This document shows positions 1 through 64,000 of a DNA stretch of 64,000 nt, piece after piece; within the stretch, counting starts at the first letter, position 1, and each line of letters starts with the position of its first letter. The stretch spans positions 22,792,967 to 22,856,966 of the forward strand of contig OY821744.1 of the NCBI GenBank assembly GCA_963682055.1, read 5' to 3'. Below the pieces are notes generated by a model. It had not been told where the DNA came from, searched no databases, and worked only from the letters and a program-made list of their open reading frames with translations. Source of the stretch: Primula veris (lineage: Eukaryota; Streptophyta; Magnoliopsida; Ericales; Primulaceae). Made by a program: the position numbers and the translations under genes.

Positions 1-2
1 CT

Positions 3-88
3 GTCACTTATGTTTTACTGGAATTGCATGATTTACATCTATGGTCTTATTATCTGGAAAGAGAGAAGTTTGAAGTTGATTTTTTGGG
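3..88 (+). other. possible 3' end of a coding exon at the window edge
   Basis: One frame is open from base 3 and runs into a good plant donor (GG then GTATGT at 89). It reads protein-like, with residues such as ELHDLHLW and REKFEVDF. I cannot assign a family. If joined directly to the acceptor before base 1281 the phase does not fit the fasciclin frame, so either another exon lies between or this is unrelated to the fasciclin gene. Bases 89-1280 show only AT-rich intron-like sequence. Confidence 0.2.
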
Positions 89-1280
89 GTATGTTACCTA
101 AAATTATTATCCTGTGATTTATCTGTTTAATACTTTTTTTCAGTACCAGTTTGTTCTGAATATATATTTAATTTATTTTAAATCACTTAATAACTGGTTT
201 ATTGTCATTTTTACTTGGTGAATAGCCAAGTTTTGAGAAGTTTGCAACTTATGTTTTGATATTCTCAACATACTAGAAATTTACCTGATTTTTTCCGCGA
301 CATTCTAATTTCGTTGATGCTATACTAAAGAATTGAGATTTACTTATTCTTTAAAAAGTTAGTGATTCTTGTTTCCACGTTTTAGAATTTCACAATTTGG
401 AAACGGTAATGTTTACTTGCTGTTCACTCGATTCCCTGAACCTATATTAACACAGACACAGTCACACAGTATTCACTAACTCTTTCTGTTCAAGCTTTAT
501 TTTCATTATGTTCCACTGTTGAACTTGTACCAACTTAAAAATATTTTCAGGGAATTAAAAAAAGGTACATTGTATAAAGGTATCTGTGATCTTATTTGTT
601 CATTTGGTAAAAGGATAGCATATATTTTTGTAATGAAAGTAATGAAAAGTAGTCAATAGTACTGTAATGAATATAGCTGAATCAATGTTCTGAAGAGAAA
701 ATTTATAGAAACCTTTATTTTGAAATTGATTGCTTTTCCATACTTGTAAAAACAACTTTTCGGGATGTTGCCAAGCAAACATGATGCTGAGAAGCAACAA
801 TTATAGGACTACAAATTATTCACTGGTTTGTATAAATAAAGAGCTTACCTCATACAGTCTACAGATCCTTGTAAAGTTGATCTGAATGATAATTAAATCA
901 CATTTTCCCCCATTTACTTGCAAAAACTTGTTTATCACGATAGTCGGTCAGATCCTCTATGTTTTGTTTCAATTACTTCATATTACCATTGATTAAATTT
1001 TGTTTCTGTATATACTTTGTGCAAAAACGGATGGGATTTCTTCTTTAGAATTATACTGTTTGAATACGAAAACAGAAGAGATCGTTTTATTCTCGTAATC
1101 ACAGAACATTTGTCAAAACTAGATTACCTCGTTCTTTCTTGCAACTTTATGACCTACTTTAGGGAAATTTTCAAAAACAGAAAAGTTTATGTTCTTTGTT
1201 TGATTGCATAAGAATTTGTTCAAGATGCACTTTCCTCTTGTGATATTATATCAGTAATTTGGATTGACGAATTTATTCAG

Positions 1281-2000
1281 GTGTTCGTTGGGGGAGTGGA
1301 GATCACGCGACCGGACCTTTATACCTCCCAAGACGTAATCGTACACGGGATTCAAGGCTTCATCAGCCACCTCTCTCCTCTCTCGTGCCAGGTGGAGCGA
1401 GCCACGTCTCTGTTGTTCCCACCCCAATCACTCTCCTCAACGTCGTCGATCTACATCACCCGCGTCATGCTTAAGGACGCCATGCTTCGACTCCGTATCA
1501 GCGGCTTCTCTCTCCTCTCTCTAGCTCTCAAGATCCACTATGACGACTTGTTAGACCTTCAGTCCATGACCCTTTTCGCCCTCGACGACGAGTCCATCTT
1601 CTCATCCAATGACAGGAACAGATACGTATCAGATTTGAGGCTGCATATCGTCCCGAACAGGAGGCTTATGGCGGCAGACCTGGAGGGGTTGGCGGCTGGA
1701 ACGGCGGTGCCTACGATGGAGTGGGGGGAGAGTGTGGTGGTGACAACACCTGGAGGGAAAGGGTTTTTTGACCCAATGAGGATCAACTATGTTAGGGTGA
1801 CTAAACCGGATTTGGTGTTTAATTTGAAGGTCGCGGTTCATGGGATTGAGGTCGGGTTTAGGAGGGTGAATCTAACAGCTGCAGTTGGTTTAGCCAGAGG
1901 GATCCAACGATGTGATGGGGCGTGTGAGGTGGGTTTCGCGCTTGGGCTTGCCCCGATGGCTGGGATTGAAGATCGTTATCAACGTGATTATCAGATTTGA
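1281..2000 (+). CDS. fasciclin-like (FAS1-domain) protein, 3' exon
   Basis: This 239-codon exon encodes the C-terminal part of a plant fasciclin-like (FLA20/21-type) cell-surface protein. FAS1 domains act in cell adhesion and wall integrity. The hallmarks are GGVEITRPDLY then VIVHGI near residues 5-25, a second FAS1 opening with LTIFAL-like MTLFALDDESIF at about residues 95-107, and LRLHIVPNRRL followed by GTAVPTM. No ATG starts the frame. It begins after an acceptor (TTATTCAG, ending at 1280), and the N-terminal FAS1 strands expected before VGGVEIT are absent. The gene is therefore either spliced to exons I cannot define or is a 5'-truncated copy. The coding DNA is markedly GC-richer than its surroundings. 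No hydrophobic GPI-anchor tail is obvious; the protein ends at DYQI. Confidence 0.75.
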   Translation: MFVGGVEITRPDLYTSQDVIVHGIQGFISHLSPLSCQVERATSLLFPPQSLSSTSSIYITRVMLKDAMLRLRISGFSLLSLALKIHYDDLLDLQSMTLFALDDESIFSSNDRNRYVSDLRLHIVPNRRLMAADLEGLAAGTAVPTMEWGESVVVTTPGGKGFFDPMRINYVRVTKPDLVFNLKVAVHGIEVGFRRVNLTAAVGLARGIQRCDGACEVGFALGLAPMAGIEDRYQRDYQI

Positions 2001-2925
2001 TGTGGCTTGCACTGACTTTTATTGTCTGTTGTTGTGATAGTAATCATGTTACTCTTGTGCATGGTAAAATAGTTTATGAATAGAGTTTCTGTAAATTGCG
2101 ACTGTTCGGCAAATTAAGCAAGTTGGCCTAAGAGGATATTAGGCGTTTATACCACTGTGGCCAGTATTTGTTGTACTCAGATGAGCAAGGCCATCTTTTG
2201 TAACAGCAATGCAGAATATTGTATATGTTCAAACGTAGTTGCCGCTACTAAACCGTTTAGTTTTTTTTTGTAGTTAAAACATTGAACATTGTACTTATGT
2301 ACCGATCGGGTAAGTGCTGTTTAGTGCCTGTTTTAACATAGAAATGGGATCTCTTGTGAATCCAAATTTTGTTGGTATATGCTATTTCCTGCAACATGCA
2401 GCAAAAAGCTTACTTGATGATCGGTTCTTATGAAACAGTTCATTAATGGATTTTATACTGCATAGTAGACAAATAAATGTTGGAATGAATTTCAGCCGCA
2501 AAAGAAAATTTTCTTTTTATGTTGAAGTTTCTACTATTTCCCAAAGCTTTCAACTCAATTGAGTTTTGAATATATTGGTCTCTCACCGATATTAATGCAG
2601 AAACTTCCTTTCACATTTTCTGCTGATGTGCCCTTCAATTTTGAAATAACATATACAGCTTCTGGCAGGTTAGAAAAGCTGAAAAGGCATGAATGCAACT
2701 CAAGATAGAAAAGGCTATGGGCATGTACAATTATGCTACATGGGCAAGGTTAGAACAAACCAAAACAACTGGAGTAAATGTTTGTTTAACAACAATTTTG
2801 TAAAAATATTTAATAATCTACCACCCAGTCCCCTGTCACATATACATTCTATTTTCTATCAGACAAACACACCTATGTCCATTTTTTATTAAAAAAATAA
2901 AACATTTAATTTCGAGTATACTTGT
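2001..2925. other. intergenic region between converging genes
   Basis: This stretch lies between the 3' ends of the fasciclin gene and the kinase gene. It is AT-rich with many stops in all frames. It presumably holds both 3' untranslated regions and polyadenylation signals, but I see no specific element to name. Confidence 0.5.
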
Positions 2926-5127
2926 TCAAACTTTAGAACATTTCGAACTGTAGATCCTCTCCTGTACTTTTAAACTATTCCGACACTTCATGACTTTATT
3001 TTTTCCGGACATGTTAGCTTTTACAGCATTACCAGAAGGCAGCTCTGGTGCTACAGTACATCGTATTAGTGCCCAATTTATGCCTTCGAAAAAAGGGTGC
3101 TGCTTGATCTCAGACGCCCCTCTCATATATCCTAATCTTTTCTCAGGATCCTCTGCTAAAAGCCCAACAATCAAATCTATAGTATTAGGACTAACATTGG
3201 GAATATCAGGAAATTTAATACCATGTGAAACAATATTCGACGTCGTATCCTCGTTTGTGGGACTCTTGAATGGTGTTTTACCATATACTAACTCGTACAC
3301 AAATATTCCCAAGGTCCACCAATCAACAGCACTCCCATGACCTTCTCCTCTGATGATCTTGGGAGCTAAGTACTCGTGGGTGGTCCCGACAAAAGAATTT
3401 GAGCGTGCATTTGTGGGCTCCGCCATGATGACTTCTTCTGCCATGTCAGCTTTGTGCTTATTATGTGATTTTAGTGATAAAAGCTTTGGGGTGAAACATG
3501 GGACTCGCCAAAAGCACAAAGGGTGTATGCACTTAGATTCTGAATTATAATCTTTTTCCGTTTTTGGTGACACTAACACTGGTGATATTTCAAGAACCTT
3601 AGGCCTAGGTGGGCATTTCAGTGACAAGTCAAAATCTGAAAGTACAATGTGGCCGTCTTCTCGTAGAAGGACGTTTTCGGGTTTTAAGTCTCTGTACACA
3701 ATCCCTAGCATGTGTAGGTACTCTAGTGCCAAGAGGACTTCAGCAACATAAAATCTGCAGAAATTTAAGTAATAAAATTGTCATCAAGACAGTTAAGCAC
3801 TTAAGCTGCAGTTGGTCTTAAGCAAATGGACAATAACAAAAGTAAAAAGAGAAAATACAACTAGAAGTTCTATAATCTATTGATTTTTAGAAGAGACAAT
3901 CATGCCATCGAGTGCTTGTGACTGTTTCCAAACTTTAATTGCACTTTATACATTGGGACGGTCCTTAAGGCCAAAATCCTCAAACTCATCACTGCCTATC
4001 TAAGCTGTGTTAACATCATGTTCTGCAAACATTTTGTAAGTTGATATTTTCTTAAAGGAGGAAAGCCAGAACGTTATCTAAATTATTTAGCAAATAAAAT
4101 ACAAAATTCAATTGGATTACCTCGACGCTTGTTCAGAGAATCTCTTCTTGGGCTGCTTTTTCCGGAGAACATCCAGATCGCCTCCTGGAAAATACTCCAT
4201 TACCAAGACTGAGAATCTTTCCGTCGTAAGATAAGCAAATAGCGTAGGGAGAAACGGATGATCCAACATTTCCAATGTCTCTCTTTCATTTTCGGCCCTG
4301 CACACTTTTTTCTTGCGAACCAAAAGTTCCTTATCCATCATTTTCAAAGCGAACAAACAATTGGTGCCCATTAACTCAGCAAGGTAAACATTCCCAATAT
4401 CCCCACTGCCAATCTTCTTTATTAGCTTAAAGTGCTCTAAACCTAAGCACCCATTGTTTTTTCGAAAACAACGAATCACTTCCCATCTTACGTCATTCGA
4501 CGTATGTGGTCTATGGCAAGTAATAGTGTTCTTGTTACCTGTGCTCGTACTGCTAATGCTACTATTTGAGTTTTGAGAAAACTCAACTTTCTCTAGGGAT
4601 CGTGGTATTTTATCAACTTTTGGCAATACTACTCCATTTCTCTTTACCAACTTGGTATGCATAAACATTCTTTTTTGCTCAGGGAATTTCGATGTGCTTT
4701 CTTCTGGAATAAGGGAGATCTCCACCAAATTCTTATTACCAAATACAGAATTTGAGGTTCGAGAGAAATTAACTTGTTTAGACAATCGCTTAATAGCAGC
4801 CATTTCCGAAGCTTGAGAGATGGATAAACCCCTAAAGGCCTGTTTTAAACTCACAGAATCTGAAAAACCAATCTTAGAACAAGATGTCATTGGTCTTTTC
4901 ATTGCCCTTTTTCTTAAACTGGTTTTACTAACTTGTTCTGATAGACCCAAACTCGTAGTTGGAAGTTGTTTATCCATTGCTTCAAAAAGTTTATTCATAT
5001 CATCCCCAATGGAACATACTTGACCACGCTTTAGCATCCGATGCTTTTGAATGAGTCCGTCTATTTTGGATCGGGGATTCAACTCTGTCGATTCGACTAT
5101 TTCAGAATAACCCAATAAGGTACTCAT
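2926..5127 (-). CDS. AGC VIII serine/threonine kinase, D6PK/KIPK-like, two exons
   Basis: Exon 1 is 5127-4121 and exon 2 is 3754-2926. The join gives [13 protein letters not shown], as in D6PK/KIPK-type kinases, and 611 residues. A basic, serine-rich N-terminal region (1-230) precedes the kinase domain. Visible kinase features: glycine loop GSGDIG (about 240), ATP lysine in FALK (K262), helix-C Glu near 281, catalytic YRDLKPEN (D358), and DFD (D376) in place of DFG, a mark of the plant AGC VIII group. A long insertion follows DFD, as usual. Oddities: the APE motif reads APK (K468 replaces the conserved Glu), and there is no C-terminal hydrophobic FxxF tail; the protein ends in SSKCSKV. Family members phosphorylate PIN auxin transporters or act with kinesins. 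The exact paralogue is uncertain, and the K468 change raises doubt about full activity. Confidence 0.88.
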
Positions 5128-6178
5128 GTCTAATTGATTTATCTACTTAGTGGAGATTAACTGTGTGATGCTGCTAGGACATGCCTTCGCTAGAAACCAT
5201 TCTTAAATTTATATATATGCATAAAAAATAAAACAAGCAACAAAGGTGGACACTTATCATCTCATCCAAATAGTATGTGATCATACAAGTCCAAACAACA
5301 AAAGGCCACTGCAAGCATGTTCATCTCTCAGCATCCAAATCCTGCAAATATATATACATATATAAGCTAAAAAATCATCACTTGTAACAGGAGCAAAAAG
5401 AAAAATGGGGCAAGTTCTGTTCCACTAAAAAAACTTCGAGCCTGTTAGAGCTCTTATTCAAGTTTCTTTTAAAGCTTCCAGATTGAATCATGTAACTTCA
5501 TACACTTCCAATTTTCTCAAGAATTTTCTATTGAAACGAGCAAAAAAGCTTTATACAAGTTGCTCAAACTAATGTTTTCAAGTTAATTCTCGAAAACTAT
5601 TTTGACTATCAATCCTGGATATATCTTTTCTTGTTTTCCACAGTAAATCTGCTTCAAAAACCAGAATGATACACCAATACACATGATCAACTCGGAAACA
5701 TAAGAATTCAGCTGAAGCTATAATTAACATCAAGTTAAAACTCCACAAGATAAAACAATACTAACTAATTTACCGCAATATAGAGTAACAGTGGAAAAGC
5801 TCTCCGGAATCGTAGAAGTTAAGTTCATGGTATTAGAAATAACATATTATCATCACATACATGATACACATGAAGGTTTTAAACAAGAAAACTAGAACAG
5901 AATTGGCTTACCAACAGTAAATTAAAGAGACTGAGTGACAATATAACAGTTGAACTACAAGTTAGTAGAGCACGAGATAGCTAGAGTTGTAGTGATTTTG
6001 GGTTAAATGATGCAAGAGAAAGAGGGGAACAATAAAAGAGGACAAAGTTTTAAAAGGGCAAACTGGTAGCAGGAGTAGTTTTCACGGGAAGTCATGAGTC
6101 CTAATCGTAATAAATAAATTTAAGTTTTTAGTAATAAAAGTTGGACTGGGAAGTCATGAGTCCTAACAGTAATAAATA
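5128..6178 (-). promoter_or_regulatory. upstream region of the kinase gene, probable 5' UTR with intron
   Basis: On the minus strand a donor (TTG then GTAAGCC at 5911) and an acceptor (TTTGCAG ending at 5342) would remove a 570-bp intron from the 5' leader. Leader introns are common in this kinase family. The rest is AT-rich promoter-like DNA. No TATA box can be chosen with confidence. Confidence 0.4.
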
Positions 6179-6183
6179 AATTT
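6086..6183 (+). repeat. 62-bp tandem duplication used as copia insertion site
   Basis: A unit beginning GGGAAGTCATGAGTCCTAA occurs at 6086 and again at 6148, an offset of 62 bp. The second unit is interrupted by the copia element, and its remainder resumes at about 11829 (AAGTTTTTAAGTAATAAAAG). This reconstructs the pre-insertion site independently of the LTRs. Confidence 0.8.
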
Positions 6184-6540
6184 TGTTACGAGTCATCACC
6201 ATTCATCGGCATAATGACCGCCTCATCCCACTTGGCAATAAAACATAAGCCAAAATGATGACTATTCATTCCAAGACCTTCCTATATATATGGATCTCTT
6301 GAATTGCTATTGTGACATGGAAAAAAAAGGAAAAATTCACTGTAAGGATATTAAATTAGTACCGAATATTGTATTTTGTAAATTCACACTTTCATATATA
6401 TAAGGTAAATATATTTTCGTGGAGTAGGGTTCAATGCAGAAGTGTTGAAACGTCGAACCACGTTATATCTCGTGTTCATTTTATATTTATGTTTTCAATA
6501 CTCAATATGTTATTGAGCTATTGAGTGCCGTTTTATAACA
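6184..6540 (+). repeat. 5' LTR of the copia element
   Basis: 357 bp, TG...CA ends. It shares long blocks with the 3' LTR, for example ACTTGGCAATAAAACATAAG and GGAGTAGGGTTCAA. It lacks the expanded TA run seen in the 3' LTR. Confidence 0.93.
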
Positions 6541-6734
6541 CGTTATCAACACGAGTCTCTATTTAAGTATTGATTTTGTTATGTTGGACTAGTATATACT
6601 TTTACACTAATATTTTGTAAAAGTGTATACTACCATTTCTACAATTTAATTATATTTTCCAAGTTCCGGAATATCAATCTTGAAGACTGACATATTTATC
6701 GTGAAGTATAAATATGAATTGATTTATTTAGTAG

Positions 6735-7215
6735 CTACTAATCATTCCTGAAGAATGATATTTGGTTAATTCCTGAAGAATTAATACTAATCATTCCTGA
6801 AGAATGATATTTGGTTAATTCCTGAAGAATTAATACTAATCATTCCTGAAAAATGATATTTGGTTAATTCCTGAAAAATTAATATTAATTATTCCTGAAG
6901 AATGACATTTGATTAATTCATGAAGAATTAATGTAAACAATTATGAACATTGATAAATTTATGATGAAGTATAAATATTGATTAATCCTGCAGATTAATG
7001 CTTAATTAATTCATGAAGAATTAATATTAAATTACTCCTGAAAAGTTACGAAATTTATAGTTCCCGAATAACTTTAAAGATAATTCCATAAGAATTATAA
7101 CTAACAGAAGTAGTTAACGTTTAGTAATCTTGAGAGATTATGTCTACCTGAAGTAGTGAACAATACATAATATTGATAATTCCTGAAGAATTCCAACTAA
7201 CAGAAGTAGTTTTCA
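6735..7215 (+). repeat. degenerate minisatellite rich in CCTGAAG(A) in the gag region
   Basis: Two interleaved units, TCATTCCTGAAGAATGATAT and GGTTAATTCCTGAAGAATTA, recur about every 49 bp at 6735-6900. They then decay into single CCTGAAG-like units up to about 7215. It occupies the place where gag should be coded and leaves no open frame. Confidence 0.8.
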
Positions 7216-7309
7216 TGAGATTTTATTTGTTAATAATATATAAGACTGCCTGAAGTAGGCAAACCCTGAGTAGCAATTTTAATTTTTAAAACGAAGTGGT
7301 TCTAGTAAT

Positions 7310-7519
7310 TGCTATAGATGCGGAAGGGATGAGCACTGGTCTCATGCATGTCGTACTCCAAAGCATTTGGTTGAGTTATATCAAAACTCTCTCAAATGAA
7401 AAATGAATGGTAAGGAAATAAATTTTGCTGTTTTTGGAAACATGGGCATAAAGGAAGAACCCCTTACTAATACTCACCTAGATATCAGTGATTTCTTTTA
7501 TGGTCTCATAGAAGACTAA
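7310..7519 (+). pseudogene. copia gag C-terminal remnant with zinc knuckle
   Basis: A CX2CX4HX4C zinc knuckle is readable at 7310-7351 (Cys-Tyr-Arg-Cys ... His ... Cys). It is the nucleic-acid-binding motif that ends copia Gag. A stop follows about 16 codons later, and the upstream gag frame is broken by the minisatellite. Confidence 0.7.
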
Positions 7520-7691
7520 ATCAATCAGTTTCTTGTAAAAGTGTTTTTGTGTTATTTTTCAAAATAAGCTAGCTAATTGTCTCAGCTAGTCGTGTATTTT
7601 CAGTTGGTCGTGTATTTTCAGTCAGTCACGTATTATCTTGAATGTAATATATAAGAATAATAATAATATATGTCTTTTGTTTGTAGAAACC

Positions 7692-10600
7692 ATGAATTTC
7701 CAATCTAGCAGTACGCATGATCAGGACTTATGTTTAATGGACAGTGCAACAACTCATAGCATATTCCGAGTTAAAAAGTTTTTTGAGTTCATAGAACCTC
7801 TTATTGCCAACGTTAATACGATTAGCGGACCAACAGACATCATAGAAGGCTCCGGAAGAGCATATGTGATACTACCTAAGGGTACAAAGATCCGCATTGA
7901 ATGTGCATTATACTCTCCCAAGTCAAATAAAAATTTATTGAGTTTCAAAGATATTCGCAGTAGTGGATATCATATTGAAATTGGAAATGAGGAAGATAAA
8001 GATTATCTCGATATAACAAGTTTGGTTGCAAGCCAGAAGCTTGTACTTGAAAGACTAAGTACTTATTCTTCAGGGTTATATTACACAATAATAAATTGTA
8101 TTGAATCATACTCTATAGTATACCCGAAGTGCATCGAACCATTGCACCAAAAGAACACTAAAGCGCAGCACCTAAAGTGCACCACTAAAACGCAGCACCT
8201 GAAGTGTATTAGGGAATAGCACCAGAAGTGCACCAAAGTTCAAAAGGTTCATTCTGATTCTTGAACTTTTGTCCTTTGGCATGATTGTCTCGGTCATCCG
8301 GGTTCAACCATGATGGACCGAATAGTAGAAGGCTCAAACGGTCATTCATTAAGGAACCTGAAGATTCCATCGCCTAGTGAGTATACATGTGTTTCTTGTT
8401 CAAAGGGTAAATTGATTACGAAACCATCTCCTCTAAAAATCGGTGTTGAATCACCAAGTTTTTTGCAACGCATTCAAGGAGATATTTGTTGACCAATTCA
8501 TCCATCATGTGGTCCATTTCGTTATTTTATGGTCTTAATAGATGCATAATCTAAATGGTCTCATGTCTGCTTACTATCAACGAGAAACGTTGCATTTGCT
8601 AGGCTTTTAGCTCAAATCATTCGTTTAAAATCTCTGTTCCCCGAATATCCAATTAAGTCAATACGTTTTGGCAATACTGGTGAATTTACTTCTCAAGCAT
8701 TTGATGACTATTGCATTGCTGTAGGGATAGATGTTGAACATCATGTCCCACATACCCATACACAAAATGGCCTAGCAGAATTTTTCATGAAACGCATACA
8801 ATTGATATCCAGACCATTACTCATGAAGTCTCAATTAGCATAGTCAGCGTGGGGGCATGCCGTTCTACACGCTGCATCCTTAATTCCTATTCGCTCATCT
8901 GTCCATCATGTTTAATCCCCACTACAGCTAGTATCTGGTCACCAACCAAATATATCTCATTTACGTATTTTTGGGTGTGCAGTATACGTTCCAATATCAC
9001 CACCACAACATACTAAAATGAGTCCACAACGACGCCTAGGTATCTATGTTGGTTTTGATTCACCATCTATTATTAGATATCTTGAACCGTTAACCGGTGA
9101 TTCGTTTAAGGCTCGTTTCGCAGATTGTCAGTTTGATGAGACTCTTTTCCCACCATTTGGGGGAGTAAACTCTAAACACATAGCAGAACATGAATTTGAA
9201 TGGAATGTACCATCATTGTCTCATCTGAACCATCGTACCAGACAAAGTGAATTAGAAGTTCTGAAAATCATTCACTTGCAAAACATTGCTAATAATTTAC
9301 CCGATGCATTTACTGATACATATAAAGTATTAAAGTCACATGTACCTGCATCTAACACTATGGCACATATTGATGTTCCTGTAAGGGAACCAATAATGAA
9401 TGAACCCAAACCATGCCAGAAGCGTGGAAGACCCGTGGGTGCAAAAGATAAATTGCCCCGAAAAAGGAAAGAACTGAGACCAAGTAATCCTCCAGCAGAG
9501 GAAAATTTTCTAAGTAATTCTCCTGAAGAGAAATTACAAAGAACCCCGGAAGGAAGTAAAAAAGTCGAATAAAAATGCCCCGGAAGAAGCTCCACAAGTA
9601 ACCTCATCCCAACCCCCAAGACAAATTCCTCGTAAAGAGGTTATATCTCCTGAAGAGATATAAGTACCTGAAAACAATAATGAGATCTCAATATTTTATG
9701 GGGAGAGATGGGATGTCGTCGACAAAAAATTTGCATATGTTATGGCTCTAGAAATTATTGATAATAAGGATCCTGAACCAACTTCCGTCGAAAAATGTCG
9801 ACGTTGAAGTGATTGGGCAAAATGGAAAAATGCTATTGAAGTCGAATTAAGCTCTTTAGTAAAATGGAAAGTATTTGGACCAGCAGTCCTGACACCAGAA
9901 GATGTCAATCTCATAGGGTACAAATGGGTATTTGTACGAAAACGTAACGAACACAACGAAGTCGTAAGATATAAAGCATGACTTGTTTCTCAAGTTTTCT
10001 CCCAAAGACCTGGGATTGATTACGAAGAAACATACTCTCCAGTAATGGATGGGAGTACTTTTCGATTCTTGATCAGTTTGGCAGTCGCTGAACGATTGGA
10101 AATGTGTCTAATGGACGTGGTCACTGCATATTTATATGGGTCATTAGATAGTGACATCTATATGAAAATCCCTTAATGTTTTAAATTACCTGAAGCAAAA
10201 GATAGGAGTTTACACTCAATTAAACTTCAAAGATCGTTATACGGCTTAAAACAGTCAGGACGCATGTGGTATAACCGGCTCAGTGATTATCTCTTAAAAG
10301 AAGGTTATGTACATAGTCTGATATGTCCATGCATTTTTATCAAGAAAACGAATTATGGGTTCGCTATTATTGCAGTTTATGTGGATGATATAAATATAAT
10401 TGGGACTCCTGAAGAGATTTCAAAGGCTGCTAATTACCTAAAAGTGGAATTTGAGATGAAAGATTTTGGGAAAACAAAGTATTGTCTCGGTTTACAAATC
10501 GAGCATACATCTAATGGTATATTTGTTCATCAGTCTAACTACACTGAAAAGGTACTTCGCCAGTTTTATATGGACAAAGTACACCCGCTAAATTCCCATA

Positions 10601-11357
10601 TGGTTGTTAGCTCACTCGATATCAAGAAAGATCTCTTTCGTCCAAAAGGCAAGTAAGATGATTTACTAGGCCCTGAAGTGCCATACTTAAGTGCAATTGG
10701 TGCCCTCATGTACCTTGCAAATTGCACTAGACCAGACATTGCATTCTCTGTCAATCTACTTGCAAGATATAGTTCAGCACCAACTCGAAGGCATTGGAAT
10801 GGTGTTTAAACATATATTGCGATATTTACGAGGAACCGTCGATTTAGGATTTATTTTACTCGAACAATGGAAATGGAAAATTAATTGGATATGCAGACGC
10901 TGGCTATCTGTCAGATCCACATAATGCTAAATTACAAACCGGATATGTTTTTACATATGGTGGTACTGCAATATCTTGGCGTTCTGTAAAACAGACATTA
11001 ACCGCAACTTCTTCGAATCATTCGGAAATACTTGCAATTCATAAAGCAAGTCGAGAATGTGTTTGGCTAAGATCAATGATACATTATGTACAAGAACAGT
11101 CAGGCTTGACTTCGACAAAAATTCAGCCAACGTTACTATATGAAGATAATACAACGTGTATTATGCAGATTCGAGGAGGATATATTAAAGGGGATCGAAC
11201 AAATCATATTTCTCCAAAATTCTTTTATACCCACGATCTCCAAAAGAATAGTGAAATAGACGTTCGCCAAATACGATTAACAGAAAATTTGGCCGACTTA
11301 TTTACTAAGCCTCTTCCTGCAACAACGTTTAAGGAAATGATATACAGTATTGGATGA
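7692..11357 (+). pseudogene. copia pol pseudogene (protease, integrase, RT, RNase H)
   Basis: Readable blocks in order: aspartic protease MDSATTHSIF (about 7737); the pre-integrase H...CxxC segment ending CVSCSKGKL (about 8280-8410); integrase core with NGLAEFFMKR (about 8770); RT with SLYGLKQSGRMWYNRL (about 10230-10280) and the catalytic YVDD box (about 10378); the later RT block GALMYLANCTRPDIAF (about 10700); and RNase H with TATSSNHSEILA, LYEDNTTCI and ENLADLFTKPLP up to 11357. Stops interrupt it at several points, for example near 8218, 8491, 8550, 9570, 9981, 10174 and 10656. Frameshifts occur as well, as around 10790-10925. It cannot yield a polyprotein. Confidence 0.92.
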
Positions 11358-11457
11358 GAAGTCTGAAAGAAATTTTGAAATAATCCCTTTAAGTTCTGAT
11401 CATAGGGGGAGATTTGAAAATCGAAAGTGAAACTAAATTGTGGTTACTAAGGGAGAG

Positions 11458-11823
11458 TGTTACGAGTCATCAACATTAATTGGTGTAATGACCACCTCAT
11501 GCCACTTGGCAATAAAACATAAGCCAAAATGATCACTATTCATTCCAAAACCTTCCTATATATATATATATATATATATGTGTGTGGATCTCTCTCTTGT
11601 GACATGAAAAAGAAAGGAAAAGTAAGGATATTAAATTAGTACCGAATATTGTATTTTGTAAATTCTCACTTTCATATATATAAAAAGATAAAGATCTTTT
11701 CATGGAGTAGGGTTCAACGCAGAAGTGTTGAAACGCCGAACCACGTTATATCTCGTGTTCATTTTATATTTATGTTTTCAATACTTAATATGTTATTGAG
11801 GTATTGACTGTCGTTTTATAACA
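11458..11823 (+). repeat. 3' LTR of the copia element
   Basis: 366 bp with TG...CA ends, followed by the AATTT target copy. It contains an expanded TA dinucleotide run near 11560-11580 that is short in the 5' LTR, and roughly twenty or more substitutions relative to it. Confidence 0.93.
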
Positions 11824-11828
11824 AATTT

Positions 11829-12488
11829 AAGTTTTTAAGTAATAAAAGTTGGACTTATAACTGTTTTGGAATTATGAGAAAATTACTCCATGAGTTTTTT
11901 TGGCGGTGGTATGCGCCTATACGTGGTACGATCACATGGGTGGTACACACAAACATCCAAAATTCCAAATGATCGTGACTTGTGAGTTAATCTAAAAAAC
12001 GCTAAATTAATTACATCGTTTTTATAACATACATATTAAAAAGCGTTAATAGCATAACTATAAAACTAATTTTTTATAGTAAACAAAATATATATGTTAG
12101 AAATATCTAAAAAGTATATATGTTTAATATATATTTTAAAAACATCATTTTGCGATTTTTTATATAAAAAAAATTGAAAGATTTCACTAGTAGCAAAAAA
12201 TAAAGGAATTTAAGTTTTCTACTATATAAAATTTTCAAATGTTTTAGTTCGTCAAAACGGGTGATTAAGTATCACCAGCACAGAATTTATTTGAAATTAT
12301 GTTTTTCATAAAATTACTAAATTAACGTCGTTTTTGTAGTGTCTTTTGGACCAAAAAAAAAAACTACAAGTCCTGAAAAACACGTTTTTTAATGTAGAAA
12401 ACGTGATGTATGCGCAAAAAGCACACTCATTAGCGCTTTACCAGTTAAAAAGAAACAAAACAATTTATCACGCTTCAAAATGTGATTT
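11829..12488. other. spacer between copia and MULE-1
   Basis: The first bases complete the 62-bp duplicated unit split by the copia element. The remainder is AT-rich with no coding frame, RNA gene or clear repeat that I can see. Confidence 0.5.
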
Positions 12489-12497
12489 TTAAAACAA

Positions 12498-12580
12498 GGG
12501 TAAATTTTGGATTGGTCCATGAAAACACAAGTATTTAAGGATTGGTCCATGAAACTGAAACTAATTAAGGATTGGTCCAT
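12498..12580 (+). repeat. left terminal inverted repeat of MULE-1
   Basis: Contains three direct copies of GGATTGGTCCA at 12509, 12539 and 12569, exactly 30 bp apart. It pairs with the right end; the left appears to have one 30-bp unit fewer. Confidence 0.88.
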
Positions 12581-12769
12581 TTGCTGACATCATTAAAAAA
12601 TTGCTGACGTCATCATAACACAATTAAAAAAAACAGAAACTTTTTTTCTCTCTCTCTCCTCTCTCTCTCATCTCTCTCTCCGAAAACCCTGAAACTTTCT
12701 CTCTTTAAACCGCCAACAAATCCGGCTATCAAACTGAAAAACCTCTCTTCGTTGATTTCAGAAAACAAC

Positions 12770-15700
12770 ATGGTGAAGGTAAGTTTATTAATCGTTGTTT
12801 TTATTAAAACAGTCTGAAAAATATATAAATTAATTTAATTAGGGTAAGTTCAGTGACATTTTACATAAATTAGGGTTATTAATTGTGTTTACCCATTTTA
12901 TATATAAATTAGGGTTCATACTCTATTGTTCATACTCTATTTTTAAATAAAAATTGCGATTCTAATAATATTTGTTGAAAATATTATTCAGACTGTTTAT
13001 ATTCAGTTGTTTTGGGAATAAAAACATAAAACAGCCTGGAAAAAAGTATTCAGACTGTTTATATTCAGTTGTTTTGGGAATAAAAACATAAAACAGCCTG
13101 GAAAAAAGTATTCAGACTGTTTAGTGATTCAGACTGTTTAGTGATCTATATGTAATTGTTGAAAATATTATTCAGACTGTTTATGTTTAGTGATTCTAAT
13201 AAAATTCGTATTCAGACTGTTTATATTCAGTTATTTTCGTAATAAAATTGGTAAAAATAGTATTCAGACTGTTTATGTTTAGTGATTCTAATAAAATTCG
13301 TATTCAGACTGTTTGTATTCAGTTATTTTCGTAATAAAATTGGTAAAAATAGTATTCAGACTGTTTTTATGTTTAGCGATTCTAATAAAATTGGTACTCA
13401 GACTGTTTATATTCTAATAGGATTATGTTGGAAAAATACTCAGACTGTTTACTTTCTCTGTATTTTAATATGTGCATGAGTTTACACAGACTGTTTACAT
13501 ACTTTTTGTTATTGTTTTTAGAAACATATTGCCATCAAACATTCGACAAACCCCAAAAACCAACCATCTGACACCACAAACCTCAAAAAAGGCAACATAC
13601 AGTACAAATCAAACTTGGTTACTGTAATCAAGTTCTTTGTCGAAACAAATTTCAATCCGGCACAACTTGAATTAGTTAAGCAACACTGTCCGTTCTGGGA
13701 ATTGATCAATGCTTCAAGAAATGGAGAATTAACCACTAACCAGGCTAGGAAAAGTGATAAAGAATTGTATCAGATGGCCTTGAGGTACGACCGAAACTCA
13801 CAGGCCCTTAAGCTAGGTAGATTCACAGTTCCAATAGAGAGAGACTGTGTGCGTGACATTTATGGAATTTCTGGTAATGCTGAAAATCCAATAGCTCTCA
13901 CAAGCTTTGCTAAAAACCAAGAAGCCTACCACAGCTTTGTTGAAAGATGCTTTTCAAATAAACTCAACAAATCCAACCTAACCAAAACAGCTATCGTAAA
14001 GGCATTAAACGAAGCATTGGTATTAACAACAAAAGTTGGTAGAGAGGACGTCGTCCGACTGGTAACATTGTACATGCTAAATGCATTTTTCTTGACGGTG
14101 AGCGGCATGACCATAGCATTGGGGTATTTGAAAATAGTTGCCGGTGACATCAAAGAGATAAAGGAATATGATTGGGCAACTCATATACATGAGAAGCTTA
14201 TGGAGTCGCTCAACAACCAAGACCCAAGATCACTGTCCACGTGTCTACTCACGATACCGGTACAATAAAATTACTTCTCAAGGCCTTTTTTTATTAGTTC
14301 AGACTCTTTTTTATAAGTTAGTACTCTTTTTATATGTTCAGAATGTTCTTAAGTTGTTTATTATTACATCAGACTCTTTATTTATTTCCATTATAAATCA
14401 GACTGTATTATTACTATCATAAATCAGACTGTATTAAATCTCAGTATGTTTAAAAAGTATCAAAAAATCTCAGACTGTTTTTACAAAACTGTAAAAACAA
14501 TACTAAAAACAGTCTGAATAATATATTATTAAATCTCATACTTTATTGTTACTATCATTTAAGACAATATACTAAAAAACAGTCTGAATCATTTAAAAAA
14601 CAGTCTGAATCATTTAAGACAATATATTATTGCTCTATCTATCTCAGACTGTTTTTACAAAAACTGTAAAAAGAGTCTGAATAATACTAGAAACAGTCTG
14701 AAAATAGATTATTAAAAATCATACTGTATTGTTACTATCATTTAAATCTCAGACTGTATTCTTAAAAACTGTATTTCCATCTGTACAGTATGTCATCCTT
14801 GAAAAGTTCAATATTTCAAACCCGGACATGACAAAAGAATCTCAGACTGTTTTTACAAAACTGTAAAAACAGTCTGAATAATACTAAAAACAGTCTGAAT
14901 AATATATTATTAAATCTCATACTGTATTGTTACTATCATTTAAGACAATATACTAAAAAACAGTCTGAATCATTTAAAAACAGTCTGAATCATTTAAAAA
15001 CAGTCTGAATCATTTAAGACAATATATTATTGCTCTATCTATCTCAGACTGTTTTTACAAAAACTGTAAAAAGAGTCTGAATAATACTAGAAACAGTCTG
15101 AAAATAGATTATTAAAAATCATACTGTATTGTTACTATCATTTAAATCTCAGACTGTATTCTTAAAAACTGTATTTCCATCTGTACAGTATGTCATCCTT
15201 GAAAAGTTCAATATTTCAAAACCGGACATGACAAAAGAAGCGTCCACAAAGGCTTTGTGTGTCAAATGGGACGTCTTTTCATTCTTCAAGTTGTGTTCCT
15301 CAAGGTTCACAATTGTAGACCTGTGCAATGAAAAGGTATAACACTATTTCTATACAATTGTAGACTGTTTTTATTCTATCTATACAATTGCTTCTAAAAA
15401 CCTTATCATTCTTTAAATTATCATCATAGGGATGTAGAAAACAATCAAAAAACCTCGTTATTTATGATGGTAAAAAGAAGCTACCTCCGAAACCAAAGCG
15501 ATTAACAGATGAGGAGTTGGAGAAAGAGATAGACGAAGATGTTGAAGATCCTCAGAATGTTTACTCTAGTTCAACAGAAGAGGAAGGCTTGAAAAACTCT
15601 GAAAATGAAGGCTCGGAAAACTCAAAAGAAGACTATGAGAGCGAAAATGATTCAGACAACAAATTTACCATCTTCCTTAGGAAACAATTCGGGACACCAA

Positions 15701-18700
15701 AAACTCCAAAATTCAATGAAATAATGGGAACATCTAAGAGCTCTGAATATGACGAGGGAGGTCCCTCTGGAGGTGGTGGCTGTTATAATTACAGTGCCGA
15801 TGATATGCATGTGAATGAAAGTCCAATTCACGAAGAGAGGAGAGAAGAAGAGTCCGAAAAAGAAGAGACCAAAGTGGCTGAATTGCAGAAAAACCTAGAT
15901 GAGGCAATTTTGCAAATTAAAGAGTATAAAGACCTAACAACCACAATGCAGAAAAGCATCAACGACCTTTGGAAATCTTTGGCTTTAGAAGAAAAATTAA
16001 AGTCCAAGTGGGTACCTGAGTGGAAACAAAAAATTGAACAAATGGTTGAGGAAAAAAAAATGCTCGAGAAGGAAATAAAAGGTAAACGCCATAAAATGCA
16101 ATTCAAACTCTTCCTCTCTTGTCTAATTTTTTTTCCATTAGCTTGGTTTCCCTAAGTCAGACTGTTTGTGTTATAGAAAAGGAGGAGATGATCACCAAAT
16201 ACCAAAGAATTGTCTCTGATCTCCAGCAAGAGGCAGATGTAGAAAAAAATAAAATGCGAAACAAAGAAGCCGAGATGAAGCAAAGAATGGAAAAATTGGA
16301 GAATGAAAAAAAGCAGCTTGAGGAAGACCTACAAGGTAAAGGTAAAGTACCTCTATTGTAATCTATTACTATTATAAATCAGACTGTATTAAATCTCAGT
16401 CTGTTTAAAAATTAAAAAATATCAATAGAATCTCAGACTGTTTTTACAAAAACTGTAAAAAGAGTCTGAATAATACAAAATTTATTTGAATATTAATGCA
16501 ACTATTTTGCATTCATATTGTATTACTAAAAACAGTCTGAAAATATATTATTAAAATCTCAGAATGTATTGTTACTATCATTCGTAATGTATTATTAAAA
16601 ACAGTCTGAATCCCTTTCTTTTGCTTAGTAAATTTCTTTCAATGAAATATATCAAATAGAAACCTCAGACTGTATTATTACTATCATAAATCAGACTGTA
16701 TTATTTCAATGAATTATTCAGACTGTTTTTCCTCTTATTGTTGCAGGGGGACATGAGCTAATAGAAGGGCTATACAATGATGCACAGGTGTATGCGGCAC
16801 ACGACTACTCACAAAAGTGTCGAATCGATGAAGTTATAACTGATGCTCTCCTAAATGCGGATATACAAACTCCACAGCTAGATTTAATCCGCAAAGAAAT
16901 TCTGGAAAGACTCGGTTATGAGTATGATGGTCCGGGATCCAATATTCTCCGAATCAGAGCAAGAACAGATAGGAGACCACCAGTGAAGTACACACCAAGT
17001 AAAATAGACTCTCCAACAAAAACCCAAGCAAATGAGAACCAGCTACGGAAACGTAAGCAAGCTGATCAAGATGACAAGTCTGAAATGGTCGCAGACGTAG
17101 GCGCTTCTGATCCGTTGTTGGAAAAACCAAATAAAAAACCAAAGGGTGGACGAACAGCAAAAAAGAGAGCATCAAAAAAGAAATCTCCTGTACTGGACGA
17201 CCAGGATGGCCAAGGCTATTTCCCACAAATCGACTTCAGTAGTCTAGTAGACCATGTACCCGACAAAACAGAGAGAGCACACGATATCATCACAAATAAA
17301 AACGAGAATGATATCACAACAAAGCTCCCTGACAACATCTTCAGCAAAATTCAAGAAATTCACAACGCAAATGGACCATTGTAAGTCAGACTCTTTTTAT
17401 TTTTTTGTTTATGATACAATTAGGTCTCACACTCTTTACATTTACCTCAGACTGTTTAAAACAGTATGAATTGTTTTAATGAAGACTGTTTTGTATTTAT
17501 GATACTTTTATATAGCTTGGACTCTTTTTAAATTTAGTTCAGACTGTTTTTATAGACTGTTCAGACTGTTTTTAGTTCTTTTTTATATAGCTCACTCTTT
17601 TTAAAAAATGATCAATTGTGTTTTTGTCAGACTGTTTAGTTCAGACTGTTTTTTGTTAGAAAGTTTAGTTCAGACTGTTTAGTTCAGAATGATAAATTTA
17701 GTTCAGACTGTTTTTTTATACAAGCCCCATACTGTTTTTTAATAGCTCAGACTCTTTTTTATATAGCTCAGACTCTTTAAAAAAAATGATCTATTGTGTC
17801 TCTTTTATATACAACTTTTAATGTTTTTTTTTAACTCAGACTGTTTTGTTGTCATACTGTTTTTTTCAATCTCATACTGTTTTTTCAATCTCAGACTGTT
17901 TTATCTCAGACTGTTTTGTTGTCAGACTGTTTTTTTCAATTTCAGACTGTTTTGTGCTTACTATAAAATTTTAATTTACAGTGCCGCCTTGTTCTCAAAA
18001 CTCGGTTCAACCAATAAGGATTACTTCATCACTCTCAACGACATCTACAACTTAATTAATGGCCAGTTGCTATGCTGTAATGTAAGTATACAAGGATCGT
18101 ACAATTTAATTGCTTGCTTACAAGCTCTTGTACTCAGACTCTTTCTAAAACTTGTCCTTATCGCAGATCATAAATGGGTATACCCACATATTGAGGCAAG
18201 AGTACCAGGCAAAGTCTACAAAAACATTCAAGATATTGACCTCCGTATTATGGGTAAAAACACAAACTCTTTTTATGTTGTCAATGCATCACTTTGTTTC
18301 TTTACAAAAAGAGTCTGAGATTTTATCTTAAACCTTTTCGTTGTTGTTTGGTTTGTAGTTTTTTTTAAAAGACAGGAAAAGATACGAGGATGAGCTCGAT
18401 GCGAAAATCACCGATAAGCTGAGGAAGCACGTTCAGAACGGATACAAGTTATTGTTCTTCCCTATTAACTCGAATAGGAACCGACCCATTGACGTAGAGG
18501 CAGACCACTGGACTCTATTGGTTCTGAACGTCGAATCGAAGAAGTGGGGTTTTTATAATAGCAACATACCTCCTTGCAATATCAACTTACCAGACCCTTA
18601 CCTTGATGACGCCAAACTAGTGGTAATTCAGACTCTTTTTAAAATACAACAGTCTGAATTTGCAAAAACTACCCTCTTCATCTTTTAAATGTATATATTT

Positions 18701-19083
18701 TTTGTTATGTTACAGATGGCCTTTGTACAAGAAAAATTGAAAATGATAGCTGATGTGCCCTCCTTCTCACTTGATTCACAAGATGGGTACACGTTAGACG
18801 TTGTAACAGACTGTCCCTATCAATGAGCCACGTAAGAAAAATATGTGCCTACTGATATTCAGACTGTTTTTACTATTCATATAAATCAAAATTAATTTTA
18901 CATGTTTTATTTTTTTACAGATCAGACTGTGCATTGTATGTGTGCTACAACATGGAGACAATCATCAATGGTGAACCTGTCACAAGAGAGACGACTTCCG
19001 ACAAGATACTAGAGTTCAAGGCCAAGATAATAACGAGAATCGTCAATCGATACATTCAGTCTGAATTAACAAAAACAGTTTGA
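12770..19083 (+). pseudogene. Ulp1-like (C48) cysteine protease gene of MULE-1, one in-frame stop
   Basis: Inferred exons: 12770-12778 (only Met-Val-Lys), 13522-14259, 15189-15335, 15430-16081, 16177-16335, 16747-17380, 17982-18081, 18167-18253, 18359-18622, 18716-18831, 18921-19083. Phases agree throughout and give about 1022 codons. The N-terminal third resembles the region found in Ulp1-bearing plant transposons (PFWELINA, LGRFTVPIERD). The middle is acidic, then coiled-coil (EKEEMITKYQRI), then basic (KKPKGGRTAKKR, a likely nuclear signal). The C-terminus is a SUMO-protease fold: VLW, catalytic His in DHWTLLVLNV, and catalytic Cys in SDCALYVC. Odd points: TGA at 18824-18826 lies between His and Cys, and the expected catalytic Asp is Asn (GFYNSN). 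Introns are full of TCAGACTGTTTTT. No autonomous protease is expected unless the stop is bypassed. Confidence 0.8.
14470..15240 (+). repeat. direct duplication inside intron 2 of the Ulp1 gene
   Basis: The block at 14470-14841 is repeated at 14842-15240 with small length changes. The repeat includes the first about 50 bp of exon 3 and its acceptor (CTGTACAG). The upstream copy is therefore a decoy exon start (14789-14840) that is cut off by the next repeat. The second copy carries the full exon. Confidence 0.85.
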
Positions 19084-19959
19084 TTAATGTAAAAATTAGT
19101 TGTAAACAGTCTGAATGTAAAAATAGTTCCATTATTTGTAAACAGTCTGAATAGAAAAGAGTTCTATTATTTTGTTCGAATATGATTTCGTTTCTTTTCC
19201 ATTTTCTTTCGCCAATATATTTTTCAATGAATCTTAAGACTGTATTATTACTATCAATCATAAATGTATTATTAAAAACATATAAAAACGTATTTATACT
19301 GTATTACAAAAAACAGTCTGAAAAATATTATTAAATCTCAGACTGTATTATTACTATCATTTATACTGTATTATTATAAACAGTCTGAATCTCAGACTGT
19401 TTCAGTACTCACACAATTCAGACTGTTTTAAAGATATCTATTGACTAAAAAAAAAGAGTCTGAATAATATGATTGATGTAACTAGTTTGCTTCACTTTAT
19501 TTCTTCCGTTAATATATTTCAATGAAATATAAACAGTCTGAAAATATATTATTAAATCTCAGACTGTATTATTACTATCAATTATACTGTATTATTATAA
19601 ACAGTCTGAATCATTTACGACAATATACTAAAAAAACATCATATGACATGTATCATTAGAAACTCAGACTGTTTTTATGTTCATTAGAGTATCATACTGT
19701 TTTCAGAAAGAATCTCAGACTGTTTCATTACTCACAATTCAGACTGTTTTAAAGAAGTCTATTGACTAATAAAAAAGAGTCTGAATAATATGATGATTGA
19801 TGTAACTAGTTTTCTTCGTTTTCTTTATTACAATCGTAAAAATAAGACTGTATTATTAAAAACAGTCTGAAAACATATAAACAGTCTGTATTACAATCAT
19901 AATCTCAGACTGTTTTTAATATAAAACTGTAAATCAAAACTGTAAACAGTCTGAATAAA

Positions 19960-20050
19960 TACCTGTGCACAAACGAATCCATCAGAAAAAATACCTGTGC
20001 ACAAAAAACATAACAGCAATTGATCTCTAAAACAGTCTGAAAACAGTCTG
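19960..20050 (-). repeat. duplicated fragment of the transposase gene start
   Basis: The string CGAATCCATCAGAAAAAATA, followed by CCTGTGCACA and CAATTGATCTCTAA, repeats what is found at 22875-22950 over the start codon of the transposase gene. It is a copied scrap of that 5' end, lying downstream of the gene. Confidence 0.7.
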
Positions 20051-20255
20051 AATAAGAATAATAATAAAACAAACGCAATTGATCTGTAAAAAGAACTCTA
20101 AATAACTGATTTGTAAAACAGTATGAATACAAGAACCTCATATTGTATTATTAATATCACAAAATCAGACTGTATTATTAAAAACAGTCTGAAAAAGGCC
20201 AACATCATATAAAACTAAAAAAAGTCTAATATACAACTAAAAAATCTATTCACGA

Positions 20256-22883
20256 TCATCCTTCAGAAGAAAGCTTCTCTTTGCACGTCCGTTGATTATG
20301 ATTTGCATATTTCTTGCACCTCCCGCATTGATTAGCTTTCTTCTTTTTCGCGACTGGATTTGCCTCACCACCTGATGGAATACGCTTCTTTTGAGGCCTT
20401 CCCGGAGGCCTTGATGTTTCTGGAGGTTTAATGTTTGACTCATTAATCAATTCAGAATCTCGCCAAATAGAACTAGGGACTGGGTTGATTGGCGTATTGT
20501 ACGATCTTCGATAAATGTCCACAAAGAACCATTTTTCAACAAAATTCTCCATAGGCAGTTTGTCCCTAGAAATACACAAAACTGCATGTTGGCACGGGAA
20601 CCCAGTCCTCTTCCATTCATGACATGAGCATTGCCGATGTCCCAGGTCCACGTATTCGGATGGAGCTGACAGCACTTCATATTTCCAAAACCCTGACCTC
20701 ACAACCAAAAACGACAGACCGTTGTGAATGAATGTGTCCCATTTTTCTTGGTAGAAAGGACACAGAACACCTTTCCATGTTGCTGCAAAAAAATAAAACA
20801 TAACCAAAAATCTCTTAAAAACGTATACCTAGTAAAAACAGTCTGATATGATGACAAACACGAATTCACATAACAGTCTGAGTTACCACAAACCTGCTTT
20901 GATTCTTCTTTCATCGAACCATTTCATCAATTTCAATCTTAGCTTATCAATCAGTTCAGTGATAGGTAATTCTCTAATATCATTGATCCAATTATTGAAT
21001 GATTCCACAGCATTGGAAGTTGTCTCACCATATCGCGACTTTACACATTATGCTTCGGCCCATTTCATAGGATTGCAATTCTCCATAAATTTATCTATTT
21101 TACGACCCCCCATATTGCGCAACAACTTCATATTCTGTTCAAACAAAGGAATTGTAGCAGAAGTTGCACAAGTTTGCAACAAATTAATAATTTCAGTCCT
21201 TTTTGTTCCATCACCCCCACTAAACTTCAATTTCAAATTATCCTTCAAATGGCGTAGACAGTAATAATGGTCTGCGTTGGGAAAAATCCGAGACATACCA
21301 TCCAACAACCCAATATGTCTATCCGAGAAAAATGTCAAAGGACGGTCATCACCTATAGTTAACTTCAGTTGTTCTAGAAACCAACCCCAATTATCAATAT
21401 TCTCACTGCTAACAATAGCAAAAGCAAGTGGATACAACCCTGTAACATTAAAAAAATCAAAAACAGTCTGAAAATAAAAAACAGTCTGAAAATCAAAAAC
21501 AGTCTGAAAATCAAAAACAGTCTGATAACAAAAACAGTCTGATAACAAAAACAGTCTGATAACAAAAACAATCTGATAACAAAAACAGTCTGATAACAAA
21601 AACAATCTGGTAACAAAAACATTTTTATAAAACAGTCTGATATAACAAAAGTTGTATATAAAACAGTCTGATAACAACACAATTTAGGCTTGTATAACAA
21701 AACAGTCTGAACTAAATTTAAAAACAGTCTGAGTTATATAAACCATTAATGTAACAAAAAACAAACAAAAAAGAGCTTGAAAAAGGAAAAACAAACCTTT
21801 ATTGCCATTCTTGCCGACTGCGGACAATAAAACACCCTTATATTTTCCTTTTAAAAATGTTCCGTCAATGAAAAGAATGGGGCGAACATCCCTAAACCCT
21901 TTTATGCAGCCATGAAGAGAGAAAAATACCCTTTTGAATTGATTTGAACCATTCCCATCCTTATCAAGTTCCAGGACACTGCGACTCCCAGGATTTGTCG
22001 ATTCTAAACCCACAAAATACCTTTCTAATTGGTTGTATGATTCATCGATATCCCCACTGTGCATTCCGCTAGTCATTTGGACAGCATTCCAAGCTTTATA
22101 ATAGCTTATCTCCAACCCATAACCAATCCTTAAATGCGATATTATAGCAGAAGGGGCTAAATTTGGATTTTCCCTCACATATTCATCCATTATTTTCGAT
22201 ATGAGCTTGCTATTTACATGCTTGTTCAGAGCACCTGGGGCTAACTTTTTGCATGTATGTTGTGATTCAAACTTTCTAATCTTAAATTGTTGGTCTGAGG
22301 TCCACACACCAGCATATATGTACCAGCTACAGCCAATACTATCCCTCTCTTCACAATAAGCGACCACCCTAACCGAGTTATTCCTTCCAAACCAGGGGAC
22401 ATGACCTTCATATATACAAAATTTCCGTAATGACTCTTTAAAGTGATCAGCACAACTAAAAAACTGCCCAACCCCAGTTATCAAGTTTGCCCACTCACTC
22501 GTTTTATAAACCTTCCTAACAGCTAAACTAGAACCTGCATCACACCAATCATCATCATCCGAAAATTCAGAACAATCAGCACTTATTTCCTTCGAAGTAC
22601 CAACAGTGCAAGTGGATACAGTCCCAACAAAAACTAGAATCTCTACTATTTTTTTTCCCAACACGTTAAACAGAGCGACCATATCTTTCAACTCATCATC
22701 CGATCTCAATAAACATCGCTCATCTCTAATTGCTAAGTAGGTTAGAGACACTGAATCCAAATTCAAGCTAAACCTATTACTTATTGTATGTAATAACTCC
22801 GCATAGGTCATACGCTTATTCAGAGCAACAGGGACACATTGATCATTATATCGACAATACATTACTAAATCAAACGAATCCAT
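20256..22883 (-). pseudogene. mudrA-like: MuDR-type transposase of MULE-1, one in-frame stop
   Basis: Exons 22883-21797, 21439-20894 and 20782-20256 join in phase to 719 codons. I chose the Met of MDSFDLV because it directly precedes the N-terminal PB1-like domain (about 1-85). A MuDR N-terminal domain follows, then the MULE DDE core: first Asp in LFIDGTFLKGKYKG, second in FFSDRH, Glu in TSNAVESFNNW. A SWIM zinc finger (CSCHEWKRTGFPCQHA) and a C-terminal zinc knuckle (CGRCKKYANHNQRTC) complete the family architecture. A single TAA (21050-21048) interrupts the frame just before KSRYGETTSN, upstream of the third catalytic residue, so the product would lack Glu, SWIM and knuckle. Intron 1 carries thirteen motif copies, all in the sense direction. 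Confidence 0.88.
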
Positions 22884-22914
22884 CAGAAAAAATACCTGTG
22901 CACAAAAACAGTAT

Positions 22915-24045
22915 GAAGTATTAAATTTTAATAATAAACGCAATTGATCTCTAAAAACCTAACAAAAACCTACATTGTGTTACAGAAACAGTCTGAGTTA
23001 TTATATAACAAGAATACAATAGCTCAGACTGTTTATAATAACTCAGACTGTTTTCTGTAACTCTAGAATACAATAGCTCAGACTGTTTTTAAAAACAGTC
23101 TGAATACAAGAAAAAACAGTATGAACTCTTGAATTTTAACAATACAAAATCATACAGAACAGTCTGAATTATTATAATAAACACTGTTTTTTAAAACAGT
23201 CTGAATACAAGAAAAAAACAGTATGAAGTATTGAATTTTAATAATAAACGCAATTGATCTCTAAAAACCTAACAAAAACCTACATTGTGTTACAAAAAAC
23301 AGTCTGAGTTATTATATAACAAGAATACAATAGCTCAGACTGTTTATAATAACTCAGACTGTTTTCTGTAACTCTAGAATACAATAGCTCAGACTGTTTT
23401 TAAAAACAGTCTGAATACAAGAAAAAACAGTATGAACTCTTGAATTTTAACAATACAAAATCATACAGAACAGTCTGAATTATTATAATAAACACTGTTT
23501 TTTAAAACAGTCTGAATACAAGAAAAAAACAGTATGAAGTATTGAATTTTAATAATAAACGCAATTGATCTCTAAAAACCTAACAAAAACCTACATTGTG
23601 TTACAAAAAACAGTCTGAGTTATTATATAACAAGAATACAATAGCTCAGACAACAAATAATAACTCAGACTGTTTTCTGTAACTCTAGAATACAATAGCT
23701 CAGACTGTTTTTAAAAACAGTCCGAATACAAGAAAAAACAGTATGAACTCTTGAATTTTAACAATACAAAATCATACAGAACAGTCTGAATTATTATAAT
23801 AAACACTGTTTTTTAAAACAGTCTGAATACAAGAAAAAAACAGTATGAAGTATTGAATTTTAATAATAAACGCAATTGATCTCTAAAAACCTATCAAAAC
23901 ATGCATTGTGTTACAAAAAACAGTCTGAGTTATTATATAACAAGAAATACAGTAGCTCAGACTGTTTATTAATAACTCAGACTGTTTTCTGTAACTCTTG
24001 AATACAATAGCTCAGACTGTTTTTAAAAACAGTCTGAATAAATCA
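22915..24045 (-). repeat. 311-bp tandem array, about 3.6 copies, upstream of the transposase
   Basis: Units start at 22915, 23225, 23536 and 23847 (GAAGTATTRAATTTTAATAA), so the period is 310-311 bp. Each unit carries motif copies in both orientations and one 26-bp palindrome made of TCAGACTGTTTTT and its complement. The array lies between the transposase start and the right TIR, in the promoter position. Confidence 0.92.
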
Positions 24046-24349
24046 TACATTGTGTTAGAAAATTCTGATTTATTATTTATTATAATAAATCTCTAAAACC
24101 TAAATTCAGCAAAGCAATTTGAGCTAAACTCAGCAAGAAAAACGAAGCTAGCAATAAAAAAACAGTTTGAAGAGAGAGAACCTGTCTGTCGAGAGAGAGA
24201 GATATACAGAAATTTGATAAAATTCGTTCAGTGAGAGAGATATACAGCTAATAGTGTATATAGATGGTTTAGAGAGAGAGAGATGGAGAGAAACGGTTTA
24301 GAGAGAGAGAGATAGATACAACTGTTTAAAAAAACAGAATATGTATAAT

Positions 24350-24469
24350 ATATATAGTGGACCAATCCTTAATTAGTTTCATAAATAATGGACCAATCCT
24401 TAAATGAATTTTATAGCTGGACCAATCCTTAAATACTTTTGTTTTCGTGGACCAATCCTTAATTTTCTC
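24350..24469 (-). repeat. right terminal inverted repeat of MULE-1
   Basis: Contains four copies of TGGACCAATCC at about 24358, 24389, 24418 and 24448 (spacing 29-31 bp). Read inward it matches the left end through CCACGAAAACA and AAGTATTTAAGGATTGGTCC. Confidence 0.88.
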
Positions 24470-24478
24470 TTAAAACAT

Positions 24479-25575
24479 TGAGTAATCTTATTTATGATTT
24501 TATCCAATCTGATTCCAACACGGCAAACATACATATGCATGTACCAATTTTTTGTATTGCTCCTGGGAACTGGCCGATGAAAAAATATGAAAAAATTGGG
24601 CCATATTTGTTATCACTATGAAAAAAAATGTAGGAATAGATAATTTTATGCAAGCTGTTTGAATGTTTCGTGACGGTTTTTGTGAAAGCTTTAAAACGAT
24701 TTATTTCATTCTGATAGTTTTGTGATAACTTTTCTAATCAGGGACATGTATTTGACCGTCCCTATATCAACATAATTTTAAGGTGTGTACAGTCAAATTA
24801 AACCTTTAATCATGCCTCGAGTCAAAAGTTTACAGCACTTGAACTTTATAAGAAAACTCATTGTTCACAGCACTTAAAACTTTATAAGAAAACTCATTGT
24901 TCAACATAATTACCTTTACCGTCTAGGTGATACTTTATTTATATGGAATTGCATTAAAAATTGCACTCTAATAAAAGTACTCGCTTAATATTCTAATTCA
25001 TACACCTAGCTAGTTTAATTTTAAGTGCCACTTCCGGTAAAAAAGAGTTCACAAAAAACGTACAACATTGACCAGCAAAGAACTTGTATCCAAATTATTA
25101 AAATATATATTTTTTTAAATTCTATCATATAGTTTAACATTTGAGTTACTTATAAAAAATTTAGAATTATTCGTTTCGTCAATTTAATTGCATGTTCAAA
25201 CCCGATTAAAGTTGTTGGATGTTGTTTGTATAAGACCTATATTATGGAACGAATGAAGTACTAAGTTTGACGGGCTAACAAATGTTTTTAATTAACTTTT
25301 AAGGGAAGAATGTAAAATAGCTAGACGGTGTACTAAAATCCAATCAAAAACTTTAGAAAATTTATCCAAATTTTATGCTAGCTCCAGCTAGTTATGTACA
25401 AACTATTTATCAATACTTACTTATTTGGGAGTGTAGTTATGAGACAAGAACTAAGAACATTCGCTAATGAACATGATGACATCAGACTTTTTTTCAAAAA
25501 AAAAAAACATCAGACTTTAATGATGAGCGACATAGCAAACATATTGTTTTAACGTTAAAAGAAAGTTGAAACATA
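24479..25575. other. spacer between MULE-1 and a MITE
   Basis: AT-rich sequence without coding frames. A 36-bp unit (CAGCACTTRAACTTTATAAG...) is tandemly doubled at about 24834-24902. Nothing else recognisable. Confidence 0.5.
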
Positions 25576-25584
25576 TAAAAATTA

Positions 25585-25943
25585 GGAAAAATTATTATTC
25601 AATACACCAAACTATTTATGATTAAAAAATTGTATACTTACTTACGAGTTACGAACATTAACCATTCACATATTCATTTATAACGAATCAAACAATTAAC
25701 ACACTATGTTTACGTTTGTTGACTTTTTAACATAAGTTTGGTTGCATTACATCACGTGCAAAACAGTGAATTCTCATTCAAAGTGATCATGTGATCGCAG
25801 TTGACCAAAATTTCGTTTAAAAGTCAACAAAAATTAACTGTAATGTGCATCTTATACGTGGGTATATAAATCGTTAATGTTGTTTAATGAATGTGTAATT
25901 TCTTAACCATCAATAGATTGTGTAATTAAACAATAAATGTCCC
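25585..25943. mobile_element. MULE-type MITE, 359 bp, decayed
   Basis: Ends GGAAAAATTATTATTC and (read inward) GGGACATTTATTGTTT form imperfect long inverted repeats. They are flanked by a perfect 9-bp duplication TAAAAATTA (25576-25584 and 25944-25952). It resembles the MITE at 41498-41827 in layout (ACACCAA, WCTATTNATGGTTAAGAA, GTATAC) but is more diverged. No coding capacity. Confidence 0.82.
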
Positions 25944-26169
25944 TAAAAATTAAACCAATGTTTCGACAACGTGAAGAGAAATAGGTAGGAACTAAATTTA
26001 ATAGGTGTCTCGGTTTTGTTTTATGCAACTATTTTTTTGCATGTGAAGTAGTAAAAAATTTAAACTCATATTAGACCAAATTTAAGCTCAAGTCTGCCCA
26101 TGCACTTCAGGTTTACTAGAATAAATTATAGTTCATGAATCAAAAACATGAAGCAATGTCCAAAATAGA

Positions 26170-26560
26170 GAGTTTTTTGCTGAAATGGTACAGTGTCCAA
26201 AATCAATTCCCAGAATGGGCTACCTTTCTGTAATATTCCCAAAATGGTCTACTTTCGAAAAACGACCGATCGTAATGAATAAAACGACCGGTCGTTTTTA
26301 TCATTAACTCTCTGGAACAATTTGGACCAAAAACGATCGGTCGTTATGTACATTACGATCGGTCGTGTTTCAGACCAAAAACGATCGGTCGTTTTAGCAT
26401 AGCGATCGGTCGTTTTTGTGTTGTGTCACTGGAAGAATTTCTACTTAAAACGATCGGTCGTTTTATAGTAGCGATCGGTCGTTTTTAAGGTTTGCTCACT
26501 GGAACATTTTCGTTCCACACCGATCGGTCGAAATATAAAAACGACCGATCGTTTTTCTGT
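26170..26560 (+). repeat. left TIR and motif cluster of MULE-2
   Basis: The terminal about 110 bp is unique TIR (GAATGGGCTACCTTTCTG). A cluster of about a dozen ACGATCGGTCGTTTTT-type motifs in both orientations follows, up to about 26555. Confidence 0.9.
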
Positions 26561-26790
26561 TTCACTGTGTTAAAACCTCTTCCAAAACCCTAATTTCATT
26601 CATTCCACAAAATATATTCATCCTCTCTTCCAAAATCGCCTCCCTCTTTCCAAATCCATCAAAATTCCTCAATAAAACCTAATTTTCTATAAAAATATCA
26701 CCCAATTTCACCTATTATCCGTATAATCGATTATCGATTAATTTCGTTTCTTAGAAACCCTATTTTCTTCAAAACCCATTTTATTCAACA

Positions 26791-28128
26791 ATGGTTCGTA
26801 CGAAGAAAGCGTCACTCAACCTCGTTGATGAACATGAGGACGAGGTCGTGCCTCCACCACCTCGCCGTCCGGCTATTCCTCGTGCCCCACGCACCGGCTC
26901 CTCCACCGCTTCTCGCTCGGGCCCCGGTTCCTCTTCCGGCCCTCTTTCTCCTCTCTATCCACCCGAGATGGGTAAAAGAGGTATATTGACCAACTTCACT
27001 CTAGATATGCGTTTATTCCGTGAACGATTTGCCGCTCTAATGATAGATTTAAGTTTTTACAAACTCGATACTATCCTCACTCTTAAAGAGCCTTTTTACA
27101 AGGAAAATGTCTACGAATTTTATTATAACCTAGTTCTCGATAGGGATAATGATGGCGCACTCCGCTTGCGTTCATCGTTTAACCGACAACCTTTCGTTTA
27201 CGGTATAGACCGTCTACGAACTCTCTTACGCCTAGATAGCGGCGGTTTCCATGAGTCTAGTGAGGAACTTTGTGAGACTCTCGAGATCGACCACTTCAAT
27301 GATCTAAAAGATGAAATTTTTCATCCCATTCATCAAAATCGCTCCAACAAAGCCCATGGCCTTCTATTCCGTAACAAACTAGCCTACCACATCCTTTCTC
27401 ACATAGTCCTCCCTCATACCTCCAATTTCACGGATGTTACCAATGAGTACATCTTTCTTCTTGGGTGCATCCATCGCCGAGTCCGACTCGACTTTGCTAC
27501 CCTCATCTTCCTTAAGATGGACTCGCTTAAAACGAAATCCAAAAATGGGCTACCATACGGTGCCTTGATTTCGGCCATCTTAAAGGACCTAAACCTCGTT
27601 CCCGGTGGAACATTGTTCAAAAACAAGGACAAACATGTTTGGGACACTTCCTATCTTTCCCAAATGTCCATAAAATTCCATAATACCGACAAGTCCATAA
27701 CTTGGTCCGGTAAGCGGGTATCCGGCCCCAACTATGCTCCTCTCACCCCCGAAGAGGAAGAATACGTCGGCCCTAAGCCAACACCACAAGCCGCACGTGA
27801 GGATTTCTCCTCCGAGTCTCTTCCCCCCACCGATATTCCTACATCCTCTCGTCCCTCTCGACGACAAGGAAAAGCTCAAGTAGGATCTTCTCACCGTCCT
27901 CCGCGCAACGAACAATTCTACGACGATCTCTACATCGACCAATATCAAAATGCGCGACTTCACCGACGCATGTTTCGTGCCATGAACACATGTCAAGAAG
28001 ATTTGGACGAAATCGATAGGTTGAGCGCTGAGCAAAGGGCGAAATTCCACGGCTATTTTCCCGATCTTGCCGGGCCCCATGACAACAACGAAGACGAAGA
28101 GGATGATGCGACCTCCCACCGCGACTAG
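26791..28128 (+). CDS. plant-transposon-associated protein, copy 1
   Basis: An unbroken 445-codon single exon starting MVRTKKASLNLVDEHEDE. A basic, proline/serine-rich N-terminus (1-70) is followed by a conserved globular region. That region has FVYGIDRLRTLLRLD (about 130), a block with SNKAHGLLFRNKLAYHILSH (about 185-205), FTDVTNEYIFLLGCIHRRV (about 215) and KSKNGLPYGALISAILKDL (about 250). The tail is low-complexity and acidic, ending EDDATSHRD. The central blocks resemble the family Pfam calls putative plant transposon protein (PF20167); its biochemical role is not known. It sits just inside the left TIR of MULE-2 and is transcribed inward. High similarity to copy 2 with intact frames implies recent duplication or retained constraint. 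Confidence 0.8.
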   Translation: MVRTKKASLNLVDEHEDEVVPPPPRRPAIPRAPRTGSSTASRSGPGSSSGPLSPLYPPEMGKRGILTNFTLDMRLFRERFAALMIDLSFYKLDTILTLKEPFYKENVYEFYYNLVLDRDNDGALRLRSSFNRQPFVYGIDRLRTLLRLDSGGFHESSEELCETLEIDHFNDLKDEIFHPIHQNRSNKAHGLLFRNKLAYHILSHIVLPHTSNFTDVTNEYIFLLGCIHRRVRLDFATLIFLKMDSLKTKSKNGLPYGALISAILKDLNLVPGGTLFKNKDKHVWDTSYLSQMSIKFHNTDKSITWSGKRVSGPNYAPLTPEEEEYVGPKPTPQAAREDFSSESLPPTDIPTSSRPSRRQGKAQVGSSHRPPRNEQFYDDLYIDQYQNARLHRRMFRAMNTCQEDLDEIDRLSAEQRAKFHGYFPDLAGPHDNNEDEEDDATSHRD

Positions 28129-29631
28129 GCGGATATCATTTTATTCATTTTCATGTTTTTTTTTTATGTTGTCAAGGGGGAGAAATACCTCTCTTTTTGT
28201 TTCATTGTATTTCTTTCCCGTTCTACGAACTTCGTTTGTTTTTGATGTAATAAGTAGCATGATTATATTATGAATTGTGTTTATGTTGGTTTTAAACATG
28301 GTTGTTATAATCTATGACGTTGCGAGAATGTGCTTCATAATATGCGTTTTTATCTTATGATATTGCATTTAGTGCGCTTAAATTGCTAGTTGGCTAGTTG
28401 ATTGGGTTATTTATATGTCTTTCATTTGTGGCGATTGACCTTTTTTTAGGCAAAACTATGGCCGATTTTTCGCGTGCATATAGATCTTTCGTTAACCTTT
28501 ATCGGTTTTGCTTTGTTATACTTCGTTTTAAATCTGTTATGACATTTACTTGTTCTTTTCAAAGAAATCTTTTATCCAAGTAAAACGTTATCTACACATT
28601 TCGGTTATACTTCTTTAAGCAAAACGTTATGTACCCATTTTGATGATAACAATATTTGTAGAACATGATAAAAGCTCGTTTTGCGTACTAATCATTTATC
28701 GAGTGTGTTAAAGGTTCTAAATAATAGAATGCGTAATTACCAAGCCAATGGTTCAAGCGGAACCTCAATCGGATTTGAAACGCATTATTTACGAGATTTC
28801 GAAGTTTGTCGAGAAAACCGAAACATTGAAGCACAAAAAACGACCGATCATAAAGCTAAAACGACCGATCGTTTTAGATGAGATTTCTTCCAGTGAGCCA
28901 AGATATAAAACGACCGATCATTTTACAGAAACGACCGGTCGTCTGTGTAAAAACGATCGGTCGTTTTTCACAGTCGACCGATCGACTGTAAAGAATTTAT
29001 AGAACGAAGAATTTTTGGCACTTTTCGACACTGATTTGGCAAAAAATATATAAAAACATGATCCTTTTTCAACATGATCCCTTTTTGAACATGATCCCTT
29101 AAAAAATGATGTAAATTAATATGTTTAGTACATCGGATTGTCCGGAAGATTTATAGCAAAAATATTATCACATAAAATGATGTCGTAAATTAATATGTTT
29201 AGTATAAGATGTGTAGGTGACGTTTTACTAAACATCCGATTTAAAACATCCGATTTAAAACGAAGGTAAACAAAGCTAAACGATTAAGGAAAACGAACGA
29301 TCAAATGCAAGCGAAAAATTGGCCATAGTTTTGCCTAAAAACGGTCAATCGCCACAAATGAAAACAACACAAATAACCCAATCAACTATAGATATATATA
29401 CGCACAAGTTATAATAACATCAAAATCGCATTTGTGGAATTATAAATACGCAATCTCACAACGTCATACAATTTAACATGTAATGATAAATAGCAACATA
29501 AAAAAGATTCATAACATAATTGCAAAGCGTTTGCTACTTATTACATCAAAAACAACGTAGTTCGAAAGAAAATGAAAAACAACGGAAATACAACGCAAAA
29601 AACATCATTAAAAACATAAAAAAATAACCGC
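28129..29631. other. centre of MULE-2 between the two convergent paralogues
   Basis: The 3' flanks of both genes are inverted copies of each other; GGCAAAACTATGGCCGATTT at about 28449 faces its complement at about 29310. The middle holds a motif cluster (28840-28990). A short direct repeat of CATGATCCCTTTTT lies near 29058-29105. No coding region. Confidence 0.7.
28840..28990. repeat. internal ACGACCGATCGTTTT motif cluster
   Basis: About seven copies of the MULE-2 motif in both orientations, including AAAACGACCGATCGTTTTAG and AAAACGATCGGTCGTTTTTC. It is followed by GAAGAATTTTTGGCACTTTT, which recurs in direct orientation at about 31471. Confidence 0.88.
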
Positions 29632-30981
29632 CTAGTCGCGGTGGGAGGTCGCGTCGTCCTCTTCGTCTTCGTCTTCGTCATTGTTGGGACCGGCTAGATC
29701 GGGAAAATACCCGTAGAACTTTGCCCGTTGCTCGGCGCTTATCCTATCAATTTCGTCCAAATCTTCTTGACTTGTGTTCATGGAGCGAAACATGCGTCGG
29801 TGGAGTCGCCCATTTTGATATTGGTCGATGTATAGATCGTCGTAGAATTGTTGGGTGCGCGGAGGACGGTTGGAAGATCCGACTTGAGCTTTTCCGCGAC
29901 CTCGAGTGGGACGAGAAGAGGAAGGCATTATGTGAGACGGGGGAAGGGACTCGGAGGAAATAGGCACATCCTCACGAGCGGCTTGCGGTGTGGCCTTAGG
30001 GCCGACATATTCTTCCTCTTCGAGGGAAAGAGTAGTATAGCCGGGGCCGGACACCCGTTTATCAGACCAAGTAATGGTCTTGGCGGTAGTGTTGAATTTT
30101 ATTGACATTTGGGCAAGATAGGAGGTGTCCCAAATGTGTTTGTCCTTGTTCTTGAACAAGGTACCACCGGGGACAAGGTTTAAGTCCTTTAAGATGGCCG
30201 AAATCAAGGCACCGTAAGGTAACCCATTCTTGGATTTCGTTTTTAGCGAATCCATCTTAAAGAAGATGAGTGACGCGAAGTCAATTTTGACTCGGCGATG
30301 GATGCACCCTAGGAGGAAGATGTACTCATTGGTAACATCTGTGAAGTTTGAGGTATGGGGGACGACAATATGGGAGAGGATATGGTAGGCTAATTTATTT
30401 CGGAAGAGAAGGCCGTGGGCTTTGTTAGAGCGATTGTTGTGGGCGGGATGAAATAGCTCATCTTTGAAATCGGTAAAATTAACGATGTTGAGCATTTCGC
30501 AAAGTTCGTCATCTTGCTCGTACACCCCCTCGGCATCGAGGTGTAGAAGATTTCGTAAACGGTCTATACCGTAAACGAAGGGTTGGCCATTAAACATTGA
30601 ACGCACGCGGAGTGCGTTATCATGATCCCTATCAAGAACTAGGTTATAGTAAAATTCATATATATTTTCAATGAAGAAAGGCTCTTTTAGAGTAAGAATT
30701 ACGTTGAGTTTTTGGAAGTTTAAATCTTGCATAAGAAGGGGAAAACGTTCCATAAATAAAGGCATGTCTATGGTAAAGTTAGTCAATATAGCTCTTTTAC
30801 CCATTGTAGGTGGATAGAGAGGAGGAAGAGAGCCGGAAGAGGCACCGGGGCCCGATGGTGGAGCGGTGGAGGGGCCGGTTCGTCGAGCGCGAGGAACACG
30901 GGGGCGGCTCGGGGACGGAGGCACGTAGTCGTCCTCATGTTCGTCGACGATGTGTGATTGAGCTTTCTTGGTGCGAACCAT
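29632..30981 (-). CDS. plant-transposon-associated protein, copy 2
   Basis: An unbroken 449-codon single exon. I take the Met at 30981 (MVRTKKAQSHIVDEHEDD) because it aligns with the start of copy 1; the frame stays open upstream through motif repeats that are not protein-like. It has the same order of blocks as copy 1 (FVYGIDRLRNLLHLD, SNKAHGLLFRNKLAYHILSH, FTDVTNEYIFLLGCIHRRV, acidic EDDATSHRD end). It lies convergent to copy 1 and downstream of the transposase. PF20167-like by recognition only; function unknown. Confidence 0.8.
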   Translation of the reverse strand: MVRTKKAQSHIVDEHEDDYVPPSPSRPRVPRARRTGPSTAPPSGPGASSGSLPPLYPPTMGKRAILTNFTIDMPLFMERFPLLMQDLNFQKLNVILTLKEPFFIENIYEFYYNLVLDRDHDNALRVRSMFNGQPFVYGIDRLRNLLHLDAEGVYEQDDELCEMLNIVNFTDFKDELFHPAHNNRSNKAHGLLFRNKLAYHILSHIVVPHTSNFTDVTNEYIFLLGCIHRRVKIDFASLIFFKMDSLKTKSKNGLPYGALISAILKDLNLVPGGTLFKNKDKHIWDTSYLAQMSIKFNTTAKTITWSDKRVSGPGYTTLSLEEEEYVGPKATPQAAREDVPISSESLPPSHIMPSSSRPTRGRGKAQVGSSNRPPRTQQFYDDLYIDQYQNGRLHRRMFRSMNTSQEDLDEIDRISAEQRAKFYGYFPDLAGPNNDEDEDEEDDATSHRD

Positions 30982-31244
30982 GGTTGGATTATAAAAAAAA
31001 TTAAGGTTTTGGGAAAATTGGTATTTTGAAAAAAAAGGGTTTTTAAGAAACGGAATCAATCGATTGTTGATTATAAGTATTAATAAGAGAATTGAGTTAT
31101 ATATTTGTAGATATTTGGGATTTTTGATAAATTTTGATAGAAAGAGGCGATTTTGAAAGAGAGAGATGGTTGATATAATTGTTGAATTAGTTGAATGAAA
31201 TAGAATTAGGGTTTCAAACGAGTTAAAAGGCTGAAAAACAGGAA

Positions 31245-31480
31245 AACGATCGGTCGTTTTGTACTTACGATCGATCGTTTCTGGACAAAATTCTTCCAGT
31301 GAGCACACATAAAAAACGACTGGTCGTTTTTGCATAACGATCGGTCGTCTGTGTAAAAACGATCGGTCGTTTTTCACAGAGATCGATCGTTTTTGGACAA
31401 AATTCTTCCAGTGAGCACACATAAAAAACGACTGGTCGTTTTTGCATAACGATCGGTCGTTTGTGTAAAAACGAAGAATT
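31245..31480. repeat. motif cluster with 112-bp tandem duplication upstream of copy 2
   Basis: A 112-bp unit (GATCGATCGTTTYTGGACAA ... GTGTAAAAACGA) starts at 31269 and again at 31381. Each holds several ACGATCGGTCG or ACGACTGGTCG motifs. This is the promoter side of copy 2. Confidence 0.88.
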
Positions 31481-31807
31481 TTTTGCACTTTAATTTTCGA
31501 CACTGAAGAAAAATATATAAAAATACTAAAATATATATAAAATCAATCAAATATATATATTTATGTTAATTGCACTTATTTATTTATGTTGTTCATTCTA
31601 CTTTTTATGTTAATTGCATTTATTTATTTACTCTCATACTTAACAAACCAGTTTATCTTCTCAAAAAACAGTATGAAAAAACACTGAGAATAAATATATA
31701 TATTTCATCTTAAAAAAGACAATTACAAGCGGAAAATTAAAATAGTACAAGATACATATTGTCTCGTTGATAAGCGTACAATTACAAGCGGACAATTACA
31801 GCTAAAA

Positions 31808-34480
31808 TCATAAGCGTCGAGGACGTATTGGATACGGACACTTACGACAATCATGTCCTCGCCCTTGACAACTAGAACATCTCATACGTGCTCGTCTCTC
31901 CGACTGATCCATACCATTATGAATACGAGTAGATCTTGGACGACCCCTTTCTCTTAAAAGAGTAACATCCGGAAGAAATAATCTATCACATTCATCCCAA
32001 TAGTCTTGATGCCGAATAGGAGAAAATTGCGCCGAGTACGTACCTTCGTATGATTCAAGCGTGTAATATTTTACTATGTAAGCTTCCCAATCAAGACGGT
32101 TTGCAGCGCATACGGAAAACACATGTGAACAAGGGATTCCATCACTCTGCCACTTACCGCAATCGCATTGCCAAAGTGAAAAGTCGACAACTTGAGTATT
32201 GCCGCCCCTGGAATTTCTTGAACTTGTACACACGGAATAAACCCCTCTTTCATAATCGAAAGTAACATTGGTATGACCAATGTCCGACCTTCGTTTGTCT
32301 AAAATTTTGAGAATATTGGGACCATATCTTGTGCCGCTGTTTCTCATCCCGATTACTATCTTTTTCCGCTCGCAAAAATAGTGTACCAACTTATAGAAAA
32401 TAAGCTGCACAGCAGCAGTGATTGGTAAATTACGAGCAGCTTTTAAGACATTATTGAAAATTTCAGCCATGTTTGTGGTCATGTTACCATGTCGCCTCCC
32501 TTTATCATGAAAATATGACCATTTTTCCGCAGGCTCTCTTATCAACCATTGATATGCTTGAGGATTCATGACTTTTATTGCTTCCATGATTCTTTTCAAT
32601 TTTCTTTCTTGTAATTCCCAAATGGCGTTCTCCACTAACTTGTGTAAGTCAGGATCTCCTCTGAAAGCTTTCTTAAAATTATCCAAAAAATGATTTGAAC
32701 AATATCGATGAACAAAACCTGGACCACGCCAAACGCCTCTCACTGCACTTAGAATACCAGCATGTCTATCCGAAATTAGACAAATATTCATGCGCTCTTT
32801 AATCACATGTCGCATAATGTTGGAAAGAAAATAGCTCCACGAAATTGTACTCTCCTCAGCAACAAATGCACAACCAATGGGAAAAACATGATTATCTGCA
32901 TCCGATGCCATGGCCAACAAAATCTTACCTTTATACTTCCCATATAAGTGAGTAGCATCAATAGCGATAACTGGCCTACAATACTGAAATGCATCAATAA
33001 CGGCCTTAAATGTGAAGAAAAATCTGTTCAATACCTCACCCACTGTATTTGTTACCGCATCGTAAACTGGCGTGGTCTCATAAGAAGCAACGGTACCGGG
33101 ATTATACTTTTGAAGCGCTTTCATAAATTTAGGTAAAACTTTATACGAGTCTTCCCAATTACCAAATATCTCTGCGATTGCTTTTTGTTTACCCAAATAA
33201 GCTTTTTTGTATGAAACTGACATTTCAAAACGGGCATTCACAATCTCTTTAACTAATGAAATCTTCATCATAGGATTAGTTGTGATGGCATTTCGAATGG
33301 TTTGGGCAACAAGATTGGAATCTAACTGTGGATGATCAGTTGTAAGCTCGGCATGAATGCATGTATGAGGACCGTTGTACACCGACACTTCAAAAAATCC
33401 ATGTTTCTTTCTTAGCGAAGCTCGTAGTTTCCATTTGCATTGTTGAGTTTCGGCCAGTTTACAACGAATTTCCCAAAATTTGGCCTTCGAACTTTTAGTG
33501 GAAAAATGGATGTTACGTTTGATTGACCAAAGTTTTATTCCCTTTTTCAACATTTCTTTATCCCTAAATAAAAGACCAACAAAAGGATCATTAACTTGAG
33601 GATCCCAAAATCCAGGATACATCATATAATTGCTTCTCTGGTTAATGTAATTTTCTTGAGTGTCGAACGGTTCATTAAACAAACTTGACATTGGTTGATG
33701 CATAGGAATTTCATCGGGAATAGTATTATTCGCCAATTGTGACCCACTTGATTGGTCGTTTTCATCCTCATCCATATACAAGCCCATTTCAGAGGATAAT
33801 TCTTCGTACTCAACTTCTTGTACATTTTCTTCGTCATCGTCAGACTCGTTTTCGCTAATATTGAAGTCCGGATCTTCATCCTCTGGTTCATCCCCAAGTT
33901 CTATCGACCAACCAATATTATCTGCCAATCGACACACTGCATCCAAATGTGTCAAATCTGGTTCGTTGTTCTCAGAATATACCTCTAGCATTGGCTCTTG
34001 TCGAATGGGTGTTCTACTTGATGTACCGATTTCATGCATTGGCTCTTGTCGAATGGGTGTTCCACTTGATGTACCGATTTCATTAGTGGAAAGAATATTA
34101 TAATACAACCCGTAATCTTGATCAGAAGAGTAAACTTGCTCAATTTCAACATATAACTCTATAAACGTTCTTCCATTTTCTTCTATTAACTCAAGCATGG
34201 TTTCCAACGAATCATTATCATCAACAGCCAATCGCATATATTTAAACTCAGTAAGTGTAGTCAGATATGGATAACGACATGTTAAACTCAAACGATTTGA
34301 AGTCGATGACACATCAAGTACCTTAAACAATTTTTCCAAAAATTGGTCGTATGTCGTGTTTCTAGATACCTTAAAAATTTTTTTATAAGAAATATCATAA
34401 GATAACCCCTCGCTAATAGTTTCCATTATCGTACCTCCCCAATAACACATAATTGTAGGATTTTTCATTTCGATAAACAC
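31808..34480 (-). CDS. mudrA-like: MULE transposase, 890 residues, uninterrupted
   Basis: Single exon. It has a PB1-like N-terminal domain (about 28-115), then an acidic linker with an internal duplication (IGTSSxTPIRQEPM twice, 135-164). The MuDR N-terminal domain is at about 297-380. The DDE core has D508 in IDATHLYGKYKG, D571 in LISDRHAG and E673 in TTNMAEIFNN. A SWIM finger (C772, C774, C784, H786) and a CX2CX4HX4C knuckle (C868, C871, H876, C881) follow. All catalytic and zinc residues expected of an active plant MULE transposase are present, and the length is full. The start at 34480 is the first Met of the open frame; a Met at residue 11 or 19 is also possible. It reads inward from the right TIR about 440 bp away. 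It could mobilise MULE-2 and related MITEs. Confidence 0.93.
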   Translation of the reverse strand: MFIEMKNPTIMCYWGGTIMETISEGLSYDISYKKIFKVSRNTTYDQFLEKLFKVLDVSSTSNRLSLTCRYPYLTTLTEFKYMRLAVDDNDSLETMLELIEENGRTFIELYVEIEQVYSSDQDYGLYYNILSTNEIGTSSGTPIRQEPMHEIGTSSRTPIRQEPMLEVYSENNEPDLTHLDAVCRLADNIGWSIELGDEPEDEDPDFNISENESDDDEENVQEVEYEELSSEMGLYMDEDENDQSSGSQLANNTIPDEIPMHQPMSSLFNEPFDTQENYINQRSNYMMYPGFWDPQVNDPFVGLLFRDKEMLKKGIKLWSIKRNIHFSTKSSKAKFWEIRCKLAETQQCKWKLRASLRKKHGFFEVSVYNGPHTCIHAELTTDHPQLDSNLVAQTIRNAITTNPMMKISLVKEIVNARFEMSVSYKKAYLGKQKAIAEIFGNWEDSYKVLPKFMKALQKYNPGTVASYETTPVYDAVTNTVGEVLNRFFFTFKAVIDAFQYCRPVIAIDATHLYGKYKGKILLAMASDADNHVFPIGCAFVAEESTISWSYFLSNIMRHVIKERMNICLISDRHAGILSAVRGVWRGPGFVHRYCSNHFLDNFKKAFRGDPDLHKLVENAIWELQERKLKRIMEAIKVMNPQAYQWLIREPAEKWSYFHDKGRRHGNMTTNMAEIFNNVLKAARNLPITAAVQLIFYKLVHYFCERKKIVIGMRNSGTRYGPNILKILDKRRSDIGHTNVTFDYERGVYSVCTSSRNSRGGNTQVVDFSLWQCDCGKWQSDGIPCSHVFSVCAANRLDWEAYIVKYYTLESYEGTYSAQFSPIRHQDYWDECDRLFLPDVTLLRERGRPRSTRIHNGMDQSERRARMRCSSCQGRGHDCRKCPYPIRPRRL

Positions 34481-34674
34481 ACGGTAAAATTAACAATTTT
34501 ACTCAAATAATACTCCAACAACACAAAATATTGAGCTTTTACCTGTTTTGGAAGAGATCTGAGATTTGCCCTAAAATGATATAAGAGCTCTGTTTTTTTT
34601 ATTTTTACAGTGGTAATGAGATGAGTACAGTGGTCTGTGGAAATGAGATGAGTTTTTTAAGTACAAGTATTTCC

Positions 34675-34923
34675 GAAAAACGACCGATCGAAATGTACGT
34701 AACGACCGATCGTTTTTGTCTGAAAAACGACCGGTCGTATTGTCCAATTCGACCGATCGTTTATTGTCCAAATTGTTCCAGAGAGTTCAATAATAAAACG
34801 ACCGATCGTTTTAACCATTTCGATCGGTCGTTTTTCGAAAGTAGACCATTTTGGGAATATTTCAGAAAGGTAGCCCATTCTGGGCTTTAACTGTCCACAG
34901 TAGACCATTTCAGCAAAAAACTC
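34675..34923 (-). repeat. right TIR and motif cluster of MULE-2
   Basis: Mirror of the left end: motif copies at about 34677-34832, then the unique TIR (CAGAAAGGTAGCCCATTCTG ... CAGCAAAAAACTC). The perfect 9-bp duplication follows. Confidence 0.9.
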
Positions 34924-35060
34924 CAAAATAGAGGCAGGTGGTTTTAGAAAGATGCACCAAAAGTTAATTTTATGATTTTTTTTTTAAGATATAGTTTGTG
35001 TTTTTCTTTTAATATTGTACCTGTAGCAATAATTTTAAAGTAGCGTTACATCCATCATTC

Positions 35061-35555
35061 GGGGATTTTTGCACTTTCGTACGCCATACTATTGTATTTT
35101 TGCAATTTTATACACTATACTAACAAATTATTTGATTAATACACCATACTACCATTTATCGGTGATTTTATACACTTCCGTACAAGTACAAGAATTTAAC
35201 AAATTACATCCAATAAGAATTCGTGGTAAGAGAATTAAATTTCTTCATTTGTCCTAAAATTCAAGCTAAATCTGTAAAATTAAACGGGTTTGTATATAAT
35301 TATTTAGTGGTATGAAACGAGCATGATAATTTTGAGTTCACTAACTTACATGGATCAAAGTATTCAACTAATATTAATGAAAATAAATATCGGTGTAATA
35401 GGTGGTAGTCGAGTGTGTGAAAAATATTGAACGGAATTGTATAAAATAACTGAAAAGTGGTAGTATGATGTACTAATATAAAATAATTTAGTAGTATAGT
35501 GTGCAAAATCGTAAAAAAATTAATAATTTGATGTACAAAAGTAAAAAAAAAAACC
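35061..35555. mobile_element. foldback MITE upstream of CYP71
   Basis: The left arm (GGGGATTTTTGCACTTTCGT, then CACTATACTAACAAATTATT) pairs imperfectly with the right arm read inward (GCACACTATACTACTAAATT, then CATCATACTACCACTTTTCA), giving arms of about 110 bp. No convincing target duplication was found, so the superfamily is open. Confidence 0.65.
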
Positions 35556-35972
35556 TTCGATCCTAGTAAGAATTAATTTCCAAAAAGAATAAAAAAAATA
35601 AAAAAATCGAACGGTACTTCGTAATGTATAAAAAATAAAAATTTGAAGTACCGGTCAAAATAACTTGGGGCATGATTGCCCAGTTGAATTAAGTCTACTT
35701 CCGTTCCACATTATAAGTATATAAAATCTTATGCAATTTTAACCGATTTGGAACAATTTTTTAATTTTTTTATAAATAAATAAAAGTTAAACTATAGGAA
35801 ATAATTTTAAAAATAATTATTTCAAACAATTTGGACAGAGCTGTCTGTTTTGGTATAGAAGAGCGACTAATTGATTGATTTTTTAGTGCTGCGTTTTGCT
35901 CTGCACTTGGAAAAACTGTCTCTTTCTTTCAGTGAACAAAACCCTAGGGGAGAGAGAGAGAGAGAGAGAGAA
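35556..35972 (+). promoter_or_regulatory. promoter and 5' leader of CYP71
   Basis: AT-rich DNA ending in a leader with a GA dinucleotide run (about 35950-35971) directly before the start codon, a common feature of plant 5' leaders. No single TATA box stands out. Confidence 0.45.
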
Positions 35973-36148
35973 ATGGCGGAGACTAAAACCCAGATGGAGA
36001 ACGAAGAGGGAGAAGAAGCGATAGGACCATTGTTACCGGCACCTCGATCTCGACCGAAACGACCTCTACAGTTCGAACACGCTTTCCTTGATTCTCTCCC
36101 TAATGCTAATATGTATTTATACACCCCTTTTATTCATTCTCTCTCTCT

Positions 36149-36189
<41 letters not shown>

Positions 36190-39100
36190 TGTTTGTGGTA
36201 TACGAGGTGGTATTGTATTACTAGTACCGTGTGACCCACGTTATATCTTGTTTGTTTACACAAATTGCATTCAGTATTATATAAGGTATAGTACTAATTA
36301 TACCACAGTTTATGCTAATAAGGGGGTATAACTAATAACACCTATATGCTCGTATTATATATCCCACTAATAGATACATATAACTTGCGGTATAAGAATG
36401 GGTAGAGTAGTGTTAGTTGTACTGTGGACCCACCTTATATCATTTTTGCTTATACACTTTGTAATTGGTACTAAATGGGGTATAATACTAATTATTGTAC
36501 AATTTAAGCTAATAATGGGGTATAACTAATATTACTAGGCCAGCTTAAATTAGTACTATACCCCATTTAGCACCGATTACAAATTGCGTAAACAAACATG
36601 ATATAAGGTGGTCCCACAGTACGATTTATACTATCCTCATTCTTATGCCGCAAACAAACATAGCCTTATATATACACACACACACACATTCGTATAACTC
36701 TTTACTCACGCTGCCCCACCCTTGTTGTGTTGCTTCATGTTTTCATTGTATTTATGCAAATAAGGTTTTTATGAGGTTTATGAGCTCTGCTTAATCGTTT
36801 AGCTGCATCTTTTTAACCAAAATAAGCTGCCTTAAATGTGTTTATTCACTAGGAGGGTTTATTTACTGAAATCCTTTGCTATTGTTGTTGCTGTATGTAT
36901 GCATTTTTTAGGTTTATATGGGTTTTTGAGCTCTGCTTAATCGTTTAGCTGTATTTTTTTAGCCCGAAATAAGCTGCCTTTTCGACCCTACGAGTAGTAC
37001 CAGAGCTTGATCATTCGTCTTAGAGTTACTAGTTAGTTCCAACACGCATAAGAAAACAGCTTTTAGCTTAACCAATTAGGACTTGGAGAAAACAGCTTTC
37101 ACTAGGAGGGGTTATTGAAATCCTTTGTTGTTGTTGCTTTTATGCATTTTTTTTCATGTTTTATAACGTACACCACAAGAAATTTAGGATTTAAAGACAA
37201 TCAGAATAGTACTTTTTCTGGAAACAATATTTTTTGTCTTCAAATCTAAAATTAGGGACCAAAATTTATATTTAAAAAAATTGTTGCCAAATAAATTCAA
37301 GAGGACAGCTAAATTTTGTATCAAAATAGATTTGAAAACAAATTTAAATTGTCTCCTTATGTTGGTATGTGATTGATTGTCTTTAGAGACATTTTTGTTA
37401 AAATTTTGGTCGCTAAGAATTAGATTTGGGAATAAAAATTACTTTTGTCCATATAAGTACTATTTAGAGACAATTTTGTTGTCTCTAAATCATAATTTTC
37501 TTGTAGTGATATGCAAATAAGGTTTATATGGGGGTTTTGAGCTGCTTAATCGTTCAGCTGCATCTTTTTAAGCTGCCTTATTCGACCATACGAGTAGTAC
37601 AAGATCTTGATCTTTTGTCTTAGAGTTAGTACGAACACACATAAGAAAACAGCTCTTAACCAATCAGATGCAGTCCAACTATAACTCGAGATTTGTAGAT
37701 ATCGCTGTCTTAAAATAACTTGAGATTTATAGATGCACTGGGTTCCAGCTCACTGCCTTCACTTGTGACCTTCTAATTGCCTAAACCTCCATTGGATATT
37801 AATATTTAATAAAAAGGTATTTTAAATAGTATTAAAGTGGGAGATTTTGTTGTTGTTATACTCCTATAAAGATGCTTATGCCATGGGTCGGCCTTACAGT
37901 TCAGACTTGTTGCAGCTGCATGAATTTTCTTTGCCTACTCACTGCATTTTTACCAATATATTAGTGTATTGAAAGTACAAAATTTTAATTTGGGGAGAAT
38001 TATGAAATGTAACCTAGGTAATTATCACTTTGTTTAGTACCGCCGCGTCCCAGGTAACTATGCTAAGTTCCAGACTTTCCAAAAAAAATTGCAATTTGAC
38101 CGAGTCTCATAAAATGTAGTATATTGCGATCACCTTTTGAGATCTAATGGACATGAATTGTTTATTGATTTATCATGTAAATGTACTGTTTGATGTAAGC
38201 TAGTAGCCTGCTAATTACTGAAGTCGATAAACCTGATTAATTAGCTTTCATTGTGTTTTCAAACCACAAAGAAAGGAAATGAAGATCCTAATATTATAGA
38301 TGGCCTAGAGCCTCCTGTACTCTGAACCATCCCTCTTCTTTCAGATTTATAAAATGAAAACTAAAAAGAGATTTTTATGCAGCTCTGTAAAGTGTGGTTT
38401 CCAGAAATAGTGGGTATTATTGTTTTGACTTTTGATCAAGGTTTCAAATGGCGCTAGGCGGTGAGGGGGCGCCTAGGCGGCAAGACCATTTTTTCACATT
38501 TTTTCATAATTTTTCACAATTTTCTTAGACATTCATACAATAAACGTGTTATGAATAAATTTTCCAAGTTAAATTGAACATTTCAAGTCTATTAGCCTAT
38601 AGTTATACTATTAAAATCCATTTTTTAAAGTATTGCTGAAAACAAAATGATAAAAAAAATATAAAAATCATAAACTTTTATTATTTCTTTTGTTATTTCT
38701 AGGTGAGAGTAAAGTTAGGCTAATTGAGGGTTTTGAGTATTTAAAAAATATTTTTTTAATACTTTATACATGCGTTGACCAGCCTGAAAACGAATTGAAT
38801 TAGGTCCGGCGGCAAGCTAGCTCCTAGGCGGGCGCCTAGGCCGATTTTTAAAACACTGCTTTTGATGTACTTGTGACTCTGCCCAACTGTTATGGGTGAT
38901 GCTTTGCCTGGAAGCATAATTGCTGGGGTGAGAAAAAAAATGGGAAATGCAGTTGAGTGATCTAAATGAATTGGACACTTTCTGTTTCAGGATCTAGTTT
39001 TTAGGTAGTGTTTATGAAGCTGTTGAAATGTTATGTACTTTATGTATTGATATATATGCTTTATAATTGTTAGAACCAGATGTTGGATGCATTTTCTAAA

Positions 39101-42100
39101 TTATGGGTTCACTGAGTAGTTGTCACTGGGTCCTTAGGACTCTAGCTATTCCTATCTGTTAGAGTCTGTCCGAGACAAGCTGAATCTTTTTTACATCGCG
39201 AAGTTGGTCTGACTAGGAAAGGGTAGGTTAGTTTGGAAACAAATTTTTTGCTGGTGTAAGAATATTTCGAGAGAATTGAGTAACTTTGTGTTAAATTAAC
39301 CTTTGGGTTATGCTCGAAAGATCAGGAGTTGATAACTAGTGACAGCTAAGAAAATTCCAGGTGTTGGGGTTTTCTTGTAGTGCAATCTCCAACTTCATAA
39401 AGAATTCCTTTTTTTTTTTCTGACGGGGGGGGGGGGGGGGAATGAACTGGTTATGAAAATTTTGTCTTCTGTGGGTCACAGTAAAGAATTCCTTTGTATT
39501 TTCTCTGTTAAAAACTCTACTGCATAATTAATTGGAAGCTTGTGTACAACTTAACCACTAGTTAATATATGTAAACTTATTGAGTGTAAAAAAATATCTT
39601 TCTTCTTTTGGTTTACAAATTATTCCATAACGACTTGTAATTTTTGATCCTTTCGATGGTCTCCACTGTTCCAAATGTTTTATGCTTAGACTACTTAATT
39701 TCCAGCTGTGAATATAGTGAATCTGACAAAAATCATTTGTTTCTTACCTTTTTTTTTTCCCCTGAAGCTGTTTCTGAATGATGCAGGTATGAGAAGAGTT
39801 ACATGCATCGTGATGTTGTAACTCATGTTGCTGTCTCATGTGCCGACTATTTTATCACCGGAAGTGCTGATGGTAAGATAAAGTTGCACTTTAATTATTC
39901 CTTCAGTGTCTTCTTTCAGTATACAGCTTAGTTAAGAATTCAGTTTTGGTTTAATGGTGTAACTTCTAATTGTCTTTTTTCCTGGGCACCTCCTCAACAA
40001 TGGTAAAGGGCAGTAATTTTAAGATTTCCTTGTCTCTTTCCGTAAATTAGGCTTTAGTGAATAATGTCTGACACGATGGTTTTCTGGAGTTGATTGAACT
40101 CTCAAGATGTAGCTAACGCCATAATAGTTCGAGAGTGAACTGAAATCTCATGTCTATGTGGTATAAACATTGAGTTTTGAATGCTTAAGTAGAAAAAGCA
40201 ATAGCACTTAATTCTTTTATTTGATAAGCATTGTCTGGTTATACATCATTTTTCAGAGAGAGACGGTTTTCAACAGTTGTTAGCCTACCCATGTCCATCC
40301 TTTTCTTTGTGTCCTTCAACTCTTAGTCTGATTAATTATAGGTTTTTATTCAATATATGGAGTTTTGGTCACTATCAGTACCCCTTCTGTTTCCTTTAAG
40401 TATGGGAGAATTTATTTTTACTTGAGTGATCAAAGTTCTTTCAATTTGTTCATAATCATGCTAATTTGGTCATGTTTTCTATTTACTTCTTCCTTTTTAG
40501 GGCACTTAAAGTTTTGGAAGAAGAAGCCCCTGGGCATCGAGTTCGCAAAGCATTTTAGGTCCCACCTTGGACCTATTGAGGGGTTAGCTGTGAGTTTTCC
40601 GAACTTTTCTCCTTTTAAATCCTCATTTCCTCGTGCTTGCATATGTCAGCAATTTAATCATGTTAGCTATGCATCACTGAGGTACGTCGCGTGTTATAAT
40701 GGTTGATGTTGTATTAGTTGACCATCTATCAAGTAAAATGTTAAACCTACCTTTACAATTTGAGAACTATTGTGGTTAGAGGATGCAGTTGGTGGTTGCC
40801 TTTTTCCTGTAGATCAGTTGTTTTCCCTTTTACCTATTCTTTCACCGAAGTGGTTAGCTTCCATTTGTTATGTGTTGTTGTATTTTATGATGTTGAAGGA
40901 TCTAGAACATATAACCGCCCTAAAATTGTAAGATTTCGGATTTCCTGTTCTTTTTCTGCTAGTTTGAGCTGAAGAATAGGTGACAATTAGTTTTCTTGGG
41001 ATACAGTTGCTGGAAAAAAATTCTCGATCTCTTAGGTAGATTGGTTGCCTTCTTAGTATTATCATGAGGTGATTCCGCGAAAATAAAATAGGCCAAATTG
41101 TTGCAGTTCAATAATTGTTGCCTTCTTACAATCATGCTTCTTGGTTTAAAATGTTACCACTGTCGATCCTCAAGCTCTGTGTTATTAGCAACTTGTCTTC
41201 TGTATTGTAATACAGTGTTCTGCCAATAAAAAAATTGTAAAAAGATGGTCAACCTTCTAAAATTTTCAAGAATTGGGTGCATGTTGAAGGCTTAATAGGC
41301 ATATGTTCTGTCATAGTTGGTGATTGTTTAGGACCTTAGGTCATATCCTCCCCTGAAAGACCATATCTTTAACAAATAATGTGGATATGTAAGAGTATAA
41401 ATGTAAACTTAAATGACATGTAATTCTAAATTGGTACATCTTGAAGCACTGGCTGGCGAATGTCAGCTTATCACAAAACTTTGTTTAATATTTGAAAGGG
41501 AAAATTAATGTTAACTACACCAATCTATTGGTGGTTAAGAATTTGCATACTCATCTTCCAAGATTAACAATTTACACACTCACCTATAAGAGATCTATCA
41601 ATCAACACACTTTATTTGATTTATGTTAACTTTTTAAGAGAAGTTTGGTCACGTGTGATCACGTTACCGCTTCCAATTATGATTTAAAAGTAAAACTAAC
41701 ATAAATCAACTAAAGTGTGTTGATTGATAGATCTCTTATAGGTGAGTATGTAAATTGTTAATCTTATAAGATGAGTATGCAAATTCTTAACCACCAATAG
41801 GTTGGTGTAGTAAACTATAATTATCCCTATTTGAAATGTTAAGATGTGTGAGTATTTAGCAACCTTAAGGTCCATAACTGGATTCATTAATGCAGGTTAG
41901 TGTCGATGGTTTGCTTTGCTGCACAATATCCAGTGATAAATCAGTGAAAGTATATGATGTTGTCAACTACGACATGATGGTAATGATACGTTTGCCATAC
42001 ATTGCTGGATCTGCAGAATGGGTTTACAAACAAGGGGATGTCATGGCGAAGCTTGCTATTAGTGACCGTAACTCCTCTCTTGTTCACATATATGATGCAA

Positions 42101-45100
42101 GAAGTGGTTCAAATGAACCCATTTTATCTAAAAAGGTAGTGGCTAGCTTCAAAATGTTTTTTATTTTTATTTTTTATTAGTTCCTGGAAGGGTGTTTCAA
42201 TAGTTTCCTTCTTAAATTTGTTCCAGATACACTTGGGAAGTGTAACGGTTATGAGGTACAACCCCATATTTGATACCGTAATATCAGCAGATGACAAGGG
42301 AATCATTGAGTACTGGAACTCGGCTACACTTCAGTTCCCCGAGGATGGGTACATGTTTTTTTATTTCTTATCATTCCTATACACAAGCTTAATAACTTTG
42401 TTGACTGTTATATGCAAGCTTAATAGATTAGAAATAGGATAAATCCCTCGAAACTTGAATTTCAGTTGACTATTATATTCAAGCTTAATAGATTAGAAAG
42501 AAGATAAAGTCCTTCTAAACTTATTTTATAGCGAATCAAATCAGACCAAATAGAATCTTTTCTCAGTCTGATTTTTTTTTAATAGACTATAGTCAATCAA
42601 CAGATTGAATTCGGAACAAAGGCACTTAGGGAAGTTACAGGCCGGCATAAGCTTGTTGATAGATACGGACTATACTGTGCTTAGGGTTCAAAAAATTTAA
42701 TTGTGGTTATTCACTAAAAAATATGAGATACTTTTGAAGTTTCCCATTCCCCACTGGTTAACATATTATTTATGTTTGGTTTGCACATGTATGCAGGGTT
42801 GATTTTAGATTGAAAAGTGACACAAATCTCTTTGAAATAGTCAAGTGCAAGACCGCAGTCTCTGCTATTGAGGTATTATATCTACGTAGCCTTGTTCTTG
42901 TAGTGGGAGAAATGTTTCGTGGAGTTGTTGGGACAATTTTAGAATTTTAATCGCCTAATCGTTTTCCTGTAAATCTCTTCTGTTCAACACTTCGGCTGTG
43001 CTGAAATTTATTTATCAGTAATTCATCCTGAAGTATAAAAGCAATGTAAAATTGTAAACTGCTATTTCCATTTGGACAAGATCAAGTATATACTTGGCAA
43101 CCCTATGTATGTCAATGTCTTACAAACCAGTGCTGCTTGAGAAGGGCTATGAGCTTAAATAATTCGATTATTATTAGAATCGAATCGGGAAAATGTAATC
43201 AGTTGCCTGACATATGAGAACTATCACCAAAAAATATTAGGTAATCCAAACATGAAATTGCGAAGGAGATTATGGAGCATAAGGAAAAGATAAACATATT
43301 TTCTGGAAAAGTTTATTAAGTTTAGTATAGGTTTATATCTAGCCATGATAAACATATGAGAACTAGCATCTAAAGGAGATTATGGATCATAAGGATAAGA
43401 TAAACATATTTTCTGGAAAAAATCATTAAGTTTAGTATGGTGTTTTATGTCATAGTTGAAGATGAAGTGTCATACTGTGGTTAGGAAAGTATACACCCCC
43501 TGATCATATTTGACAGCGAAATTATGAGGTCCTCAAATTTATTAGTTTACGACACAAATGACTTAACTCCTATTCTTCTAATAATGCTAACAACACCTGG
43601 ATATGGGCTTTTATGAGTTAACCTTTGATAGTCAAATTATTGGGATAGTCAAGGTCTACTTATTGAACAACCATTGCATCATTGAAGTGTCTGCTTTTTT
43701 AATTCTCGTACACCAGATTGAGCTTCTTGCTGGTCAAGTTATTTAGTGAATTGCTGATTTCATACCAGCTACTTTAATTTTCTCCTGTTGTCATCAGGTA
43801 AGTCCAGATGGTAAGCAATTCTCGATCACCTCTCCTGATCGTAGAATACGTGTATTTTGGTATAGAACTGGTAAACTACGACGAGTTTATGACGAATCTC
43901 TCGAGGTATTGTTAGCTTGTTATTATGTCCATTTAATATTTAAAACTAATCTCATTTTTGTAACCGTATGTGTTGATGTTGTTTAGGTGGCTCAAGATCT
44001 TCAGAGAAGTGAAAATTCCCTTTACAGGCTAGATGCTATTGATTTTGGAAGAAGAATGGCTGTTGAAAAGGAATTTGAAAAAACTGAAAATGCACCACAA
44101 CCGAACGCAATTTTTGATGACAGCTCCAACTTCTTAATATACCCAACTCTTCTTGGAATAAAAGTAAGATAACAGAACCACTTTAACTTTACTATGAATT
44201 TGCGAAGTTCTATTTTTTCTTCTAATTTGTATTGTTGATTAGCTTGCACCTCATTTTCTTCTTGTGGTTTGTTTGTTAGATTGTAAATTTACACACAAAT
44301 AAAGTGTCTCGAATTCTCGGGAAGGTGGAGAACAATGATAGATTTGTAAGAATTGCATTGTATCGAGGTGACCGAAGCGGTAAAAAAGCAAGAAAAATCC
44401 CTGCAGCTGCAGCAAATGCCAATGAGAGCAAAGAGCCTTTAACAGACCCCACACTATTATGCTGTGCTTTCAAAAAGCACAGGATCTATTTGTTCAGGTA
44501 CGAATTTTGCGATAACTTTTTGCCATCATAGTTTTTTTTTCCTGGTGTTTCATGGTCTTTGAAAAAAAAGTTATATTCTTGTAGCTGTACCAATAAGATG
44601 AATATAAATTTATGAGTAGTACATTCTCACTTCTAATTTTGTTTATATAGTCGAAGAGAACCAGAGGAGCCCGAGGATCCAACCAAGGGAAGGGATGTGT
44701 TCAATGAGAAACCTCCCGCAGATGAACTTTTGGCTGCTTCAGAAATTGGAAAATCTACTACGACATCTCTTCCAGATAATTTGGTAAGTTTAATCAATTA
44801 TCTGCAGAACATATGATATATGACAACAACAAATGACAAGTGTGGTGGTTGGTTTGACTGAACTTTAGCACTCTTCTCATTTAGAACAATATAACTATGT
44901 AGCAAGATTGGTAAATCAAATTCTTCCCAGTATTATCTAATAGTGAAGGAATTGAATCTCCCACGAGAAGATGGCAAGGAAAGTTGTCTTTTCTTGGATT
45001 TGAATAGGCGCAAAGAAGATAAGTTCAGTTGAGACCGTTGAAGCTTTTACCGAACTATTTTGAAACTTGAATATAAACTCTAGCGAAATAGGATGTGAAC

Positions 45101-47879
45101 CATTTGGCTTATGATTCTATGAATTATCCAGGAGTGATAAATGCAGATTGTTCATATTCTCTTTAGTCCTGGTTAGATGCCCGAGATTTTAAGAAGCTGG
45201 TGAATCATTAACTAAACTCGAATCACCAATTTGAAATGGCCACTTCACTTATTATTAGAAGATATATAGGTATCATATATATTATATATGTGACTGATAA
45301 CAAATGAACTGAACAAACCACCATTTTTAAAACCCTAGACTTATATGCACTGTTTAGCAAGAAAATGTCAAGTCTCCTCAAAGATGGTGCTCTCAGTAGT
45401 GTTTTCCTCATAGCACCTCGACCCGCCTATATTGATTTTCAATAATATTCTTGTTTAGAATGTTACTATTGGGCTGGCAATTTTGTTGGAACATAGGCAT
45501 GCATTGAGTAAACTGAGTTAATCAAGATCTCAAAAATCGGCCAAAGGTCCAAAGCGTATGACAATGATGTGAAGAAGTAAGAATGTTGAAACAGCTGGTA
45601 TAACTATGTTAAATCAACACTGGACACTAGATAAGACCATATTAATAAGTAAAAATGGAACTACTAGCTTTTGTTGCATTTATCAAGGTTAGAATTTTGA
45701 TAGAGGGGATCTTCTCTGTTTCGGGACTACTATCCTGCACAAGATTGAAATTTCCCTTGTTAAATGTATTGTCAGTAGCATAGGAGGGGGGGTACTCTGT
45801 CAATACAGTGTAAGTGTGTACTAAGTGATGATTGCCGAATATTATAGGCTTTCTTTTATGAACTAAAGGTTCATCTAGACCTTTCGTCTTCATTAGGTAG
45901 GAATAAGTTAGTCACTAGAAACCATCTCATCAGTTTAGTGGTTTGATTCGAAAATTGCATAACTCGCCCATTCTACGGGGTTGGTAAGAATTTTGTAAGT
46001 TTAGATCCTTGCATTTTGTACTATTTCTCGGTTAAATCAATTAATTTGAGAGTCACTGTCTTCTACATATTCCAGTTAAGGTCTTAATTCGTCTTGTTAA
46101 TTTCTCATGAAACACTTAAGAGGTTCGTACAATGTTCTGGTTTTGTTCTTCAACTGTTTTGGTCTATGAAATGGTTCTTTAATAAATTATGCGAATCAGC
46201 ATTTCAGTGAAATGTTTTACCCTCAAAATCTTATGTTTGAGAGGCTAATGCTGGACAAGCAGAAATATCGCGAAGTTTGTATGTATTTACTGATCGCAAG
46301 AGTTTCTTCTTTTTTACGTGTTTGTTAGTTTATTATATTTCTATTGAACTTGTATTTGTCAATTGTCAGATCATGCACACTACCATGGGGGACATTCATA
46401 TGAAGCTCTATCCTGAAGAATGCCCAAAAACAGTGGAGAACTTCACAACTCACTGCAGAAACGGTTATTATGATAATCTTATTTTTCATAGAGTTATTAA
46501 GGGCTTTATGATACAGACTGGAGACCCTTTGGGAGATGGCACTGGTGGACAGTCTATATGGGGAAGGGAATTCGAAGACGAGTTTCACAAAAGGTGCGGG
46601 ATTGCTTCTTTTTCTCTTTCCTTCGACCTTCCCTTTCTTACTTCTTTCCTTTGTCTCTTGTTGGGTTAGAAATATGGCTTAAAATTTTATGTTTGCGTGT
46701 TAGTGCCAAATAGACATTTTGTCATTTCTATGTTCTGGCATTTAAGTTAAATACGTGTGAAAGCGACTAGAAATCAACTAAATCATAGAGAACATTGGTT
46801 CAGTGACATATGTTCATATAATTTTTATTTTGTTGTCGTGGAAGGGAAGGATTAGGTTTGCATTGTCGTTGAGCTGTCTGATGAGAACTATTTTGTTGAT
46901 AATATTTTGACAATACCGCCTCTTCCGCTTGTCCACAGACTCCAGACCCTTTTATTAGGAAACTGAGTTTTTAGGACTTGACGTTCATACCATCATCCTC
47001 ATACTACCAAGTACCGTCTCAAGATGGTATAGATCCAAGTTTTCATGAGGCACTCACTTAGATCATTTTACTCGTATGCATACGTTTCTTAGGGGTGCCA
47101 GAAACCCGAAGTTTACATATTGCATTCGACCTTCACAGCTTGCGTTCATCATGTGTATTTACTTCGTCTACTTATGTTTTTTTGTTGTTGCAGTTTACGA
47201 CATGATCGTCCATTCACTTTATCTATGGCAAATGCGGGACCCAACACCAACGGCTCTCAGTTTTTTATAACCACTGTAGCCACTCCGTGGCTGGATAATA
47301 AACACACTGTCTTTGGAAGAGTTGTAAAGGGGATGGACGTTGTGCAGGTACAATTTTCCATCTAATATTATTATGATAATATTTTGCCATACTTTCGGCA
47401 AACCTGCTGATCACATTCCTGTTCTTTTACTTTTAGCAGTTTTGGTCCTAATTTGCATTTTCTTCTTCTTGGTGTAATATCATATTGATGTCCTAAATTG
47501 AAGAACTTGTGTGATGATTTCTAGTGACTATATAGCAAATATTAATAAACTGGCATACATTTTAAGTGTGCATATACAGCTTTTGTTGCCGGTGTTTGTT
47601 ACAAAAGTGAATACATAATGAAGAAACATATATTTCCAAATTAGATTATAAACATATTTATTTCAAGGGTCTCTTTATAAAATGATCATGGCTTTTTGAA
47701 CCCACTGTTTTCTGGGAATGAATGACTTTGCAATAATGAAACTTAATCTGCATAAAATTATTATTTTTAATGGCATCTGTATAACACTTGGGTGGCAGGG
47801 TGTTGAGAAGGTTAAGACGGACAAAGACGACAAGCCGTACCAAGATGTAAAAATCTTAAATGTAACTGTACCGAAATGA
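35973..47879 (+). CDS. CYP71: CYP71, WD40-repeat peptidyl-prolyl isomerase, 13 exons
   Basis: Exons: 35973-36112, 39787-39872, 40501-40589, 41896-42135, 42227-42348, 42797-42872, 43798-43905, 43987-44163, 44280-44497, 44651-44783, 46370-46593, 47194-47347, 47799-47879. All have GT-AG borders and consistent phase, giving 615 residues. The N-terminus is acidic, then WD40 repeats follow ([58 protein letters not shown]). A C-terminal cyclophilin domain starts at about residue 462 ([63 protein letters not shown]). In Arabidopsis, CYP71 is a nuclear protein that binds histone H3 and is needed for gene repression and organ development. Length and order match. Intron 1 (3.7 kb) and intron 3 carry transposons, yet the frame is intact. 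Confidence 0.96.
36152..36665. mobile_element. TA microsatellite and foldback MITE in CYP71 intron 1
   Basis: A (TA)n run at 36152-36186 abuts TATGTTTGTTTGTGGTATA. The outer left segment, an inner direct copy (from about 36391, CGGTATAAGAATGGGTAGAG) and an inverted copy (36545-36665, ending AAACAAACATAGCC) share the block CCACCTTATATCATNTTTG. So it is a MITE with one arm duplicated. The TIR GGCTATGTTTGTTT suggests a PIF/Harbinger-like element, but target duplications are blurred by the TA run. Confidence 0.6.
37171..37508. mobile_element. small CACTA-type non-autonomous element in CYP71 intron 1
   Basis: 338 bp. Ends are CACCACAAGAAATTTAGGAT and, read inward, CACTACAAGAAAATTATGAT, the CACTACAAGAAA terminus typical of plant CACTA/Spm elements. 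Sub-terminal GAGACAA/TTGTCTC units recur inside. Flanking triplets GTA and ATA are an imperfect 3-bp duplication. Confidence 0.75.
38437..38858. mobile_element. hAT-type MITE in CYP71 intron 1
   Basis: 422 bp with a perfect 8-bp duplication CTTTTGAT (38429-38436 and 38859-38866), the hAT hallmark. Ends are CAAGGTTTCAAATGGCG and, read inward, CAGTGTTTTAAAAATCGGCC, with GGCGCCTAGGCG blocks just inside. No coding capacity. Confidence 0.85.
39425..39440 (+). repeat. G16 homopolymer in CYP71 intron 1
   Basis: Sixteen consecutive G, preceded by a T-run. It could be a quadruplex former, or its length could be an assembly artefact. Confidence 0.8.
41498..41827. mobile_element. MULE-type MITE in CYP71 intron 3
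   Basis: 330 bp made almost wholly of two long inverted arms (GGGAAAATTAATGTTAACTA and, inward, GGGATAATTATAGTTTACTA; then CTATTGGTGGTTAAGAATTT in both). It is flanked by a perfect 9-bp duplication TATTTGAAA (41489-41497, 41828-41836). It would form a near-complete hairpin if transcribed. Confidence 0.9.
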
Positions 47880-50462
47880 TAAAGGCTGACAGTGTGGATT
47901 TAGTCTTTGCACATGGTGTTCATGATTGGCATCTGGTGGTTTAAATTATCTTTACCAGGTATCTGCTCTTTCCTTCTCTTTGTTCTGTACTTCTCTATTT
48001 CTCTACTTGGGCTCTCTCTCTATACCTCTCTGCTGTTAAATTGTTTGCCACCTGCATATAAAATTCTCCTGATTAATTTTGAAACCAAAAAAAAAGGTTA
48101 ACCATATTAGTGGATCAGATTCTTGTTCTTGAGAGGTGTGTATCCTCTATCAAACCTTTTTTTATGAAGGGTGGGGAAGTAAATTTGATATCTATCGTGT
48201 AAACTTTAAAGCTGATAAATAACCGAAGTCATGTTATATACAGTATACATCGCAGCATAAAAATGTAGAGGGTAAAGTTTGTCCTTTTCCTATTACTATG
48301 TTTTTGGGAAAGTGTTCTAGTACTTTTGTTTTAAACCCTAATATTGTATATAATGGGTGCAATGATCAGATGACTTAACATGGTGCACTGTTCTGTTCAA
48401 TGCTGATTTGCCACATAGGTTATGTACGAGTCTGAATGTTTGATCCATTTCCCAGAATTTTGGTACTTCTAGTTCATATACTCATTCATTGGTGGTTGTT
48501 TGTGTTAAAGACAGCTGTCACAATTAACATTAAAAGAGAGATCTTTACAGTTAATGGGTTTCCATAAATTCCTTAATTGACTGACGATTATATATTCTCT
48601 GGATACTAATAACAGTATATGAGTATCATTCTAAAATCATAGATAGCGTAATTATGGGCTGAATATATGGCTGTAATCAAGTGTAAACCAGTATATAAAG
48701 GAGGGAAGCCACTGACTAAGAGGCAACCTTTTCTCTTGATAAAACAGGTGTGTTATCTTTGTCAGTTTGGAGTCCAGTCGCCCTTGTTGTCATCAATTTC
48801 TTCTAGCCTTTTGATTGGCTAGTTGATACTTTGTCATTTACTACATTGCTTTTTTACATATGCTTATGGGAGTATTGGTAGCTGAATGAATCACTATGTT
48901 TTTTTTAATCAAGAGCTCATGTTGGTCTAGTTGCTCATATACTGTTTATGATATACGCCACCGAGTGTGCTTGGACTCACGTTCGACTTTAGAATTTAGT
49001 GGTTGATTTGTTTTTACTGAAATTAACTTACAATTTTGTTCCCTATGAAAGTTCATCGTTCAAAAACATTGTTTTGGTTGCCATTAAAATATGGACTGTT
49101 TCTTTTTTCCCATTAGCAGAAAAAGAAGAGGAAATGGCGATTGAATCCAAACTAGTTTATACATCATACTTACCGGAAAAAAAGTTTCTGTATCATTAAA
49201 ATTGATTTCCCAGTTCACTTTACTGATACCGGATATGATCTTTGCAGAATTCTTGATGGTTTTTGGGTGCTATGCTTGGCCATGCAGGAGTGTCGATCAA
49301 TTCACTCGGTAAACGTTTTCATGCTGTTGGATCTGTATCTTTGTTTAAGAGTTCAGTATCGAGGATCAGTGACCCGACTTTTCTTTTTCGTTTTTCTTTT
49401 GAATAGTTCAGTATCATATCCTCAGGAAAAAAAATGTATTTATTGAAAACATGTCAGCTGGATAAGCAGTAGCTATCTGAGCATGTGAAATAGTTTTGTC
49501 CCGCCTGTTTTAGTAGGAATTTGAGGGAAATGACATCCATGTATTCTGTAGTTGTTCGCGAGTAGTTTTCAGATTGTAGCAATGGATACGTATAGAAGTT
49601 TGAGACCGTGATATTTTTTCTGACTCTCTTGTGCCTGGTGAATTTCTCTATAGATAAGTTGGTGAAACTATTTTGCAGAGACTTAGATTGTGGAAATTCT
49701 TTTCCAATAGTTTATGCATATCAATTGAATCGGTCTCTATGAGTTTTATGCTGAGAGCCCGAAACAACTAGTAAGAGCATTCCTATCAATACTACTAAAT
49801 ACTTGTCAAGTCCTATATTATATAGAAAAAAGCAAAAAGTGATGCCCATTAGCCTGTCTAACTCTTGTCCAAGCTTAAAAATCTGAACATATACACATGA
49901 CTTATCCATTTGTGGACATAAAATGTGGACATATACACTTGTTTAATAATTTTGTAATGAGAAACAAAACATGTTGCTTTTTGTTTGTCCTTTCATTCTC
50001 CTTTTATGTCTTCTCTCTGGTTTTAGAGTCATCATTGCTTCATTTTCGCTCAGCTGATCAGATCTACTATAAACAAGGGTGAGACAACGAATAATAATTT
50101 AATGTTGTATTTAAGTGAATCAATCAAATCTTTTTCCCGTTGCTCTTTTGAAAAATACAAGGCCCCAAAAGGTTCTACTGTATCCAAAGTTATACAAAAG
50201 AGAAAGACAAATTTTTTGTCACTAAAATAAAGGGTCTTCAATTTGATATTTATTGGATGACAACCATATGGATCCTCCTCATTAGCAACATTATCCACCT
50301 CAAACTTTTACCGGATTTGAACATGTAACTAAATTGTCAAAATGAGAAATTTTAAATTTTTTATATATAGTTCAAATGTTAAATTATATAATAGAATTTA
50401 AAAAAAAATTATTTCGACAATTTAGATATAATTTACACCGGATATATCAATTAATAAATTAT
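47880..50462. other. intergenic region after CYP71
   Basis: It begins with the probable 3' UTR of CYP71. The rest is AT-rich with only short chance frames and no recognised gene or transposon end. Confidence 0.5.
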
Positions 50463-51200
50463 CGGGGGAATTAACATAAACATATCATACACCTATTATA
50501 TTAACAAAAATATACCATCAAAAGTTAAATTATAAAAAATATACCTTTAATTAATAATTAATAAAAAACAAAAAATATCATTCATTACTCATGTATCTTT
50601 CCTCTCTCTCTCATCCTCTCACTCGCTCTCCGATTTCTCTCCTTCTACTTCTTTCTCTATCCGATTTCTTTATTCTCATTCTTTTCGATTTCTACTCATT
50701 CATCTCTTTTTCTGATCTCTCTCATTCTTTTTTTATTTTTATTTTTTTTTATCTTTCTCTCTTCTTTCATCTCTCTTCAATCTTTCTGTTTGGTGAATCT
50801 TGAGACGGAGGCATCTGTCGGAATGGACAGGGAGCGTGTAGAGTGAGATCGAAAATTTGAGATTGATACCGATGGAGATGCGGTCGTCGAATGAAAGAAC
50901 CACGACGGCGACGTGAAAGTTTAAGATCGGAATACGGGTGAGGATTGAATTTGTTAACTAGTGTATAATCTTGAAAAATAATAAGTGTAGCAACTCCGTG
51001 AATCAAGGGTATGTAGTTGAAAATTATTGATATGAATTATGTAAATAAGTATATGAATTCTGTAAATTGGGGTATGAAATTTACGAATTAGGGTATTAAT
51101 TTTTAAAATAAGTGTATGAACTTTTGGAACAAGTGTATGAAAATATATTAACCAGGGTATGAACTTTTAAAATAAGTGTATAAACTTTTGGAACAAGGGT
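50463..51200 (+). repeat. dispersed repeat, copy A
   Basis: Starts GGGGAATTAACATAAACATA, then a long CT-rich run. A GC-richer block follows (GATACCGATGGAGATGCGGT), then runs of GTATGAA-type units. It is matched in inverted orientation by 62290-62982, including TTGTTAACTAGTGTATAA. The CT-rich-then-GC-rich layout looks like a captured 5' leader and first-exon fragment, but no open frame is kept. Boundaries are approximate. Confidence 0.7.
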
Positions 51201-51211
51201 AGGAAAAAAAT

Positions 51212-51345
51212 ATGTTTAGTACACCAAACTATATTACTGTTAACAATTTGGATACCCACCTTTTAAATTTTTTAATTTGGATACCACGCTATAATAATTT
51301 TTCAATTTAGGTATCACCGTCTAAATTAATCACGGAATCATGTCA
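51212..51345 (+). mobile_element. possible truncated MITE arm
   Basis: GGAAAAAAATATGTTTAGTACACCAAACTAT-like sequence resembles the left arm of the MITE at 25585. No matching right arm or target duplication was found. Confidence 0.35.
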
Positions 51346-53656
51346 CGTGACATTTGACAAACGTTAATTTGAGAGGCTAATTTGACAATTTTATACAAAA
51401 ATATGTAATGCTAGAAAAACTTTGTTTCCAATTTTACACAAAATTTTTTTTAGCAATAATCAAAACATAGTTGTGCATCTCGGTAAAAAAAAAAAAACAA
51501 GACGCATATTTGTCATTATCTCGGTGAAATTTAAAAATTCAAAACATGTAATACATTTCGGAAAAAATAAACAATACACATATTTGTGTTCCCGTCATGA
51601 AATTGTGAAGATTTGCATTAATCAAATCTGGATTTGGAGTGTTTTTTTAAAAAAGTTTTCAAATTGATGTATAAATTATAACCTCCCTGAGTAAATGTAG
51701 TTTCAACATTAAAACTTTTTAAAAAAATTCCTTTATAATACGAATCAATTAAGGTAGTTGGATAGTGGCCTTTTTTCTTTGAAGCTTTTGCATTTAATTA
51801 TTTTTTTCCCGCTTGGGGGCCTGCGACATCTTCCAGAGAAGCTTACAGAAAAAATTATTTTTCAAAATTGTGGGATTGCCGTAGTAACCCTGATCATAGA
51901 GCTGTGCCGTCCCTGATCGCAAATGATGTTGGTTCAGCTCTTTCGGTCCCAAAATGGATCCATACTAGAATGGATGTTGTATTGCAGTTGTGCCATTTCG
52001 GAAACAGTCCAGCTATAAGTGAAGGGGGGCATTGACTATCTCATATAAAATGGATGTGTTATTATCCGTGATCACTTATAACATGCGAGGGATTTGCATC
52101 CCATTTTAAGAAATTGTCGTATTTATATTAGCCAGTGCCGTCTTCAACTTTTAGGAAAAAACAAATCGCACTTGAAAAACAAGGCTCTTTTTATCTTTAA
52201 TTTTCTTCAAACACGTCAAAGTAAAAAAAAAAAATGTACACATAAGAAAAGAAAATAGAACATGCTATTTTATGAGTGAATCTTAATAAGTAGCATACTT
52301 TCTCTTAATTACATTAAGATTTTTCCCAATATAATAAGTAAGAACATGCAGTGAATCTTAATATATGTAGCATACTTTCACTTAATTACATTAGATTTTA
52401 ATCTGTCCCAATATTATAAGTAAGAACTTTGCAATATATTTGTTTGTCAATTCGCTAGATTAATAAAAATGTGGGGGCCTTTAGAGAAAATGTGGCCCAA
52501 AGCCACTGCTTTGGCCAATTGGTCCTGGAACTCTGCTATTAGCAAAATATATGTTGTAAATTCCGGTTAAGAAGATGAGACTGAGCTACTTGATAATTAG
52601 AATCTAGCTAACCAAACTGAGCCAAGAATAAAAAAGCTCCCGGAATTTGTGTAAGGAGCTACTTTTGTGTTGAGTTCATAAGACGTCGAATTAAATTAGG
52701 GAATGCTATTTTATTTGGTGTATTTGTGTTATTTTATATTCAAAACTCGTCTTTGAATGAGTTGCGTCAGGATTTAGTAGCTTCAGCACAATTTGATATG
52801 TTGATGATATTCATCTTCTGTGATCATATGTTCCACCATACCCAAAAAAAACATAATATGATATTGCTAGCACACATATAGGCTACAAGGGTGTAGCAAG
52901 AGAGTATGAATAGTAAAAAAATAAACAGTGTTAAATGATTATTTTTAACAAAATATAGTAAAAATACATATCAAAACTTAAAAAAATTACTACAATTTTA
53001 AGGTTGATGGATGATGTGGCTCATGACAGTCTCTACTTAGCTTTCCTGCTACATATAACATATAACCAATCCTGCTTCCCGTCCATCTCCACGGGTGACA
53101 ATTGACTAGCACCTCCGACATTGATGAATTTTGCTACCATCTTTGGCGACATCCCAGTTATGACAACAACACTTTTTGATGTTTGGCACATTTGTTTTGG
53201 TTAATTCAGCGAAACACCGACGACACCATCGATCGTCAAAAGCCGACGACCTTCCATGATAGTTGGGTCCGTGTTAGTGGAAGGATTTGAGGGGTTTACA
53301 TATTGTCTGTTCTTCTTTATCGGTGAGATTGTTGCCGGATGATGCATCATGCATGTCAAAAGTGAGGGCGTAGTAGCTAAGTATTGGAAATAAAGGTTGA
53401 TCGGGGTTGTTCCAATAAGCCAATATTTAATTTACGGTGAGTTTGTTCATCCTCTCATGGGGCTAGCCGGAGTTGAGAAATTGGATAAGTAATAATGAAG
53501 CTGATGTGGTGAGGGACCACCGTGAATGTTAAATGAGAAGATCGATTGGAAACGTCCAAAGATAATATAGAAGTACACATTTTATCTTTTGCAGTAATTA
53601 TAGTAGGGATCCAACCTTAATAACAAACAAAGTATACTAAAACCCTAATCACTTAG
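51346..53656. other. intergenic region
   Basis: No gene recognised. It contains a tandem duplication of about 75 bp at about 52277-52440 (GTGAATCTTAATA ... AATAAGTAAGAAC twice). A somewhat GC-richer stretch at 53040-53350 has no usable frame. Confidence 0.5.
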
Positions 53657-53796
53657 GATCCGTTTGGCTATAGATTTTTTTTCGTCCAAAATCATATTTT
53701 AAAAATTCTCTAAAAATCTAACGGTCCAAACATACATATATTTTTCAAATAAAAAATTTAAAAAAACATTAGAAAAACACGTCGCCAAACCGATCC
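53657..53796. mobile_element. short MITE, probably hAT-like
   Basis: 140 bp with inverted ends GGATCCGTTTGGC and GGATCGGTTTGGCG (read inward). The GTTTGGC terminus is common in small plant hAT MITEs. No clean 8-bp duplication was seen. Confidence 0.55.
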
Positions 53797-54294
53797 TTTA
53801 TCAACCTCTTTGTCCGAAATTATAATCAATGAAAAGATATAAAAAGAGAAAGCTCTCTCCCCTCTGGAAAATGAAATAAAGTAAAATTTCAAACATACTA
53901 ATGCTATTCATTTCTGTTATATTTGAAATTATTTAAGGAAAAGCAGGCCACGCACTTTCCTTCCTTTTAGCTTATTCACTGAGCGGTGATATAAAAATAT
54001 ATTTTTTGACATACAGTATGCGGAGACTTAATATGTTAGCATCAGATTATGTATACGAAGATAAATAACATATATTAACTATTGTGCGAGAATTTTTGTG
54101 AAAAAAGCGTGTACTCCTTATGTCTCACCTCTTATTCACCAGCATTAAACCCTCTCTCAGGTCTGGGACAAAGTGAACCATACTCTGCTTACTCTCTCTC
54201 CAATAACTTTCACCTTTGTATTACTTTGTAAACTCCTCAATTGTTACCCCCCAAACAAAAACCCAATATTCTCTTTTTCTCTCTCTTGAAAAAA
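53797..54294 (+). promoter_or_regulatory. promoter and leader of AGO7
   Basis: AT-rich upstream DNA with a CT-rich leader (ATTCTCTTTTTCTCTCTCTT) just before the ATG. No confident TATA box or operator. Confidence 0.4.
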
Positions 54295-57200
54295 ATGGAA
54301 GAAAGTAAAAGAGAGGATCCTAAAAAGCCCAACAAAAAAGCAAACAGCTTTAGAGGCAAAAACACATCTCATAATAATACTAGAAATGAGTATTATGATT
54401 TTACACAAAATAATAATCATGGTCTTCTTCCTCTCCCTGCTATTTTAGCCCCACCTTTGCTTCAAACACCTATTTTTAGACTAAATAATAATTTCCATAA
54501 TTTGGTATTAAATCAGAATAACAGTTACCTTCCTGAGGCTGACCTTCCTAATTCTTCTCTTTCAGGTGACTTTCCAAACCTTTTTTTTTTTTTTTAATAA
54601 ATAAATAATGTTTACTAGTAATATCATATTCATAGCAGAGTTTATTAGTAATGTTTAAGGTGAGATCAATGTTTGAGAGTGGGCAACTAATATTTGCCTT
54701 GTTTTGTTGTTTTATTATTTTGCTAAGTAGTCTTTGCATTCCATTTGGTTGAGCAGATTAAGAAACTTTTTTTTTTATATATAAATTGGTGGATAAACTA
54801 AGTATTTCATTATTATTAATAATGAATGGGCGTAACGAACATATTACAGCTTAAATTCAACTTTAAACAATGAAAACTGTTGGGTACTTCAATGAAAAAA
54901 ACTTGTGATAAGGAAATAAAACTTCTAGTGCATAAGAAACTTGAAAGTTGGCATTTTCCTTTTTTTCTGAAATAAAAAAGGCTAGATTTTCTTAAGCTGT
55001 ATGGTCCAATTTTCTAACCTGAAATAAACCTACTTCTTCCTTTAGTTAAATATTCGGGCTTGCTTGACATTCACATTTTAAGGTTTCTGTTCTAATGTTC
55101 CTTAGTCTAATTATATATCGAAACGAAAATTTTAGTCCACAGTTATGCACCTAAATTAGCACTTGTATGTAGGTTCCTGAAACCGCTTTTTTAAGATTAA
55201 TTATTATCATCTCTACTCCGTTCAACTTATTATCCTTTTCGTTTAGTGTATTTTTACTTTATCCTCAACTTATCTTTTTCTTGTTGCAACTTTTATCTCC
55301 TGTTTATTCATCTGATCAAATTAAAAAAGTTTTGTTTCTTTTGTTTTCTGGCTAAAAGTAGTAGTTAATAAGCTGGACTAGGTGCACATAAGCTGGCTAA
55401 TTTGCTTAAAAGTTCCCATTTCAAAACTTAAAAGTAAATACTACAAATTAAGGATCCATTTTTGCTGCCCTACTTTTTTTAGGTAGCCTACCCAAATTTT
55501 TTGGGGCCATTGGATCAAAAGCAATCCCAATTCCCATCCAAGGTTCAACAAAACTTATGGAAATATTACTAGTATGTAGTTTTTTATGGGTCATTGGATA
55601 AAAAACAATCCAATTTAATGGTCAACAAAAACTATGAAAAAAAGGTTAAGTAAAAAAAGGTTGACAGGATTACATATCCGATACTTTTTCGGTACGGTTA
55701 ATAAATTTGATTTTTATTTTTTACGCAACGTACTTGAAATGCATCGATCCGATACTTTTTCGGTACAGTTAATAAATTTGATTTTTTTTTCTTCATATGA
55801 TGCACTATAATTTAAGGTGTGTCAACCAATAGAATATTTTAGTTTTAATTTTAAATTAATTTTAGGGTAGTAGTTATTTTGGTTCATTAATAGGTGTTGA
55901 GTTTTTAGTGGGTAACACAACTTTACCGGGTTTACGGTTGTGCTACTCTAAAATAACGTACCGTAATGAAATTGGGAACTTAATTTTTTTTTAACTACTC
56001 ATGTTACCAAGAAGTGTATGTCTATATAGGTAATATTTCCACAATTTTTGTTGAACCTTGATGAGATTGCTTTTGATCCAATGAACCCCCAAAATTAGGG
56101 TAGTATACGCTAAGGCAACAAAAATGGATCCACAAATTAAGGCTTTTACTAGGTTGAGAAAGGGGTATATTGTTATTCCTTCAAATATCTCCATTTTATG
56201 TCATGTCAAATTAGGAATTGCTGTTGTAACTTTACCAACTAATGTAGAAGCTAAAGTGCTGCTAAACATGCCTTAATAATTTTTTGGTATTTCCACTTTA
56301 AAGATCCCCATGCTAACATAATGTGCTTGTGTAATATTGGCCATTGTAGCCTCTCAATCTTTTCTATGACCACTTTCAAAAGGAATGTGAGCATTTGGGG
56401 ATTCTTTTTTTTCAACAAACGGAGAAAAAGATGATTATAATTCTTTTCTAAGCAAAAATTAAATAAATGCAGAAATTACTCGCATACTCAATTGCTTTCT
56501 CTTTCATGATTTTGTTGTTCATGACCAACAACTCTTTTTTTTTTTCAATGTGTATGTACATTACAGCTTTAAGAGACGAAGGTGAAAAGGGACTAATTGA
56601 TATCTCAACCCTTTCCCTAGAAGTGGCTAAAAGGCCCGACTCTGGTGGTGTCGAGGGCTCTTTTATCCCTCTTTTAGCCAATCATTTTCTTGTCAGATTC
56701 GACCCGTCGCATAAAATTTTCCAATATAATGTCGATATCTTGCCCAATCCCAGCAAAGAAGTTGCTCGATTAATTAAACAAAAACTCGTCAAGGACAATT
56801 CACTTGAGCTCTCCAATGCCCTCCCTGCATATGATGGTCGAAAGAATCTCTACAGCCCTATTGAGTTCCAGTCCAATAGGCTTGAGCTCTTTGTTACCTT
56901 ACCGATACCATCCAATAAATCATTAGCAAATGCGGAAAATCATATTTCTTCTAAGTTATTTCGCGTGAATATCAAGCTTGTGTCAAAGTTTGATGGGAGA
57001 GATTTGAACAAATATTTAGGAAAAGAGGGAGATGACTGGGCACCGCTCCCACAAGACTATCTCCATGCCTTGGATGTTGTCTTGAGAGAGAATTCGATAG
57101 AGAAGTGTGTACCAGTTGGGAGATCGTTATATTCGAGTTCTATGGGAGGAGCGAAAGATATTGGAGGGGGAGCTATTGGTTTAAGAGGCTTTTTCCAAAG

Positions 57201-59707
57201 TTTAAGGCCAACCAAACAAGGACTTGCCCTTAATATCGATTTCTCGGTTACCGCTTTTCATGAGAGTATTGGTGTTATACCCTATTTAGAAAAAAGATTT
57301 GATTTTCTACAAGATCTCTCGCAAAAGAAGAATAGAGGGTTGTCGAGAGAGGAGAAAAGAGAAGTGGAGAAAGCTTTGAAAAACGTTAGGTTCTTTGTTT
57401 CCCATAGAGAAACAGAACAAAAGTATCGTGTTCATTGCTTATCCGAAAAAGATACTGAGAATTTGTGGTTCTCGGATAGGGATGGAACTAGATTGCGACT
57501 GGTGGATTATTTTAAGGAACATTATAATTATGATATACAGTTTAGGAATTTGCCTTGTTTGCAAACCAGCAGGAGTAGACCCTGTTATCTGCCTATGGAG
57601 CTTTGTATGATCAGCGATGGGCAAAAATTTCTTGGTAAATTATCGGATGATCAAACAGCGAGGCTTTTGAAAATGGGCTGCCAAAAGCCGAGAGAGAGGA
57701 AGGCGACTATAGATGCAGTTATGGCTGGTCCGGTTGGTCCGAGAAGGTAAAATCCTGATTTTTGTCTTTTAAGATCATGTACGTTCATTTGATTATTTAT
57801 GAAAAAGTAAGAGGGAAAGGAGCATGCTATTGGATATATGTTTTTTTTTTTGTGAAAAGATTTTTCTTTGTATTTTTTCATATTGAGTTACTTAGACGGA
57901 AAATACTTGCATCAGTGGAAGCCTTAGGCAGCTTAGAAAACCAGAGTTTTTTAGGAAAAAGAAAAGAGGAACAAGGGAAACGCAATGAAAAATAGGAATT
58001 TGCTAAATTTGATTCGGAATCTAAGAAATTTTTTAGGTAAAAGAACATGTATTTCTAAAATAATGTCTGTTGTTTATCGCCCTTTTTATTTTTCCTGCAT
58101 TTTCCTTTCCTGAACATTTATTTCAGGAAAATAGCAGGAATTGTTCTCCAAACATTAAATTTATTTTTCTTCGTAAATTCAGAGTTCTTGTCTGACTCAC
58201 TCGATGCGCTACATACCTTTTTTCTGAATTTTTTCTAATTAATTTTTTTATTCGTTTTGGCAGTGGTCATCATGAGAGAGAATTCAATTTACAGATATCG
58301 AGAGAAATGACCCGTTTAAATGGCAGAATCCTTCAACCTCCTAAGCTAAAACTCGGAAACGGTGGATTTGTGAAAAACCTAACACCCTTGCGCCATGATC
58401 GACAATGGAACTTTCAAGATAGTCATGTTTTTGAAGGAACAAAAATCGACAGGTGGGGACTAATTAGTTTTGGAAATAGCAGCGACCAAAAATCAACTAT
58501 TTCGAGGTTCATAAACCAATTATCACAAAGGTGTGAGCAACTAGGCATATTTCTCAACAAGAATATTTTTATTACCCCACAATTTGAGCCCCTTCAAGTT
58601 CTCAACAATGCTAATTTATTGGAGTCAAAGCTTAAGGACATTTATGCATCTTCGTCGAATAATCTCCAACTACTAATATGTGTGATGGAGAAAAAACACA
58701 AAGGATATGCGGACTTTAAACGTATTGCAGAGACGAATATTGGGGTTTTAACGCAATGTTGTTTGTACACGAATCTCGTGAAACCTAGTTCGCAATTTCT
58801 AGCAAATTTGGCTTTAAAAATAAACGTGAAAATTGGCGGGTGCACGGTCGCTCTATACAACTCGTTACAATCGCAAGTCCCTCGAATATTTGGCCCTAAC
58901 GAGTCTATAATGTTTATGGGCGCGGACGTGACACATCCTCACCCCATGGACGATTTTAGCCCCTCTATAGCAGCTGTTGTGGGTAGTCAAAACTGGCCCG
59001 CTGCTAATAAATATGTAGCCAAAATGAGGTCACAAACGCATAGGCAAGAGATTATTCAAGACCTCACTTCAATGACTTGTGAGATTTTCGAGGACTTTTA
59101 TCAAGAAAATGCTAAGCTGCCCGAGAGAATTATCTTTTTCAGAGACGGTGTTAGCGAGACCCAATTCAATAAGGTGCTTGAGAAAGAGCTACAAGCTATA
59201 AAATTGGCATGTTTAAAGTACCCTGGGTACCAACCACCTATTACTTTCTCAGTGGTTCAGAAAAGGCACCACACAAAATTGTTTCCAAACGAGTCTGAGC
59301 CTAATTTTCAAAAACAGTTTTCGAATGAAAATGTACCACCTGGGACAGTTGTAGATACAGTTATAATTCACCCAAAAGAGTTTGATTTCTATTTGTGTAG
59401 CCATTTTGGTGTAAAGGGGACGAGCCGACCCACCCACTACCATGTTTTGTGGGACGAAAACAGATTTAACTCGGATGAGTTTCAAAAATTGGTTTACAAT
59501 CTTTGTTTCACTTTTGTGAGGTGTACTAAACCGGTTTCTTTGGTTCCACCGGCTTATTATGCTCATTTAGCTGCTTATAGAGGGAGGCTCTATATTGACT
59601 CTTTTACAAGAAATCCTTCTACGACTATATCTAGGACGGGACTGCCAAATACTACTCCTCTGCCTATGTTGAGTGAGAATCTGAAGAAGCTCATGTTTTA
59701 CTGTTGA
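54295..59707 (+). CDS. AGO7: ARGONAUTE7 (ZIPPY-type), 3 exons
   Basis: Exons 54295-54565, 56567-57746 and 58264-59707 join in phase to 964 residues. AGO7 loads miR390 and triggers TAS3 trans-acting siRNAs that limit ARF3/ARF4, controlling leaf polarity and phase change; it acts in cytoplasmic bodies. The N-terminus is Asn/Pro-rich and variable. From exon 2 the N, PAZ and linker regions read clearly (VAKRPDSGGVEG, LFRVNIKLVSKFDG, GRSLYSSSMGG, LRGFFQSLRPT, NLPCLQTSRSRPCYLPMELC). The PIWI domain in exon 3 keeps the slicer residues D705 (FMGADVTHPHP), D778 (FFRDGVSETQF) and the His of RPTHYHVLW (HYH, 875-877), and ends LKKLMFYC, the AGO7 terminus. The GRSxYSSSMGG and ending blocks fit AGO7 rather than AGO1/5/10. 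Intron 1 (2 kb) holds a MITE. Confidence 0.96.
55452..56131. mobile_element. MULE-type MITE in AGO7 intron 1
   Basis: 680 bp with about 120-bp inverted ends (GGATCCATTTTTGCTGCC; inward from the right GGATCCATTTTTGTTGCC; then CATTGGATCAAAAGCAATC in both). It has a perfect 9-bp duplication ACAAATTAA (55443-55451, 56132-56140). The same family occurs at 63204-63807. Confidence 0.92.
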
Positions 59708-60360
59708 GTAGTTTGCTGTGGTTGTTTGCATGTGTACATTCTTCGCTTGTCAAAATATAGCAATGTGTTTACGTAGTTAGACATCTTAAGTTTTTGAACA
59801 AATGTGGATTCATGACTTTGGTTTGATGCTATGATTTCCGATATGAATTTAGCCCTATACGAAAATTCTGAAAATTTGTACCAAGTACTATGGTAAGAAA
59901 AAGGGAGAATTTATTGGTTTATTCATTGTACTGAGGTTGTTCCATTGCAATTTTTTCGCTGAAATATTCTTAACAAAAGCATCCATCAGAGTACAAGCAT
60001 ATATTCAATTTTGTATTTCTGCATGTCTACAGCTACTACTTCAATTGCAAAATTCTAGCAAAAGTAAGAATATTAATTAGTACTCCTACTAAGCTAGGCA
60101 AAATATAAGTGTAATTATTGTTTCCTGCTATATTTTTGGGGCGTAGAGGTAAGGAATTACTCCCGACTCCTGAGTGAGTTTGAGTGTGACTGAAGATAAT
60201 TAATACACACAGGTCCATTAGAAGCATGTCAGTGTTAAGAAAATAAGATATTTGTTTTTACGTGCAAGAATGGGATGTGCAAAAAAGAGAGTAAAGAAAG
60301 AGTGTCACCCTTATAGCAGCTTTTGTAAAGGGCCCGCACCAAACACAACACATCGGTCTT
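59708..60360. other. AGO7 3' UTR and downstream DNA
   Basis: The 3' UTR, probably ending within the first few hundred bases, is followed by AT-rich intergenic DNA. No further gene or repeat recognised. Confidence 0.5.
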
Positions 60361-62110
60361 TGAAAAAAAAAATATTATAAAAATATAAAAAAAACTAAAA
60401 AAATCACTAAAAAATTATAAAAAATACAAAATCACAAAATTACAAAAAAAATTACAAAAAAATTATAAAAAATGAAAAAAATCATAAAATATTATAAAAA
60501 ATCACAAAAATCACAAAAAATTATAAAAAATGAAAAAAATCACAAAAAATATTAAAAAAATCAAAAAAATCACAAAATTATAAAAAAAATCAAAAAAAAA
60601 AATTCACCTTTATTGAACTTTATGCACTTTCGACTGTACTAGATGCACTTTCGACTGAACCAGATGCACTTTTAACTGAACTATATGCAGTTTCAGCCGA
60701 ACCAGATGTACTTTTAGTTGAACCAGATGCAGATTTTACAGAACGATATGCAATTTTATTGAACTAGATGCACTTTTGTCTAAACCATATGCAGTCTCAG
60801 CTGAAGTAGATACACTTTTAGCTGAACCATATACACTTTCAGCAGAACCATATGCACTTTTAGTTGAACTAGATGCAGGTTTTACAGAACGATATGCACT
60901 TTTATTGAACTAGATGCACTTTTGTCTGAACCATATGCACTTTCAGCTGAACTAGATACACTTTTAGGTGAACCATATGCACTTTCAGCTGAACCATATG
61001 CACTTTCAGCTGTACCAAATGCACTTTTAGTTGAATCAGATGCATTTTTAACAGAACTATATGCACTTTTGACTGTACTATATTCATTTTCGACTACACT
61101 ATATGCACTTTTGACTTAACTATATGTATTTTTCACTAAATTAGATGCACTTTAAGCTGAACCAGATGTACTTTCAGTTGAACCAGATGCACCTTTAGCT
61201 GAACTATATGTATACTCACTTTTATTGAACTATATTTACTTTCAAATGAATTGTATGCATTTTCAACGGAACTAGATGTACTTTCAGCTGAATTGAATGC
61301 AATTTCGACTCAAATTTATGAATTTTTGACTAACTATATACTTTCGACTGAACTATATGCACTTTTATTGAACGATATACGCTTTTGACTGAATTATATG
61401 TATTTTTGACTGAAGTAGATGCACTTTCAGCTCATTCAGATTAAAAAAAAGGCACATTTATCATGAAAAAACCATTTTTTTGTATAAAAAAAAATCACTT
61501 TTCGGTATAAAAAGTGTTATATTGACAAAAAAAATTATATATTTTTTGTAAATTTTTAAAAAGTTTATGATTTTTTCATTTTTTTTTGTGATTTTTTTCA
61601 TTTTCTATAATTTTTATAATTTTTTTTTGTGATTTTTGTTATTTTTTTTATAATGTCTTGTGATTTTTGTGATTTTTTGTGATTTTTATATAATTTTTTC
61701 GTTTTTTTCAATTTTTTTTTAATTTTTTGATTTTTTTATAATTTTTTGTGATTTTTTATAATTTTTTGTCATTTTTTATTTTATTTTTTTATTTTATTTT
61801 TCGGTATAAAAAGTGTTATATTGACAAAAAAAATTATATATATTTTTTGTAATTTTTTAAAAAGTTTGTGATTTCTTTTCATTTTTGTAATTTTTGTAAT
61901 TTTTTATAATTTTTATAATTTTTTATAATTTTTATAATTTTTTGTGATTTTTGTATTTTTTTAATAATTTTTTGTGATTTTTGGTGATTTTTTATAATTT
62001 TTTATATTTTTTTTTGATTTTTTGTGATTTTTATAATTTTTTTTTGATTTTTGTGATTTTTTATAAAAATTTTTTTGATTTTTTATAATTTTTTGTGTTT
62101 TTTTTTATTT
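60361..62110. repeat. low-complexity foldback around a minisatellite
   Basis: An A-rich arm (60361-60600, AAAAATCACAAAAAATTATA-type words) and a T-rich arm (61490-62110, TTTTTTGTGATTTTT and ATAATTTTT words) are mutual complements. Between them lies a 21-bp minisatellite. Within the T-rich arm a block (TCGGTATAAAAAGTGTTATA ...) occurs twice, at about 61501 and 61801. Confidence 0.8.
60620..61440 (+). repeat. 21-bp minisatellite, about 39 units
   Basis: The unit is ATGCACTTTNNNCTGAACYA plus one base. It is 21 bp and a few units are 20 bp. Groups of seven units recur as a higher-order block (one at about 60726, the next at about 60872, an offset of about 146 bp). Because 21 is divisible by 3, both strands show spurious heptad-repeat frames. 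Confidence 0.9.
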
Positions 62111-62289
62111 TGTTGTAATTTAAAACTATTTTTTTGGGTTTGTAGAGAGATAAAATATGTATATTATATTTTGGTTTGTATGACAATTAAGTAAATAAAC
62201 TAAATAATTAAAAAGTGTTACCTATGAGGAATGTGAAATTATCAAGATACCTAGAAGGAATATAATTTGCTATGAGTTACTTATAGGGA

Positions 62290-62982
62290 ATTACCCCTTT
62301 ACATAATTCATATTCATAATTTTCAACTTCATTCATTAATTCACGGAATTCATACACTTATTTTTCAACCTTATACACTAGTTAACAAATTCAACATTTG
62401 CCCGTCCTCCGATCTCGAACTATCACGCCGTCGCCGTGTGCCTTTCTTTTGACGACCGGATCTCCATCGGTATCAACCTTGAATTTTCGATCTCGCTCTA
62501 CACCATCGCCGCCCACTCCGACGGATGTCTCCGTTTCAATTTTCACCGAATAGAGAGATCAGAGAGAGAGTAAGGAGGAGAGAAAGATCGTAAAGAGAGA
62601 GAGGAGAAGAAAGAGATTGGAAAGAGAGAGTGAGAAATAGGAGGAGAGAAATATTAGAGAGAGGGAGAAGACGGATGAGAAAGAGAGATTGGAGAAAGAG
62701 AAAAGAATGATAAGAGAGAGAGGGAGAAGGAGAGAGAGATCGAAAAGAGAGAGAGGAATGAGGAGAGATCGAAGAGACGAACAAGGAGGATGAGAGGAGG
62801 ATCGGAGAGAGAGCGAGAATGAAGATGAGAGATAGATTGGAGAGAGAGTGAGAGGATGAGAGATAGTTTTTTGTTTTTTTATTAATTATTAAGTGAATGT
62901 ATGGTTTTAATAATTTAATTTTTGAGGTTATATTTTTGTTAATATAATAACTGTAGGATATATTTATGTTAATTGCCCCAAA
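62290..62982 (-). repeat. dispersed repeat, copy B
   Basis: Inverted relative of copy A at 50463: read on the minus strand it starts GGGGCAATTAACATAAATAT, has a long CT-rich run, then GATACCGATGGAGATCCGGT and TTGTTAACTAGTGTATAAGG. The other end is near GGGAATTACCCC. No open gene. Confidence 0.7.
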
Positions 62983-63154
62983 ATTGAAAGAGATACAAGT
63001 ATATACAACTCTAAAAATATCAATAACGGACGCGACTCCACAGGGGACGGAGCCGGACAAGAAGGGCGAATGAGAGAATAACGGGTAGTGAAGAGTGGAC
63101 GCCAGCGCTGCTCATGCGGAGAGAATGAGAGAGAGAAGCGAGAGAGAATCGCTT

Positions 63155-63194
63155 GGGGAGGGGGAGGGGGACGGGGAGGGGGAGGGGGAGGGGA
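63155..63194 (+). repeat. G-rich run with quadruplex potential
   Basis: Seven runs of four or five G separated by single A or AC (GGGGAGGGGGAGGGGGACGG...). This satisfies the standard four-run quadruplex pattern several times over. It sits 10 bp from the left end of the neighbouring MITE. Confidence 0.85.
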
Positions 63195-63203
63195 AAAGAC
63201 AAT

Positions 63204-63807
63204 GGATCCATTTTTGGTGTCTTAGTTTTTTTAGGAAAACCTGTCTTAACAAATCTCAACCGCCCATTTTTCTTTTAGCAATGCCCATTTAATCCAATGG
63301 TAAAAAAAAAAAAACTATTAGGTGAGCCAAAACACTATATTTTTCACTCATCTCTTTCATACTTGCCTGAATTTCGCATGTCCTTTAATTTGGGGTTTTT
63401 TAAAAAGTAAAACCGAAAACATTGGTGATCTAATCTCATCATAGACGGGCATATGTAGTACATATCTTAGTCGATTCGCCCTAAACCTTGAACAACCATC
63501 TAATGAAAACAAAAACAAAAACAAAACAAAGACCATTCATAAGTCGTCTAAATTGAGAAATTAACATGCGTAAATTAGTGAGTTTTGTGGGTAGGCCATA
63601 GTTTTGTTATGAATGGTTTATGTGTGTAAGAGAAAGAGAGAGAAATGGGCTTGAAAAATGAGATAGATGATGAGCACTACTCAGATGTTTTGGTTGCACC
63701 TATGTGTTCTTTTCATTGTACCATTATATTAAATAGGTGGTTGAGATTTGTGGAGATTTGTTAAGGCAGTCTGCCCTAAAGAAAACTAAGGCAACAAAAA
63801 TGAATTC
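63204..63807. mobile_element. second copy of the GGATCCATTTTTG MITE family
   Basis: 604 bp. Left end GGATCCATTTTTGGTGTCTT; right end, inward, GAATTCATTTTTGTTGCCTT. Both continue with TTAACAAATCTC and CAACCRCCYATTT. The flanking 9-mers AAAGACAAT and GAAGATAAG match at 6 of 9, so this copy is older than the one in AGO7. Confidence 0.78.
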
Positions 63808-64000
63808 GAAGATAAGAGGCTCCGTTCCATACCTTTTTTTGTTATAATCCAGTTCTTGCGAAATTTCGAAGTTAGTCCCTGCAATAATGTTTAGAAATCA
63901 GACCGTTAGAAATTACAAAAGTGGTCCATGAACTTTTATGTTTATTTTAGTAAGTAATAACGGCAAGTTTTTTTTTTTTTTTTTTTTATAAATCCATGCA
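63808..64000. other. window edge
   Basis: AT-rich sequence with a T-run near 63970-63987. Nothing recognised. Confidence 0.4.

Follow-up and report, generated by a model that had tools for sequence, protein, structure and literature searches.

A Mutator-like element of Primula veris as a likely VANC-like system whose non-coding DNA is filled with a family-specific word

The closest described counterparts of the element analyzed here are two Mutator-like elements (MULEs) of Arabidopsis thaliana, VANDAL21 (Hiun) with its protein VANC21 and VANDAL6 with VANC6, whose short sequence words are YAGTATTAY and AGTTGTCC/AC, respectively (Hosaka 2017; excerpts of PMC5735166). According to the same excerpts, these words lie in introns, intergenic DNA, and terminal non-coding DNA, often as tandem arrays, and are bound by VANC. 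VANC21 and VANC6 act on family-specific words, and their expression removes methylation across the whole element (excerpts of PMC5735166 and PMC10398659). Some VANC genes (Kaonashi, KIU) carry a Ulp1 domain and are associated with motif-specific hypomethylation, as outlined in part of a 2026 review (PMC13317346), and a crystal structure of VANC21 was mentioned as unpublished at a 2021 meeting (excerpt of PMC8756742). The literature that we found on VANC motifs concerns Arabidopsis (A. thaliana, with A. lyrata copies); the search was incomplete, and no priority is claimed.

Helical phasing is a feature of VANC targets, and work by Sasaki in 2022 reportedly dealt with motif density and helical periodicity and with at least ten such systems in Arabidopsis. 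A further parallel is offered by CACTA/Spm elements, in which many short subterminal TNPA sites are bound by an element-encoded protein, TNPA, that counters methylation. The element described below shares with these the many short sites and an element-encoded (here predicted) binder. It differs in that TNPA sites are confined to subterminal regions and in that its transposase and presumed reader are unrelated to those of CACTA/Spm.

This work concerns a window of 64,000 nucleotides from Primula veris (contig C5 of the 436.5-Mb genome), which contains an 11,972-bp MULE (positions 12498-24469; here family A) bearing the word TCAGACTGTTTTT. Motif-saturated MULEs with VANC genes are already known, and the window element is not a new kind of element; the first-pass annotation had seen no close precedent among MULEs, a view overtaken by the VANDAL MULEs of Arabidopsis, which show this pattern in the excerpts of PMC5735166. 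Like VANDAL21 and VANDAL6 as described there, the element is a MULE that combines a transposase with a DUF1985-type protein (here a sub-threshold match, compared by layout), carries a short word in its non-coding DNA, and has a word that differs from those of related families. Unlike them, it has different words, two genes (VANB was not seen), a Ulp1 C terminus, and true terminal inverted repeats (TIRs). Its Ulp1-bearing gene runs in reverse to the transposase gene, as in Kaonashi and the Ulp1-bearing VANC genes of non-TIR MULEs (excerpts of PMC13317346 and PMC2528002). In contrast to Kaonashi, the element has TIRs and stands in a genome where at least five words are tied to the tree of the presumed-reader exon. 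What is distinctive is that five words within one genome track the presumed-reader tree and that the words of two sister clades differ by a single base.

Given the fit of gene content, word placement, and between-family divergence to the VANC scheme, we interpret the word as the place where the protein encoded by the element would land. Our preferred reading, to which we assign a probability of about three in four, is that the element is a VANC-like system in which TCAGACTGTTT(TT), the word of family A (word A), provides probable family-specific landing sites for its DUF1985-like/Ulp1 protein, predicted by analogy to strip host silencing marks from the element.

The limits of the element were drawn from its copies and its ends. 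A left end was recovered in 27 of the 31 close copies of family A that were searched (the other 4 gave none), with differing sequence outside it, and the right end was set by the inverted match. A 9-bp target-site duplication, a hallmark of MULEs, flanks the element, with TTAAAACAA on the left (12489..12497) and TTAAAACAT on the right (24470..24478), which agree at 8 of 9 bases. The TIRs are 83% identical over 87 columns; non-TIR MULEs are those in which TIRs are absent or degenerate. Since an excerpt of PMC6446971 lists TIRs of 46-174 bp for the VANDAL group, the TIRs of the window element need not exclude it from that group. The left TIR (12498..12581, plus strand) holds three copies of a second motif, AAGGATTGGTCCA, at 12507 (two mismatches), 12537, and 12567, while the right terminal region (24358..24469, minus strand; inverted match from about 24387 to 24469) holds four exact copies. 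TCAGACTGTTTTT was not found in either terminal repeat.

On the plus strand, the VANC-like gene (12770..19083) was modelled as 11 GT..AG exons with an open frame except for one stop, and its product is approximately 1,022 codons long. The exons lie at 12770-12778, 13522-14259, 15189-15335, 15430-16081, 16177-16335, 16747-17380, 17982-18081, 18167-18253, 18359-18622, 18716-18831, and 18921-19083; for both genes of the element, exon limits were modelled from splice signals and open frames alone. The C-terminal part (18167..19083) matches Ulp1 (Peptidase_C48; PF02902) with an E value of 4.7e-9 and 36.8 bits against a cut-off of 20.7, as scored on the spliced protein with X placed at the in-frame stop. 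That stop lies in the Ulp1 exon and is private to the window copy (of 84 copies compared at this site, one has it). The transposase gene lies on the opposite, minus strand in three modelled exons (22883-21797, 21439-20894, and 20782-20256), with PB1, DBD_Tnp_Mut, MULE, and SWIM regions (for the DBD, MULE, and SWIM domains: PF03108, E 7.6e-7; PF10551, E 8.3e-12; PF04434, E 3.1e-6), and also contains one in-frame stop in the window copy. The first-pass identification of a MULE accompanied by a Ulp1 gene is upheld.

Exon 2 of the VANC-like gene is DUF1985-like: it matches PF09331 below threshold, with 17 bits where 35.1 are required (E 0.006). Three of the eight members of alignment A1 match the same profile at E <0.1 (best 0.0047), all below the Pfam cut-off. 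In the related family B (see below), profile search did not detect PF09331 (DUF1985) in the corresponding exon, and no Ulp1 part was seen within the 10 kb read. Across 31 copies, the exon has a pN/pS of 0.37 (27 synonymous, 36 non-synonymous, and 3 stop changes) and is under purifying selection. Among the best 7,987 protein database candidates for the 1,022-residue protein, none reached an E value of 0.001, in a database presumably poor in plant proteins. A PDB search gave no convincing relative (best E 0.47 for the exon and 0.28 for alignment A1), and AlphaFold2 run on the single exon sequence returned a pLDDT of 41 and an unusable fold.

Exact copies of TCAGACTGTTTTT number 47 in the window (19 plus, 28 minus), all within 12985-24040, the span assigned to the array by the first-pass annotation; the span is correct for the exact copies, although the true element ends lie at 12498 and 24469. 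With up to one mismatch, 108 sites are present in the window, 104 of them within 12985-24040. For the element interval (12500-24470), the counts are 47 exact, 106 with up to one mismatch, and 143 with up to two, in agreement with the initial estimate of well over a hundred copies across about 11 kb. The exact copies are distributed over the introns of the plus-strand gene (23), the transposase introns (9), the intergenic DNA (5), and the region to the right of the transposase start (10), with none in the left 270 nt. Plus-oriented arrays occupy intron 1 (12977..13493) and intron 6 (17385..17974) of the VANC-like gene; intron 2 (14287..15180) contains an array in both orientations, and further copies lie in intron 5 (16375..16735) and between the two genes (19095..20181). 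On the transposase side, a minus-strand array in intron 1 (21458..21735) consists partly of 17-bp units, and an array of 311-bp tandem units upstream of the gene (22904..24040) contains TCAGACTGTTTTT in both orientations together with A2-type variants (see below).

The word is nearly absent from exons, as had been noticed at the outset: the 5,229 nt of modelled exons contain no exact copy and a single one-mismatch copy, at the 3' terminus of the final exon. Synonymous shuffling places this at chance level (0.27 one-mismatch sites expected and 1 seen in the plus-strand gene; 0 and 0 in the transposase gene), and active avoidance of the word in exons was rejected. The pattern is therefore one of strong enrichment elsewhere rather than of special avoidance in exons. 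In 50 dinucleotide shuffles, no exact copy arose, and one-mismatch copies had a mean of 0.16 (maximum, 3). Genome-wide, 9,878 exact copies were counted, compared with 103 for the reversed control; the 13-mer singled out in the first pass thus stands apart from both kinds of control.

Querying the genome with the DUF1985-like exon gave 150 scored places among 192 candidates, of which 86 (by hand count) are ≥85% identical over ≥225 residues and several are identical, and this supply of near-identical copies indicates recent activity. All 30 of the 3.7-kb close-copy pieces contain 21 to 42 one-mismatch sites, in counts that include flanking DNA and the window's own copy. The length of the 5' region ranges from 1,004 to 1,213 nt among 27 copies; because array length and site number vary between copies, the arrays of family A must grow and shrink. 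Conservation of motif positions amid drifting intervening DNA, which the first-pass annotation had proposed to examine, looked promising with a first mask (intron minor-allele fractions of 0.0154 for the motif and 0.0296 for the rest among 31 copies) and was dropped after a circular-shift test: with a consensus-defined mask on the 31 copies, the fractions were 0.0180 and 0.0281, and 207 of 1,480 shifts were as low, which is not significant. In the window element, three of four tests for helical phasing were not significant (p 0.52 to 0.87), and the fourth, for opposite strands, gave an uncorrected p of 0.018.

One short derivative of the family was found, at C1:4387527-4388856. Its ends are 89% and 94% identical to those of the window element, and its 1.3 kb hold an array with 16 exact 11-mers, with no match to the transposase or to the DUF1985-like/Ulp1 protein. 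On the evidence of this one derivative, ends and a word array may be all that a passenger element needs.

Beyond the close copies of family A, 18 further stretches were taken from more distant DUF1985-like places, and most carry one of five words. Word A recurs in three loci at 66 to 91% identity to the window exon. Five loci at 43 to 55% identity carry word A2, mostly TCATACTGTTTT, which is one base away from word A. Word B, GCATACACAATA, was found in two loci at 33 to 35%; word C, AAGTGCATCTAGTTCAG, in two loci at 27 to 28%, clearly in L039 and weakly in L053 (one exact copy and six with one mismatch); and word D, TGACAATCTAAT, in five loci at 28 to 33%. No clear word was found in L055. Word A is absent from the B, C, and D loci even at two mismatches, and words B, C, and D are absent from the A and A2 loci and from one another's loci even at one mismatch. 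Words A and A2 are not exclusive, as each A2 locus has 1 to 3 exact A 12-mers and the window element has 12 exact A2 12-mers. Genome counts against reversed controls were 1,851 to 47 for A2 (a count that must stem partly from family A copies), 541 to 0 for C, and 119 to 5 for D. The coding DNA of these elements, within approximate limits, contains 0 of 29 sites of word B (L040), 1 of 64 of word C (L039; up to three mismatches), and 0 of 133 of word D (five loci, with one exon alone counted as coding). Two other properties of the words were considered and set aside. A role as a lure for CHG methylation is not general, given that word A has four CHG cytosines and word B has none, and a likeness such as that of A2 CAGTATGA to the VANC21 word YAGTATTAY (7 of 8 bases) is expected by chance in roughly 1 of 5 cases by our rough estimate.

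In a tree of 21 exons, each commonest word occupies one side of a branch, with bootstrap/SH-aLRT support of 97/96 for A, 100/99 for A2, 100/100 for B, 100/100 for C, and 100/99 for D. L055 was kept in the tree as "none," which makes six states with the five words; five changes, the minimum, are needed for them. The L048 row was assembled from two matching pieces. Words B and C are each represented by two rows, and a long-branch warning was issued by the program. Close relatives inherit their words by descent, and the telling point is therefore the difference between clades under the same layout. Because the transposase and the DUF1985-like gene are linked, the tree cannot distinguish between their products as reader of the word.

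The proximity of word D to DUF1985-like sequence was gauged with the places of ≤38% identity and the 100 sites listed of the 119 in the genome. Seventy of these 100 TGACAATCTAATTA sites lie within 10 kb of a DUF1985-like exon, compared with 0.2 on average, and never more than 3, for random placement, and the remaining 30 lie elsewhere. The 70 sites adjoin 11 of the 40 low-identity exons, in ten loci; five of these loci are independent of the definition of the word and hold 32 of the 70 sites by our own count.

A second MULE lies next to the first (26170-34923), with ends that are 86% identical over 251 columns and a perfect 9-bp duplication, CAAAATAGA. It contains an open MULE transposase frame of 893 codons and two PF20167 genes. 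A different word, CGACCGATCG, occurs in it 31 times (one mismatch allowed; shuffle mean, 0.4), and no copy falls within its open reading frames as counted from presumed start codons. Its PF20167 frames gave no DUF1985 match at an E value of 0.1, and blastp of one of them against the DUF1985-like exon of the window gave an E value of 0.73. The second MULE could represent a separate instance of such a strategy. A broader proposition is that motif-addressed anti-silencing would be general among MULEs and served by several kinds of reader, with the DUF1985-like readers of this genome split over at least five words (two of which differ by a single base) and with CGACCGATCG of the second MULE read by an unrelated element-encoded DNA-binding family; we regard this generalization as doubtful at present.

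Other functions for the word can be weighed against the same observations. A site for the transposase or for a host factor in transposition or transcription, in the manner of TNPA sites and with no anti-silencing role, would fit the density of the word toward both ends of the element, inward of the terminal repeats, and the linkage of the transposase gene to the word, which is as close as that of the DUF1985-like gene. The terminal repeats themselves, however, carry AAGGATTGGTCCA in place of TCAGACTGTTTTT, introns distant from either end are full of the word, and in the known system of comparable gene layout it is VANC that serves as the reader (excerpts of PMC5735166); this explanation, one of those offered in the first-pass annotation, is thereby disfavored and strikes us as unlikely. 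The suggestion of a splicing or RNA-processing aid, likewise from the first pass, draws on the arrays in introns and on the resemblance of TCAG followed by a T run to an acceptor context. It fares worse, and we consider it highly improbable: one-mismatch sites in the introns of the plus-strand gene occur in both orientations (31 plus and 17 minus), 44 of 106 lie beyond both coding spans, and the 1.3-kb derivative keeps its array with neither protein matched.

The word could also be a selfish micro-repeat, multiplying in unconstrained DNA through slippage, unequal exchange, or gene conversion and read by no protein. Local tandem units of 17, 21, 62, 92, and 311 bp are present, and the variable 5' length and the lack of significant conservation of motif positions would suit such a process. 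These units do not explain the whole 11-base core, TCAGACTGTTT, which all 143 sites found at two mismatches or fewer have in common and which is flanked by positions of near-background information. Together with the recurrence of the word in every close-copy piece, this also speaks against a single recent tandem expansion. The occurrence of the word in both orientations and the fit of the commonest words to protein clades, with sister clades A and A2 one base apart, further count against a repeat that nothing reads, and we judge that explanation quite unlikely, although self-spreading may be the way in which the arrays grow.

We return to the VANC-like system as the preferred reading. By analogy with VANC21 and VANC6, the DUF1985-like/Ulp1 protein would read the word, and this binding would remove methylation across the whole element, with the Ulp1 part supplying or recruiting an activity. 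With sites packed into almost every non-coding part, the element could be coated by the protein; the exons, we propose, stay free of the word because they are constrained. A reader of a private word would switch on the members of its own family, including derivatives that lack genes, while the rest of the genome would stay shut.

If this reading is correct, VANC-type sequence-specific anti-silencing would operate outside Arabidopsis thaliana, in a genome of 436 Mb, and the elements of P. veris would form a natural series for how reader and word change together, in which a single position of the 11-base core separates A from A2 and deeper clades have no evident common word. Such protein/word pairs from one genome would allow direct mapping of recognition residues, and several pairs that do not cross-react could be used to aim demethylation at chosen plant sequences.

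The window also holds a second, complete MULE (26170-34923), which is flanked by a perfect 9-bp duplication and carries two PF20167 (Transposase_32) genes. This element has a word of its own, the CpG-rich CGACCGATCG, whose 31 copies are grouped in four non-coding clusters; the CpG observed/expected ratio of the element is 1.31. In the family A element, the MULE at 12498-24469, a second repeated word, AAGGATTGGTCCA, occurs at 12498-12581 and 24358-24469 and, with ≤2 mismatches allowed, is restricted within the element to these ends; it is a candidate transposase site. From the Ulp1 pattern an Asp would be expected after the catalytic His; YNS occupies this position in the Ulp1 part of the family A element (18359-19083) and likewise in that of family C, the word-C elements (4790-5254 of L039, a locus elsewhere in the same genome).

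A 21-bp array at 60614-61427 is built on a word of the family C type (TGAACTATATGCACTTTTA), and the 60-62 kb region contains 34 sites of TGCATCTAGTTCAG at ≤3 mismatches. A third word family is therefore probably also present in the window, as a fragment or derivative. The window further contains Argonaute-like gene pieces (56467-59704) with long stretches of open frame (Piwi match in 58196-59704, E = 2.9e-95), and Copia-like retroelement pieces were identified by eye at 7590-11354. Elsewhere in the source genome (G000 C2:2001699-2361030), C-word sites recur at a spacing of ∼28.5 kb across much of the interval, and its appearance is that of a segmental tandem duplication with a C-type element aboard.
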